Source of the DNA: an uncultured Novosphingobium sp.
Lineage (GTDB): Bacteria; Pseudomonadota; Alphaproteobacteria; Sphingomonadales; Sphingomonadaceae
NCBI GenBank assembly: GCA_946886365.1
Contig: CAMPIM010000004.1
Span: 1 to 53,496, forward strand
Length of the DNA stretch: 53,496 nucleotides
Reading direction: 5' to 3'
Both the position numbers and the translations under genes were made by a program. How positions within the stretch are numbered: the first letter of the stretch is position 1; each line of letters starts with the position of its first letter. Below, piece by piece: positions 1-53,496 of this stretch. The notes below the pieces were generated by a model, which worked only from the letters and a program-made list of their open reading frames with translations, did not search any database and was not told where the DNA came from.

Positions 1-3000
1 CCTGACCAACCGCCGTGATGCTGTAGGCGGGCAGCGTCGAAAAGCTGTTGCTTACACGCAATTTTCCGCCGTCGATCCGCAATGTGGCCGACCCGCCCGC
101 CGCATTGCCGCCCGAACCGCCTGCCCCACCGGCAAGCCCATCGATCCCGGCCGAACCCGCACCGCCGGTCGCATTGCCGCTCAACATCAGTTCCGCGCCA
201 GTGACCGCGCTCGCCCCGGCATCCACCGCGAACAGCGCAGTCCCGCCCTGTGCGTCACCGCCATCCGCGCCCGCAAGGCCCAGCCCGCTCTGGAACGCGC
301 CAACGCCGCCCGCGCCGCCAAACGCTTCGGCCAGCACGCCGATGTCGCCCGCGTCGAGAGAGGTTGATCCCCCGGTCAGCCCCAGCGTCGCCGTGCCGCC
401 AAAGGCATCGCCGCCCCGGCCCGCCGCTCCGTTGACCGCCGTGCCGCCAGCACCGCCAAAGCCGGAAGCCGACACGCGCAACTCGCCACTGACGCTGGTC
501 GCGCCAAAACCGATGTTGAGCGCCGCGATGCCGCCAGTGCCCGTGCCGCCCGCGCCGCTGCTGGCGCTATCCGCGCCCGCGCTGCCAAAGCCGTCGGCGC
601 TGACGATCAGGCTGACAAAGCTGGGATCGACATCGATCAGCATGTCCGCCGTGCCGCCCGTCCCGGCGCCACCCGCACCGCCCTGACCGGGTCCAAAGGC
701 ATAGATGGGCTTGTCGTTGATATCGAAACCGCTGATATAGCCGTTGATGCCCGCCAAGCCGCCCTGCCCTTCGGCCGACACGGTCAGTGCGCCGATCGCA
801 TGGCCTTCGCTCAGATAAGCGACACGCGCCGTCCCGCCCGTGCCGTTGCCCGCCGCGCCACCCGCCGCATCGCTGCTGTTATTGCCGCCAGCGCCCCCGA
901 CGCCCGCCGCCGACACAAGCAGCGACGGCGCTGTCAGCGCCCCGCTCGCCAGCGTCAATTCCGCCGTGCCGCCAGTGCCATTGCCGCCTGCGCCTGCTAT
1001 GTAAAAGCCGCCCGATCCATCGGAACCGGCCAGGCCGCCTGCGCCGCCATAGCCCAGCGCCCCGATGCTCAGGTCCTCAGTGACGATGATCTGGCCGGTG
1101 CCGCCAGCGCCCATGAGCAAGCGAGCGGTGCCGCCGAAACCCGCGCCGCCATCCGCGCCGTTGGGGCCGTTATAATTATAACCGGCAAACGGATCGCCGC
1201 CGCCGCCCACGCCATTTGCCGCGATATGGATGGCATCGGCGTTCAGCACGCCGCCGCGCGATTCCAATATGGCCGTGCCGCCGGTGCCCGATCCCGCCAG
1301 GCTCGATACGTCGTCAATGGCGTTCGCCGCTACCGCCTCGCCACCGACGCCCTCCGCGCCCAATTCCAGATTGGCGATGTTGGCGGTGCCGCCGGTCATC
1401 AGGAACTGGACCGATCCGCCCTGTCCGCTACCCGCCTGAAACGGCGTGACGCCGTCACCACATGACGGGCAGTTGACGGAGGAAGACCCGCCTCGGCCAT
1501 AAGCGCCCGCCGACAGGATCGTGGCATCGAAACTGCCTCCGGCGACGAGCAGGTTCACCGTGCCGCCGGCGCCATTCCCGCCATCACCTTCGTTGTAGGT
1601 CGTCCCTTCGGGATTGTAGGTAGAGACGCCGTCCGCATAGGCAAACAAGGTGCCAAAGCGCATCACGGCGCTGCCCGCCGCACCGGCCCTGCTCTCCACC
1701 GATATGCTGCCGCCCAGCCCGTCGCCACCTGTGCCAGCGACGCCGTCAAAAGATGCCGTTCCCCCGCCGACGCCTTTCGCGTGCAGATACAGACTGCCAT
1801 CCGCTACAAAGCTCGCGTCGGTCGTCTGGATCAGGATCGACCCGCCGGTGCCATTCGCCCCGTTCGCGCCATAGCCGCCCTCGCCATCGGCGGTGGCGTT
1901 GCAATAACCGACGCAATCGGCGGCGAAGCTGCCACGCAGTCCGTTCGCTGCACTGGCCGACAGGGTGATGCTGCCACCCGTGCCGGTCCCCGCCGCGCCG
2001 CTGGCATCGCCGCCGATCGCGTTGGCATATATGTCAAAACGGCCGGTCGTGATGCCGCCACCCGCCGCAGAGACGTCGATCGTCCCGCCTGTCGCGTTGC
2101 CGCCTGTGACGGGCGGGGCGGAATAGCTATATTCGACCCCGGCGGTCGCACTCAACGTCATGGTGCCAAAATCGATCGCCCCCGCCAGCGGCCCGCTCGG
2201 TCCTGCGGCGGTTCGTGCCGATACGGTGATGGCTCCGCCCGTCGCATTGCCTGCGCTGTCGCTGCCGACCCCGGCGGTCGCATTGGCATAAGCGGACAGG
2301 CTAAACGCGCTGATCGAACCGCCTGCCGCGATGACGTTGATCGCGCCACCCGTGGCGTCGCCTCCGGCCAGCACCGGAAAGTTAATGCCTCCCAAGCCAT
2401 AGGCGTTGGCATCCAGCTGCATCGCCCCGGTGACGTCGATCTGCCCATTGCCTGTTGGCAAGGCGCTGCCGCCAAAGGTCAGGACGTCGATCGTCCCGCC
2501 CGTGCCGCCAAGCCCGGCGGTCAGGTTCATGTCGCCGCCAACGCTCATGCTGCCGCCCTGATCGGCGCGCACGGTGATTGCCTCGCCCGCTTTCAGGTCC
2601 ATGTTGCCGGTTGCCGCTATGGCTCCCGCGGCTCCCGATTGTAGCGTAATCGCCCGCTCCGCCGTCAGGTTGAGGTTCGCGAAGTTCGCGGCAGCGCTTG
2701 GCTGAACGGCGATATTGCCGGTCACCTGCCCCGTCACATCCGGTTGCCAGGTCCCGCCGCCGATGCTGACGCTCGCCTCGCCCGCGCCCGTCATATTGCG
2801 CGCGCCGATTGCGTTGCCCGCTACATCATATCCGGCGGCCAGCACCACCGCGCTGCCCGACTGGACGGCGCTCACCGCCGACTGATAGCCGACATTGCCC
2901 GACAAGAGCATGGTCAACGCCTGATTCTTCGGCATCGCGACCATGAAGACATGCTGCGCATCGGTGACCGTCGCGCCCGGCCGTTCTGTGGTGCCCGTAT

Positions 3001-3793
3001 GCACCACGCCATTGGTATCGGTCGTGCCCGCGCTGATGCTGATGTCGAACAAGCCGTTATTTATTGTGATATCGACCGCTTCCGCGCCGACATAGGCTGC
3101 CCCGCCATTGACGCTGACCGTGCCGCCCTGCACCACGCGTGGCGCCACCAGCGCGACATAGCTGCCGCTCGACAGCGCGTTGATCTGCGCTGTCGATTTG
3201 ATCTCGACAGCAGATGTGCTGGCCGGATCGCCTCGGAAACGGATTACGTTAAAGTTGCCGTTGCCATCGCTCCCGTAGAGCCCGCCGGTCGTGTTGATGT
3301 CATTGCTGGTCAGCACCAGCGATCCGACATTGAACAAGGCATTAGGACCAGCCACGATCCCGCCCGGCGCGTAGAACCATATCTTGCCACCTGGGCTGCC
3401 GTTGATCTCGCTATTTACGGTTCCGTTAAGGGCAATGATGCTGGAAACGGACTGTCCGCTGCTATTGACGGGCAAGATGCGGTTCAACACCGTGAAATCG
3501 CTGACTCCTGACACTTCGTTTCTGAACGTCATTGTTTGGTTGGCCGGCAGGAAGTCGATCGTTCCCGCACCCGAAATGTCGGCAGGTTGCCAGTTGATCA
3601 CCGTCTCCGCATCCCGCACCACCACAGTACCTGGAATGCTGAAATCGGGATTCGATGATCCTTGTACCGTGGGCGTGCCCTGAAATCCTGTTTGCGCATA
3701 CGCAAAAGGTACACAGCATCCCGCCGCCAATGCCGTTACACTAACGTAACGACATAGCCTCGAAAAACGCGTTTTTCTCGCCAATTCCTTCAT
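1..3793 (-). CDS. TpsA-type filamentous haemagglutinin exoprotein (3' end beyond the window)
   Basis: Large secreted exoprotein of a two-partner secretion system. The frame is read from ATG at 3793; I checked it at several points down to base 2 and it keeps a sensible Gly/Ala/Ser-rich translation, so 1264 codons are visible and the C-terminus is missing. Residues 1-34 are a signal peptide (basic start, hydrophobic core, ending AYAQT). Residues about 35-250 match the TPS/haemagglutination-activity domain, with runs such as GGKIWFYAPGGIVAGPNALF followed by a GSLVLTSNDI stretch. The rest is repetitive and beta-helix-like, rich in GGAG, GGSGG and TGGAI units. It starts 4 bp after the stop of its transporter gene, with GGAGG of that gene's last codons as ribosome site. 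Substrate-partner pairing is inferred from adjacency. Whether it is an adhesin, toxin or biofilm matrix protein cannot be told without the C-terminus. Confidence 0.9.
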   Translation of the reverse strand, partial: MKELARKTRFSRLCRYVSVTALAAGCCVPFAYAQTGFQGTPTVQGSSNPDFSIPGTVVVRDAETVINWQPADISGAGTIDFLPANQTMTFRNEVSGVSDFTVLNRILPVNSSGQSVSSIIALNGTVNSEINGSPGGKIWFYAPGGIVAGPNALFNVGSLVLTSNDINTTGGLYGSDGNGNFNVIRFRGDPASTSAVEIKSTAQINALSSGSYVALVAPRVVQGGTVSVNGGAAYVGAEAVDITINNGLFDISISAGTTDTNGVVHTGTTERPGATVTDAQHVFMVAMPKNQALTMLLSGNVGYQSAVSAVQSGSAVVLAAGYDVAGNAIGARNMTGAGEASVSIGGGTWQPDVTGQVTGNIAVQPSAAANFANLNLTAERAITLQSGAAGAIAATGNMDLKAGEAITVRADQGGSMSVGGDMNLTAGLGGTGGTIDVLTFGGSALPTGNGQIDVTGAMQLDANAYGLGGINFPVLAGGDATGGAINVIAAGGSISAFSLSAYANATAGVGSDSAGNATGGAITVSARTAAGPSGPLAGAIDFGTMTLSATAGVEYSYSAPPVTGGNATGGTIDVSAAGGGITTGRFDIYANAIGGDASGAAGTGTGGSITLSASAANGLRGSFAADCVGYCNATADGEGGYGANGANGTGGSILIQTTDASFVADGSLYLHAKGVGGGTASFDGVAGTGGDGLGGSISVESRAGAAGSAVMRFGTLFAYADGVSTYNPEGTTYNEGDGGNGAGGTVNLLVAGGSFDATILSAGAYGRGGSSSVNCPSCGDGVTPFQAGSGQGGSVQFLMTGGTANIANLELGAEGVGGEAVAANAIDDVSSLAGSGTGGTAILESRGGVLNADAIHIAANGVGGGGDPFAGYNYNGPNGADGGAGFGGTARLLMGAGGTGQIIVTEDLSIGALGYGGAGGLAGSDGSGGFYIAGAGGNGTGGTAELTLASGALTAPSLLVSAAGVGGAGGNNSSDAAGGAAGNGTGGTARVAYLSEGHAIGALTVSAEGQGGLAGINGYISGFDINDKPIYAFGPGQGGAGGAGTGGTADMLIDVDPSFVSLIVSADGFGSAGADSASSGAGGTGTGGIAALNIGFGATSVSGELRVSASGFGGAGGTAVNGAAGRGGDAFGGTATLGLTGGSTSLDAGDIGVLAEAFGGAGGVGAFQSGLGLAGADGGDAQGGTALFAVDAGASAVTGAELMLSGNATGGAGSAGIDGLAGGAGGSGGNAAGGSATLRIDGGKLRVSNSFSTLPAYSITAVGQ

Positions 3794-3797
3794 GACT

Positions 3798-5585
3798 TCA
3801 CCGCCTCCACGGCAGAATTCGAGTGCTAACCGACAACAGCAACCGCGTGTCCCCCCGCTCCGTCTGCAACCCCGCGCGCCGCAGCGGCGTTGCCAGCGTC
3901 ACATCAATCCGCGCATGATTGGACCAGGTCGCTCGCACCCCGCCACCGGCCGAATAGAGCTTCTGCGGATCAAGCCCGGCAAAGACGCTGCTTTGGTGCC
4001 ACATCCACGCCGCGTCGAAGAAAAGGAAAGGCTGCACCGCGATCGCGCCCGGCCCCTTCGGCGTGATCCGCCCGTAGCGGACCTCCGCCCCGAACCCGAC
4101 GCCGCTGTCCCCCGTCAGCGTACCCGGATCATAGCCGCGCCCGACGGTATAATTGCCCGCGCTCATCTGTTCATAGGACAGCAGCGGGTCCGGGCTATAT
4201 TGCGCGCGTGGCGCCAGCGCGAAGGTCAGCTTCGGGGTGGGGCGATATTCCGCCTGCACCCCTGCCCTCACCAGAAAAGCGGAGGCGTCTCCGTCCAACT
4301 GCCCCGTCGGAATGCAGGCCGCCTGATTGCCGCAAGGCTCGCTCGCCCCCAGCCCGGCGAGCCCGTGGCGCAGCTCCAGATTACCGCCGATCCGCCATTT
4401 GGGTTCGATCGCCGAATAGCCGGTCGTACTCCCAAGGCTGTCGGCATCAATCGCCTCTCCCTCCAGCCGAAGAAACAGCACCCGCAACCGGTCGCGCGAC
4501 AAGGGCAGAGAGCCGATGCGAAGGTCCTGATCGACCACGTCCAGCCCGCCACTCGCCAACAGCGTGTGCACCTGCCGCCGCACCAGGGGATAGGACAGCG
4601 CGGCCGAAGCGATCATCGTTCTGGACGACAGGTCCAGCCCGTCGATATCGGGCTTGCTCCAGGCATAGGTGAAGTCGCCCGACAGCCGCAGCCCGTCGCT
4701 CCCCAATGCCATGCTGTGCCCGACCTGCAATACCGTCTGCTCGCTCGGTTGCACAGTGTTGAAGATGCTGAGGACCGTGCTGTCCCCCATCCCGGTCAGA
4801 TCGTTGAAGCGCACCCGCGCGAGGCCGCCGAAGCGGCCCACCGCATTGCTGCCAAGGTTCTGGACATTGACGTCCATCTCCACCCGGCGACGCACCACCT
4901 GCACTTCGCCGATGACCTCGCCGGGCGCCGTCCCGGCGGGCCGCAGCGCCAGCCGCACGTCATAGCCCGGCAAGTCGCGCGCCAGCAGCAGGTGCCGTTC
5001 CGCCTCATGCACATTGAACAGCGGTTGCCCCTTGAGCGCTTCCATATGCGCGGCAATCAGCCGTTCGCTCAGGCCCGCATCGCCCCGCACCTCGATAGCG
5101 ACCAGCCGCGCCATCAATATGTCGAAACGGACGGTGCCGCCTTTCTCGATCCGCTGCGGCGGGACCTGCACCGCCGCCAGATAGCCCAGCTGCCGAAGCG
5201 CCGTCGCGGCCCGGTCGCGGACTTCGCACAGGCTGGCGATCGGCACGTCGCGCCCCGCCAGATCGCCCCAGCTGTCCTTCAAGACGGCCGCGTCCACGCC
5301 GCGAAGACCGTCAAACTGCACATCGGCAAAGTTCACGGTGACATTGGCAAAGCGCGGATCGGCCAAGGGGCAAGGCGCCCGCTCCACGCCGCCTTCGACG
5401 GTCAAACGGCTTCCTTCGCCCGCGACGTCGGCGGCCTGCTGCCCCGGGGACAGTTCTTCTCGCGTCGGTGCGCGCGGCGCGACCTGCGCCATTGCGGGCA
5501 TTGGCGTCAAGGCAGTCAGTGCCAACGCCATCCGCCAATGCGCACGCCCCGTCATGCGGGATGTTGCTGCCCCCTGAAACCCCAT
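3798..5585 (-). CDS. TpsB outer-membrane transporter (ShlB/FhaC/HecB family)
   Basis: Outer-membrane POTRA plus beta-barrel protein that should export the downstream TpsA. A 595-residue product is read from ATG 5585, with GGGGGA upstream. The frame is open to 5624, and ATG 5555 also leaves a signal peptide (hydrophobic core ending PAMAQV). Residues about 70-220 contain POTRA-like sequence; the C-terminal 16-strand-barrel part follows. The family signature is visible near residues 480-495 as GRGYDPGTLTGDSG, matching the conserved VRGY-xxG-xLxGDSG motif of TpsB proteins, which lies in the L6 loop that enters the pore. Size fits the family (550-600 residues). The stop is 4 bp before tpsA, so the two are almost certainly co-translated. 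Family assignment is firm; the exact start is not. Confidence 0.92.
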   Translation of the reverse strand: MGFQGAATSRMTGRAHWRMALALTALTPMPAMAQVAPRAPTREELSPGQQAADVAGEGSRLTVEGGVERAPCPLADPRFANVTVNFADVQFDGLRGVDAAVLKDSWGDLAGRDVPIASLCEVRDRAATALRQLGYLAAVQVPPQRIEKGGTVRFDILMARLVAIEVRGDAGLSERLIAAHMEALKGQPLFNVHEAERHLLLARDLPGYDVRLALRPAGTAPGEVIGEVQVVRRRVEMDVNVQNLGSNAVGRFGGLARVRFNDLTGMGDSTVLSIFNTVQPSEQTVLQVGHSMALGSDGLRLSGDFTYAWSKPDIDGLDLSSRTMIASAALSYPLVRRQVHTLLASGGLDVVDQDLRIGSLPLSRDRLRVLFLRLEGEAIDADSLGSTTGYSAIEPKWRIGGNLELRHGLAGLGASEPCGNQAACIPTGQLDGDASAFLVRAGVQAEYRPTPKLTFALAPRAQYSPDPLLSYEQMSAGNYTVGRGYDPGTLTGDSGVGFGAEVRYGRITPKGPGAIAVQPFLFFDAAWMWHQSSVFAGLDPQKLYSAGGGVRATWSNHARIDVTLATPLRRAGLQTERGDTRLLLSVSTRILPWRR

Positions 5586-5698
5586 AGTCGTCTCATTCCC
5601 CCAAAGTGCGACGGGAGCGGCCATATGGCCTGTCGTCCCTGTCGCTGCGACCGTCCGGGGAAGGCGCTCTGCCCGCCGCCCGTCGGCTTATCAAGTCC

Positions 5699-6415
5699 CT
5701 AGCGTGCCGCCGTATCGATCAACAGATCAAGCTGCGCCTGGCATCCATGCGCGATCAGCGCCGATGCCGTGCTGTCGATCCCGCCAGCGGGCGCCCCCAG
5801 CAGTGCGAAGCGAATGTCGGTGGAACGCCCATCGGCATCCACCCGATAGGTTGCGCCATCCTTGACGGGGAGCGCTGCGGGCCATGCCGCCATTGCCTCT
5901 CCGGCGCTGAAGCTGGCCGTACCCTGCGCGCCGCCGCCGCTGATGCGGACGGTTGCCGATGTTTTGGCATCGGCACGCCACAGGCGCACGGCGGCGGGAT
6001 CGGACACGCATAGCGGCCCCGGCTGCGCAACATCGACCAGCCACAGATTGGGCCGCTTCGCTACCGCTGACGCATCCCCCAAGGCACCGCGCACGGCCCC
6101 GGTGCGTGCCCGGCGAACCCTTTTCGTATCAAGCAGCGCGGCCATGGTCACATTGGAAGCCGCCACTGTCGCCGCCGCCGTCACGTTGAAACGACCCGGC
6201 CCGCGCAGCGTCCGCGTGCCCTTCGCATCGAGCAACGTCACGACGTCCCCCGCCTTGAGCAGCAGTGCCCCGCCATCCGCGAGCTTCTTGCCCGGCGCAT
6301 AGCTGCCCGCCGAGGGTCCCGAAGACCGCACCACCAGGCTGTCGGCCCATGCAGGCGTCCCAGCGCCCAGGGCCACCGCCATCCCGAGCGCCACCGCCCC
6401 CTTAGCCCAGACCAT
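5699..6415 (-). CDS. Secreted FecR-domain protein
   Basis: A 238-residue exported protein. I start it at ATG 6415, which has GGAGG 6 bases upstream and overlaps the end of the cyclase gene by 14 bp; the longer open frame to 6556 lies inside that gene. Residues 1-24 are a signal peptide (MVWAKG then a hydrophobic stretch, AWADS). Residues about 25-110 look like a FecR domain, with the typical pattern of an added-up, AGDVVTLLDAKGTRTLRGPG-like beta segment. The rest has no recognised domain. FecR domains occur in anti-sigma/sensor proteins and in periplasmic proteins of TPS clusters; there is no cytoplasmic or membrane part here, so it is not a classical anti-sigma factor. Its role in this operon (sensing or scaffolding of the exoprotein) is inference. 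Confidence 0.75.
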   Translation of the reverse strand: MVWAKGAVALGMAVALGAGTPAWADSLVVRSSGPSAGSYAPGKKLADGGALLLKAGDVVTLLDAKGTRTLRGPGRFNVTAAATVAASNVTMAALLDTKRVRRARTGAVRGALGDASAVAKRPNLWLVDVAQPGPLCVSDPAAVRLWRADAKTSATVRISGGGAQGTASFSAGEAMAAWPAALPVKDGATYRVDADGRSTDIRFALLGAPAGGIDSTASALIAHGCQAQLDLLIDTAAR

Positions 6416-8444
6416 AAGTTCCTCCGTCCCCAATATATTCATAGCGATACACCAGATTGGCGAGAGCCGCATCATCCGGATGCTCCTGCGCCACTGCCTT
6501 GAGATCGGCCAGCCCTGTCGCCCGCTTCTCCGCATCTTCGGTGTCGAAGGCGGCAAGCGCGGCGCTCAGCCGAGCGCGATCGGCGGTCGCGAAATCCGGC
6601 GCTGGCTCAAACAGGTCAACCGGGGTCGACCGACCGCGAAGGCGGACCCGGCCCATCGGCCGCCACCAGTCGAGGCCCGACCGCTCCATTGCTTCTCGCG
6701 AAACCAGCACTGACGTTTCCAGCGCCTTGTTCGCCGCTTCAAGCCGCGCCGCCGTGTTCATGCTGTCGCCCAGAGCCGTATATTGGATGCGCCCTTCGCC
6801 GCCGAAATTCCCGACGATCGCATCACCATGATGCAGCCCCACTCGCGTTCGACCGATCGGCGGGACGCCGGGCGGCAGATCTTGCCGGAACGCCTCCCCC
6901 GCCTGCCACATGGCATAAGCCGCGAGTGCGGCCTTGCGCCCGTCATCCTCTCGCGCGATCGGCGCGCCCCAGAATGCGACGACCGCATCGCCGACGAATT
7001 TGTCGATGGTCCCGCCATGGGCGAGGACGACGTCACTCAACATGTCGAGGTAACGGTTCAGCAATTGCGCGACCATTTCCGGCGCGATCGCGTGGCTGAG
7101 TTTGGTGAAGCCCTCCAGATCGGTGAAGAGGGTGAAGATAGGCCGCTTTTCGCCGTGCAGCGCCAGCTTCTCCGGTTCCGCCAGAATCTGCGCGGCGATG
7201 TCGCGGGGCAGATATTTGCCCAGCGCCGCCTGCGCGAAGCGGCGCTGTTGCGAATTCACTGCCCTTGCTGCGGCGCTGACGGCCGCAAAGGCGACGACCC
7301 AGCCCAGCGCCCACCCGGCGGCGGGCAGCCCCTTGGTATCCCAGCCGCTCGCCTGCAACCAAAGCGGCAAGCCCGCTATGGCCACGGCTTGAAGTCCAAG
7401 TGCGGGCACCAGCCAGAACCAACGCAAATCCGCGAGGCTGGTCAGCGCTGCGGCCAGTATGATCAGCGCCGCCGCGATCCACAATGCCCAACCTGGCACC
7501 GCAGGCAACAGAGCGCGATCGAGCAGTTGCGCAAGCATCGTGGCATGCACTTCCAGACCGATCATCGTGGACTTCGCCTGCCGTCCGGACAGCGGTGTTT
7601 CGAACTGATCGATATCGACGATGTCACCGCCGATCAGCACATGTCGGCCCCGCACCATCGGCGCCAGAGCAGCGGGCATGGAGGGATCGGCGAGCAAGTC
7701 GATCTGAAGGCTCGGGATTACGGGTTCTTCCGATCCGTCCGCCTGCGCGTTCGGCATGCGGAAACGGATAGCGCCGCCATAATGCGCAAAGGGTGCCGAC
7801 GGGTGCATCGCCAGCGACAGCAGCGGTGGCTGGCCCGGCACTGGCTTTGGCCAGCTGCGCGCGACATTGTCGGAATCCGTTTCCAACCGGATGCTCGCGG
7901 GCCTGACCCTGGAGGTCCGCGCCTCAGCGATGAACCGGTCCAGATATTGCTGCTGTTCGAAGATGATCTGTTCGCGATTGTCGCCGAAATTGGCATAGCC
8001 GAGCCAGACCGGCGTGCGCATCGCATGCAGCGCCGACAATAGCTGCGCGTCTTCATCCTGCGGCTGATCGAACAATATATCGATGCCGATGGAGGTTGCG
8101 CCCATCGCGTCCAAATTGCGCAGCGCCCGCGCCAAAAGACCGCGGTCCAGTGGTGAGCGTTTGCGCGTGGCGATCAATGTCTGATCGTCATAGACGACCA
8201 TCAGGATGCGCTTGTCCTGCTCGACACGGGGCGCGAAAGTGGCCGCGCGCCAATCATACAGGCCACGCTCCGCGTCGGCGGTCGGTATCTCCCGCTCTGA
8301 ACCGGCGGCGCCCAATGGATTGGTCCAGTTCCACCCCGCGACGAACAACGCCAGCAGCAATAACAGCGCCGTCCCGGCAAGCCGCCATCGCCCCGCGTCC
8401 TGCATGACGCGCGCGCCCCGGCGCAACAGGCCTTGCGCCGCCAT
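6402..8444 (-). CDS. CHASE2-domain membrane adenylate cyclase
   Basis: A 680-residue class III nucleotide cyclase. Residues 23-41 are the first membrane segment; 45-310 form an extracytoplasmic CHASE2 sensor domain (GIDILFDQP near 120 and RGRHVLIGGD near 266 are typical); about 317-395 give three further membrane segments; 433-610 are the catalytic domain. Metal-binding aspartates are seen at D442 (FTDLEGF) and D486 (GDAVVAFWGAP). K482 and T557 (QYTALGD) are the adenine-specifying Lys/Thr pair of class IIIb adenylate cyclases, and N564/R568 the transition-state pair (MNTAARLE). All catalytic residues are present, so cAMP synthesis is predicted. It begins 5 bp after the CHAT gene stop. The CHASE2 ligand is unknown; coupling cAMP to exoprotein secretion is inference. 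Confidence 0.9.
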   Translation of the reverse strand: MAAQGLLRRGARVMQDAGRWRLAGTALLLLLALFVAGWNWTNPLGAAGSEREIPTADAERGLYDWRAATFAPRVEQDKRILMVVYDDQTLIATRKRSPLDRGLLARALRNLDAMGATSIGIDILFDQPQDEDAQLLSALHAMRTPVWLGYANFGDNREQIIFEQQQYLDRFIAEARTSRVRPASIRLETDSDNVARSWPKPVPGQPPLLSLAMHPSAPFAHYGGAIRFRMPNAQADGSEEPVIPSLQIDLLADPSMPAALAPMVRGRHVLIGGDIVDIDQFETPLSGRQAKSTMIGLEVHATMLAQLLDRALLPAVPGWALWIAAALIILAAALTSLADLRWFWLVPALGLQAVAIAGLPLWLQASGWDTKGLPAAGWALGWVVAFAAVSAAARAVNSQQRRFAQAALGKYLPRDIAAQILAEPEKLALHGEKRPIFTLFTDLEGFTKLSHAIAPEMVAQLLNRYLDMLSDVVLAHGGTIDKFVGDAVVAFWGAPIAREDDGRKAALAAYAMWQAGEAFRQDLPPGVPPIGRTRVGLHHGDAIVGNFGGEGRIQYTALGDSMNTAARLEAANKALETSVLVSREAMERSGLDWWRPMGRVRLRGRSTPVDLFEPAPDFATADRARLSAALAAFDTEDAEKRATGLADLKAVAQEHPDDAALANLVYRYEYIGDGGTYGLG

Positions 8445-8449
8445 CGGGA

Positions 8450-11400
8450 TCAGCGCCGGGCGATCAACGGACGGGCGCCATCGCCTATGACGGCAAAGCC
8501 GGACCAGTAGAAGGGATGCGAAGTGTCCGCTTCGTCCATCAGCTGAATCTGGGCCAGACGCAGCGCCTCAGCCACTGGTTGGTCGGGAGCCGCCGCGAAC
8601 AGCCCGGCCATCAGCCTTTCGGTCGCGCGATATTCTTCGGGGGCAGGCCAATGGCTCGCGATGATGGAACGGCCACCCGCACCGATGAATGCGCGCACCA
8701 GTCCGTCGAGCGCTCCGCCGCTGCCGGACAGGCCCGCCGCGCGGGTCGTTTCGGCGCCCGCCGCCCCTGCCGTGTCGCAGGCCGACAATATGACAAGGTC
8801 CGCATCCAGCCGTAGGTCGAAGATTTCGCCAAATTGCAGCAGGCCGTCCGACCCGGTCTTTGACGCGAAACTGGTCAGCAAGGCAGGACGGGCCGGGCAT
8901 CCCGCGCGCGGCGGCGTGACAAGGCCGTGGGTGGCGAAATGCAGGATACGGAAATGGTTGAGGTCATTGCGCGCCTTGACCGCCTCATCGGTGAAGGCCG
9001 CGCCGGTTACGAGTTCGCTGCCCGATGTTCCAACCGCCTGCGCCGCCTGACGCAACTCGTCTGCCGGAATGGGGTGGTTCCATTGGGCAGGCGACCAGCT
9101 GCAATCGTCAGCCTGACCGGGCAGCGCGCCACGCGTCAGCGCGGCCAACCTTGGCCCGGCGATCGGCGCATTGTCGCCAAAGCCGATATAGCTTTGCGGT
9201 GCCCCCGATGGCGGGGTCAGCCGGGCGTCGCGGAAAGCGCGGGCCGACAAGGCGGTGCTCACCGCATGATCGCGGCCGAGCCAATCGACGCCACGAAAGT
9301 CGAACTCGTCGCCGCCCTTCTCCAGCCGCGCGGCATAGGCATCGACGCCCGGCTGACTGGCGACCAGCAGGTTGACCGGCAGTTGCAGCATCGCGCCGTC
9401 CGGCTCGAAGATCAGATGGCGCACGCTCTTCAGCCGCTCATCGATCGGGCCGAACAGGTCGAGATAGAGGCTGCGCGCCACCGGCAGGTCGAGCGCATAG
9501 GTGGATTGCACACCCGCGACATCGGTCGAAATCGTATCGCGCAACGCCGCGACCTTGCGCCCCACCTCGCCAGCGCTGACAGGCAAGCGGAAGCCTGTTG
9601 CCCCCTGCCCGTCTATCCACAGGGCGTAGAGGGCATCGCCAAGCTGCGCGAGCTTGTAATAGCCCTCCCCCGCCTTCAACGTTCCGCGCATTTCGCCAAG
9701 GGTCAGCGCCTGCGGGCTGACGGCGCGATATTGGGGATAGGCGGCCAGTGCCGTCAGCGTCGCGGCCTGATCGGTCGCCAGCACGTCGATCTCTGCCTGC
9801 CGCCGCGCGATCTCATCCTGGGTCGCGCTGTCGCCCTTGCCCGCTTCACGCAATTGGGCGAGGGCGATGCGGCCACGCTCTATATCGCGAGAGAGAGATG
9901 TCGACTGGCGGAAAAGACGCGCGGCCTCTCCGTCGCCCGCCGACAATTCGCGGCTCAGCAATTCCAGCGTCTCGGCCGCACCGGGACGCACCAGCAATTG
10001 CGACGCTTCGAACAGGTCCGCCGCAAGTTCGGGGCGCCGGGGCATTTCGGACGTGAGCAGCGTGAAATAGGGCTGCAACTGGTTCGCCATCGCCGTCAGC
10101 GTGCCGCGATTGGCCACGGTGGACGTCATGATCGCGCGATAGGTCTTCAACGCCTCATCAGTCCGCCCGCGCCGCACGAGGAACGCGCCCAAACGAGCAC
10201 GCGCGCCGTTGAGGGCCATCGTTTCGGGATATTGCGCGGCGATCAGGCTGACGGCCTGATTGAGCCGCGCCTCGGCACCGCCATAATCCTGCTCCGCTTC
10301 GTGCGTCAGCGCGATCTCGCCCAGCAGTTGCGCGCGCAGCCGGGTGATCGAGGTCACACGGCCATCGCGCACCCGCTGCACGTCGTTGAGCGCCCGGGTG
10401 AGCACGGTGCGCGCCTCCCGAGGCTTGCCCGACAGGCGCAAGATGGTGCCGCGCAATTGCTGTGCTTGCGCATCGAGTATGGCCGCCCGCTCACGCGGCG
10501 TAAGCGCCGTATCCTGTCGTACACCCAGTGCCCGCGTTTCAGGCGCGCCACTGCTCAATTCCGCCGCCACGTCGCTCGGCAGGGTCACTGCGCCATCCGT
10601 GCCAGCGGCAAGCGCCGTCCCGCCTTCCACTGGCTGGTCGAGCAAGGCGAGCGCGCCTTGAAGATCGCGCTGATTGAGGTGATGCACCGCGTCGAAATTA
10701 CGGCGCAGGCGGAGCTGGACAGCGTCGGCCGTCGGCACGGCGCGAGCCTGGGCAAAAGCGGCATCGGCCTGATCGAACAGGCCAAGGTTGGACAATTGCA
10801 AACCGTGGTTCACGAGATATTCGTGTCGTCGGTTGGCCCGTTCCGCGGGGCTTAAGGCTTGCGTATCGGGATTACGGGCAAGGCGATCGGTCAGGCTGTC
10901 GAAAAATTCCGCAGCCTCCGCATAGTTGCCGGAAGCGTTGCGACGATAGCCCTCCGCCATCACGGTCTGCGGATCGAGGGTCGCCGCCTGCATCCGGGCA
11001 AAGGCCGCCGCATTGCTGCCACCGGTCGTAACGATGTCTATCTTGCCCGGCACGGTGCGGCCCAACATGACGGTGCGCAGGCCAAGGTCCAAGACCGTGT
11101 CATAGGGCGCGAAGCCCTGCGTCACATAAAGCGTCTTGCCCCGTTCGACGGACAGGATGCGGTAAGCGCCCGCTTCGCTGGAGCAATTGCGGACTGTTAC
11201 CGCACCAATATCGGGCAAGGTCATGCCGCCCGGCGCGGCGCAGTTCGCGGAAGATCGGCGCGATGCCGACAGTCTTTCAAGCAGCGCCGCTTCGCTATCG
11301 GCCCCGCTCCGCCGGAGCGCATAGATACGGCCTACCGGACGCGCGGCGTCACGACATACAACGGCCCAGGCGCGATCGAACATGGTGCGGCTTGCCGGGT

Positions 11401-11566
11401 CGCCGTTGACGCTCTGCGCCTGACAGAGCGCTCCGCCGCCACTGCCGATGCGAAAGCTGTCCTGCAACAGCGGCCGGTCAAGCTCCGGTTGCGCGGCCAG
11501 CGCAGATGACAGGCCCAAAGCGCCCAGCCCGGCCAAGATCCGACAGAAATTCCCTATAGCGCTCAA
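8450..11566 (-). CDS. Secreted TPR-CHAT domain protein (caspase-like protease)
   Basis: A 1038-residue protein and first gene of the operon. TTG at 11566 is chosen because GGGGGG lies 7 bases upstream and it yields a clean signal peptide (LGLSSALAAQ). The middle part (about 190-500) is helical with TPR-like repeats; about 550-620 looks coiled; the C-terminal third (about 700-1035) is a CHAT domain. The caspase-type dyad is present: His880 in HFATHGL and Cys930 in LSACDTAGA, followed by the conserved GLVRAFIGAGGRSIIASHW segment. CHAT proteins belong to the caspase/separase clan and many are peptidases. The signal peptide predicts action in the periplasm or outside, where a target could be the exoprotein secreted by the same operon; the target is inference. 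Confidence 0.88.
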   Translation of the reverse strand: MSAIGNFCRILAGLGALGLSSALAAQPELDRPLLQDSFRIGSGGGALCQAQSVNGDPASRTMFDRAWAVVCRDAARPVGRIYALRRSGADSEAALLERLSASRRSSANCAAPGGMTLPDIGAVTVRNCSSEAGAYRILSVERGKTLYVTQGFAPYDTVLDLGLRTVMLGRTVPGKIDIVTTGGSNAAAFARMQAATLDPQTVMAEGYRRNASGNYAEAAEFFDSLTDRLARNPDTQALSPAERANRRHEYLVNHGLQLSNLGLFDQADAAFAQARAVPTADAVQLRLRRNFDAVHHLNQRDLQGALALLDQPVEGGTALAAGTDGAVTLPSDVAAELSSGAPETRALGVRQDTALTPRERAAILDAQAQQLRGTILRLSGKPREARTVLTRALNDVQRVRDGRVTSITRLRAQLLGEIALTHEAEQDYGGAEARLNQAVSLIAAQYPETMALNGARARLGAFLVRRGRTDEALKTYRAIMTSTVANRGTLTAMANQLQPYFTLLTSEMPRRPELAADLFEASQLLVRPGAAETLELLSRELSAGDGEAARLFRQSTSLSRDIERGRIALAQLREAGKGDSATQDEIARRQAEIDVLATDQAATLTALAAYPQYRAVSPQALTLGEMRGTLKAGEGYYKLAQLGDALYALWIDGQGATGFRLPVSAGEVGRKVAALRDTISTDVAGVQSTYALDLPVARSLYLDLFGPIDERLKSVRHLIFEPDGAMLQLPVNLLVASQPGVDAYAARLEKGGDEFDFRGVDWLGRDHAVSTALSARAFRDARLTPPSGAPQSYIGFGDNAPIAGPRLAALTRGALPGQADDCSWSPAQWNHPIPADELRQAAQAVGTSGSELVTGAAFTDEAVKARNDLNHFRILHFATHGLVTPPRAGCPARPALLTSFASKTGSDGLLQFGEIFDLRLDADLVILSACDTAGAAGAETTRAAGLSGSGGALDGLVRAFIGAGGRSIIASHWPAPEEYRATERLMAGLFAAAPDQPVAEALRLAQIQLMDEADTSHPFYWSGFAVIGDGARPLIARR

Positions 11567-11944
11567 GGCTATCCCCCCAGCCTCGCCGGATCTGTCCGTG
11601 CAAGCCCCCTGTCGCGCGATCCAGCGCGCTCTTCATAGCGCCGCCCCAGCTTGCCGCAAGGTAAAAGAGGGCTGTCGCGCCGATCCGATGCGGCGATTAA
11701 ACCAGCATTTCGTGGGAGGTGAGGCTTCGGGTTGCTCATCCTCCCGTGCGAGAAACTGATGCGGACGAAACTGGTGCGTAAGGACGACGGTCGTCCGGAC
11801 TATTCAGTTTGACTTCATTACGACGGTGAGTTTGCCCTCGCCAGTCCGCCAAATCCGATAAATGAAATCTAGATTTGACCTATCACATTGCATATATATG
11901 TTCAAAGAATGTAACTTGATGTTCTATACATCATTTGAGGACCA
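11567..11944. other. Intergenic divergent promoter region
   Basis: This 378-bp gap separates the leftward CHAT/TPS operon from the rightward XRE-SulP operon, so it must hold both promoters. I see no credible gene in it; the open frame over 11448-11759 is a shadow. A short inverted repeat GGACGA-CGG-TCGTCC lies at 11782-11796. The last 80 bp are AT-rich compared with the surroundings and contain TTGACC at 11875, several TATATA-like hexamers and the operator-like dyad annotated separately. Confidence 0.5.
11917..11933 (+). promoter_or_regulatory. Operator-like inverted repeat before the XRE gene
   Basis: The perfect repeat TGATGT-TCTAT-ACATCA ends 12 bp before the XRE start codon and covers a -10-like TATACA. 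This is where an autorepressor would bind, so it may be the site of the XRE protein itself. The repeat is seen; its function is inferred. Confidence 0.45.
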
Positions 11945-12262
11945 ATGATCACCTCTCAGCAAATGCGGGCCGCGCGAGCATTGCTCGGTATCGATCAGCG
12001 CCAACTCGCCGCTTTGGCGAGCGTGTCGCTGCCGACGATCCAGCGCATGGAGGCCTCCGATGGGCAGGTGCGAAGCGTCGTTGATACATTGGTGAAGGTG
12101 ATCAGCGCGCTCGAAGCGGCAGGGATCGAGATTATCGGCGAGAATGCCCCGAGTAGTGGCGCGGGACGTGGTGTCCGCCTGAGGGAAACAGCGTCCGGCC
12201 AGCAACCCAGGCGCGTGCCCTCTGTGCTGTTCGATCAGACGGCCCAAGACGATGGATCGTAA
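11945..12262 (+). CDS. XRE-family HTH transcriptional regulator
   Basis: A 105-residue DNA-binding protein. Residues 5-62 are a Cro/CI-type helix-turn-helix: an ARALLGIDQRQLAALASVSL segment, then PTIQRME as recognition helix. The C-terminal 40 residues are low-complexity and unassigned. GAGG precedes the ATG by 4 bases. It overlaps the SulP gene by 11 bp, so both are co-transcribed and probably translationally coupled, suggesting that it controls anion uptake and its own expression. Such small solitary XRE proteins can also be antitoxin-like, but no toxin gene is present next to it. Confidence 0.85.
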   Translation: MITSQQMRAARALLGIDQRQLAALASVSLPTIQRMEASDGQVRSVVDTLVKVISALEAAGIEIIGENAPSSGAGRGVRLRETASGQQPRRVPSVLFDQTAQDDGS

Positions 12263-13958
12263 CGCGCGGCTTGTCGCCTTCACGCCCAAGCTGATCACGG
12301 TCCTGCGCGAGGGCTATTCGGTCGATCGCCTGCGGCGCGATTGCATTGCCGGACTCACGGTCGCGATTGTCGCCCTGCCCCTTGCCATGGCGCTGGCGAT
12401 CGCGAGTGGAGCGTCTCCTGACAAGGGGCTCATCACAGCCGTTATAGCCGGTTTCCTGATTTCGGCGCTCGGCGGGTCGCGGGTTCAGGTCGGTGGGCCG
12501 ACAGGCGCCTTTGTCGTCGTCGTTTTCGGGGTCATCGCCCAACATGGCTATGACGGACTGCTCATGGCGACGCTGATGGCTGGGCTGATGCTGATCATTG
12601 CTGGATATTCGGGCCTGGGCAGTCTCGTCCGCTTCATTCCCCAACCCGTCGTCATCGGCTTCACCGCAGGCATCGCCGTCATTATCGCGTCGAGCCAGGT
12701 GAAGGATTTTCTCGGCCTGCGGATAGACGGCGGTGTTCCCGCCGATTTCATCCCCAAATGGCAGGCCTATTTCGCTGCGCTGGACAGCGTCCAGATACTG
12801 AGCTTGGCGATTGGCGCCGGATCGCTGGCGCTGATCATCGCCCTGCGCAAATGGGCGCCACGGGCGCCGGGCTTTCTGATCGCGGTCATATTGGCAGCAG
12901 CGTTGGCGGCGCTGCTTCAGTTGCCGGTGGAAACGATCGGATCGCGCTTTCCAAACCTGCCCACCGGAATTCCTGTACCCGCTTTGCCAGATTTCTCTCT
13001 CGCCAAGCTTCAAGCAGTCGTCCCCTCTGCCTTCACGATCGCGTTTCTGGCGGGAATCGAGGCACTTCTGTCTGCGGTCGTGGCCGATGGCATGATCGGA
13101 TCAAGGCATCGATCCAATCAGGAGCTTGTCGGCCAGGGCGTCGCCAACATCGCATCCGCATTGTTCGGTGGCCTGCCAGCGACGGGCGCCATCGCCCGCA
13201 CGGCGACCAACATCAAGGCGGGCGCCATCACGCCCATCGCGGGCATGATGCACGCGCTGTTCCTGTTGCTGTTCATCCTGTTCGCCTCGGATCTCATGGC
13301 CTTCGTGCCGCTGGCAGCGCTCGCCGCCATCCTGTTCATGGTCGCCTGGGGCATGAGCGAACATCATCGCTTCATCCAGTTGCTGCGAATGCCCAATGGC
13401 GACCGGGGCCTGTTGCTGCTGACCTTCGGCCTTACTGTTCTGGTCGATCTCACCGTGGCGATCGGCGTAGGGGTGACACTGGCTTCGCTGCTGTTCATGA
13501 TGCGCATGAGCCGCACGGTGGAGATTGCGAACGACAGCGGTGATGGAACGCCGCCACCCGAAGAAAGGGAGGACATCCACCAGCGCGATGCCCTTCCGCC
13601 GGGTGTCGAGGTGTTCCGTGTCGATGGACCGGTCTTCTTTGGCGTCGCGAATGAATTGCTGGATACGCTGCGGCGGGTCGGCCCCACGCCGAAGGTCATC
13701 ATTCTTCGACTGCGACAGGTGCCCCTGCTTGATGCGAGCGGCGTGACGGCGATCGAGGAAATCGTCCGGCAAGCGGCCTCCGCCGGGACGCAGATCTTAG
13801 TTTCAGGTGTTCAGGCCCAACCCATGGCGATGCTCAAGCGGGTATCCCTGGGACCGGCGGATCGGCGCGTCATCTTCAGCGATGATTTTCCCGATGCCCT
13901 CCGCCTCGCAAGGGCAATCATTCTCGCACCAACTTCCGCAGCCCAGCGGCTCAACTAA
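12252..13958 (+). CDS. SulP-family inorganic anion transporter with STAS domain
   Basis: A 568-residue inner-membrane transporter (SLC26/SulP). Residues about 20-420 form the transport domain with repeated hydrophobic helices; the family signature appears in GGSRVQVGGPTGAFVVVV near residues 76-93. A cytoplasmic STAS domain fills about 445-555, with the DASGVTAIEEIV segment of the anti-sigma-antagonist fold. Length is typical (550-600). SulP members move sulfate, bicarbonate, nitrate or dicarboxylates, and the sequence alone does not tell which. The start overlaps the XRE regulator gene, and a PhnA-like gene follows after 22 bp on the same strand. Confidence 0.92.
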   Translation: MDRNARLVAFTPKLITVLREGYSVDRLRRDCIAGLTVAIVALPLAMALAIASGASPDKGLITAVIAGFLISALGGSRVQVGGPTGAFVVVVFGVIAQHGYDGLLMATLMAGLMLIIAGYSGLGSLVRFIPQPVVIGFTAGIAVIIASSQVKDFLGLRIDGGVPADFIPKWQAYFAALDSVQILSLAIGAGSLALIIALRKWAPRAPGFLIAVILAAALAALLQLPVETIGSRFPNLPTGIPVPALPDFSLAKLQAVVPSAFTIAFLAGIEALLSAVVADGMIGSRHRSNQELVGQGVANIASALFGGLPATGAIARTATNIKAGAITPIAGMMHALFLLLFILFASDLMAFVPLAALAAILFMVAWGMSEHHRFIQLLRMPNGDRGLLLLTFGLTVLVDLTVAIGVGVTLASLLFMMRMSRTVEIANDSGDGTPPPEEREDIHQRDALPPGVEVFRVDGPVFFGVANELLDTLRRVGPTPKVIILRLRQVPLLDASGVTAIEEIVRQAASAGTQILVSGVQAQPMAMLKRVSLGPADRRVIFSDDFPDALRLARAIILAPTSAAQRLN

Positions 13959-13980
13959 CCACCAGATCCGGGGATTTGAA

Positions 13981-14289
13981 ATGACCGATACAAATGATGA
14001 ATATGTTTATGACGAAGCTTCGGGCGAGTGGATCTCCGCAGCGGAGGCTGCGGCCAAGGACCAGCTCGCAGACCGGGTTGAAGTGCATGATTCCGCCGGC
14101 AACCTTCTGGCGGACGGCGACAGCGTCATCACGATCAAGGATCTGAAGGTGAAGGGCGCCGGGCAGACGCTGCGCAAGGGCACCGTGATCAAGTCGATCA
14201 GGTTGACGGGCGACCCACAGGAAATCGACTGCCGCTATGAGGGCATCAAAGGCCTGGTCCTGCGAGCGGAGTTTGTGCGCAAGCATTGA
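13981..14289 (+). CDS. PhnA-domain protein lacking the zinc ribbon
   Basis: A 102-residue protein. Residues about 35-102 match the PhnA domain: SAGNLLADGDSVITIKDLKV, then KGAGQTLRKGTVIKSIRL, then IDCRYEGIKGLVLRAEFVRK. In typical PhnA proteins an N-terminal zinc ribbon with two CxxC pairs precedes this. Here the N-terminus keeps only the EYVYDEASGEW echo and has no cysteine pairs, so it probably binds no zinc. GGGGA lies 7 bases before the ATG. Despite the name, the domain is not needed for phosphonate use in known bacteria, and no phn genes are nearby. Its function is unknown. Confidence 0.8.
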   Translation: MTDTNDEYVYDEASGEWISAAEAAAKDQLADRVEVHDSAGNLLADGDSVITIKDLKVKGAGQTLRKGTVIKSIRLTGDPQEIDCRYEGIKGLVLRAEFVRKH

Positions 14290-14334
14290 TCCGCGGCGGG
14301 GTCCAAAAAAGCTGACATGGAGATGGACCGTGCG

Positions 14335-16896
14335 TCAATCCGCGCGCGCGGCGCGACCTGCGCTCCATCCCATACGCCCCTTGAGCAGTTCGCACAGAAG
14401 GAGAACGCAGGCGGGCATGAGGATCAGGAGGGCTAAATCCGTCAGCTTCAACGGAGCAAAGTCCAGAACCCGGCGCAGAGGTTCCAGCATGAATATCAGC
14501 GCGCAAGCCAGCAGGACGAGCAGCGCGACATAGCGCAGCGAAACATTGTGCCGCCAGACGGCGCTCGTCAGGGATGTACTGAAGGACCGATTGACCAGCA
14601 CCAACGCCATGATGGACGTCACCAGCCCGAAGAAAAGGAGCGCCCGCACGCGGGCCGGGTCATAGCCCCAGACGGTTGCGCAGATGTGGAGAGCGAGGAG
14701 CAGCGCGAAGGCAATTCCGCCATAAGCGATGCTCGGCAGGACCAGACGTCCGGAAAAGAGGCGTTCATCCGGATTGCGCGGCGGCCTGCGCATGATACGG
14801 TTTTCTTCCCGTTCGGCTTCGAAGACGAGCGCGCAAACCGGATCGATGATCATTTCGAGAAGGGCTATCTGGATTGGCCCCAGCACCAGCGGAAGGTCCA
14901 GCAGAAGTGGGGAAACGGCAAGCCCTGCGATCGGCACATGGACCGCGAAGATGAAACCTATGGCTTTGCGGATATTGTCATAGATGCGGCGGCCGAGCCG
15001 AATGGCGACGACGATGGCGCCGAAATCATCCTCAACCAGGACGATGGCCGCCGCCTCCCGCGCTACGTCCGTGCCACGCTTGCCCATGGCGATGCCGATA
15101 TGGGCGGCCTTGAGCGCCGGTGCGTCGTTGACGCCGTCGCCGGTCATAGCGACCACTTCTCCCGCCGATTTGAGCGCCGAGACAATTCGCAACTTTTGTT
15201 CCGGCATGGTGCGCGCGAAAATAGCCACGTCTTTCACCCGCGCGCAAAGCTCCGCGTCGGACATTGCCGCGACGTCGCCGCCAGTCATGAGCGCGCCTGC
15301 GCCGATTCCCGCCTGTAGCGCAATAGCCTGCGCGGTGGCGGGGTAGTCGCCGGTTATCATGACCACCCGGATCCCGGCCGTGTGGCATTGGGCCACGGCT
15401 TCCGGAACCCCCGCCCGCAGCGGATCGGACAAGCCGATCAGCCCGAGAAGACTGAACGCGTGCGCTTCATGCCCTATCCCGGCATTTGGCTCCGCTATAT
15501 TGGCAGAAGCCACGCCCAGAACGCGCATCCCGCGAGCCGCCATGACCTGAACCGCCTGCTCAAGGGCCGAACGAGTGCCTTCGTCCAGCCGACAAAGGCG
15601 CGCGATCGCTTCCGGTGCGCCCTTCGCGGCAACAAGCAATGGTTCCCCGGCGGTCGCGGGCCGCCAGACATTGGACATTGCGAGGAGGTCCGGCTGAAGA
15701 CCGTTGGTGTGGACCAAGAGCCAGTCTTCGCGAGCAGGAACCCGGACATCCCGAGCAGCGGTGTGGAATGCCACCTCCATCGGATCGACCGGCACGGGAG
15801 CGCTCGCCAGGGCAGCCGCGCTGATCAGGTCATGGAATTGCGCTTGCGGTAATCCCTCGCCAAGAACCGCCGCCTCACCTGACGGCAGCCACAATTCAGT
15901 GACGGTCATCCGGTTCTGAGTCAGTGTCCCGGTCTTGTCCGTGCACAGGACCGTGGCCGCACCCAGAGCCTCTATCGCGGAGGCCCGTCGGGTGAGCACG
16001 CCGACCTGTGCAATACGCCATGCGCCCATGGCCAGGAATATGGTGAGGACCACCGGAAACTCTTCAGGCAGCAACGACATCGCCGTCGCGATCCCGGCCA
16101 GCAGCGCGGCCATCCAGTCGCCCCTCAGCCATCCGTACAGCAGGACCACCAGCAGTGCGACGGCGACACCGCCGACCGCGCACAGGCTCACCATTCGGGT
16201 GGTTTCCTTGTGAAGATGCGGCGCTTCTGTCTCCAATGTTTCGAGAAACCGCCCGATCTGGCCAATGCGGCTGTGCGTGCCGGTAGCCGTTACCCGTGCG
16301 ATGCCCCCGCCATGCGTCACGATCGCTCCAGAAAAGAGATGAGGGGTATCGTCGCCCCCCGGCTCCGCGCGTTCAGCATCCCCTGAGGCCCCGCGCCGCT
16401 TGCGCACCGGCACAGCCTCGCCGGTCAGCAGCGACTCGTCTGCTTCAAGCTCCCGTGCCTCGACCACCAGTGCGTCCGCTGCGATCCGGTCCCCCGCTTC
16501 CAACACCAGAATGTCGCCATTTACGACCTCACGACCAGGGATGCGCAGGGTTTCCCCGTCACGTACAACCAGGGCGCGCGGTGCCGAGAGGTCTCGCAGT
16601 GCCTCAAGCGTGCGTTCCGTGCGCGCCTCCTGCACGATCGTGATGATGATCGACAAGCCAGCAAAGCCGAGCAGGATCAGCGCCTCAGTGCGGTCGCCGA
16701 GCAGCAGATAGACAACGCCCGCCGCGAGCAGCATGGCGAACATCGGCTCCCGCAGCACCTCCATCGCGATGCGCAGGGGCGTCCGTCGGTTTGGCCGGGG
16801 CAATTCGTTGGGGCCATCCTCCGCCAGCCGCTCGCGCGCCTGTGACGTGGAGAGGCCGACAAGACCAAGATGCCCACCTACCATCTCTATTCTCAT
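14335..16896 (-). CDS. P2-type cation-translocating ATPase (calcium-pump-like)
   Basis: An 853-residue P-type ATPase of the inner membrane. The N-terminal cation-ATPase domain (about 10-70) is followed by an actuator domain with the LLTGEAVP motif (156-163), the phosphorylated Asp320 in CTDKTGTLTQ, and the TGDGVNDAPALK hinge. The M4 motif reads LLPEEFP (275-281) instead of the PEGLP of SERCA pumps. A C-terminal set of helices carries DPVCALVFEAEREENRIM, as in Ca2+/Mn2+ or Na+-type P2 pumps. GGGAG directly precedes ATG 16896; ATG 16884 is also possible. It is convergent with the PhnA gene. Ion specificity cannot be fixed by eye; Ca2+ or Mn2+ is a guess from the family. Confidence 0.9.
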   Translation of the reverse strand: MRIEMVGGHLGLVGLSTSQARERLAEDGPNELPRPNRRTPLRIAMEVLREPMFAMLLAAGVVYLLLGDRTEALILLGFAGLSIIITIVQEARTERTLEALRDLSAPRALVVRDGETLRIPGREVVNGDILVLEAGDRIAADALVVEARELEADESLLTGEAVPVRKRRGASGDAERAEPGGDDTPHLFSGAIVTHGGGIARVTATGTHSRIGQIGRFLETLETEAPHLHKETTRMVSLCAVGGVAVALLVVLLYGWLRGDWMAALLAGIATAMSLLPEEFPVVLTIFLAMGAWRIAQVGVLTRRASAIEALGAATVLCTDKTGTLTQNRMTVTELWLPSGEAAVLGEGLPQAQFHDLISAAALASAPVPVDPMEVAFHTAARDVRVPAREDWLLVHTNGLQPDLLAMSNVWRPATAGEPLLVAAKGAPEAIARLCRLDEGTRSALEQAVQVMAARGMRVLGVASANIAEPNAGIGHEAHAFSLLGLIGLSDPLRAGVPEAVAQCHTAGIRVVMITGDYPATAQAIALQAGIGAGALMTGGDVAAMSDAELCARVKDVAIFARTMPEQKLRIVSALKSAGEVVAMTGDGVNDAPALKAAHIGIAMGKRGTDVAREAAAIVLVEDDFGAIVVAIRLGRRIYDNIRKAIGFIFAVHVPIAGLAVSPLLLDLPLVLGPIQIALLEMIIDPVCALVFEAEREENRIMRRPPRNPDERLFSGRLVLPSIAYGGIAFALLLALHICATVWGYDPARVRALLFFGLVTSIMALVLVNRSFSTSLTSAVWRHNVSLRYVALLVLLACALIFMLEPLRRVLDFAPLKLTDLALLILMPACVLLLCELLKGRMGWSAGRAARAD

Positions 16897-17008
16897 CTCC
16901 CATCGAAGGACGACAGGTAAACCACGGTGACGATTAAGGCCGCCGCAAGATAGTCTCTCAATGCAGAGTTTGTGCTTATGCTGAAGAAAGCTGCTGCAAC
17001 TGGCAACT

Positions 17009-19504
<2,496 letters not shown>

Positions 19505-19598
19505 GGGGGCCGCCTCATCCGTATAACTACGGACTGCCTCTCTCCTTCTTTGGCCTATTGAGGTATGATCGGGAAAAAGATGAGCGGGAGAGGTTCGC

Positions 19599-21188
19599 GT
19601 GAGTTCAGCGTTGACTCTGACATTCCACGGCGCGGCAGGCACGGTCACGGGCTCTTGCATGGAATTGCGGCTGGGCGATCGAGCCATCCTTGTCGACTGC
19701 GGGCTGTTCCAGGGATCGCGCACGCTTGAAACCTTGAACCACGGCGCCTTCAGCTTCGACCCCGCCAAGATCGACACGGTCGTGCTGACCCATGCCCATA
19801 TCGATCATTGCGGTCTTTTGCCCAAAATGGCCGCGCAGGGTTATAAGAGGCCAATCTGGTGCACGCCCGCGACGTCTGACCTGCTGGAATATATGCTGGC
19901 GGATGCTGGCAGGATCCAGGAAAGCGAGGCGGACCGCCGTAACCGACGCCGCGACCGCGCGGGCGAGAGCCTGTTTGAGCCCCTCTACACCGAAGAGGAT
20001 GCGCTGGATGCGTGGCGGCTCAGCCGTCCCGTGCCGCTGGGCGACTGGTTCGATCCGGCGCCCGGATTTCGCGCGCGCTTCTGGAATGCCGGGCATATAT
20101 TGGGCGCGGCGTCCGTGGAAATCGAGGCGGCGGGGGTGCGCCTGCTGATGTCGGGAGACCTGGGGCCGGTCAACAAAGCCTTCCATCCCGACCCGCAAGC
20201 GCCGACCGGCGTCGATCATGTGGTCTGCGAAGCGACCTATGGCGATCGCGCGCGGGATAAATTCACGATCGAGCAGCGCCGCAGTCAACTTGAGGCCGAG
20301 ATCAAGGATGCCTTAAGCCGCGGCGGCAATCTCGTGATCCCCAGCTTTGCGCTCGAGCGGACGCAGGAAATGCTCCTCGACCTTGCCAAGCTGGCCGATG
20401 CCAACCGGATTCCTAACGTCCCGATCTTCGTGGACTCACCGCTCGCAAGCCGGGCGACCAAGGTGTTCGCGGCTCATGCATCCGAACTGGAAGATACGGG
20501 CGGCGAAGATATTTTTCGGCATCCCTCGATCCATTATGTCGAGGATGTCGCGGAATCCGTTCGGCTCAACACCATGTCGGGCGCGATCATCATGGCGGCA
20601 TCGGGCATGTGCGAGGCAGGCCGCATCCGCCATCATCTGAAGCATAATCTCTTCCGGCGGGAATCGACAGTCCTGTTCGTGGGCTTTCAGGCGAAGGGCA
20701 CGCTTGGCCGGGTCCTTCTCGACGGCGCGCAGCGTGTGCGTATCTCCGGCGAGGATGTTAATGTGCGCGCGCGCATTCGGCGGATCGACAGCTATTCCGC
20801 CCATGCCGACCGCGACGAACTGCACAGCTGGATCAGTGGGCGCCGACCGATAACCGGCAGCCTTTTCCTCGATCATGGCGAACCCGAAGCGGTGGCAGCG
20901 TTGCGGACCCTCGTTCAGGCAGACGATCCCGCCACAAATATCATCACGCCGCAGATCGGCGAGGTCTATGCGCTTGAGCCGGGAACGCAGGCGAAGCGTA
21001 TCCAGACAGGTCGCGTGGACATGGAACAGCTTAGCGGGCCGGATTGGCAGAATGACTATGCCGACTTTATCACCCATCTCAAACAGCATCTCGGCCGCAT
21101 CAAGAACGAGCGGGCACGCCGCGAGGCCCTCGCCCAGATGCGGCGCATACTTGATGAATATGAGGAGGCGAGACATCGCCATTCGTGA
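19599..21188 (+). CDS. Metallo-beta-lactamase/beta-CASP RNase-like hydrolase
   Basis: A 529-residue protein of the CPSF73/YSH1-like bacterial family. The metallo-beta-lactamase fold carries the zinc motif H65-A-H67-I-D69-H70, then further ligands in GHILGA (near 165) and SGDLGP (near 186). The beta-CASP insert spans about 240-390, and the C-terminal RMMBL-like region has SYSAHADRDEL with its conserved His. The start codon is GTG at 19599, with GGAGAGG six bases upstream. Members act as RNA endo-/5' exonucleases; the RNA target is unknown here. It is divergent from ppsA and precedes the oxidoreductase gene by 14 bp, in the same operon. Confidence 0.88.
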   Translation: MSSALTLTFHGAAGTVTGSCMELRLGDRAILVDCGLFQGSRTLETLNHGAFSFDPAKIDTVVLTHAHIDHCGLLPKMAAQGYKRPIWCTPATSDLLEYMLADAGRIQESEADRRNRRRDRAGESLFEPLYTEEDALDAWRLSRPVPLGDWFDPAPGFRARFWNAGHILGAASVEIEAAGVRLLMSGDLGPVNKAFHPDPQAPTGVDHVVCEATYGDRARDKFTIEQRRSQLEAEIKDALSRGGNLVIPSFALERTQEMLLDLAKLADANRIPNVPIFVDSPLASRATKVFAAHASELEDTGGEDIFRHPSIHYVEDVAESVRLNTMSGAIIMAASGMCEAGRIRHHLKHNLFRRESTVLFVGFQAKGTLGRVLLDGAQRVRISGEDVNVRARIRRIDSYSAHADRDELHSWISGRRPITGSLFLDHGEPEAVAALRTLVQADDPATNIITPQIGEVYALEPGTQAKRIQTGRVDMEQLSGPDWQNDYADFITHLKQHLGRIKNERARREALAQMRRILDEYEEARHRHS

Positions 21189-21202
21189 AGATGGAGGTTC
21201 CG

Positions 21203-21874
21203 ATGCCCCGAGCTACTCCTTCTCCTATTCGGCATGCAGTGGTGCTCGCGCACCCTGATCCCCACAGCTTCAACGCCGCCGTCGCCCATGCCTATTGCCA
21301 GGCTGTGGAGGCTGCGGGGCAACAGTCTATCCTGCGCGACCTGTACGCCATGAATTTCGACCCGGTGCTGAAGAATGGCGAACGGCCTGATCGCAAGGGC
21401 TATCACCTGTCGCCCGACGTAACGGCGGAACTGGACATATTGCGCGGCGCCAATGTGGTCGTCTTCGTCTTTCCTATCTGGTTCGGCATGCCGCCAGCCA
21501 TGCTTGTCGGTTATATCGATCGCGTTCTGGGCGCGGGAACGACTGTGCGTCAGGTTCAGAACAAGTCGGGTGAAGGACTGCTCGGCAAAGGTCATCTCTG
21601 CGCCATCACGACCTCTGGCGCTTCGGAGGACTGGCTTGCCGCCCAGGGTCAGACAGAGGCGCTTCGCGCGCTTTCGGGCACCTACCTCTTCCGCGCCTTT
21701 GCGATGCAATCATCCGAGGCGCTGCATATTGGGGACGTGGTGGAGAGCGCGGATGCCGCTTTTTTCGAGGGCCAACTCCAGCGGGTCCGCGATCGCGCCG
21801 CCAGCATCTGTGCGCGCGTGGCCGAGGAACTCTTTGGAACGCCCCTGCCCCCACGCACGAGCGACGGAAGCTGA
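21203..21874 (+). CDS. NAD(P)H-dependent flavodoxin-fold oxidoreductase (KefF/NQO1-like)
   Basis: A 223-residue flavoprotein. I choose ATG 21203 because GGAGG lies 7 bases before it; the open frame reaches GTG 21185, which overlaps the upstream stop. The N-terminus has the flavin pattern AVVLAHPDPHSFNAAVA, then VVVFVFPIWFGMPPAMLVGY, the typical quinone-reductase/KefF stretch, and a following ITTSGASEDW loop. The family reduces quinones or assists KefB/C potassium efflux; no kef gene is nearby, so quinone or electrophile reduction is more likely. It is part of a rightward operon with the metallo-hydrolase, the phosphorylase and the PRPP synthetase. Confidence 0.85.
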   Translation: MPRATPSPIRHAVVLAHPDPHSFNAAVAHAYCQAVEAAGQQSILRDLYAMNFDPVLKNGERPDRKGYHLSPDVTAELDILRGANVVVFVFPIWFGMPPAMLVGYIDRVLGAGTTVRQVQNKSGEGLLGKGHLCAITTSGASEDWLAAQGQTEALRALSGTYLFRAFAMQSSEALHIGDVVESADAAFFEGQLQRVRDRAASICARVAEELFGTPLPPRTSDGS

Positions 21875-21917
21875 CATTCCCGATGGGCGAACGGCAACGA
21901 CATGAGGTGGGCAGGCC

Positions 21918-23405
21918 ATGCTGACGATCAAGCGTCTGGCAATCGACACCTATCCGGAAAACACCGCCTTTCTTCTGCGCCAAAGCAACGGCTATTCCGC
22001 GGAACAATTTCAAGCGCTGCGCAAGATACGGGTAAGCGGGGACAGTGCCGAAATCCTCGCGACGCTGGCGCTCGTGGATGAGCCGACCCTGCTGGAACCG
22101 GGAGAGATTGGCCTGGGCGAGCAGGCGTTCAGGCGGCTCGGCCTGCCCGAAGGTTCGCCCGTGGCGATCGCACAGGCAATGCCCCCCGCCAGCCTGGAAT
22201 TTGTCCGTCGCAAGATCGACGGCGACACCCTGCAGGATGACGAAATTTCAGCCATCATCCGGGACATCGCGGCGCATCGCTATTCCCCTATGGAAATCGG
22301 CGCGTTCCTGGTCGCCTGCGCCAGCTTCATGAGCACGCAGGAAACGCTGGCGGTCACCTGTGCGATGGCCGATGTCGGCAACCGCTTCGATTGGAAAGCC
22401 CCGCTCGTGGTGGACAAGCACTGCATCGGCGGCATTCCCGGCAACCGCACATCGATGATCGTCGTGCCGATCGTAGCGGCTCACGGCCTCATCATGCCCA
22501 AAACCTCGTCACGCGCGATCACCTCTCCATCCGGCACGGCCGACACGATGGAAGTGCTCGCCAATGTCGACATGTGCGAAGCGGACATGCGGGCTATCGT
22601 CGCCCGGGAAAAGGCGGTGCTGGCGTGGGGTGGCCGGGTGAACCTGTCGCCAGCGGACGATGTGCTGATCTCGGTCGAGCGGCCCTTGCGGATCGACACG
22701 TTCGACCAGATGGTCGCGTCCATCCTGTCCAAGAAGCTGGCGGCGGGTTCCACGCATCTGGTGCTCGACATACCCGTCGGCCCAACAGCGAAGGTCCGCA
22801 CACAGGATGATGCAGTCCGGCTGCGCAAGCTGTTCGAACATGTGGCCGACAAGATCGGTCTCGTGATCGATATCGTGACCACGGACGGATCACAGCCTGT
22901 TGGGCGCGGCGTCGGCCCGGTGCTTGAGGCACGCGATGTCATGGCCGTGCTGCGCAACGACGGCGATGCTCCGCCGGACCTTCGCGAACATGCCCTGTTT
23001 CTGGCCGGACGAGTGCTCGATTTCGATCCCGCGCTGCGAGGTGGCAGAGGCTATGCACGGGCGATGGAACTGCTCGCCTCGGGCGAAGCGCTTGCGGCGA
23101 TGGAACGGCTGATCGAGGCGCAGGGGCGGCAGACGGCCAAACATGCGCCGGGCGAGCATGTTCACGAGATTCAGGCCCCCCATGACGGACGGGTGCAGGC
23201 GATTGATTGCCATCGCATAGCGCGCATCGCCCGGCTTGCCGGTGCACCGATGGACAAGGGCGCGGGCATCGACCTGCTGCACAAGGTGGGCAGCGATGTC
23301 CGGAAGGGACAAGCGCTTTACCGTATCCATGCCCAGTCGCGAACCGGTCTCGGCTTCGCGCGCGATCTGGCGATGGAAGATTCCGGATATGAGGTCGCTC
23401 GATGA
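21918..23405 (+). CDS. Archaeal-type AMP/thymidine phosphorylase
   Basis: A 495-residue nucleoside or nucleotide phosphorylase. It has an N-terminal swivel domain of about 85 residues, absent from E. coli DeoA (440 residues) but present in archaeal AMP phosphorylase (about 500 residues). The core shows VDKHCIGGIPGNRTSMIVVP and PKTSSRAITSPSGTADTMEV, the phosphate- and substrate-binding loops; a C-terminal alpha/beta domain ends with the KVGSDVRKGQALY segment. AMP phosphorylase turns NMP and phosphate into base and ribose-1,5-bisphosphate; true thymidine phosphorylase makes deoxyribose-1-phosphate. The extra N-domain favours the NMP activity, as inference. Its stop overlaps the PRPP synthetase start (ATGA), so the two enzymes are made together. 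Confidence 0.88.
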   Translation: MLTIKRLAIDTYPENTAFLLRQSNGYSAEQFQALRKIRVSGDSAEILATLALVDEPTLLEPGEIGLGEQAFRRLGLPEGSPVAIAQAMPPASLEFVRRKIDGDTLQDDEISAIIRDIAAHRYSPMEIGAFLVACASFMSTQETLAVTCAMADVGNRFDWKAPLVVDKHCIGGIPGNRTSMIVVPIVAAHGLIMPKTSSRAITSPSGTADTMEVLANVDMCEADMRAIVAREKAVLAWGGRVNLSPADDVLISVERPLRIDTFDQMVASILSKKLAAGSTHLVLDIPVGPTAKVRTQDDAVRLRKLFEHVADKIGLVIDIVTTDGSQPVGRGVGPVLEARDVMAVLRNDGDAPPDLREHALFLAGRVLDFDPALRGGRGYARAMELLASGEALAAMERLIEAQGRQTAKHAPGEHVHEIQAPHDGRVQAIDCHRIARIARLAGAPMDKGAGIDLLHKVGSDVRKGQALYRIHAQSRTGLGFARDLAMEDSGYEVAR

Positions 23406-24286
23406 GCGCGGTCCTCTTCGCCTTCGCCGATGGCATGGCACCGGCCCGCAGGCTGGGGTCACTGTTGGACACGCCGACGCTCGCCGTCGAGGTTCACCGA
23501 TTTCCCGACCGGGAATGCCTGATCCGTGTACCGACACCCGCTCGAACCGCCATTTTCTATCGCTCACTTAACGATCCCGACCACAAGATCATCGAACTGT
23601 TGCTGGCGGCCTCCGCTGCGCGTGATCAGGGCGCGGAACGCGTCATCCTTGTCGCGCCTTACCTTGCCTATATGCGGCAGGACAAAGCCTTCCGCGCCGG
23701 AGAAGCCGTCAGCCAGAAAGTCATCGGCGGCCTGATAGCGGACCATTTCGACGGACTGGTGACGGTCGATCCTCATCTCCATCGCATAGCCGCCCTGAGC
23801 GAGGTCATTCCCGGCATCCCTGCGATCAGCCTATCCGCCGCGCCCCTTCTCGCTACCCTGATCGACGCGCGGGACGATCCCGTCATCATCGGGCCGGACA
23901 GTGAATCCCGTCAGTGGACCAAGGCTGTCGCAGCACCGCTGGGCCTAAGCACGCTGGTGGCGACAAAGCAAAGGCTGGGCGACAGGCAGGTCAGGCTTGC
24001 GATCCCCGACATCGAAACGGTTCGTGGCCGCCGCGCCATATTGGTGGACGACATGATTGCCAGCGGGCGGACGTTAATCGAGGCGGCGCGGCTTCTGCAC
24101 GACACAGGCGCGACATCGGTTGAAGCCATCGTGACACATTGCCTGGCGAGCGCCGACGATCTTGCGATCATGAAGGCAGAGGGCATCGCGCCTATCTTCA
24201 GCAGCGACAGTATCGATGGGCCTACGAACAAGGCCCCTCTCGCGCCCCTGATCGGCGCCGCGTTGCGCGATAACGGGCTGGTCTAG
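23402..24286 (+). CDS. Ribose-phosphate pyrophosphokinase (PRPP synthetase), archaeal-like
   Basis: Makes PRPP from ribose-5-phosphate and ATP. 294 residues, a little shorter than the bacterial class I enzyme (about 315). The flexible ATP loop reads RQDKAFRAGEAVSQK (92-106), with the archaeal RQDK-F-x-GE-x-S pattern; the metal site is VDPHLHR (122-128), and the PRPP/ribose loop is VDDMIASGRT near 213-222. It overlaps the phosphorylase gene by 4 bp and is convergent with the next CBS-domain gene with 1 bp between. Pairing with an AMP-phosphorylase-like gene suggests a salvage route between nucleotide monophosphates and PRPP; a ribose-1,5-bisphosphate-handling enzyme is not visible in the window. 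Confidence 0.85.
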   Translation: MSAVLFAFADGMAPARRLGSLLDTPTLAVEVHRFPDRECLIRVPTPARTAIFYRSLNDPDHKIIELLLAASAARDQGAERVILVAPYLAYMRQDKAFRAGEAVSQKVIGGLIADHFDGLVTVDPHLHRIAALSEVIPGIPAISLSAAPLLATLIDARDDPVIIGPDSESRQWTKAVAAPLGLSTLVATKQRLGDRQVRLAIPDIETVRGRRAILVDDMIASGRTLIEAARLLHDTGATSVEAIVTHCLASADDLAIMKAEGIAPIFSSDSIDGPTNKAPLAPLIGAALRDNGLV

Positions 24287-24287
24287 A

Positions 24288-24716
24288 TCATCTATCCACG
24301 AGGAAGCGCAGAATGTCAGCGCGGCTGAGCAGGCCGACCAGCTTGCCGTTCGATGTGACTGGCAGACGCTTCACTGCCCGCCCTTCCATGATGGCAATCG
24401 CTTCCTCCAGCGATTCACCTCCATCAACGGTGATCGGCTGCGTCGACATGATCTCGGCAACTGTCATAGAGGCCAGCGAGCGTGCCCGCTCCTCCGCCTC
24501 GGCGCTAACCAGGGCATCGAGCCGGAAAGGCCCAAGGTCTTGCCGGAAAAAATCTCCCTCCGTGACGATGCCCACCAGACGTTCCTCCTCGTCAAGGACC
24601 GGGAGAGCGCTGATCCGGTGATCGGACATGCACTTGATGGCAGCTGCCAAGGAACTTGTAGCCGTGGTCGTGGCCGCTCCCAAAGTCATGATGTCGCTGG
24701 CCTTCATGGCAGTCAT
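24288..24716 (-). CDS. CBS-domain pair protein
   Basis: A 142-residue protein made of two CBS motifs (about 7-60 and 85-140): KASDIM..., SALPVLDEEERLVGIVTEGD, then VAEIMSTQPITV and VKRLPVTSNGKLVGLLSRAD. A tandem CBS pair binds adenine nucleotides (AMP, ATP, SAM) and senses energy state. GGAAG stands before ATG 24716; ATG 24707 is an alternative. It is followed by no other leftward gene and starts 21 bp after the PfkB-like kinase stop, so the kinase and this protein are one operon. Confidence 0.88.
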   Translation of the reverse strand: MTAMKASDIMTLGAATTTATSSLAAAIKCMSDHRISALPVLDEEERLVGIVTEGDFFRQDLGPFRLDALVSAEAEERARSLASMTVAEIMSTQPITVDGGESLEEAIAIMEGRAVKRLPVTSNGKLVGLLSRADILRFLVDR

Positions 24717-24737
24717 CCTTCTTCCTTATGGCAGGGA

Positions 24738-25706
24738 CTACGCTTGGGCGTCGGCCCGGCATGTTTCCTGTGATGGCGCAATGGACGGCACGAGGGCGAA
24801 CAAGCGCTCGACATCCTCGCGATGGCAGAGGTCAGTGCCGGGCGTCAGGACCGCCGCTCCACCTGCGGCAATTCCGTAACGGAATGCCCCGACGGGATCA
24901 CGCTCACAGCCGAGTGCGAAAACCATTGCCGCCAGGAAACTGTCGCCAGCCCCCACCGCGCTCCTGGTTTCCACAGGGACGGCAGGCAATCGCCAGGTCC
25001 CTGAGCGGCTAGCCAGTATCGCGCCATCGCGACCCATCGTCACGGCGACATATTCCGCCTTGCCGCTATCCACGATCTCCTGCGCGGCGGCGCAGATTTC
25101 GCTTTCCTCCATCAACGCTCGGCCAACCAGTTGCCGCAACTCACCGATGCTCGGTTTGACAAGATAGAGGCCCCCGCCGCTGACCGCCTCTTGCAGCGCC
25201 TTGCCTGAAGTGTCGAGGATGAGGCGCATGCCGTGGCGTTGCGCCAGCTGACACACTCGACTGTAGAAATCATCCGGCACGCCGGGAGGCAGCGATCCGC
25301 TGGCGACAAGGAAGTCAGCCTGCGGGCCATCGAGATGATGCAGGGCGGCTTGCCATTCCTCGGCCGTCAGCTCTGGCCCCTGTGGCACGACACGATATTC
25401 CTTACCCGTCTCCCGCTCATAGATGGATGTGCTGATGCGGGTGTCGCCTGCAATGGGTATGCGGAACCGGACCAGCCCATGCTGATCCAGCAGCCCGTCG
25501 AGCGTAGGTCCGGTTGCTCCACCGGACAGATAATAAGCGCGCGCCGTGCCGCCCAGCCGCGCAATCACCCGAGCCACGTTGATGCCACCCCCGCCCGGAT
25601 CATAATGTTCCTGGCGCGCCCGCATCTTGCGGGTGTGAAAGACCCGATCCGCCTCATAGGCGACATCGATGGCCGGATTCATCGTGAGCGTGACGATCCT
25701 CTTCAT
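24738..25706 (-). CDS. pfkB: PfkB-family phosphofructokinase / hexose kinase
   Basis: A 322-residue ribokinase-fold sugar kinase. The first signature is GGGGINVARVIARLGG (38-53), as in PfkB and 1-phosphofructokinases, and the second is the catalytic GAGDSF (252-257) with Asp255 as base. E. coli PfkB is 309 residues. It would phosphorylate fructose-6-phosphate (or tagatose-6-/fructose-1-phosphate). Its neighbours (CBS sensor, PEP synthase, acetate-CoA ligase) point to central carbon flux under energy limitation. There is no fruB- or PTS-like gene nearby, so fructose-6-phosphate is preferred as substrate, as inference. Confidence 0.85.
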   Translation of the reverse strand: MKRIVTLTMNPAIDVAYEADRVFHTRKMRARQEHYDPGGGGINVARVIARLGGTARAYYLSGGATGPTLDGLLDQHGLVRFRIPIAGDTRISTSIYERETGKEYRVVPQGPELTAEEWQAALHHLDGPQADFLVASGSLPPGVPDDFYSRVCQLAQRHGMRLILDTSGKALQEAVSGGGLYLVKPSIGELRQLVGRALMEESEICAAAQEIVDSGKAEYVAVTMGRDGAILASRSGTWRLPAVPVETRSAVGAGDSFLAAMVFALGCERDPVGAFRYGIAAGGAAVLTPGTDLCHREDVERLFALVPSIAPSQETCRADAQA

Positions 25707-25822
25707 GCCCGTGAGGCTATGCGCCCCTCCCGACGGCTGGAATAAGTATATGTCCCGATGGGCGACGCATCCGGGACGTGGGAAATAGGCTTCTCCATCT
25801 TGTCAGTTGAAGGAGCATCGCA

Positions 25823-26155
25823 ATGCGAACACTTCCGCTATTGGCCGCTGCGCTGGTCATCAGCGCGTGTAAACCGGCGAACGAGACGGAAGCGCCCGCG
25901 CCCCAGACGAATGGTTCGACGATGAACTATGTCGAGGAGATCGCGGCATTGCCCAAAGAGGCCCGGGATGCGGCGTTTTTCCGTGCCATCCGGGATGCTG
26001 GCCTGCCTTGCCAGCAAGTAATCGACAGCGGCCCGATGCCCGGAACCACCGCGCCGTCCGCCGCCTGGAGGGCGCAATGCGAGGATAAGGCTTATCATCT
26101 TATCCAGATCCAGCCCGACGGATCGGCCGTGGTCGCCAGCCGGACCAGTCCTTGA
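25823..26155 (+). CDS. Small lipoprotein, unknown function
   Basis: A 110-residue secreted lipoprotein. The N-terminus MRTLPLLAAALVISAC ends in a lipobox with the lipidated Cys16. After an Ala/Pro/Thr linker, residues 35-105 form a small domain with two further cysteines that could form a disulfide (GLPCQQVI and WRAQCEDKAY). AAGGAG lies 7 bases before the ATG. I do not recognise the family. It is followed on the same strand by a small membrane-protein gene. Confidence 0.75.
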   Translation: MRTLPLLAAALVISACKPANETEAPAPQTNGSTMNYVEEIAALPKEARDAAFFRAIRDAGLPCQQVIDSGPMPGTTAPSAAWRAQCEDKAYHLIQIQPDGSAVVASRTSP

Positions 26156-26193
26156 GGCCGGATCATGCGCTCCAGGCCCACCGGAGAGTGACC

Positions 26194-26346
26194 ATGACGC
26201 AACGGTTTAACCGAGCGACGCGCCTGTGGCTGATATTGGCCATAGTCGCAGCCGCGTTGATCCTTACCCTCCTGGCCGCCCAATTGATCAGCGGAGAATG
26301 GCTATGGATCATCCTGAACGGGCTATTGCAGCACGAACTGGGCTGA
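26194..26346 (+). CDS. 50-residue single-pass membrane protein
   Basis: I start this at ATG 26194 (GGAG eight bases upstream) rather than at 26152, which overlaps the lipoprotein stop. The basic N-terminus MTQRFNRATR is followed by one membrane helix (LWLILAIVAAALILTLLAAQ) and a short tail. No family is recognised. The 38-bp gap suggests co-transcription with the lipoprotein gene. Confidence 0.55.
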   Translation: MTQRFNRATRLWLILAIVAAALILTLLAAQLISGEWLWIILNGLLQHELG

Positions 26347-26366
26347 ATTTGTCGTAGAGGTCACAA

Positions 26367-27044
26367 TCACGCTGATTGGGTATTTCGTTGCCGACGCGCA
26401 TCAGCCAACAGCTTGACCACTTCGGCATCGCTCGTCTGATCGAATACCACATAGTGCGCCCCGACCGCATAGAAGGGATGGGGTTCGTAAAGGCAGATGA
26501 TGTCGTCGCATTCCTCCCGCAGACCTGCGATCACCGCCGCCGGCGCTACCGGAACCGCCAGAATGAGCCGCGCGGGATGCGCCTTGCTCATGCCCTTCAG
26601 CGCCGCCTTGATCGTGCCTCCGGTTGCTATGCCGTCATCCACCACGATCACGGTACGGCCTGCTACCGGAATGGGTTCATTATTCCCCAGATAGACGCGC
26701 CGACGCCGATCGATTTCAGCCAACTGCTTGCGCATCTCGGTACGGATATACTCCGGCGTGGGTGCCAGCTGCCGCACGATTTCCTCATTGAGGACAAGTT
26801 GCGGTTCTGCCCCATCGACCACCGCGCCGATGCCCAGTTCCTCGTAGCCCGGCGCGCCGAGCTTGCGCACGAAGAGAAGATCCAAATCCGCATCAAGCGC
26901 TCTTGCCACCTCGAAGGCGACTGGCACGCCTCCTCGCGGCAAGGCAAGCACCAACGGATGGCTCGGCGCAAAACGTGCCAGCGCCTTGGCCAAATGGACG
27001 CCTGCATCACGACGATCGTGAAACAGCATGGATTGGGGTTTCAT
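26367..27044 (-). CDS. Phosphoribosyltransferase-family protein
   Basis: 225 residues from ATG 27044, whose ATGA overlaps the stop of the upstream hydrolase gene. A type I PRTase fold is shown by LVLALPRGGVPVAFEVARAL (31-50) and the PRPP loop TVIVVDDGIATGGT (131-144). The substrate-side hood is unusual, with a helical RKQLAEIDRRRRVYLG insertion. This group is often fused to, or beside, a dienelactone-hydrolase-like protein, as here. The base or acceptor it uses is unknown; PRPP for it could come from the PRPP synthetase encoded 2 kb away. Confidence 0.82.
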   Translation of the reverse strand: MKPQSMLFHDRRDAGVHLAKALARFAPSHPLVLALPRGGVPVAFEVARALDADLDLLFVRKLGAPGYEELGIGAVVDGAEPQLVLNEEIVRQLAPTPEYIRTEMRKQLAEIDRRRRVYLGNNEPIPVAGRTVIVVDDGIATGGTIKAALKGMSKAHPARLILAVPVAPAAVIAGLREECDDIICLYEPHPFYAVGAHYVVFDQTSDAEVVKLLADARRQRNTQSA

Positions 27045-27703
27045 CGGGTCTCCCCCTTCAGGTGAGAATTGAACCATCGCCTGGCCAGGCTGATGACCTG
27101 ATCGAGCGTTCCGGGTTCCTCGAACAAATGGCTCGCTCCGGGCACGATGACCAGTTCCGCGGGCGCCGTCATGAGCGCCTTTGCGTCATGATTCAGGCTC
27201 AGCACATCACGGTCCAGACTGCCGACGATCAGGAGCGTCGCGGCACGAACCCGGCCCAGAGCTTCAGCCCCCGCGAGGTCCGGCCTGCCGCCGCGAGACA
27301 CAACCGCAGCCGCCCTGTCATCCGGCATCGAAGCGGCAATGATCGCGGCTGCCGCGCCTGTACTCGCCCCGAAATAGCCAAGCGGCAGCGTGGCGAGCGG
27401 CGCCATGCCGTCGGCCCAGTCAGCAGCCTCCCTCAACCGGCGCGCAAGCAACTGCACATCGAAGACATTGCGTCGGTCCACCTCTTCCTGCGGCGTCAAC
27501 AGGTCGACCAGCAAAGTCGCGAGCTGTGATCGATGCAGACCAGCGGCGACATATTGGTTGCGCGGGCTATGCCGCCCGCTGCCGCTGCCATGAGCGAATA
27601 TCACCAACCCCGTCGCGCCATCCGGCATGTCGAGGAAGGCCCGCAGCCCATGCCTGCCGATTGTCACATCCTGCCGGTTCACCAATATCTGCGTCATGGT
27701 CAT
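27041..27703 (-). CDS. Alpha/beta hydrolase, dienelactone-hydrolase-like
   Basis: A 220-residue alpha/beta hydrolase. The oxyanion region is IFAHGSGSGRHSPRN; the nucleophile is Ser114 in FGASTG; the likely acid is in GSLDRD (164 or 166) and the base is His192 in PGASHLFEE. No signal peptide, so cytoplasmic. Both ends overlap neighbours by ATGA, so it is translated with the erythromycin-esterase-like gene before it and the phosphoribosyltransferase after it. In other bacteria this hydrolase and the transferase are sometimes one polypeptide, which suggests joint action on one molecule. The substrate is unknown. Confidence 0.82.
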   Translation of the reverse strand: MTMTQILVNRQDVTIGRHGLRAFLDMPDGATGLVIFAHGSGSGRHSPRNQYVAAGLHRSQLATLLVDLLTPQEEVDRRNVFDVQLLARRLREAADWADGMAPLATLPLGYFGASTGAAAAIIAASMPDDRAAAVVSRGGRPDLAGAEALGRVRAATLLIVGSLDRDVLSLNHDAKALMTAPAELVIVPGASHLFEEPGTLDQVISLARRWFNSHLKGETR

Positions 27704-29043
27704 AATCCGAAAGGCCAGGTTTCCGGCGCGCCTGAAGGGCGTTCCGGACCCAATGGCGTTACCGCCGAGGTCTGTTCGAACCAGACCCAGGCATCGAATT
27801 GCTCCGCCAGCACAGCCTCGAAATAATGGCTGAGCCGCTCCGTTTCAGGCCGATAAACGACGCCGATCGCGCGCTCCAAAAGCGTGTGGCCGAGCAAATC
27901 CCGCAGCGCTTCCTTGCCCGGTCCCCGCCAGTCAGTCAGGCTGCGGACGACGCCCGTGCGCCGGAACGCATGTTCATAACTGTCCGCGCGCGCGGGACGG
28001 ACGGATTTGATCTCCATCGCCCCGCCCCAGTCGCTGGCCGCCGCGACAAGTCCGGTGTCAGTCCCAAAGCCGATCGACACGGCATCGTCGCCATAGGCGA
28101 GACGGCAAAGCTGGCCGATGTTGAATTCACCCTGCCAACCCATCGCCGTTGCGGCTGCATTGCCGACATGGCTGTTATGCGCCCAGATGACCGCTTTGGT
28201 TCCGCTGCCGCGATGCGCCATCAACGCCTGGAGCGTTTCGAACATGTGCCGGTCGCGCAGGTTCCAGCTTTCGGTCGAGCTGCGGTACATGGCGCGATAA
28301 TAGCGTTCCGCGGCGCGAACTATGCGGGCGTTCTGATAGGCATCGAACCACGCCTCGCCATCCTGTTTGAGCAGGTCCAGCCGCTGGTCAAGAAGCTGGC
28401 GAAGCTGCGCCACCACGCCATCTTCACATCCTTTGCCGCCGGAAAGAGTGACTGCCCGTCCATAGTGCGCGGGTTCATCCTGCCATGGCGTCAGACATCC
28501 ATAGCGGCGGCGCGCGTCCTCCGCCTCGTCCGGATCGGCCTTGTCGAGATAGGCAAGCACGGCATGGATGGATTCGCTGAGGCTGTAGACATCCAGGCCA
28601 TGGAATGATGCCTGGCGCGCTTCCGCCAAACCCTGATTATGTCCCCGCAGCCAATCGGCGAAGGCCAGCACTTCCTGGTTGCGCCACATCCATGTCGGGA
28701 AGCGTATGAATACATCCCCCCGCCTGGGACGCGGCGCCTGGTGCCGCACATAATCGTCAATGCGCGCGGCATCGGGCCAGTCTGCTTCTACCGCCACGAC
28801 CGTGAAGCCGTGCCTTTCTATCAGCCGACGGGTAATCGCGGCGCGCGCACGATAAAATTCAGAACTTCCATGTGTCGCCTCGCCCAGAAGGACGACCCTG
28901 GCATTTCCGAACCGATCGAAACAGGCACCGAAATCCTCCACCTTGTCAGGCGAAGGCAATGGCTCAGCATGGTGCCTGAGAGCCTGGACAAGCTCATCGG
29001 GCGCTTGAGTGGTCGAGCGGTCAAACATCGTTGCCTGGGTCAT
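27700..29043 (-). CDS. Erythromycin-esterase-family protein
   Basis: 447 residues from ATG 29043 (AGGAAG upstream; a GTG at 29055 would add four residues). The signature VVLLGEATHGSSEFY near residues 50-65 holds the Glu and His of the Ere active site, and later segments AVEADWPDAARID, IRFPTWMWRNQEVLAF and AVIWAHNSHVGN are typical. True macrolide esterases (EreA/B) share this fold, but most chromosomal homologues have no known substrate. The gene is first in a three-gene translationally coupled operon with a hydrolase and a phosphoribosyltransferase, so a metabolic rather than a drug-resistance role is more likely, as inference. Confidence 0.85.
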   Translation of the reverse strand: MTQATMFDRSTTQAPDELVQALRHHAEPLPSPDKVEDFGACFDRFGNARVVLLGEATHGSSEFYRARAAITRRLIERHGFTVVAVEADWPDAARIDDYVRHQAPRPRRGDVFIRFPTWMWRNQEVLAFADWLRGHNQGLAEARQASFHGLDVYSLSESIHAVLAYLDKADPDEAEDARRRYGCLTPWQDEPAHYGRAVTLSGGKGCEDGVVAQLRQLLDQRLDLLKQDGEAWFDAYQNARIVRAAERYYRAMYRSSTESWNLRDRHMFETLQALMAHRGSGTKAVIWAHNSHVGNAAATAMGWQGEFNIGQLCRLAYGDDAVSIGFGTDTGLVAAASDWGGAMEIKSVRPARADSYEHAFRRTGVVRSLTDWRGPGKEALRDLLGHTLLERAIGVVYRPETERLSHYFEAVLAEQFDAWVWFEQTSAVTPLGPERPSGAPETWPFGL

Positions 29044-29075
29044 CTTCTTCCTCACATCGTCAGGATGTCATTCCC

Positions 29076-29498
29076 TCAGGCGTGATGGCTGCTCACCGCC
29101 GCCATGACTTCAATCGCAAGATCGCGGTGACCACAGTGCGAGACGTCACCCAGCGACAGGATGCCGACCATGTTGGATCGATCATCCACAACCGGCAGAC
29201 GGCGGACCTGTTGGCTTTCCATCAACCTGATCGCATCCTCGATGCTGTCTTCGGCATGACAGAAGACGACCGGTTTCGACATGATGTCTGCGGCTGTCAT
29301 CGCTCTCGCCTGTCCGTTCCCGGCAAAGCCGCGCAAGGCGATGTCCCGATCCGTCACGATCCCCAACGGCGTGTCGCCATCGCTCACCGGGATCGCGCCT
29401 ATATCCTTTTCCCTCATGATCCGGGCCAGTTCGGCGAGGCCGGTGTCCGGCGCCACCCGATCGACTCCCGGATGCATGACTTCCGACACATAGGTCAT
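29076..29498 (-). CDS. CBS-domain pair protein
   Basis: A 140-residue tandem CBS protein. ATG 29498 is chosen because GGAG sits 6 bases before it; the TTG at 29510 has no such site. Motifs: VSEVMHPGVDRVAPD, IGAIPVSDGDTPLGIVTDRD, DIMSKPVVFCHAED and VRRLPVVDDRSNMVGILSLGD. It is of the same type as the CBS protein 5 kb to the left but of different sequence. Binding of an adenine nucleotide is expected from the family. It starts upstream of, and in the same direction as, the esterase operon (32 bp gap), so it may belong to it. Confidence 0.87.
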   Translation of the reverse strand: MTYVSEVMHPGVDRVAPDTGLAELARIMREKDIGAIPVSDGDTPLGIVTDRDIALRGFAGNGQARAMTAADIMSKPVVFCHAEDSIEDAIRLMESQQVRRLPVVDDRSNMVGILSLGDVSHCGHRDLAIEVMAAVSSHHA

Positions 29499-29633
29499 GA
29501 TTTTCTCCAATCCATGACGCCATCAAATGGACTCAGGCACCATGATCGCGAAATCGGTGGCAATAGGTATTGGGGAATATACGAAGTGTCAGGCGGGCCG
29601 GGCATGGTAGCAGACGGCTGCCTTTGAGAACAG

Positions 29634-29909
29634 CTATGGGGTCAGGGCGTTGTCGACGCTTGGGCGTGGCAAGCCCTTGAGAAGATAAAGCGCAACAAGC
29701 TGGGCAACCGATCGCACTTCCAGCTTGCGCATCAACCTGGCGCGATGGACTTCGACGGTCCTGTGGCTGATGCCCAGCAACTCGCCGGTCTGCCGATTGG
29801 TAAGGCCATTGGCGACCGCCACAAGCACTTCACGCTCGCGCCGCGTCAAAAGGTCCAGGGCGACAGCGGAAGAGCGTCGCTGTGGCTGCTTCTTGGTTAT
29901 GCCCGTCAT
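29634..29909 (-). CDS. Stand-alone LuxR/FixJ-type HTH protein
   Basis: A 91-residue DNA-binding protein from ATG 29909, which lies 2 bp after the stop of the receiver gene. Residues about 25-85 form a LuxR-type helix-turn-helix: LTRREREVLVAVANGLTNRQ, then ISHRTVEVHRARLMRKL and a dimer helix. There is no receiver domain in it, while the gene before it is a receiver without an output domain. Together they equal one FixJ-like regulator (129 + 91 residues, against 212 for FixJ here). AGGTG precedes the ATG. This may be a natural split, or the product of one frameshift in a former fused gene. Confidence 0.82.
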   Translation of the reverse strand: MTGITKKQPQRRSSAVALDLLTRREREVLVAVANGLTNRQTGELLGISHRTVEVHRARLMRKLEVRSVAQLVALYLLKGLPRPSVDNALTP

Positions 29910-29911
29910 GG

Positions 29912-30301
29912 TCACACCTGCGAACCCACGTCCCGCGTCGTCGCATCGATAACCGCATTGACGAGCGAAGACTCCTTGCAAGGCTTGTCGAGCACTGCAT
30001 CAAAGCCGTGCGCGATTGCCTTCTGCATCAATTCGGTCGAACCGAACGCGGTCACCATTATGGCCCGCCCCTTCCATCCCGCCGAGCGGAGCGCAGCCAA
30101 TACCTGAAGGCCGTCATGCCCCGCCATCAGGTAATCGGTCACCAGACAAGCCGGATTATTCGCTTTCACCTCGGCGATCAGCAATTCCGGTATCGCGAAG
30201 GAGCGGACGTTAAACCCTCGTCCCTGCAACAGGAGTTGCATCGACCTCCTCGATCCCGCGTCGTCGTCCAATATGACTATGGGGATTGGTAGGTCGGCCA
30301 T
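29912..30301 (-). CDS. Stand-alone response-regulator receiver (REC) protein
   Basis: 129 residues from ATG 30301 (an upstream ATG at 30343 is possible). REC features are complete: the acidic pocket ILDDDAG, phospho-Asp in CLVTDYLMAGHDG, Thr in IMVTAFGS and Lys in VLDKPCK. It should thus accept phosphate. No output domain; the HTH protein starts 2 bp later in another frame. The phosphodonor could be FixL or the soluble kinase encoded at 34038-34790, neither proven. The preceding fixJ gene ends 70 bp upstream on the same strand. Confidence 0.83.
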   Translation of the reverse strand: MADLPIPIVILDDDAGSRRSMQLLLQGRGFNVRSFAIPELLIAEVKANNPACLVTDYLMAGHDGLQVLAALRSAGWKGRAIMVTAFGSTELMQKAIAHGFDAVLDKPCKESSLVNAVIDATTRDVGSQV

Positions 30302-30371
30302 TGTCTTCGCGCCTTGCGCCGCAGGATTCAACAACATGCCCAAGTGGTGGCACGGCGGCGTCGCTACGTCT

Positions 30372-31010
30372 TTAAGTATTGATCCCAGTCAGGCCCTTCT
30401 GTCCCATCCTCGCGGCAAAGGCGATCCGCAGCGCATCTGACAGGCTGTGGACATGCAGTTTTGTCATGAGATTAGCCCGATGCACCTCCACCGTTCGCGA
30501 AGATATGCCAAGATCATAGGCGATCGTCTTGTTGGGAAGGCCCTGAGCAAGTCCTTCCAGCACTTCCCGCTCGCGTGCCGTCAGGGCGCCGATGATTACG
30601 TCGGCACTGGCGGCCTGTGCCGCTGCACCTTGGGCAAAGCGGACGCGGCCGAAGGCGCGCCCGATCGCGTCGATCAATACGGTCTTTTCAAACGGCTTTT
30701 CCAGAAAATCGACCGCACCCGCCTTCATCGCCTGCACAGCGACCGATACCTCGCCGTGGCCGGTCATGATGATGACAGGCATCGTGATCCCGCGCTCCGC
30801 CATGGTCCGCTGTACCTCCAGACCGTCGATCTGGGGCATGCGGACATCCAGCAGGACACAACCCGCCTCCACCGATCGCAAATCCTTCAAAAATGCGGCC
30901 CCGGAACGCCACGTCTCGACCGCATAGCCCGAGGTCTTGAGCATGTAGCCGACCGATCGCCGGATGGAATCATCGTCATCAACGATGTGAATGAGCTTCC
31001 TGTCGGTCAT
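30372..31010 (-). CDS. fixJ: FixJ-type response regulator
   Basis: 212 residues from ATG 31010, preceded by GGAGG with 6-base spacing; the open frame extends to 31097 inside fixL. The receiver domain (1-120) has DDDD at 11-14, the phospho-acceptor Asp55 in LLDVRMPQIDG, IIMTGHGEV and LEKPFEK. The LuxR-type HTH (about 145-205) reads LTAREREVLEGLAQGLPNKT, then ISSRTVEVHRANL. It matches FixJ in length and linker. It overlaps the end of fixL by 32 bp. In known alphaproteobacteria phospho-FixJ activates fixK and thereby microaerobic genes; no fixK is visible in this window. Confidence 0.92.
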   Translation of the reverse strand: MTDRKLIHIVDDDDSIRRSVGYMLKTSGYAVETWRSGAAFLKDLRSVEAGCVLLDVRMPQIDGLEVQRTMAERGITMPVIIMTGHGEVSVAVQAMKAGAVDFLEKPFEKTVLIDAIGRAFGRVRFAQGAAAQAASADVIIGALTAREREVLEGLAQGLPNKTIAYDLGISSRTVEVHRANLMTKLHVHSLSDALRIAFAARMGQKGLTGINT

Positions 31011-32862
31011 AGACATCCTCCGCCTGCGCTCGAATGAGGGTGAAATGGAAATCGGTGCCCTTCCCCTTGTGCGTATCCATCCATATCTTGCCGCCATTCA
31101 CTTCCACGATCGTCCGGCATATGGACAGACCCAGGCCCATCCCTTCCGGTTTGGTGCTGACAAATGCGGTAAACAACTGCTTGGCGACGCCTGGCGCCAT
31201 GCCGCAACCGGTGTCCGATACGGTGACCTGGATGTCACCTTCCTTTTCGGCACGGCTCGAAATGGTGAGCCTTTTAATCGGGCTATCGGCCATCGCTTCG
31301 CACGCATTCCGAATAAGATTGATCAGAACTTGCTGGATCTGAACCTTATCGACCAGCACGGGTGACGCACCGGGATCGAGATCGAAATGCGCCTCAATCC
31401 CCATCTCCCTCGATCCCGCGAGTCCTAGCACGGAGGCTTCATTCACAAGGTCAGGGAGGCTTTCGATGGTCTTTTCCACTTCGCCTCGCGAAACAAATTC
31501 CCGAAGTCGACGCACGATCTGCCCTGCCCTCAAAGCTTCGCTGGCGGCTTCCCCCAGCGCTTCCCGCATCATGGGCCATTCGCTTTTGTCGGGGCTGGTC
31601 ATCTGATCGCGAACCGCCTCGACATAATTTGCGACCGCCGCGATCGGTTGATTAAGCTCATGCGCCAGCGTTGAGGCCATGGTGCCCATCGCACTGACCC
31701 GCGTGACGTGGATGATTTCGGCCTGCAAGGTCGCCATCTGCTGCTCAATCATACGCCGCTCGGTAAGATCGCGGACGAAGCCGGTGAATATCCGCTCATT
31801 TCCCCGCAGCGCTTCCCCGATGTACAATTCCATCGGAAAGAGCGATCCATCGGCCCGCTGGCCAAAGACCACCCGTCCCTTGCCAATGATACGCTTTTCA
31901 CCGGTTTCCAGATAACGGTGGATATAGCTGTCATGACGCTCTCGATCCGGCGACGGCATGAGCATCCTCACATTCCTGCCCAACACCTCAGATTCCTTGA
32001 AACCGAAGAGCGCCTCTGCTGCGGCGCTGAACGAAAGCATCTTGCCGCTTTCGTCAATGACCACCATGGCATCGGGGACAGTAGACAAGATGGCGGTTAA
32101 TTGGCTTTCGTGGGCACGCAACCGGTCTTCGGCGGAACGCTTTTCGGTGATGTCGGAAATGATCTTCGCAAAGCCCCGCAGTTCCCCGCCTTCGCCGTAA
32201 AGAGCCGTCCAGCTGACGGCAGCAAGGAATTCCGACCCATCCTTGCGAAGACGCCAATCCTCCTCCTCGAATCTCCCTTCTTTGCGTGCACGCTCGATGT
32301 CAGCTTGCGGCTTGCCGACGGCAACGGCTTCGCCGGGATAGAAGAGGGCGCTTGGCTGGCCTAGGATTTCTTCCTCGGTCCATCCCTTGAGCCGCTCGGC
32401 CCCGCGGTTCCAGATCGTGACATGACCGATCGGATCAAGCATGTAGATGGCCAGGCCTTGAGCACCGTCGATCAACAGGTTCAGCTCCATGGCCATCTGT
32501 TCGCTGGCCTTCGCCGCCAATTCAGCCCGCTCCAAACGCAGGTTGGCCTTATGAACGAAACGGATCACAAGAATGATGATGGCGGCAGTGGCGCCAAACA
32601 TGACCACTTCGAATATGTCGCGCACTTGGACTGCGGGCCTGCCCATGAAAAGGAAGTTCGCGGCGATGCCGAGCAATGTGGCAAGGATTGCCGGCCCTTC
32701 ACCCACCCACAGCGCGACGGCCATGACGGCGACGATAAATGGCATATAGGCCGACCTGTCGCCCAGCCAGGGGTCTAATAACGCCCGCACCGCCGATGCG
32801 ATTGCAACAGCGAGGACAATCGCCGCAAAGCCAGCCAAGGGCGCGGTTATCCGTTTGAACAC
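30979..32862 (-). CDS. fixL: FixL haem-PAS oxygen sensor histidine kinase
   Basis: A 627-residue membrane kinase. Four hydrophobic stretches lie in residues 9-100 (DUF4118-like N-terminus); a first PAS domain is at about 120-240, and a second at about 250-370 carries the FixL haem pocket. In that pocket RHDSYIHRY gives the expected haem-ligand His310 and Arg316, and IIGKGRVVFGQ gives Arg330, equal to His200, Arg206 and Arg220 of Bradyrhizobium FixL. The kinase core has the phospho-His401 in STLAHELNQP and the ATPase boxes (NLIRNACEA, DTGCGMAPG, GMGLGLSI). All key residues are kept, so oxygen binding should switch it off. Its gene ends 32 bp inside fixJ. Confidence 0.93.
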   Translation of the reverse strand: MFKRITAPLAGFAAIVLAVAIASAVRALLDPWLGDRSAYMPFIVAVMAVALWVGEGPAILATLLGIAANFLFMGRPAVQVRDIFEVVMFGATAAIIILVIRFVHKANLRLERAELAAKASEQMAMELNLLIDGAQGLAIYMLDPIGHVTIWNRGAERLKGWTEEEILGQPSALFYPGEAVAVGKPQADIERARKEGRFEEEDWRLRKDGSEFLAAVSWTALYGEGGELRGFAKIISDITEKRSAEDRLRAHESQLTAILSTVPDAMVVIDESGKMLSFSAAAEALFGFKESEVLGRNVRMLMPSPDRERHDSYIHRYLETGEKRIIGKGRVVFGQRADGSLFPMELYIGEALRGNERIFTGFVRDLTERRMIEQQMATLQAEIIHVTRVSAMGTMASTLAHELNQPIAAVANYVEAVRDQMTSPDKSEWPMMREALGEAASEALRAGQIVRRLREFVSRGEVEKTIESLPDLVNEASVLGLAGSREMGIEAHFDLDPGASPVLVDKVQIQQVLINLIRNACEAMADSPIKRLTISSRAEKEGDIQVTVSDTGCGMAPGVAKQLFTAFVSTKPEGMGLGLSICRTIVEVNGGKIWMDTHKGKGTDFHFTLIRAQAEDVYDRQEAHSHR

Positions 32863-33412
32863 TGCCTCACCTGTCGAAGGAATTCACTTCGCTTATACGA
32901 CGCTATCTCTTCCAGGCTCGCCAAGAAATACGAACTGATAAATGCCGATTTAAAATTATTAAAATCAACATGATTATTTTTCAGTTCTAAGTTTCTGCTC
33001 CAATAGGATTCGTACTGACGGCTGTACTTCTCATCGACTCACTACCGTTCACGGCAGATGAGCGTTGCTGGACTTAGGCAAGTTTCCAAAGGAGGCCGGG
33101 TCGCGCGCTCCATAATGTGAGTTCGGTGGAGGATCGACACGCACGCGCCAAGCATATTTCTGAGGGTGGATCGCGCGTCGCTGCAGTCGCCTGTCATCCC
33201 GGCAGTTTGGCGACGATCATGGCAACGATTGCTATCATGAGTCCGAAGAAAAGCGCCGTGAGGAAGATGGCGTCAACCGATTGCCGCAAGCGATCCACGA
33301 AAGACATGATGTTCTCCATCAACTCGGCCGACAGCCAAAAGGCAAGATAAAATGGACAAGCCCCCGATGAACGTCATCGATAGTGCCATTGGGTTCAGCG
33401 GGGGCTATCCGA
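32863..33412. other. Intergenic region upstream of fixL with an AT-rich block
   Basis: A 550-bp stretch between the BON gene and fixL, both leftward. The part near 32937-32996 is strikingly AT-rich (TTAAAATTATTAAAATC and flanks) in a GC-rich window, and lies about 80-130 bp before the fixL start, where a promoter with UP-element or a nucleoid-protein site would fit. No FixK-type TTGA-N6-TCAA box is seen. A possible short membrane peptide is annotated at 33194-33298; otherwise I see no gene. Confidence 0.45.
33194..33298 (-). CDS. Candidate 34-residue membrane peptide (GTG start)
   Basis: Read from GTG 33298, this frame gives VDRLRQSVDAIFLTALFFGL, then MIAIVAMIVAKLPG and a stop at 33194: a basic-amphipathic start and one clear membrane helix. 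An ATG at 33308 has a good GGAG site, but it is in another frame and stops after 11 codons. So either the peptide uses GTG without a close ribosome site, or a single-base change separates the good start from the helix. It lies between the BON gene and fixL on the same strand. Low certainty. Confidence 0.3.
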   Translation of the reverse strand: MDRLRQSVDAIFLTALFFGLMIAIVAMIVAKLPG

Positions 33413-34066
33413 TCAGTAGCTGACCAAGATATTATCCTCGACCTTGGTCACGCCAGGAGCAGCCCAGGCCGCCCGCTCGGCGACGCCACGTTCATGCCAG
33501 GCCTTCACCCGGCCACCCAGGCGAACCGTATTGCCGTCTGTAAAAATGGTGACACCTGCGGCATCCAGATCCGCCTGGCGCTTGAATGCAGCAATGATCC
33601 GTTCACGGATGTCCGAAGTAACGGGCAGCTTCTTTACCTCGATCAGGTTGCTGACCCCTGTTACACCCGAAATTCTAGCGGTCGCCTTCCTCGCCTCGTC
33701 GCTTTGATAATGGAAGTCCACCGTGCCGGAAAGCGTGACCCAGCCTTTCTCCACCTTCACATTGATTTTCTCGTGAGGGATGGCGACGTTCCAGGAAAAC
33801 ATGTCGAGGATACGCTTGGCGATTTCATGGTCGGCCGTGTGCGGCTCGGACTTGAAGCGGACCTGGATTTCCTCGGCGATGGCCTTGACGCCGCTGACGC
33901 GCCTCGTCGCCTTTTCGGCAGCAATCTTTTCAACATAGTTGGTCACATAGCCCGACAGGGTCACGACCCCATCGTTCACCGCCACGCCGATGTCTGCGTG
34001 ATCGACGCTGGGATCCCATTCAAGTTCGTCCATGACGTCACGCTGCAACTGTCCGTCGGTTTTCAT
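33413..34066 (-). CDS. Triple BON-domain protein (OsmY-like)
   Basis: 217 residues from ATG 34066 (AGGAG seven bases upstream). There are three BON repeats at about 5-72, 75-143 and 147-215, each with a pattern such as VNDGVVTLSGYV, VEKGWVTLSGTV and TDGNTVRLGGRV. BON domains bind phospholipids or peptidoglycan-linked partners, and OsmY-type proteins are general stress proteins. No signal peptide is seen, so unlike OsmY this protein is predicted cytoplasmic. It overlaps the end of the kinase gene by 29 bp, so the two are translated together. Confidence 0.85.
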   Translation of the reverse strand: MKTDGQLQRDVMDELEWDPSVDHADIGVAVNDGVVTLSGYVTNYVEKIAAEKATRRVSGVKAIAEEIQVRFKSEPHTADHEIAKRILDMFSWNVAIPHEKINVKVEKGWVTLSGTVDFHYQSDEARKATARISGVTGVSNLIEVKKLPVTSDIRERIIAAFKRQADLDAAGVTIFTDGNTVRLGGRVKAWHERGVAERAAWAAPGVTKVEDNILVSY

Positions 34067-34790
34067 CACAACTCTCCTTGTCCCGGGGGAATGCGCGCCA
34101 TTCTCGGGCGCGTGATTTGCTGACGGCGCGGAACGCCACCGGCAAAAGCATGGCGACTACCGTACCGATTCCTGCCTCGGCACTGCCGCGGATCAACAAT
34201 CTGCCATCCATGTCGCGGATTGCCCGCCGAATTCGGTTTAGTCCCATTCCGCGGCCCGGTTGCCTGGCACCGGCCTCTGGCATGCTGCCATTCATCAGGA
34301 GTCCAGGGCCATCGTCGGCCACCACCAGCCAGATCCAATCGCCGATCCTGCGGCATCGAAGCACTATTCGGCGCGCGCCAGCAGATCGTGCGTTCGCGAC
34401 AAGCTCCAGCACCACCGCTTCAAGGTCGGCGGGGTCGGCGCTCACAAGAGCGGCTGGTACGGCTACCTGCGTGTCGATCTCCAAACAGGCGGAAGGGCGA
34501 ACGACGGCCTGGAGAAGGGGAGCAGCATCGGCCACTTGCGCACCGACATCCAACAGGCGAGGCTCCTCCCGAACCTTCTTCGAGAGCAACCGGGAAGTCA
34601 GTTCACCACCCCGCACGGCGGCGGCGCCCAGGGCGCGCAGCAGCTTGTCTCGTTCCGATCCGGAAAGCTTCTTGATTAGCAGATGCTGGATGGAGGTGAT
34701 CACGGCGAACAGGTTGCGAAGATCGTGAACGATCTCTCGCGCAAGATCCTGGCTCGATAGGCCAGCCTTTAAGTCGCTCGAGTCCCGCAT
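34038..34790 (-). CDS. Soluble histidine kinase without sensor domain
   Basis: 250 residues from ATG 34790 (GGAGG five bases before; ATG 34793 is adjacent). The H-box is LAREIVHDLRNLFAVITSIQ with His22, followed by an ATPase domain with the N-box LELVANARSAGA, G1 DDGPG and G2 GRGMGLNRIRR. No membrane or PAS part exists, so the input must come from a partner or from small-molecule binding. A Lys/Arg-rich tail follows. The gene overlaps the BON gene by 29 bp. It may phosphorylate the split REC protein encoded 4 kb downstream, or act as a histidine phosphotransferase-like protein with FixL; both are inference. Confidence 0.78.
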   Translation of the reverse strand: MRDSSDLKAGLSSQDLAREIVHDLRNLFAVITSIQHLLIKKLSGSERDKLLRALGAAAVRGGELTSRLLSKKVREEPRLLDVGAQVADAAPLLQAVVRPSACLEIDTQVAVPAALVSADPADLEAVVLELVANARSAGARRIVLRCRRIGDWIWLVVADDGPGLLMNGSMPEAGARQPGRGMGLNRIRRAIRDMDGRLLIRGSAEAGIGTVVAMLLPVAFRAVSKSRAREWRAFPRDKESCDENRRTVAA

Positions 34791-34991
34791 CATCGCCTCC
34801 ACACTGTTCGAGACGATTTTAGGAAATGCGTGCTGCCTCCCTATTCGCAACTTCCCGTAAGTAGCCTTTCTTCAAATCTCGTTCGGGGGGATTGGCCTGC
34901 GGCATTTACGAATGTCGGCCAGAGCAGCGCATCCCCTAGGATCACTCAGGCAAGCGCCAGCGGCGCATTTGAGTGAAAGGCTGTACGAGCC

Positions 34992-37673
34992 ATGACGATC
35001 CGCAACCTGTCGCCCCTTCTTCATGCCAAAAGCATAGTTCTGGTCGGAGCATCGGAGCGCAAGGGAGCCGTCGGAACCCTGGTGCTCGACAATCTGCTTG
35101 CGGACGGATTTGAGGGCAAAGTCTATGTCGTCAATCCGCATCCGGTCGCCCGACAAGGCGTGACATGGTTCGCGACCATCGACAGCCTCCCGGAGGCGCC
35201 TGAACTAGCGATCGTCATGACACCAGCATCGACGGTAGCTCCGATCATCGATCAGTTGGGGAGGCTCGGCACGCGCTGCGCCGTGATCCTTTCAGCCGGG
35301 CTGACCGATGCTGGCGGCCTTCGCGGCGAGGTGCTGGACGCAGCGAAGCGGCATGACCTACGGATCGTCGGCCCCAATTGTCTCGGCATCATGTCTCCCC
35401 ATGCCAGGATCAACGCCACCTTCGCACGCACCCCGGCAAAGCCCGGCCATCTGGGCCTCATATCTCAAAGCGGCGCGCTGATTACCGCCGTGCTCGATTG
35501 GGCGCAGACCCGCAGCGTAGGGTTTTCCGCCATCATCTCGGCCGGAGACATGGCCGACGCTGACCTCGGCGACCTCATCGATCTTCTTGCAACCGACCCG
35601 CACACCCATGCCATTCTTCTCTACGTCGAGGGCGTAACCCAGGCGGCTGAATTCATGGTGGCGGCACGGGCAGCGGCGCTCACCAAGCCCATCATCGCGA
35701 TCAAGGCCGGAAAGAGCGAGCTCGCAGCCCGGGCAACGCTGTCTCACACCGGCGCCATGATCGGCGCCTATAATGTCTATGAGGCGGCCTTCGCCAGGGC
35801 GGGCATCCTGTTGGTCGACAGCCTCACCGAGCTTTTCGATGCCGCCGAAATACTCTGCACCTGCAAGCCCATCGCTGACAACCGGCTGGCGATCCTCACC
35901 AATGGCGGGGGAGCGGGTATATTGGCTGTCGATGCGCTTGCACGAACCGGCGCTCAGCTCGCCGAGCTGACCCCGGAAACGCAGGCAATATTTGAGAAGG
36001 ACATGCCCGCCGATTGGTCACGCAGCAATCCCGTTGATGTGCTGGGCGATGCCGACGCGACCAGATACAGCGTCGCGTTGCGAGCCATCTTGCGGGACGA
36101 GGCAAGCGACGCAGTGCTGGTCATGAACTGCCCCACGGCACGCAGCGAAGCAGGCGAGACGGCGCTGGCGATATGCCGGGAAGTCGCCACGGCGGCACAA
36201 GAGCGCATATGCAAGCCCGTCCTTGCCTCCTGGCTCGGTGACGCAAACGCCAATGCCGTAAGGTCCATATTTACGGCGGCAGGCATCCCCGTCTTTTCCA
36301 CGCCAGATGACGCCGTGCGCGCCTTTGGCTATCTGGCGCAGGCGCGCCGCATTCGCAGAAGCCTGACCGATGCACCCGCGCAAACGCGCGAGGTGAAGGC
36401 CGACCGCGCGGCTGCCCGCGCCATTATCGCCAGCGCACAGGCGGACCAATGCACGCTGCTGTCCGAGCTCAAGGTGAAGCAGCTGCTGGAAGGCTATGGT
36501 GTCCCCATCGCGCCAACCCGCTTTGCCGCGTCCGCGCAAGCAGTGGAGGAAGCCTGCTGCTGGCTGAGCGCGCCCTATGCCGTCAAGATCGTCTCTCGCG
36601 ATCTACCGCACAAATCGGATGTGGGCGGCGTGGCGCTCAACCTGCCCGATGCTCACGCGGCAGTTGCGGCCGCACAAGATATGGAACGGCGGATACAGCG
36701 CGATTTCCCGGACGCGCGCATCCAGGGCTTTGCCGTGGAAGACATGATCAAGGCCGAGAGCGGCACCGAGATGATAGTCGGCATCGCGACCGATCCGACA
36801 TTCGGCCCGATCATCATGACGGGCGCGGGCGGCACCGCTACGGAGCTTCTGCGCGACAAGGCTATCGACCTTCTTCCCCTCGACCATGCGGGCGCACGTG
36901 CCCTGATTGCGCGAACACGCATCTCGGCCATGCTTGCCGGATACCGCAACGTGCCGCCCGCCGATGTGGAGAGCCTCGCCGATGTGCTGGACGCCGTGTC
37001 GGCTATGGCGGTCGATCTGCCGGATCTTCTGGAACTCGACATCAACCCCTTGTTGGTAAGCGCCGCGGGCGTCATCGCGCTGGATGCGCGGGCGCGTATC
37101 ACCGCCCAGCCAGCAACTCAATCGCGCCTCGTGCTGCGCGCGCCGCCGGGAGGCTGGGCTTCCGACCTTGTGACGGAGCATGGCGTCCGTTTTCATGTAC
37201 GACCGGTACGGCCGGACGACGAGGCGGCTGTCGCAAGCTTCTTCGATCATGTTTCAGCCGAAGATCTGCGCTTCCGCTTCATGTCGGGCCTCCCCAAGGT
37301 GCGGCATGAGCAGATCACCATGATGACACGGGTGGACTATGTTCGGACGATCAGCTTCCTGGCCTTGGATGAAGAGGGTGGAGAGGTCATGGCGATCGCC
37401 ATGCTGGCGACGGACCCCGACCGCAGCCGGGCGGAAATCGCGCTTACCACGCGGACGGACAGTAAAGGCAAGGGGATAAGCTGGACATTGTTCGAACATG
37501 TGCTGCGCTATGCACAATCGGAAGGCATCGGCATGGTTGAATCGGTCGAGTGCGCCGATCATGACGCGGCGCTGCGCATGGAGCGTGAGCTGGGCTTCGT
37601 CACGATCGTCGATCCGGACGACCCAACCATTCGCATCGCCAGAAAAGGCATGGCGGCGGCCGATCCTGGCTGA
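34992..37673 (+). CDS. ADP-forming acyl-CoA synthetase fused to a GNAT acetyltransferase
   Basis: An 893-residue Pat/PatZ-like fusion. The order of domains is: CoA-binding Rossmann fold (1-130, VLVGASERKGAVG), succinyl-CoA-ligase-like domains (150-440), ATP-grasp (about 475-700, VKIVSRDLPHKSDVGGVALN) and GNAT (about 725-885). The conserved phospho-His of ADP-forming acetyl-CoA synthetases is kept as His252 in LSHTGAMIGAY. In E. coli PatZ this position is changed and the synthetase part is only regulatory, so this protein may make ATP from acetyl-CoA and also acetylate lysines. A weak GTGAAAGG stands before the ATG. Divergent from the kinase gene across 200 bp. The dual activity is inference. 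Confidence 0.88.
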   Translation: MTIRNLSPLLHAKSIVLVGASERKGAVGTLVLDNLLADGFEGKVYVVNPHPVARQGVTWFATIDSLPEAPELAIVMTPASTVAPIIDQLGRLGTRCAVILSAGLTDAGGLRGEVLDAAKRHDLRIVGPNCLGIMSPHARINATFARTPAKPGHLGLISQSGALITAVLDWAQTRSVGFSAIISAGDMADADLGDLIDLLATDPHTHAILLYVEGVTQAAEFMVAARAAALTKPIIAIKAGKSELAARATLSHTGAMIGAYNVYEAAFARAGILLVDSLTELFDAAEILCTCKPIADNRLAILTNGGGAGILAVDALARTGAQLAELTPETQAIFEKDMPADWSRSNPVDVLGDADATRYSVALRAILRDEASDAVLVMNCPTARSEAGETALAICREVATAAQERICKPVLASWLGDANANAVRSIFTAAGIPVFSTPDDAVRAFGYLAQARRIRRSLTDAPAQTREVKADRAAARAIIASAQADQCTLLSELKVKQLLEGYGVPIAPTRFAASAQAVEEACCWLSAPYAVKIVSRDLPHKSDVGGVALNLPDAHAAVAAAQDMERRIQRDFPDARIQGFAVEDMIKAESGTEMIVGIATDPTFGPIIMTGAGGTATELLRDKAIDLLPLDHAGARALIARTRISAMLAGYRNVPPADVESLADVLDAVSAMAVDLPDLLELDINPLLVSAAGVIALDARARITAQPATQSRLVLRAPPGGWASDLVTEHGVRFHVRPVRPDDEAAVASFFDHVSAEDLRFRFMSGLPKVRHEQITMMTRVDYVRTISFLALDEEGGEVMAIAMLATDPDRSRAEIALTTRTDSKGKGISWTLFEHVLRYAQSEGIGMVESVECADHDAALRMERELGFVTIVDPDDPTIRIARKGMAAADPG

Positions 37674-37687
37674 AGGCCGCAGCATCG

Positions 37688-38668
37688 CTATCGAAATTGC
37701 CTGCTCCGTGCAGACCGCTTTTTCGCGACGCCACGGATCATCACAATGCCGGGCACGAGCGGTAGCCAGAGCGTGAACAGCCGCAGCAACATGGTGGCGG
37801 CGAAGGCTGCCTCCAACTCCACGCCGAGAAGATGCAGCATCGCGACCGCTGTCGCTTCGAAGCTGCCAAGGCCCAGCGGGATTGGTCCCAGCGTTGCGAT
37901 GACCGACGCCATGATCAGGGCAATGAACGCCGTCCCGAACGCCGCCTGCTGATTGAGGCTGTGCAAGCACGCGAACAGCGTCCCGGCATCGGCCAGGAAG
38001 ATCATCGCATTGCACGCCGTGACGGTCAGGGTGAGCCGCGTGTCTCGCAAGAGCGCGGCTGGCGCCTGCGCGACGGTTTCGAGCAACCGGCGCACGAAGT
38101 CGATATGTTCGATCCGGTCCGGCAATGGCCTGCTCCCCCGGCGGCGAAGCCACAAGGCGAGCGAAGGGATCGCGAGGGCAACGAGGAGAAAGATCGTGAC
38201 GGCCCCCGCCATCAGCGGTGTGGCGCGGTCGTGAAGCCAGAGCAGGATCAGGGTCACGAGCGCGAAGAAGGCATAGGCCGCATAGAAGCCGATCATGGAC
38301 AAGAGGAGAGCGGCCACCGCCGTTCCCTTCGGCACGCCAAGTGCCCTCAGTTGATCTACCAGCAGGATGTTCCCACCCGTGCCAGCGCTGGGCAGAACCT
38401 GATCGGCGAACAGCTTGGTCAGGGCGATTCGCATCAGGGGCCGCAAAGGCTGGGGCGTCCGAGCACGCCGCAACACTGCCGCCCATCCGCCTGCCACGCT
38501 TGCATAGGTTGTCAGTTGAAGCACAAGCGCGAGGCCGATCCAGCCCGGCTCGGCTTCACGCAGCAGGGCCGCGAACCGCCTCACCTCTCCCCAGTGGGCG
38601 ACGGCGGCGATAAGACCCGCGGCGATAAGGATCGCGAGAAACCAGCTTCGCCATCGAGCAGACGCCAT
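37688..38668 (-). CDS. Flippase-like integral membrane protein (LPG synthase TM family)
   Basis: A 326-residue inner-membrane protein with about eight helices. ATG 38668 is used because GGAGG lies six bases before it; a GTG at 38692 is possible. The family mark is in ALTKLFADQVLPSAGTGGNI (helix-loop) and LGPIPLGLGSFEATAVAML, as in the transmembrane part of MprF and in YbhN-like proteins. The catalytic lysyl-transferase domain of MprF is missing, so a lipid or polyprenyl-lipid flippase role is more likely. The substrate is unknown. It is convergent with the acyl-CoA synthetase gene, 14 bp apart. Confidence 0.83.
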   Translation of the reverse strand: MASARWRSWFLAILIAAGLIAAVAHWGEVRRFAALLREAEPGWIGLALVLQLTTYASVAGGWAAVLRRARTPQPLRPLMRIALTKLFADQVLPSAGTGGNILLVDQLRALGVPKGTAVAALLLSMIGFYAAYAFFALVTLILLWLHDRATPLMAGAVTIFLLVALAIPSLALWLRRRGSRPLPDRIEHIDFVRRLLETVAQAPAALLRDTRLTLTVTACNAMIFLADAGTLFACLHSLNQQAAFGTAFIALIMASVIATLGPIPLGLGSFEATAVAMLHLLGVELEAAFAATMLLRLFTLWLPLVPGIVMIRGVAKKRSARSRQFR

Positions 38669-38765
38669 ACCCTCCTCCAGTCCCGACGACACCCCGCGCT
38701 CCTGACTGCGAACAGCACAAGACTCATCGACTTTACGCGCGCCTTCGACCCGGCGAACCTCGGAC

Positions 38766-38777
38766 AGCTACGTAGCT
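38766..38777. repeat. 12-bp perfect palindrome
   Basis: AGCTACGTAGCT lies between the divergent flippase and MgtA-like genes, about 98 bp before the flippase start and 70 bp before the ATPase start. It could be an operator for either gene, or chance. Confidence 0.35.
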
Positions 38778-38847
38778 TAACGGATTAGAGCCGGGATCAG
38801 CATGGGTCATGTCATCCTGCTCGATCCGCTGGTTTTTTGGAGCTGCG

Positions 38848-41454
38848 ATGGCTTTTTCCATTCCCTTGCCGTTCCGACAAGCGGCTCATCAAAGGCCGGG
38901 CAGCGATCCTTCTTCCGCCGCCATCAATCCTGACAGCGCAATGAACCAGGTCGCCGCCGAATATTGGCGGATGCCCGTTGAGCAAAGCCTTGTCGCGCTC
39001 GTCGCAAAAGAAGGCGGCCTCTCCTCCGAGGAAGCCGGACGCAGATTGGCGGTCGCTGGCCCCAACATCCTGTTCGAACGATCCCGGCGCCACGTTGCCG
39101 CAGATCTGGCGCGAAGGCTTGGCAACCCGTTGGTGCTGATGCTTCTTGCCGCCGCTGCCGTCGCGGGCGTGATGGGCGACATGGCGAGCTTCCTGCTGAT
39201 CCTTGCCATGGTCCTGCTGTCCACGATCCTCGACACGGTGCAGGAACGACGCGCCGAAGCTACCGCCGCAGCGCTCAGGGAGGCGATCGCTCTCACCGCG
39301 CGAACACTGCGGGATGGGGCCGTTGTCACTCTACCCGTGCGCGATCTGGTGCCGGGGGACGTTGTCATGCTCGCGGCGGGGGATCTGATACCCGCCGATG
39401 GACTCGTGCTGTCGGCCAACTCGGCTCAGGTCAATCAGGCCGCGCTGACCGGAGAGCCCTTCCCGGTCGAAAAGTCGCCGATTGTGGAACCCGACGCTTC
39501 CATGGCCGTGGCAAGAAACCTTCTGCTGCACGGCAGTTCGATGATCGGGGGCAGCGCACAGATGCTGGTCGTCCAGACGGGCGATCGCACCCATTTCGGC
39601 GGGATCGCCCGGTCGCTCGGCGATGAACAGCCACCGACCGCCTTTGAGCGAGGAATCCACAGGCTGGGGCTGCTGATCGTGCGGATGACGATCTTCCTCG
39701 TCCTGTTCGTCATCCTGGCTCATCTGGCGCTCGGCCGACCACCGGTGGAATCCTTCCTGTTCGCGATGGCGCTGGCGGTCGGTCTTACGCCCGAACTGCT
39801 GCCGATGATCATGACGATCGGTCTGGCGCGCGGAGCGCAGCGCATGGCTGCGGCGAAGGTGGTGGTGAAACGGCTTTCGGCAATCCACGACCTGGGTGAG
39901 ATGGACATATTATGTACCGACAAGACGGGTACGCTCACGGAGGCACGGATCATGATGACCGGCCATCCGGGGATAGACGGCGCCGACAGTGAACGCGTGT
40001 TCGAACTTGCCGCGGTCAATGCCCGGTTCGAAAGCGGCCTGCGGAGCCCACTGGACGATGCACTGCTCGCGCACACGGGACATCATCCGCTCACCGGATG
40101 GCGCAAGCTCGACGAGCGTCCGTTCGATTTCGAACGGCGGCGGGTTTCGGTGCTGGCGCAATGGGAGAGCGAGAGGGTCGAGATCGTCAAGGGCGCGCCG
40201 GAAACGATCCTTGCCCTTTGCGATCAGGCCGAAGCGGCAGATGGCAGGATCGTGCCGCTGGACCCCGCGTTGAAGGGGCGGCTCATGGCCCTGCATGACG
40301 ATAATGCCAGCCAGGGCCTTCGTCTGCTTGGCATCGCCTGGAAAGCGGCGGCGGGCCGTGAGCGCATCGAAACGGACGATGACGACCATCTGATATTTGT
40401 CGGCTTCTGCCTTTTCCTTGATCCGCCCAAAGGCTCGGCTGCCGCCGCGATCGGACGGCTGGAGGCGGCGGGCGTCGCCACCAAGGTCATCTCAGGCGAC
40501 TCCGCCGCTGCCGTGCAGCATCTTATGGCCGCGCTCGGACGGCCGGTTTCGGGCCTCCTCACCGGCGATCAGATCGCCGCGCTCGATGACGAGGCGCTGG
40601 CAGTGCGTGTTGTGGAGACGGACCTTTTCGCCCGCATCACCCCCGACCAGAAATTGAGGATCGTGCATGCGCTTCAAGCGCGCGGACATATTGTCGGATT
40701 CCTCGGCGACGGCATCAACGACGCGCCCGCGATCAGGGCAGCGGACGTCGGCCTTTCGGTGGATGGCGCCACCGACGTGGCTCGCGAGGCTGCGGACATG
40801 ATCCTGCTGGCGCCTGATTTGTCCGTTCTCACCGACGGCGTGGCGGAAGGACGCCGCACCTATGCCAATATCCTCAAATATATCCGCATGGGCACCAGCT
40901 CCAATTTCGGCAACATGCTGACAATGGCGCTCGCGTCCCTGTTCCTGCCCTTCCTGCCACTGACGCCAGTGCAAGTCCTGCTCAACAACATGCTCTATGA
41001 TCTCTCCCAAACGGGCATCCCGTTCGACCGTGCGGAGAAAAGCGATCTTGCGGCGCCCCATGGCTGGAACATGCGGGCCATCGTCCGCTTCACACTAATC
41101 ATGGGACCTTTGTCGTCGCTGTTCGACATCGCGACCTTTGCCGCGCTGATCGCGCTTTTCCATGTCGATGTGCCAACATTTCGCACCGCATGGTTCATCG
41201 AGTCCATGGCAACCCAGATATTGGTGGTTTTTGTCATTCGCACGGCAGTGCCGTTATGGCGGCAACGGCCCCATCGGCTGCTGGTGACGACCGCCGGACT
41301 TTGCCTGTGCACAGCGATCGCGATACCCTTTCTACCGATCGCTCCAGCATTGGGCTTCGTCGCGCCAGGCCTTCCCATCGTCGCCATCACGACCATATTG
41401 GTTGCCGCTTACCTGCTGTCCGCCGAAGCGCTCAAGCGCGTGGCCATGCGTTAG
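38848..41454 (+). CDS. mgtA: Magnesium-translocating P-type ATPase (P3B)
   Basis: An 868-residue inner-membrane pump; ATG 38848 has GGAG five bases upstream, while the frame reaches 38809. Features of the MgtA/MgtB group: actuator motif ALTGEPFPVEKS, M4 VGLTPELLPMIMTIGLARGA, phosphorylation site ILCTDKTGTLTEA, and hinge GDGINDAPAI. The length fits (about 900). It imports Mg2+ in known members. No MgtC or mgtL-type leader could be identified upstream. The alcohol dehydrogenase gene starts 10 bp after its stop, so both are on one transcript. Confidence 0.9.
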   Translation: MAFSIPLPFRQAAHQRPGSDPSSAAINPDSAMNQVAAEYWRMPVEQSLVALVAKEGGLSSEEAGRRLAVAGPNILFERSRRHVAADLARRLGNPLVLMLLAAAAVAGVMGDMASFLLILAMVLLSTILDTVQERRAEATAAALREAIALTARTLRDGAVVTLPVRDLVPGDVVMLAAGDLIPADGLVLSANSAQVNQAALTGEPFPVEKSPIVEPDASMAVARNLLLHGSSMIGGSAQMLVVQTGDRTHFGGIARSLGDEQPPTAFERGIHRLGLLIVRMTIFLVLFVILAHLALGRPPVESFLFAMALAVGLTPELLPMIMTIGLARGAQRMAAAKVVVKRLSAIHDLGEMDILCTDKTGTLTEARIMMTGHPGIDGADSERVFELAAVNARFESGLRSPLDDALLAHTGHHPLTGWRKLDERPFDFERRRVSVLAQWESERVEIVKGAPETILALCDQAEAADGRIVPLDPALKGRLMALHDDNASQGLRLLGIAWKAAAGRERIETDDDDHLIFVGFCLFLDPPKGSAAAAIGRLEAAGVATKVISGDSAAAVQHLMAALGRPVSGLLTGDQIAALDDEALAVRVVETDLFARITPDQKLRIVHALQARGHIVGFLGDGINDAPAIRAADVGLSVDGATDVAREAADMILLAPDLSVLTDGVAEGRRTYANILKYIRMGTSSNFGNMLTMALASLFLPFLPLTPVQVLLNNMLYDLSQTGIPFDRAEKSDLAAPHGWNMRAIVRFTLIMGPLSSLFDIATFAALIALFHVDVPTFRTAWFIESMATQILVVFVIRTAVPLWRQRPHRLLVTTAGLCLCTAIAIPFLPIAPALGFVAPGLPIVAITTILVAAYLLSAEALKRVAMR

Positions 41455-41464
41455 GAGGCCGTGC

Positions 41465-42454
41465 ATGAGCGCAATGATTGCCATGCAGATCAGAACCGTC
41501 CGGACTCCCCTGATCCGGATCGAGCGTCCCGTGCCCCATCCGGGTCCCGGCGAATTGCTGATCGAAGTGGCTGCCTGCGGGGTTTGCCGAACCGATCTGC
41601 ATGTGCTCGATGGCGAGATCCCCGCGCGTTATCCGATCATACCAGGACACGAAATCGTCGGTCGCGTCGCAGCGATCGGGGTCGGCGTGGAAGGTTTTGC
41701 AATAGGCCAGCGGGTGGGTGTTCCATGGCTGGGACATACATGCGGTCGATGTCCCTACTGCCGGGCAGGAAAGGAAAATCTCTGCGACGCACCGCTCTTC
41801 ACCGGCGCCACGCGAGACGGCGGCTATGCCAGCCATGTGATTGCCGACGCCCATTACTGCTTCGACCTGCCCGATCGTTTTTCCGACGTGGAAGCAGCGC
41901 CGCTCCTTTGCGCCGGCCTGATCGGCTGGAGAGCGCTGCGGCTGGCCGGCCCTGCGCCGGTCATAGGTCTGTATGGATTTGGCGCCGCGGCGCATATTCT
42001 CGCACAGGTCGCCCGGCATCAGGGACGCACTGTCTATGCCTTCACCAAGGATGGCGATGAGGATGGACAGGCGTTCGCGCGTTCGCTGGGCTGCGAATGG
42101 GCAGGCGGTTCTTCCGACGATCCGCCAGCGCCACTTGATGCAGCGCTGATCTTCGCACCCGCAGGAGAGTTGGTGCCGCGTGCCCTGCAAGCGGTCAGGA
42201 AAGGCGGCCGCGTCATCTGTGCCGGTATCCACATGAGCGACATTCCTTCATTCCCCTATGCCGACTTGTGGGAGGAAAGGCAGATATGCTCGGTCGCCAA
42301 TCTGACGCGAGAAGACGGCACCTCCTTTTTCGAACTGGCAGGTGACATCCCCCTTCACACCGTCACGGAGACCTTCCGGCTCGAAGATGCGAATGACGCC
42401 CTGCAACGGTTGCGAACAGGCAAGATCAAGGGTGCCGCAGTGCTCGTGCCCTGA
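41465..42454 (+). CDS. Zinc-dependent alcohol dehydrogenase
   Basis: A 329-residue medium-chain dehydrogenase. The start is ATG 41465 after AGGAGG (6-base spacing); the longer frame lies within mgtA. Catalytic zinc ligands are Cys41 (CGVCRTD) and His62-Glu63 (PGHEIVG); the structural zinc has four cysteines, 93, 96, 99 and 107. The NAD loop is GLYGFGAAAHI, where the usual GxGGxG is changed to GFGAAA. It resembles the AdhP/ADH-A-like group that interconverts alcohols and aldehydes; under low oxygen it could re-oxidise NADH. Substrate range is unknown. Confidence 0.88.
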   Translation: MSAMIAMQIRTVRTPLIRIERPVPHPGPGELLIEVAACGVCRTDLHVLDGEIPARYPIIPGHEIVGRVAAIGVGVEGFAIGQRVGVPWLGHTCGRCPYCRAGKENLCDAPLFTGATRDGGYASHVIADAHYCFDLPDRFSDVEAAPLLCAGLIGWRALRLAGPAPVIGLYGFGAAAHILAQVARHQGRTVYAFTKDGDEDGQAFARSLGCEWAGGSSDDPPAPLDAALIFAPAGELVPRALQAVRKGGRVICAGIHMSDIPSFPYADLWEERQICSVANLTREDGTSFFELAGDIPLHTVTETFRLEDANDALQRLRTGKIKGAAVLVP

Positions 42455-42539
42455 TCCATGAGTTCGTGACTCTACTTATGGCGCCACTTCGCGTGCAGGG
42501 CGACACTCCCACCCAGAGTCTTGTTACGGAGGACTGTTC

Positions 42540-42854
42540 ATGCGCCGCCTTTTCATCGCCGGTGCCGGTTTCTTGAACCTGATGTTCATTGCCGGTGTAT
42601 CGGCACAGACTGCACAACCGCACGCCGGGCACCACCCGGCCGAAGCAGCGGAGAGCGCCCCGTCTGCGGTAGCGGAGCCCCAGCATGATTGCCCCATGAT
42701 GAAGGATGAAGACGGCCACAGGATGCACTCCGATGGCATGCACCCGCCATCGGGGGCCATGGGATCAGCTCAGCAGATGCCCGACGGCATGCAACATTGC
42801 AGCGAGATGCACAGCCCGGTGGCTTCCCAACAGCCGCAACAGCCCAGACAATGA
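42540..42854 (+). CDS. Secreted His/Met-rich protein, probably metal-binding
   Basis: A 104-residue exported protein. Residues 1-22 are a signal peptide (GVSAQ end). The mature part is rich in His, Met and Asp: PHAGHHPAEA, HDCPMMKDEDGHRMHSDGMH, PDGMQHCSEMH. Such clusters bind copper, silver or zinc in the periplasm. It has two cysteines and no lipobox. AGGAGGACTGTTC precedes the ATG. The Hsp20 gene follows after 40 bp. I recognise no exact family; metal buffering is inference from composition. Confidence 0.7.
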   Translation: MRRLFIAGAGFLNLMFIAGVSAQTAQPHAGHHPAEAAESAPSAVAEPQHDCPMMKDEDGHRMHSDGMHPPSGAMGSAQQMPDGMQHCSEMHSPVASQQPQQPRQ

Positions 42855-42894
42855 CGGGGCGAACCGCCACGCACAAAAAAGCAGGAGAAAGACA

Positions 42895-43389
42895 ATGACC
42901 GACTTTCGTTCGCTGATTCCCTTTGGACGCACCGGCATGTTTCGCAGCGGATTTGATCCGCTCGCCGATCTGCGCAAGGAAATGGATCGCCTGACCGATG
43001 ACTTCGGCCGCGGCTGGCTCACCAGCGACACTGGTGACCGCAAGGGATTTCTCCTGCCCAAGGTGGACGTCGCCGAGACGGACGGCGGACTTGAATTGAC
43101 CGCAGAACTGCCTGGTTTTGACGAGAAGGATGTGTCCCTGGATGTTCATGACGGCATACTCACCATCAAGGCCGAACATAAGGAAGATCGCGAAGAGAAG
43201 GACGAAAAGAAGCATTATCATCTGATCGAGCGCAGCCGGGGAAGCTTTTTACGGCGCGTCGCCCTGCCCTTCGAAGCGGATGCCGACAAAGCCAGCGCGC
43301 ACTTGGAGAAAGGACTTCTGAAGGTCATCGTCCCGCGTCTCGCGACTGAGGCAAGCAAACCACACCAGATCCCGATCGGATCGAAGTAG
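42895..43389 (+). CDS. Small heat-shock protein Hsp20 (alpha-crystallin family)
   Basis: A 164-residue ATP-independent chaperone. The alpha-crystallin domain spans about 50-150: LPKVDVAETDGGLELTAELP, then GFDEKDVSLDVHDGILTIKA and SFLRRVALPFEADAD, with the conserved GLLKVIVP near the end. The N-terminus has the MDRLTDDFGR helix. GGAG lies seven bases before the ATG. Hsp20 proteins are common in hypoxia and stationary-phase regulons (such as DosR-controlled HspX), in line with FixLJ nearby. No ROSE-type thermometer was recognised upstream. Confidence 0.93.
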   Translation: MTDFRSLIPFGRTGMFRSGFDPLADLRKEMDRLTDDFGRGWLTSDTGDRKGFLLPKVDVAETDGGLELTAELPGFDEKDVSLDVHDGILTIKAEHKEDREEKDEKKHYHLIERSRGSFLRRVALPFEADADKASAHLEKGLLKVIVPRLATEASKPHQIPIGSK

Positions 43390-43450
43390 AACGCGACTGC
43401 CAAACCGATACGGGCACGCAATGATTTCAGCATGATGCTATAGAGGGGGC

Positions 43451-44449
43451 ATGAAACGCATTGCGCTCTGGCTGTTGCCGCTGGCGCTGCTGGCGGCGGC
43501 GGCAGTTTATTGGCTGCTCGCCGGGCGAGCGCACGACGTCGGGCTCGTCCCTGTTCGTGTCGGTGACGCGATCGAGCTGGTCTATGCCACCGGCTTTGTC
43601 GAGGCGGAACATCCTGTCACCATATCCGCGCGCCTTACCGCCCCTGTCCGTCAGGTGCTGGTGGAGGAAGCGCAGCGCGTGGCGCGCGGCCAGCCGCTCG
43701 TCCTGCTGGATGACGAGGAACAGCGCCATGCAGTGCAACAGGCGACGGCACAGCGCCGCGTTGCCTTGCAGGAGGAGCGGCGCACGCTCGCGCTGTTCGC
43801 CAAAGGGTGGGTCACGCGGGCCGCCCGCGATTCCGCCGTTGCCGCAGCCGACAGTGCAAAGGCGGCGGAGGAAGGCGCGCGTGCCCGCCTCGATCAGATG
43901 GTGGTGCGGTCAGGCATCAACGGCATCGTCCTGCGCCGCGATGTGGAACCGGGCGATCTCGCGACCCCTGGCCGCGCGCTCATGACGCTGGGCGATCCCG
44001 CCAGCGTCCGAATTACCACAACGGTCGATGAACGCGACGTGCCGAGGATTGGCGTAGGCCAGGCCGCGCTGATGTCGAGCGACGCCTGGCCCGGTCGGGT
44101 GCTGCATGGCCAGGTCCGCGAAGTGACGCCCGGCGGCGATCCCGAACAGCGCGCCTTCCGCGTGTATATCGTTACCGACCAGCGTCTGGCGCTGCCGCTC
44201 GGGCTGACGTTGGAAGTCAACATCGTCACCCGGCGCGCGGATCGCGCGCTGCTGGTGCCGACGAGTGCAATAGAGGACGGCAAGGTCTGGGTCATTCGCG
44301 ACGGACGCGTTCATGCGCGGGCGGTGCGGACTGGGATCGCAGGGTCCGGCGATGTCCAAATCCTTTCAGGTCTATCGCAGGGCGAAATGATCGTGAGAGC
44401 GCCCGAGGGCAAACTGTCGGACAATATGCGGGTGCGGGTAACGCGATGA
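43451..44449 (+). CDS. MacA-like periplasmic adaptor of an ABC exporter
   Basis: A 332-residue membrane-fusion protein with an N-terminal membrane anchor (LWLLPLALLAAAAVYWLLAG). A biotinyl-lipoyl domain at about 45-90 (VTISARLTAPVRQVLVEEAQ), a short helical hairpin, then a beta-barrel domain (MTLGDPASVRITTTVDERDV) and membrane-proximal domain follow. Its stop overlaps the permease start by ATGA. The adaptor links inner-membrane MacB-like transporters to an outer-membrane channel; no TolC gene is present here. Confidence 0.88.
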   Translation: MKRIALWLLPLALLAAAAVYWLLAGRAHDVGLVPVRVGDAIELVYATGFVEAEHPVTISARLTAPVRQVLVEEAQRVARGQPLVLLDDEEQRHAVQQATAQRRVALQEERRTLALFAKGWVTRAARDSAVAAADSAKAAEEGARARLDQMVVRSGINGIVLRRDVEPGDLATPGRALMTLGDPASVRITTTVDERDVPRIGVGQAALMSSDAWPGRVLHGQVREVTPGGDPEQRAFRVYIVTDQRLALPLGLTLEVNIVTRRADRALLVPTSAIEDGKVWVIRDGRVHARAVRTGIAGSGDVQILSGLSQGEMIVRAPEGKLSDNMRVRVTR

Positions 44450-45696
44450 GCGGGCAGCTCCGGCTGTTGGCAAGCATCGCCGCCCGGCATCTGGTAGGTC
44501 GGCGCCGACAGACTTTGGTGGCTGTGAGCGGCGTTGCGGTAGGCGTTGGCTTCTTCCTGGCCGTCTCTGCGATGATGATCGGCAGCCAGAATGATTTCAT
44601 CAAGACGCTGATCGACGCCGCGCCGCACATCATCATTTCCGACGAACTGCGCAGCCCGCCGCCGCAACCGGGCGTCAGATTATATAAAGGTGCGGCGATA
44701 GACCTACGCCATTATAAGGTCCGCAACGAAGTGCGCGGGCTGAAAGGCTGGCCGGAGATACTGCGGGCCGTCAATGCGCTGCCCGGCGCGGTCGGCTCAC
44801 CTAGCCTGACGGGCGCGATCACCTTGCGCAGCGGCGGGCGCGAGGAGGCGTTGACGATCGTCGGCGTCGATCCGGCGGTCGAGGAGAAGGTCAGCGCCAT
44901 CGAGGACAAACTGCGCACCGGACGCCTCCGCGATCTGGAAAGCACGCAAGGCGGCATCATCATCGGGGAGGAAATGGCGCGGCGGCTCGGACTTGCCATG
45001 GGCGATGTCGTGGGTGCGACCTCGGCATCTGGCAACAACCGTTCGCTCCGCATCGTCGGCCTGTTCAAGCGCGGCCAGACCCAGCTGTCCTCTTCGCTCG
45101 GCTATGTGCTTCTGCGCGAGGCGCAATCGCTGCTCGGCCGACCCTTCATCATCAACCGCATCGGCGTGCATCTGGACGATCCCTATGGCGCGCAGCTCAT
45201 CAGCCGACGCCTGGAAGAGCGCTTTTCCTATAAGGCCGAAAGCTGGGAGGAGCGATCCGCGGACTTTCTCTCGCTACTCGTGACCCGCAATGTCATCATG
45301 TACAGTGTCGTCTCGGCGATCCTGCTGGTCGCCAGCTTCGGCATCTACACCGTCGTGTCGAACAGCGTGTCGGACAAGAGACGCGACATTGCGATCATGC
45401 GCTCCATCGGCTTTTCCGAAGGCGACCTCCAACTGATTTTCGTGTTCGAAGGGTTGGCGCTGGCGCTGGTGGGCATCGTTGCAGGATGGTTACTCGGCTA
45501 CGGACTGCTGGCGATACTGGGTTCCCTCCACTTTCCCATCGGTGGGGACAACGAACGTCTGCCGCTCGATCGATCGGCCCGGCAATATGTGATCGCCGCT
45601 GCGGCATCGCTGTTTTCGGGTGTGATCGCGGCCTGGCTTCCCGCGCGGAAAGCAGCACGGGTCGATCCCGTCGACATATTGCGGGGCGCGGTATGA
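44446..45696 (+). CDS. MacB/FtsX-type ABC transporter permease
   Basis: A 416-residue permease without a fused ATPase. One N-terminal helix (about 20-45) is followed by a MacB-like periplasmic domain (about 50-270) and three C-terminal helices typical of FtsX, with RRDIAIMRSIGFSEGDLQLI between helices. It overlaps both the adaptor and the ATPase genes by 4 bp. The substrate (peptide, lipid or small molecule) is unknown; these systems move molecules from the periplasm outward. Confidence 0.88.
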   Translation: MSGQLRLLASIAARHLVGRRRQTLVAVSGVAVGVGFFLAVSAMMIGSQNDFIKTLIDAAPHIIISDELRSPPPQPGVRLYKGAAIDLRHYKVRNEVRGLKGWPEILRAVNALPGAVGSPSLTGAITLRSGGREEALTIVGVDPAVEEKVSAIEDKLRTGRLRDLESTQGGIIIGEEMARRLGLAMGDVVGATSASGNNRSLRIVGLFKRGQTQLSSSLGYVLLREAQSLLGRPFIINRIGVHLDDPYGAQLISRRLEERFSYKAESWEERSADFLSLLVTRNVIMYSVVSAILLVASFGIYTVVSNSVSDKRRDIAIMRSIGFSEGDLQLIFVFEGLALALVGIVAGWLLGYGLLAILGSLHFPIGGDNERLPLDRSARQYVIAAAASLFSGVIAAWLPARKAARVDPVDILRGAV

Positions 45697-46385
45697 GCGC
45701 GATCATGCAGGCGCAGGGCCTTTCCCGCGAACTGGCCGGAACACCCCCAGTAACGCTGGTTGCCGATGTTTCGCTGACGATTGATCCGGGCAGCTTCGTC
45801 GCCATCGTCGGGCCGTCGGGCTGTGGCAAATCCTCCCTCCTCTATCTATTGGGGCTGCTGGACCGCCCGACCGAAGGGTCCCTACTGTTTGAAGGGCGCG
45901 ACATGAACGCGCTGGACGGCGACGAGCGCGCGCAGATCCGACTCACGCATTTCGGCTTCGTGTTCCAGTTTCACTTCCTGCTGCCCGAGTTCACCGCACT
46001 CGAAAATGTGATGCTGCCGATGCGCAGGTTGGGCCGACTGTCGCCAGCACAGGCGCGGGAGAAGGCGCAGAGCCTGATGGCCACCGTCGGCTTGGCCAAG
46101 AAGATGGACAAGACGCCCAACCGCCTGTCGGGCGGCGAAAGGCAGCGCGTGGCGATCGCCCGAGCGATCGCGAACGATCCCGCGCTGGTGCTTTGTGACG
46201 AGCCCACCGGCAATCTCGACAGCCAGAACAGCGCCCACGTGGTCGAAATGTTTCGCGCACTCGCCCATGATCAGGGCCGCGCAGTTGTGTGCGTGACCCA
46301 CGATCCCGACGTCGCTGCCGCAGCCGATGTGCAGATATCGATGCTGGACGGCCGTATCAGCGGAACCGACATTCGATCGCGATGA
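45693..46385 (+). CDS. ABC transporter ATPase (MacB/LolD-type)
   Basis: A 230-residue ATPase starting at ATG 45693, overlapping the permease stop. Walker A GPSGCGKSS, Q-loop VFQFHFLLPEFTALENV, signature LSGGERQRVA, Walker B LVLCDEPTGNLD and switch His in VTHDPDV are all present. Type and Q-loop sequence match the LolD/MacB group. The three genes form one exporter operon that ends here; a FixK/FNR-type promoter of the next unit follows 40 bp later. Confidence 0.92.
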   Translation: MSAIMQAQGLSRELAGTPPVTLVADVSLTIDPGSFVAIVGPSGCGKSSLLYLLGLLDRPTEGSLLFEGRDMNALDGDERAQIRLTHFGFVFQFHFLLPEFTALENVMLPMRRLGRLSPAQAREKAQSLMATVGLAKKMDKTPNRLSGGERQRVAIARAIANDPALVLCDEPTGNLDSQNSAHVVEMFRALAHDQGRAVVCVTHDPDVAAAADVQISMLDGRISGTDIRSR

Positions 46386-46425
46386 ACGAGAACTCAAACC
46401 CTCAGTCCCGCTGAAATCGCTGATT

Positions 46426-46465
46426 TTGACGCACGTCAATTCGTCGCCGGGACTGAAGATTTAAT
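46426..46465 (+). promoter_or_regulatory. FixK/FNR-type promoter of the peptide-globin operon
   Basis: The box TTGACGCACGTCAA at 46426-46439 fits the FixK/FNR consensus TTGA-N6-TCAA. A -10-like TTTAAT at 46460-46465 starts 27.5 bp from the box centre, close to class II activator geometry (box at about -41.5). A 20-bp segment around the box (46425-46444) recurs exactly at 51275-51294. Binding of a CRP/FNR-family protein is inference; such a gene is not in the window. Confidence 0.7.
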
Positions 46466-46489
46466 GTCTTTGGAAAGGAGACATTAAAT
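46459..46489 (+). promoter_or_regulatory. Perfect 11-bp dyad over the ribosome site of the 38-residue peptide
   Basis: Left arm ATTTAATGTCT (46459-46469), 9-base centre, right arm AGACATTAAAT (46479-46489). The right arm takes in part of the GGAG ribosome site and the AT of the ATG start. If the transcript includes both arms they form a hairpin hiding the start; if transcription starts near 46472, as the FNR-box spacing predicts, the left arm is in the -10 region and the dyad would act as DNA operator instead. Confidence 0.65.
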
Positions 46490-46604
46490 GGATCAGTTGT
46501 TTGGCCTTTACTTCCCGCATTTCGTCGCTGGCCTGATGATCGTGTTCATGCTCGTTCTGGGCGGCCTCAGCATCCAGGACGCCATGCGCGGCGACCGGAA
46601 TTGA
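46488..46604 (+). CDS. 38-residue single-pass membrane peptide
   Basis: MDQLFGLYFPHFVAGLMIVF starts the peptide; one helix (about 12-29) and a short polar tail ending MRGDRN follow. GGAG stands seven bases before the ATG. Its stop overlaps the TTG start of the globin gene, so the two are translationally coupled. It could anchor or partner the globin, or be a small respiratory-chain subunit as in the CcoQ/CydX class, but I do not recognise the family. The FNR-type box and the dyad upstream imply tight control. Confidence 0.7.
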   Translation: MDQLFGLYFPHFVAGLMIVFMLVLGGLSIQDAMRGDRN

Positions 46605-46984
46605 GCGAAGGCCAACCGCCCTTCCACGCCGTGGGCGGACGCGCAGGGGTAAGCAGGATCGTGGATCGATTCTATGACCTCATCGACTCCGTCCCCGCCT
46701 ATCGCGACCTGCGGGCGATGCATGCCGATGACCTGACGCCTATGCGGCGGTCGTTGAGCGGTTTTCTGTGCGGCTGGCTGGGTGGCGACAGCGACTGGTT
46801 CGCGGCCAACCCCGGTAAGTGCATGATGACGCTGCACGCCCGCTTTCCCATCACCGATGCCGTTGCCGTTCAATGGACGTCGGCGATGCGGAAGGCGATG
46901 GAGGATTGCGGCGTCGAAGAACATCTGGCGACGCGCATTGGCGGCGCCTTCGACGCGATGGCGTCGGCCATGGTTCGCGCCTGA
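46601..46984 (+). CDS. Group II truncated haemoglobin
   Basis: A 127-residue globin with TTG start at 46601, overlapping the previous stop codon. Features of trHb group II: AYRDLRAMHADDLTPMRRSL, FLCGWLGGDSDWF, proximal His79 in MMTLHARFPI and the conserved Trp in AVQWTSAMRKAM. Length is usual (120-135). Such globins bind O2 and NO and can detoxify NO or serve microaerobic respiration. Expression from an FNR/FixK-type promoter fits. A hairpin terminator follows 6 bp after the stop. Confidence 0.88.
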   Translation: MSEGQPPFHAVGGRAGVSRIVDRFYDLIDSVPAYRDLRAMHADDLTPMRRSLSGFLCGWLGGDSDWFAANPGKCMMTLHARFPITDAVAVQWTSAMRKAMEDCGVEEHLATRIGGAFDAMASAMVRA

Positions 46985-46989
46985 TTCTG

Positions 46990-47019
46990 ACTGCCCCCGC
47001 GCATGTCGCTGGGGGCAGT
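46990..47019. terminator. Hairpin between convergent genes
   Basis: ACTGCCCCC (46990-46998) pairs exactly with GGGGGCAGT (47011-47019) around a 12-base loop. It sits between the ends of the globin gene and the leftward gene, so it may end both transcripts. The T-run after the stem is poor. Confidence 0.65.
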
Positions 47020-47026
47020 TCTGGCG

Positions 47027-47713
47027 TCACCGGCTGGCATCCGAAACCGCAAGGATGTGGTCCGCACGGCCGGGGAAGATATAATCGAACTCCAGAACCA
47101 CGCCGCCGCCCAGCGGACCATCCACGATCAGGTCTGTCTCGCAAAAGGCCTGCACACCATTGCGCCCGTAGGTGTAGCGCGTGACGCCTCTATAGACCGG
47201 TGATGCATCAAGCCGGGCGTCGATCTCCGCGTCGCCCGGCTGAGCGCGATTGACCAGAAACTTCAATCGCCCGGCAAAGCGCGCGTCATTGGCCTCCAGC
47301 GCCTGGAGCGCCAGATAGCGATCTTCCAGCTGCTCAAGCGATGCATGGAGGAACCCAACATGAAAATCATATTCGGGATCGGCTGCCTGTGCTGCCCGAT
47401 AGGCTGAAACAGCGGGATGCTCGCTATCGGTGCCCAACCCCAGCGCTTCGCGCGCCGCGGTCAGCAGCGCCGCTGTCGCCGCCGGTAGCGGGCTGAGATA
47501 GACGATGTTGTCCCCGCCATTGGGGGCAAGGACATTGGTGGTGAAGCGATAGAATATGCCGCCTTGCGGCAGTTCCATTTGCTGGGTCTTCATGTGCCCG
47601 GCGGTTTCCAGCAGCAACGCAGCCGCCGGACCATCTTCGGGCCGGGGATAGTGCAGGTTAACGTGGCTGATTGTCTGCGCCGCCTTTGCGCGCATGGTCG
47701 ATTGGACGTTCAT
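47027..47713 (-). CDS. Conserved-looking protein of unknown function
   Basis: 228 residues from ATG 47713 (GAGGA six bases upstream; the open frame extends to 47779 without a ribosome site). No signal peptide or membrane segment. It is a mixed alpha/beta, acidic protein with segments MELPQGGIFYRFTTNVLAP, ALEANDARFAGRLKFLVNRA and GGGVVLEFDYIFPGRADH. I do not recognise the family. It is divergent from the extradiol dioxygenase gene, with a TTGA-N6-TCAA box in the shared gap, so it may take part in the same catabolic route. Confidence 0.7.
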   Translation of the reverse strand: MNVQSTMRAKAAQTISHVNLHYPRPEDGPAAALLLETAGHMKTQQMELPQGGIFYRFTTNVLAPNGGDNIVYLSPLPAATAALLTAAREALGLGTDSEHPAVSAYRAAQAADPEYDFHVGFLHASLEQLEDRYLALQALEANDARFAGRLKFLVNRAQPGDAEIDARLDASPVYRGVTRYTYGRNGVQAFCETDLIVDGPLGGGVVLEFDYIFPGRADHILAVSDASR

Positions 47714-47784
47714 GCTGTTCCTCTCTGCCGCAGCCTCGAACACGCCCGGCCCCCAGATAGGAAGGCGAAGTCGCCTCACGCGCC

Positions 47785-47798
47785 TTGAGGCAGGTCAA
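47785..47798. promoter_or_regulatory. FixK/FNR-like box between divergent genes
   Basis: TTGAGGCAGGTCAA fits TTGA-N6-TCAA. It lies 72 bp before the leftward unknown gene and 187 bp before the dioxygenase gene. No strong -10 at the ideal spacing is seen for either direction (TAGAAT at 47815 is 6 bp too close), so support is weaker than for the other two boxes. Confidence 0.45.
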
Positions 47799-47984
47799 AT
47801 TTCAAATACGCGCGTAGAATTTTGTTCTATTTGTAACGAAAATTGTCGCTGAAATGGCGCATAGACCGCGAATGATCGGAGATACGCCGCTTCACGAAAA
47901 CGAAAATTCCTGAAATTTGATGGTGATCAATTCCCTCCTGGTCGTCCCGGTTCATCATGGCCCCACAACCGACTGGAGGACGAC

Positions 47985-48902
47985 ATGGAAGTCGCGGCTC
48001 TCGCCTACAGCATCATTACGTCCCGCGATCTTCAGCAATGGGTCCGCTTCGCCGAGGACATCGTGGGATTTTCCGTTGAGGCGCTTCCCGGCGGCTTGGC
48101 GCTGCGCATTGACGAGCGCGCGGGACGGCTGTTCATTATCGAAGGCAATCGTGACGGCTATTGCGCCAGCGGCTGGGAAGTGCGCAACGAACAGCAATAT
48201 GCCGCGGCCTTGACGACCCTGGACGCACGCGGGATCGCCTACACCCACTCGACGCAGGCGGAACGCGCGATGCGCCATGTGACCGACATGGTCTGGTTCC
48301 GCGATCCTTCGGGCAATCGCCACGAAATCAGCTATGGCTATGTCAGCAGCTTTTCGCCCTTCTGCTCCCCGCAGGGCGTGCGCTTCGTCACGGGCGACCT
48401 TGGCTACGGCCATGCGGTATTGCCCGCTCCCAACATCGTTGAGACGCGCAGCTTCCTGTCCGAAGTGCTGGGGCTCGGCCTGTCGGATTTCATGGTCCAC
48501 CGTCCGGCAGGACCAGACGGACCGGAGATGCGGATCGATTTCCTGCATTGCGCCAATGGCCGTCATCACAGCCTGGCGCTGTTCGAAGGCGAGGTGCCAT
48601 CTGGCTGCGTCCATCTGATGGTGGAGGTCGCGGCGATCGACGAGGTCGGCCACGCCTATGACCGCATGCTGGCATCCGGAGCGCGGCTGATGGCGACGCT
48701 CGGCCGCCACACCAATGATCACATGATCAGCTTCTATGTCGAAACGCCCGGCGGCTTCGCGCTGGAATATGGCTGCGGCGGGCGGGTCATGGACTGGGAC
48801 CATCACACCGTTTTCGAAAGCACATCGGCCAGCCTGTGGGGCCATGATTTCAGTGTCGGCTTCGGTGCCGACGAACAGGCGAAACTGGCCGACGCGGCCT
48901 GA
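47985..48902 (+). CDS. Type I extradiol (ring-cleavage) dioxygenase, VOC fold
   Basis: A 305-residue two-domain vicinal-oxygen-chelate enzyme of the BphC/HsaC type. The C-terminal domain holds the iron ligands His143 (LGYGHAVL), His210 (GCVHLMVEV) and Glu261 (FALEYG), and second-shell residues His195 (GRHHSLALF) and Tyr251 (RHTNDHMISFYVETPGG). It should open catechol-like rings between a hydroxylated and an adjacent carbon. The substrate is inferred to be a polycyclic or steroid-derived catechol, from the HsaA-like and KshA-like neighbours. It is followed after 17 bp by the monooxygenase gene. Confidence 0.92.
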   Translation: MEVAALAYSIITSRDLQQWVRFAEDIVGFSVEALPGGLALRIDERAGRLFIIEGNRDGYCASGWEVRNEQQYAAALTTLDARGIAYTHSTQAERAMRHVTDMVWFRDPSGNRHEISYGYVSSFSPFCSPQGVRFVTGDLGYGHAVLPAPNIVETRSFLSEVLGLGLSDFMVHRPAGPDGPEMRIDFLHCANGRHHSLALFEGEVPSGCVHLMVEVAAIDEVGHAYDRMLASGARLMATLGRHTNDHMISFYVETPGGFALEYGCGGRVMDWDHHTVFESTSASLWGHDFSVGFGADEQAKLADAA

Positions 48903-48919
48903 TCATAAGGAGAGGGAAT

Positions 48920-50113
48920 ATGACGCTTGCCAATGTAACCGCCGCGCCCGCCATGGCTGATCTCGTCGATCGGGCAGCGGCGCTCGTGCCAGTGCTGCGC
49001 GAACGCGCCAACGCCTGCGAAGCGGGCAACAAGGTGCCGGACGAAACCATCCGCGATTTCCAGGAAGCGGGCTTTTTCAAGATCCTCCAGCCTCGCCGGT
49101 CCGGTGGATATGAGATGGATATCGAAACCTTCTACGCGGTGCAGATGAAGCTCGCGGAAGGCTGCATGTCGTCGGCCTGGGTGCTGGGCGTCGTCGCCGT
49201 GCATAATTGGCAGCTCGCCCTGTTCGACGCGCAGGCGCAGGAGGATGTGTGGGGCAAGGATAACACCACCCTCATCTCCTCCTCCTACATGCCGCGCGCG
49301 CAGGTCACGCCGGTCGAGGGCGGCTATCGCATCAGCGGGCGCTGGGGCTTTTCCAGCGGCGTCGATCATTGCGACTGGGCGTTTCTGGGCGGCCTGGTCA
49401 ACGATCCCGAGACCGGCGAGCCGGACTTCTGGACGTTCCTGGTCCCTCGGGGCGATTTCAACGTGCTGTCGATCTGGGACACGATCGGCCTTGGCGGCAC
49501 GGGCAGCCATGACGTGACCGTGGAGGACGCCTATGTTCCTGCCTACCGCACCCATCGGTCGAAGGATGGCTTTGCGTCCACCAACCCCGGCGCTAAGGTC
49601 AATCCTGCGCCGCTGTACAAGCTGCCGTTCGGGCAGGTGTTCGTGCGGGCCGTATCGTCCTCTTCGATCGGGGCGCTTCAGGGTGCGTTAGATTGCTTCA
49701 TTGACAAGGGCGCGAAGCGCAGGAGCGCCAATAGCGGGGCGAGCGCCTCGGCCGACCCTGATGTGCAGATGGTAATTGCCGAAACCCGCGTTGCGATCGA
49801 CGAGATGAAGACCATCCTGTTCCGCAACTTCGCGCATCTGACCGAAAAGGCCCGTGCCGGGGAACAGGCGGACCTGGAAACCCGTCTCCACTACCGCTTT
49901 CAGTCCGCGCAGATTTCCGGCCGCTGCTGCGCGCTGATCGCCCGCATCTTTGCAGCAAGCGGCGCGGAAGCCATTTATCGCGGCAACCCGATCGCCCGCG
50001 CCTTTTGCGACATTCATGCCGGGCGGGCTCATGTCGCCAACAATCCGGGCGTGGTCGGCCGCAATTTCGGCGGCGTCATGCTCGGCGCGCCGAACGGCGA
50101 CAGCTTCATCTAA
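48920..50113 (+). CDS. HsaA-like flavin-dependent monooxygenase (acyl-CoA dehydrogenase fold)
   Basis: A 397-residue oxygenase component of the two-component flavin monooxygenase family (HsaA, HpaH-C2 type). Typical segments: PDETIRDFQEAGFFKILQPR, GCMSSAWVLGVVAVHNWQLA, GRWGFSSGVDHCDWAFLGG, and TIGLGGTGSHDVTVEDAYVP. HsaA hydroxylates a steroid-derived phenol to a catechol, which an extradiol dioxygenase then cleaves, matching the gene before it. It needs a flavin reductase (HsaB type), which is not in this window. AAGGAGAGGG precedes ATG 48920. Homology is clear; the substrate is inference. Confidence 0.88.
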   Translation: MTLANVTAAPAMADLVDRAAALVPVLRERANACEAGNKVPDETIRDFQEAGFFKILQPRRSGGYEMDIETFYAVQMKLAEGCMSSAWVLGVVAVHNWQLALFDAQAQEDVWGKDNTTLISSSYMPRAQVTPVEGGYRISGRWGFSSGVDHCDWAFLGGLVNDPETGEPDFWTFLVPRGDFNVLSIWDTIGLGGTGSHDVTVEDAYVPAYRTHRSKDGFASTNPGAKVNPAPLYKLPFGQVFVRAVSSSSIGALQGALDCFIDKGAKRRSANSGASASADPDVQMVIAETRVAIDEMKTILFRNFAHLTEKARAGEQADLETRLHYRFQSAQISGRCCALIARIFAASGAEAIYRGNPIARAFCDIHAGRAHVANNPGVVGRNFGGVMLGAPNGDSFI

Positions 50114-50130
50114 CAGGAAGGGCAGAGATC

Positions 50131-51210
50131 ATGGCAAAGACAGCCGAATATGGCCTGGGCGAGCTGACCTTCCCCCGTGGCTGGTTCATGGTGGCGACCG
50201 CCGATGAGGTAACGCAACAGCCGCAACCCGTTCGCTTTTTCGGGCAGGACATGGCGCTCTATCGCGGCAAGAGCGGACGCGTCGTGCTGCTGAACGCTTA
50301 TTGCCCGCACATGCGCGTCAACATCGCGCGCAACAGCACATCCTATGTCGTGCGCGACGGCAATCAGGTGGAGGGGGATTCGATCCGCTGCCCCGCCCAT
50401 GGTTGGCGCTTCACGCCGGAAGGCCAGTGCGACGACATTCCATACTCGACGCACAACATCCCCAAAGCCGCCTGCATCAAGTCGCACAAGGTCGTGGAAA
50501 AGGCAGGCTGCATCTGGATGTGGCATGACATGGAAGGGGGCGAACCCGACTGTGACCTGCCCGACTTCGCCGAATGGAACCGCACCGGCGAAGGATGGGT
50601 CCGCTGGCAGGTGGATCATCTGGGCACATTGCCGATCCATCCCCAGGAAATCCTCGACAACATGACCGACTACGCGCATTTCGCGCCGGTCCATGGATCG
50701 TCGGGCAATGTCTTTTTCGAAAATGAATTTGACGGCCCCATCATGCGCCAGCGCTTTGCGTCGGGCCACCGAACGCTGGTGGATGGCAGCGCAATGCTGG
50801 AAACTGACACCTGGTACACCGGCCCCGGCATCCTGCTGTCCCGCATGGAGGGCAAGCATCCCTCGCTCATGATGATCTGCAACACGCCAGTCGAGGATGG
50901 CGAGGTTCGGGTCTGGTTCGCGGTCATGGCGCAAACCGCTGCGAACGGCGAGGCGACGGCTGAGGAACGCGCCACCGCCCGCGCCTATCATGACGCCGGG
51001 CTCGCCGCCTTCTCCCAGGATTTCGAGCTGTGGAAATATAAGGAAGCGGCCATCAACATCCTTCAGGTGCCGGACGACGGGCCATTTCACAAGGGGCGGT
51101 TATGGTATCGCCAATTCTACAATCCTCGCGCCCGCGCGGCCGAGTTCCAGAAGCGGGTCAACGGCGTCCATACCACGGTGGACCTGCGCGGGAGCAAAGC
51201 TGCGGCCTGA
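50131..51210 (+). CDS. Rieske non-haem iron oxygenase, KshA-like
   Basis: A 359-residue oxygenase from ATG 50131 (AGGAAG upstream). The Rieske cluster ligands are Cys58-Pro-His60 and Cys87-Pro-Ala-His90; the mononuclear iron site is Asp180, His183 and His188 in NMTDYAHFAPVHG. The single-subunit type and length match the oxygenase of 3-ketosteroid 9-alpha-hydroxylase and related enzymes. It needs a ferredoxin reductase, not present in this window. It lies 17 bp after the flavin monooxygenase gene in the same direction. Confidence 0.88.
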   Translation: MAKTAEYGLGELTFPRGWFMVATADEVTQQPQPVRFFGQDMALYRGKSGRVVLLNAYCPHMRVNIARNSTSYVVRDGNQVEGDSIRCPAHGWRFTPEGQCDDIPYSTHNIPKAACIKSHKVVEKAGCIWMWHDMEGGEPDCDLPDFAEWNRTGEGWVRWQVDHLGTLPIHPQEILDNMTDYAHFAPVHGSSGNVFFENEFDGPIMRQRFASGHRTLVDGSAMLETDTWYTGPGILLSRMEGKHPSLMMICNTPVEDGEVRVWFAVMAQTAANGEATAEERATARAYHDAGLAAFSQDFELWKYKEAAINILQVPDDGPFHKGRLWYRQFYNPRARAAEFQKRVNGVHTTVDLRGSKAAA

Positions 51211-51275
51211 AGCTGAGCGATCGACGGCGGAGCTTCTCTCAAGCCGCTCCGCCGCTTCCATAGACACCGCCGACT

Positions 51276-51316
51276 TTGACGCACGTCAATTCGTTCGCAC
51301 CAAGTAAGTATATACT
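51276..51316 (+). promoter_or_regulatory. FixK/FNR-type promoter of the Baeyer-Villiger gene
   Basis: Box TTGACGCACGTCAA (51276-51289) and -10 TATACT (51311-51316). The -10 begins 28.5 bp from the box centre, close to the spacing of class II FNR/CRP promoters. The 20 bp at 51275-51294 are identical to 46425-46444. An activator of the CRP/FNR family is inferred. Confidence 0.75.
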
Positions 51317-51370
51317 CATTTATTGAGCGAACCGGCATTTCTGCCGCCGCGCACCAAGAGAGGAGCGAAG

Positions 51371-53314
51371 ATGAACGCGCATAGCCAGCCACATCCGGCG
51401 ACCACATGCCCCCTGCCCATCGCCGACCGGGATGGACTTCGCAGGGCGTTGCAGGACGCCAACCTGCCTAGCCTGCTGATGGTTTACACGACCTATGCGC
51501 AGGACCGCGAATATCTGGACAGTTTCGCGCCCTACCTGACCGGCATCTACACGGCAGAAGCGCCGTCGAACGTGCCGGAGGAAATGGCGCAGGATCTGCG
51601 GGATCGCCTCTTCACGCTGCTGACCGACCCGACTACGCCGGTGGAACGCCCGATCGATCCTGAACTGCTGCGCCGGATGATGGGCGTCAGCGTCGGTGAG
51701 GATGTCGATCCCGCCATCATGCCGGTACTCTACGACCAGATGGGCTTTGAACGCCCGGTGCCGCGCAAGGACACGCCCGGCCGCATCCATCCGCCCGCCG
51801 GTTTCCGCGTGCTGGTGATCGGCGGCGGCATGACGGGCATTGCCGCAGGGATCAAGCTCGGCGAGGCCGGTTATGATTATACGATCATCGAAAAGAACCC
51901 TGACCTTGGCGGCACATGGCTGGAAAACCGCTATCCCGGCGTCGGCGTCGATACGCCCAGCCACTTCTACTCCTATTCGTTCGAACTGAACCCGGATTGG
52001 AGCAGCTACCACCCCAAGGGGCCGGAAATTCACTGCTATCTTACCGGCGTAGCCGACAAATATGGCATCCGCGATCATGTCCAGTTCGGGACGAAGGTGC
52101 TCGCCGCCCGCTGGAGCGATGCGGACAGCAACTGGCACGTCACCTTGCAGGATGTGAAGACGGGCGCGGAACGGGTCGAAGTGGTGAATGCGGTGCTACT
52201 CGCCCATGGCGTGCTTAACCGCTGGTCCTTCCCCAATATCCCCGGCCTGGACAGCTTCAAGGGCACCAAGATGCACACCGCCGGATGGGACCCGGACATG
52301 GACCTTACCGGAAAACGCGTGGCAGTGATCGGCACGGGCGCCAGCGCCGCCCAGCTCGCCCCCGCGATCGCTGGCAAGGTTTCCAGCCTCGTCATCTTTC
52401 AGCGCTCCAAACATTGGGTGCTCAATAACCCGGAAATCACCGCCCCGGTGAATGACAATATCCGCTTCGCGCTGCGCAACATTCCCCATTACAAGGAATG
52501 GTTCCGCTTTCGCGTTTACTGGTTCACCGGCGACGGTCTCTATGGCAATGTGAAGAGGGACCCGAACTGGCCCAACCAGGACGTCTCGATCTCCGCCCAG
52601 AATGACGGCGCGCGCAGCTATGCGCTGCAATATATCCATCGCAAGCTGGCGGGCCGTCCCGACCTTATTGAAAAGGTCGTTCCCGACTATCCGATCTTTG
52701 GCAAGCGCATCGTTCTGGACGCTGACGGCGGCTGGCTCGACACTTTGCTGAAGCCCAATGTCACGCTGGAAACCGACCCCATCGATCACGTCGAGGAAAA
52801 TGCGATCGTCACTAGGAGCGGCAAGCGCTACGAAGTCGATGTGATCGCGCTCGCCACCGGCTTTGAACTGGCCCCCGCGCTCGGCCTGCTCAAGGTTTAT
52901 GGCCGGGGCGGCTGCGATCTGGCGGCGGCATGGGGCAAGGACGAGGCGCGCGCCTATCTGGGCGTGATGGCTCCCGCCTATCCCAACTTCTTCATGACGC
53001 TTGGGCCGAACAGCGCGCCCAATCATGCGGCGGGCGTCAACATGGTTCTGGAAGCGCAGATCCACTATATCGTCGAAGCGCTCGACAGGATCGTGGCCGC
53101 TGGCGGCAAGGCGATCGAGCCGACGGAGCGGGCGTATCTCGATTGGAACGAGAAGGTCGATGAGCAAATGAAGCAGATGGTCTGGACCCACCCCAAGGCC
53201 AAAAGCTATTATCTGAACAGCAAGGGTCGCAACTATGTGTCCTGCCCGTTCAAACTCGCCGAGTACTGGAACTGGACACGCAATCCTGATGCGGAGGCGA
53301 TGGTCATTTCCTGA
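51371..53314 (+). CDS. Baeyer-Villiger flavin monooxygenase (HAPMO-like)
   Basis: A 647-residue FAD/NADPH enzyme from ATG 51371 (AGGAG upstream). A 140-residue N-terminal extension, as in 4-hydroxyacetophenone monooxygenase, precedes the FAD fold (VIGGGMTGIAAG, 149-160). The Baeyer-Villiger fingerprint appears as FKGTKMHTAGWD (296-307), and the NADPH loop is VIGTGASAAQ (319-328). It inserts oxygen next to a ketone, giving an ester or lactone. Neighbours suggest a steroid or aryl-ketone substrate. It has its own FNR-type promoter, 82 bp before the start, though the three oxygenase genes before it lie on the same strand. Confidence 0.9.
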   Translation: MNAHSQPHPATTCPLPIADRDGLRRALQDANLPSLLMVYTTYAQDREYLDSFAPYLTGIYTAEAPSNVPEEMAQDLRDRLFTLLTDPTTPVERPIDPELLRRMMGVSVGEDVDPAIMPVLYDQMGFERPVPRKDTPGRIHPPAGFRVLVIGGGMTGIAAGIKLGEAGYDYTIIEKNPDLGGTWLENRYPGVGVDTPSHFYSYSFELNPDWSSYHPKGPEIHCYLTGVADKYGIRDHVQFGTKVLAARWSDADSNWHVTLQDVKTGAERVEVVNAVLLAHGVLNRWSFPNIPGLDSFKGTKMHTAGWDPDMDLTGKRVAVIGTGASAAQLAPAIAGKVSSLVIFQRSKHWVLNNPEITAPVNDNIRFALRNIPHYKEWFRFRVYWFTGDGLYGNVKRDPNWPNQDVSISAQNDGARSYALQYIHRKLAGRPDLIEKVVPDYPIFGKRIVLDADGGWLDTLLKPNVTLETDPIDHVEENAIVTRSGKRYEVDVIALATGFELAPALGLLKVYGRGGCDLAAAWGKDEARAYLGVMAPAYPNFFMTLGPNSAPNHAAGVNMVLEAQIHYIVEALDRIVAAGGKAIEPTERAYLDWNEKVDEQMKQMVWTHPKAKSYYLNSKGRNYVSCPFKLAEYWNWTRNPDAEAMVIS

Positions 53315-53335
53315 GCTTCAACAGAAGGCAGCAAG

Positions 53336-53365
53336 AGGGGCCTGGTCCATTCGGATTGGGTCCCT
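53336..53365 (+). terminator. Terminator after the Baeyer-Villiger gene
   Basis: A 13-pair stem with four G-U pairs (AGGGGCCTGGTCC with GGATTGGGTCCCT) and a 4-base loop, followed by TTTGT. It starts 22 bp after the stop codon. The structure was read by eye and not folded. Confidence 0.55.
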
Positions 53366-53390
53366 TTGTCACACCCGCCATGTTCAGGGG

Positions 53391-53452
53391 TCGTCATCCC
53401 GGACTTGATCCGGGATCCCGCTCTCTTTGTGATATTTTCAAAAGTAGCGGGA
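53391..53452. repeat. Dispersed palindromic repeat element
   Basis: Contains ATCCCGGA-CTTGA-TCCGGGAT (53396-53416) and a second pair, TCCCGCT (53416-53422) with AGCGGGA (53446-53452). The first palindrome with its flanks resembles short intergenic repeats scattered in alphaproteobacterial genomes, such as the GTCATCCCGGA type. Only one copy is visible in this window. Confidence 0.5.
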
Positions 53453-53496
53453 CCCCCCTGAGTTCACAAACGAAGTGCAACACCTGAGACAGGTGT
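53453..53496. other. Possible mobile-element end at the window edge
   Basis: The last bases carry a perfect hairpin ACACCTG-AGA-CAGGTGT (53480-53496) after a short AT-rich tract. It resembles the end of an insertion sequence or an integration boundary, but no transposase is visible, so this is a weak call. Confidence 0.2.

What the first reader, a model, noticed from the sequence alone, without database searches (positions are those of the whole stretch)
1..11566. CHAT protease + CHASE2 cyclase + FecR + two-partner secretion in one operon
Five genes read leftward with gaps of 4-5 bp, a 14-bp overlap, or short spacers: a secreted TPR-CHAT protein with an intact His880/Cys930 dyad, a complete class IIIb adenylate cyclase with an extracytoplasmic CHASE2 sensor, a secreted FecR-domain protein, TpsB and TpsA. 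Known TPS loci usually hold only tpsBA and sometimes a modifying enzyme. A caspase-clan protease exported with the exoprotein and a cAMP sensor could make a self-contained surface system: exoprotein maturation, release or signal-triggered cleavage. Gene content is seen; the joint function is inference.
Basis: partly seen in the sequence, partly recalled or inferred. Interest (0 to 1): 0.72.

Follow-up and report, generated by a model that had tools for sequence, protein, structure and literature searches.

The report
Protease–cAMP–exoprotein operon tied to cytochromes
A bacterial operon that exports a giant surface protein together with a caspase-like enzyme and a cAMP-making sensor turns out to be part of a larger gene set, largely inherited together in one bacterial family, that also codes for haem proteins likely to carry electrons through the cell envelope.

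Summary
CHAT protein, CHASE2 adenylate cyclase, small secreted protein, TpsB and TpsA are read leftward (gaps 5, -14, 74 and 4 bp) and the His880/Cys930 dyad is intact. The third gene fails as FecR. All five stay in order in 22 of 22 relatives with a full-length CHAT match at 59% identity or more. But the operon is not self-contained. In 19 of 20 relatives whose downstream was fetched, a four-gene multihaem-cytochrome/barrel module follows on the same strand; a cyclic-nucleotide-binding oxidoreductase was seen beyond it in 14. In 298 family genomes CHAT (108), cyclase (112) and decahaem cytochrome (119) occur together in 101 and are all absent in 171; the cyclase is beside CHAT in 58 of the 101, with the cytochrome instead in 32. 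My reading: an envelope system in which exported CHAT works on the TPS exoprotein, the cyclase senses the envelope, and cAMP gates an electron path. The linkage is strongly supported, though not tree-corrected; electron transfer, the cAMP gate and cleavage of TpsA are inference.

The parts
8450..11566 (-). CHAT protein, 1038 aa from TTG: hydrophobic N-terminus (signal-peptide-like), weak TPR matches, C-terminal CHAT caspase-fold domain
   Evidence: PF12770 E 3.8e-49 at residues 695-1029; hydrophobic segment 7-25. The near-identical gene in Sphingobium sp. TomMM15 is annotated 10 codons shorter
8927..8929 (-). catalytic His880 codon of CHAT
   Evidence: in HFATHG; invariant in 57 of 57; H in 88 of 89 held stretches, the other does not reach it
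8777..8779 (-). catalytic Cys930 codon of CHAT
   Evidence: in LSACDTA; invariant in 57 of 57; C in 88 of 89 held stretches, the other does not reach it
6402..8444 (-). CHASE2 adenylate cyclase, 680 aa (CHASE2 residues 57-332, cyclase 436-587; one N-terminal and three later hydrophobic segments)
   Evidence: PF05226 E 2.8e-28, PF00211 E 5.2e-13; catalytic residues; segments
   Evidence: a homologue follows the cyclase in 46 of 46 held loci over 8 kb with a cyclase match of >=45% identity and >=450 aa; alignment A3; no Pfam FecR match, profile comparison negative
3798..5624 (-). TpsB (ShlB/FhaC-type outer-membrane transporter), 608 aa, or 595 aa from a later start as annotated in TomMM15
   Evidence: PF03865 E 3.1e-15; POTRA_2 22.5 bits, cut-off 24; TomMM15 start
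2..3793 (-). TpsA exoprotein, first 1264 aa (cut by the window edge; 2152 aa in the TomMM15 gene)
   Evidence: weak TPS-domain matches NF012204 and TIGR01901; TomMM15 relative with no CXXCH and 467 Gly
11567..11944 (-). upstream spacer of the operon, divergent to the helix-turn-helix gene at 11945; no CRP-type site found here
   Evidence: none in the window; CRP-like sites with 2 or fewer mismatches in 4 of 26 upstream stretches, all from more distant relatives

Best explanation
The five genes are the secretion and sensing part of a three-module envelope system. SHOWN by gene content and linkage: (1) CHAT-TpsB-TpsA form one unit; (2) CHASE2 cyclase plus the small two-cysteine protein form a second; (3) a tetrahaem cytochrome, an HbpS-repeat lipoprotein-like protein, a barrel-like protein and a decahaem LVIVD cytochrome form a third, in most Sphingobium-type loci read with a nearby operon for an FAD/4Fe-4S oxidoreductase carrying two cyclic-nucleotide-binding domains, a b561-like membrane protein, an FHA-decahaem cytochrome and a cyclic-nucleotide phosphodiesterase homologue. 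The markers of the three modules (CHAT, cyclase, decahaem cytochrome) tend to be inherited as a set even when unlinked. INFERRED: TpsB exports TpsA to the surface; CHAT, exported to the periplasm, cuts or primes TpsA or a partner; the CHASE2 domain with its small partner reads the state of the envelope (export, cleavage or redox load) and raises cAMP; cAMP binds the oxidoreductase and gates electron flow from NAD(P)H through the multihaem proteins to or from the cell surface; the phosphodiesterase limits or insulates the signal.
For: Order kept in 22 of 22 relatives with a full-length CHAT match of 59% or more. Cytochrome module downstream on the same strand in 19 of 20 fetched relatives (of those 22); the oxidoreductase seen in 14 of 20, on the facing strand in 12. 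In 298 family genomes CHAT 108, cyclase 112, decahaem cytochrome 119, all three 101, none 171; CHAT/cyclase 108 of 108 against 4 of 190. Genus level: CHAT in 39, cytochrome in 43, both in 36 of 96 genera, p 6e-16. Layouts of the 101: cyclase next to CHAT in 58, upstream of the cytochrome and not next to CHAT in 32, no such neighbourhood in 10 (draft contig breaks count as apart). CHAT with a TpsA or TpsB match in 18 of 20 genomes where CHAT and cytochrome are over 40 kb apart. Four CXXCH motifs in the c554-like protein, ten in the LVIVD cytochrome, ten in the FHA cytochrome. Glu and Arg of both nucleotide-binding cassettes kept in 31 of 31 oxidoreductase homologues that align over 80%.
Against: No CRP-type site upstream of the operon in the window or its near relatives; 4 of 26 upstream stretches, from distant relatives, have one with 2 or fewer mismatches (no shuffled control). 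In 19 loci read outside the family the cytochrome module shows no CHAT, TPS, cyclase or phosphodiesterase hit in the fetched stretch, so it can exist without them. In the family, 15 genomes have the cytochrome with neither CHAT nor cyclase over my cut-offs, 3 have it with the cyclase only, 7 have CHAT and cyclase without the cytochrome, 1 has the cyclase alone. The barrel is weakly supported (Alginate_exp in 8 of 40 members, best E 0.005). The phosphodiesterase scores nearest to SpdA, below the cut-offs; S. meliloti SpdA acts on 2',3'- not 3',5'-cAMP. No structure could be predicted. No substrate of CHAT is known. The co-occurrence test is not corrected on a tree and has no unrelated-gene control. 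The cytochrome module is not inside the window and the window's own genome is not held.
Confidence: 0.5

Rival explanations
1. Self-contained TPS maturation system: CHAT is a dedicated periplasmic or surface protease that matures or releases TpsA, the cyclase senses the result, and the downstream cytochromes are unrelated neighbours.
For: CHAT lies beside TPS genes also where no cytochrome gene is seen in the stretch fetched: Caballeronia CHAT-ShlB-FHA, Sphingomonas parapaucimobilis TpsB-TpsA-CHAT, Trichormus FHA-CHAT, Niveispirillum with a long exoprotein-like ORF (by eye), CHAT, small protein and cyclase. CHAT has TpsA or TpsB beside it in 18 of 20 genomes where the cytochrome is far off.
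Against: CHAT and the decahaem cytochrome occur in the same 101 of 298 genomes, over 40 kb apart on one contig in 26 and on different contigs in 37, which neighbourhood alone does not explain; the cyclase is upstream of the cytochrome and not next to CHAT in 32.
Confidence: 0.2
2. Cell-surface signalling like the NsrA-CyaK path of Sinorhizobium: TpsB/TpsA is the outer-membrane receptor, the small secreted protein relays to the CHASE2 cyclase, cAMP drives a regulon; the CHAT protein is a TPR scaffold or releases the relay, and the cytochromes are one target.
For: S. meliloti CHASE2 cyclases are triggered through the outer-membrane barrel protein NsrA (PMC7529298, PMC13001267, passages). Its cyaD1 locus holds clr, smc02178 and spdA (PMC4222275, passages); the Clr targets include smc02177, by its number a neighbour, with a FecR domain, and SMb20495, a large TPR protein with a signal peptide (PMC5498481). 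Second copies in G081 and G059 have CHAT-cyclase-small protein-phosphodiesterase in a row.
Against: The small protein is not a FecR domain by the tests made; no CRP-type site at the operon in the window; none of the five genes was compared with NsrA, and SMb20495 was not tested for a CHAT domain.
Confidence: 0.2
3. Mere joint inheritance: a large block lost and gained together in the family, with no joint mechanism.
For: In G017 only the CHAT start and the decahaem cytochrome end were found, 9-21 bp apart by two searches, as if the whole block had been lost at once; twelve Sphingobium records carry the CHAT gene on plasmid records of 0.88-1.28 Mb.
Against: The set persists when not linked: 32 genomes with the cyclase by the cytochrome and not next to CHAT, 10 with no two of them in the tested neighbourhoods (some of the 10 by contig breaks).
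Confidence: 0.1

Closest known systems
Two-partner secretion systems (FHA/FhaC, HxuA/HxuB type)
   Same: ShlB-type transporter gene directly followed by a large repetitive exoprotein gene
   Different: An exported CHAT protein, a CHASE2 cyclase and a small secreted protein precede tpsBA in one operon; a 2017 review states that maturation protease genes appear not to be part of TPS operons (PMC5422565, passages)
CHASE2 adenylate cyclases CyaD1/CyaD2/CyaK of Sinorhizobium meliloti with NsrA, Clr and SpdA
   Same: CHASE2 sensor with an adenylate cyclase, extracytoplasmic partner gene, SpdA-like phosphodiesterase nearby, an outer-membrane barrel in the pathway
   Different: No CHAT, TPS or multihaem protein is named in the passages read; here the small partner is not a FecR domain and the outer-membrane part is TpsB/TpsA. 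A secreted TPR protein (SMb20495) among the Clr targets was not compared
CHAT (PF12770) TPR proteins, such as Csx29 of type III-E CRISPR or HetF (recalled)
   Same: TPR region plus caspase-fold domain with a His/Cys dyad
   Different: Signal-peptide-like N-terminus and encoded with a secretion system; no solved relative found by sequence at E<=0.1
Porin-cytochrome conduits for extracellular electron transfer (MtrCAB, Pcc, Ext; recalled)
   Same: Multihaem c-type cytochromes with a barrel-like protein and inner-membrane redox proteins in one cluster
   Different: Decahaem cytochrome carries LVIVD repeats; HbpS-repeat protein; oxidoreductase with two cyclic-nucleotide-binding domains; coupled in this family to CHAT-TPS and a CHASE2 cyclase
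Burkholderia BiofilmReg operon (PMC5192318)
   Same: CHASE2 sensor with an extracytoplasmic partner protein in one operon
   Different: Histidine kinase instead of cyclase, LysM-FecR partner, no CHAT or hemagglutinin mentioned (passages and term counts)

Membership tests
Two-partner secretion (type Vb) | TpsB of the ShlB/FhaC family with POTRA domains | tested here: met
   PF03865 56.9 bits, cut-off 22.7; POTRA_2 22.5 bits, just under its 24
Two-partner secretion (type Vb) | TpsA with signal peptide and N-terminal TPS domain | tested here: inconclusive
   NF012204 28.1 bits (cut-off 60) and TIGR01901 16.7 (29.1) within residues 112-182; N-terminal 300 residues conserved beside TpsB in relatives
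CHAT cysteine peptidase family | PF12770 domain with His/Cys dyad | tested here: met
   168 bits, cut-off 24; H880/C930 in 57 of 57
CHAT cysteine peptidase family | proteolytic activity | not testable with these tools
Class III adenylate cyclase with CHASE2 | CHASE2 and cyclase domains, two metal Asp, Lys/Thr base-selecting pair, Asn/Arg | tested here: met
   (residue roles recalled)
FecR domain protein | PF04773 match | tested here: not met
   0 of 9 homologues; hhalign probability 0.9%; PF04773 finds 4 other genes but not this one in G001
Porin-cytochrome conduit | multihaem c-type cytochromes | tested here: met
   4, 10 and 10 CXXCH motifs
Porin-cytochrome conduit | outer-membrane barrel that holds a cytochrome | tested here: inconclusive
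   612-aa protein: Alginate_exp in 8 of 40 members, best E 0.005; ends in Tyr; no PDB relative by sequence
Porin-cytochrome conduit | electron transfer across the outer membrane | not testable with these tools
   needs experiment
S. meliloti CyaD/CyaK-NsrA-Clr pathway | homologue of NsrA, or a Clr/Crp site at the target genes | tested here: inconclusive
   no CRP-type site upstream of CHAT in the window, CRP-like sites in 4 of 26 upstream stretches; the Clr motif itself and NsrA were not tested

The most novel reading that the evidence does not exclude
Sphingomonads have a protease-licensed, cAMP-gated electron conduit: an exported caspase-fold enzyme acts on a TPS exoprotein at the surface, a CHASE2 cyclase senses that event, and cAMP bound by a flavin/iron-sulfur oxidoreductase opens electron flow through a barrel and decahaem cytochromes in bacteria regarded as aerobes.
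Probability: 0.3. Interest if true: 0.88.

Novelty: new variant of a known kind. Interest (0 to 1): 0.72.

Why it matters
It gives a concrete, testable partner set for three poorly understood things at once: what CHAT proteins outside CRISPR do, what CHASE2 sensors read, and what a common multihaem cytochrome family does. For the decahaem LVIVD protein 7997 of the 7999 scored candidates matched, a capped count; the held library has no paper with both 'LVIVD' and 'multiheme' and two with 'LVIVD' and 'cytochrome', on other subjects by title and abstract. If right, it links protein secretion, second-messenger signalling and envelope electron transfer in one inherited set, in a family with pollutant degraders and plant-associated strains (recalled).

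Tried and rejected
Rejected: the FecR label for the third gene. Rejected: 'TpsA ends the operon', from the TomMM15 record and relatives. Not supported: generic CHAT proteins being usual TPS partners. Only four loci from same-class genomes were read (4 of the 20 planned); no neighbour was recognised by eye as a TPS gene, and they were not scanned with family models. In L199 the CHAT match lies inside one very long ORF that was not studied further. Led nowhere: CRP-type sites and inverted pairs upstream of CHAT (CRP-like sites in 4 of 26 stretches, all distant relatives; start positions of several stretches were extrapolated from alignments); sequence relatives of CHAT, the barrel and the decahaem protein in the PDB; NCBIfam names for the downstream proteins, no usable one over its cut-off for the cytochromes, the barrel or the phosphodiesterase; a first CRP-independent look at S. 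meliloti cyclase regions, which carry no annotation in the collection. Paper searches for CHAT with CHASE2, FecR, TPS or multihaem cytochromes listed no paper whose title or abstract start joins these parts; some searches listed 20 of 88, 20 of 114 and 20 of 32.
Full report
Observation. Spacing is 5 bp, a 14-bp overlap, 74 bp and 4 bp (coordinates). Pfam gives CHAT, CHASE2, the cyclase domain and ShlB clearly, POTRA_2 just under its cut-off, nothing for TpsA and nothing for the third gene. NCBIfam adds two TPS-type matches to TpsA below their cut-offs. His880 and Cys930 are invariant in 57 of 57 aligned proteins and present in 88 of 89 stretches in held loci; the other, a fragment, does not reach them. 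The cyclase keeps Asp442, Lys482 and Asp486 in 70 of 70 stretches, and Thr556, Asn563 and Arg567 in the 48 that reach them. In both counts some genomes are represented by two loci.

Third gene. The FecR label does not stand. None of nine homologues matches PF04773 (reported up to E 5, though the filters drop most matches above 0.1). A profile of 13 homologues against 15 real FecR domains gives 0.9% probability. PF04773 finds four genes in G001 and not this one. It is a small family with a signal-peptide-like start (by eye) and two invariant cysteines, and a homologue follows the cyclase in 46 of 46 held loci with a good cyclase match.

Where the window comes from. It is Sphingobium-like (inferred): the CHAT protein is 98.2% identical in plasmid pTomMM15a (951 kb) of Sphingobium sp. 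TomMM15, and the 12 plasmid records over 80% identity are all Sphingobium, 0.88-1.28 Mb. The own assembly is not held; G001 is the nearest.

Conservation of the order. In 150 relatives 65 have some CHAT match; 22 have a full-length one at 59-96% identity, and in 22 of 22 the order CHAT-cyclase-small protein-TpsB-TpsA is kept; in one (G050, L047) TpsB is split by about 5.3 kb. The second copies in G081 and G059 (44% identity) have CHAT-cyclase-small protein-phosphodiesterase and no TpsB match in the stretch read. Of eight named loci, five have the contig lengths of genomes already counted; the other three are Sphingomonas sp. LaA6.9 with all five genes, a Croceibacterium MAG with the first four up to the contig end, and Qipengyuania marisflavi with CHAT-TpsB-TpsA and no cyclase there.

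The operon is followed by more. In pTomMM15a TpsA (2152 aa) is followed on the same strand by a c554-like tetrahaem cytochrome, a lipoprotein-like protein with three HbpS-like stretches, a 612-aa barrel-like protein and a 1322-aa decahaem cytochrome with LVIVD repeats. Facing it is an operon for an 841-aa FAD/NAD oxidoreductase with two cyclic-nucleotide-binding stretches and 4Fe-4S domains, a 70-aa ORF, a b561-like protein, an FHA-decahaem membrane protein and a phosphodiesterase annotated CpdA. In 20 of the 22 relatives the downstream stretch was fetched: the four-gene cytochrome module follows on the same strand in 19 (not in G007), in G021, G043 and G071 after a gap of about 3.3-3.6 kb. 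The oxidoreductase was seen in 14 of 20, on the facing strand in 12 and on the same strand in G012 and G050; some stretches end before its usual place. The window does not contain this part; its presence in the window's own genome is inferred.

Co-occurrence. Among 150 relatives the decahaem cytochrome is full-length in 21, all among the 22 with full-length CHAT. In 298 genomes of the family (96 genera), long CHAT matches occur in 108, the cytochrome in 119 and both in 101. In 38 of these they are within 40 kb, always on one strand, the cytochrome downstream in 37. Adding the cyclase (112 genomes): all three in 101, none in 171; CHAT and cyclase go together in 108 of 108 against 4 of 190 (Fisher p 2e-77); cyclase and cytochrome in 104 (p 4e-53). 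The exceptions: 15 genomes with the cytochrome only, 7 with CHAT and cyclase only, 3 with cyclase and cytochrome, 1 with the cyclase only. At genus level CHAT is in 39, the cytochrome in 43, both in 36 of 96, p 6e-16. These tests are not corrected on a tree, have no unrelated-gene control, and the first-look filters may miss weak genes. Dropped before the count: CHAT matches under 393 bits and cyclase matches under 560 bits. Three of the cytochrome-only genomes (G546, G582, G755) have weak CHAT and cyclase matches 15-20 kb from the cytochrome on the facing strand.

Modules re-sort. Of the 101 genomes with all three, the cyclase is next to CHAT in 58 (36 of these also have the cytochrome within 40 kb downstream of CHAT), within 22 kb upstream of the cytochrome and not next to CHAT in 32, neither in 10, and one is another layout; contig breaks count as apart. 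In 20 genomes where CHAT and cytochrome are over 40 kb apart, CHAT has a TpsA or TpsB match in 18 (12 with TpsB; 6 with TpsA matches only, which are weak and repetitive; none in G625 and G747). The cyclase with its small protein is before the cytochrome module in 14, after CHAT in 4 and in neither stretch in 2. In G017 only the start of CHAT and the end of the decahaem cytochrome were found, side by side.

Wider view. The decahaem family is large (7997 of 7999 scored candidates match, capped). In 385 class-level genomes 35 match, 27 over nearly full length. Of the 24 of these outside the family 19 were read: the module shows no CHAT, TPS, cyclase or phosphodiesterase hit in the fetched stretches, which are short in some; the oxidoreductase was seen in 16. 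So the cytochrome module seems older or more general, and the CHAT-TPS and cyclase parts an addition in this family, or lost elsewhere. CHAT beside TPS with no cytochrome in the stretch seen occurs in Caballeronia, Sphingomonas parapaucimobilis, Trichormus, and with small protein and cyclase in Niveispirillum. Of the other annotated plasmid loci read, Agrobacterium vitis, Pseudosulfitobacter, Sulfitobacter and Nostoc have CHAT without an annotated TPS gene next to it.

How it may work. The strongest statement is functional coupling. Its direction is inference: CHAT acts on the TPS exoprotein, the cyclase reads the envelope, cAMP acts on the oxidoreductase. Support for the last step: Glu and Arg of both nucleotide-binding cassettes are kept in 31 of 31 homologues (cassette roles recalled). 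There is no CRP-type site before the operon in the window or near relatives, but four of 26 upstream stretches, from L033, L034, L035 and L038, have one with 2 or fewer mismatches, so transcriptional use of cAMP is open in them. The phosphodiesterase scores nearest to SpdA, under the cut-offs; S. meliloti SpdA lies at the cyaD1 locus and acts on 2',3'-cAMP (PMC4222275, passages), so it may insulate rather than end the signal. S. meliloti CHASE2 cyclases respond to a plant protein through the barrel protein NsrA (PMC7529298 and PMC13001267, passages), which keeps the receptor reading alive.

Novelty. None of the listed papers joins CHAT with CHASE2, TPS or multihaem cytochromes by title or abstract start (lists capped at 20); the library is open-access only. 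The parts are known kinds; the inherited assembly appears new. Papers were seen as search listings and passages (PMC5192318, PMC5498481, PMC13001267, PMC7529298, PMC5422565, PMC4222275), a term count with no hits (PMC11475568), and one named section (PMC5498481 section 16).

Noticed in passing
outside the window, L061 30306-33670 and L065 2076-15457 (pTomMM15a): Multihaem cytochrome, barrel-like and oxidoreductase genes with a phosphodiesterase follow or face the operon; central to the report.
   Followed up: yes
L024 1150-1821 (G017): Start of CHAT and end of the decahaem cytochrome lie 9-21 bp apart, as if the whole block between had been lost in one event.
   Followed up: partly
L047 9380-14700 (G050): TpsB gene split by about 5.3 kb with resolvase-like and transposase-like ORFs (by eye).
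   Followed up: partly
window 19599-24286 (+): Beta-CASP metallo-hydrolase (best models Cas14 and aCPSF1, below cut-off), thymidine/AMP-phosphorylase-type enzyme and PRPP synthetase close together; in pTomMM15a a flavodoxin-family gene lies between the first two. Looks like a nucleotide or ribose-phosphate salvage set of archaeal flavour.
   Followed up: no
window 14335-16896 (-), 17009-19777 (-), 38809-41454 (+): Two P-type ATPases (one over the cut-off of the Mg type) and a PEP synthase in the same window.
   Followed up: no
L195 (Caballeronia sp. M1242) and L062 (Sphingomonas parapaucimobilis): CHAT-ShlB-FHA genes sit inside a type VI secretion cluster in L195; in L062 TPS-CHAT genes lie two genes before type VI genes.
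   Followed up: no
L056, L057 (second copies in G081, G059): CHAT-cyclase-small protein followed directly by the phosphodiesterase, with a long repetitive ORF upstream.
   Followed up: partly
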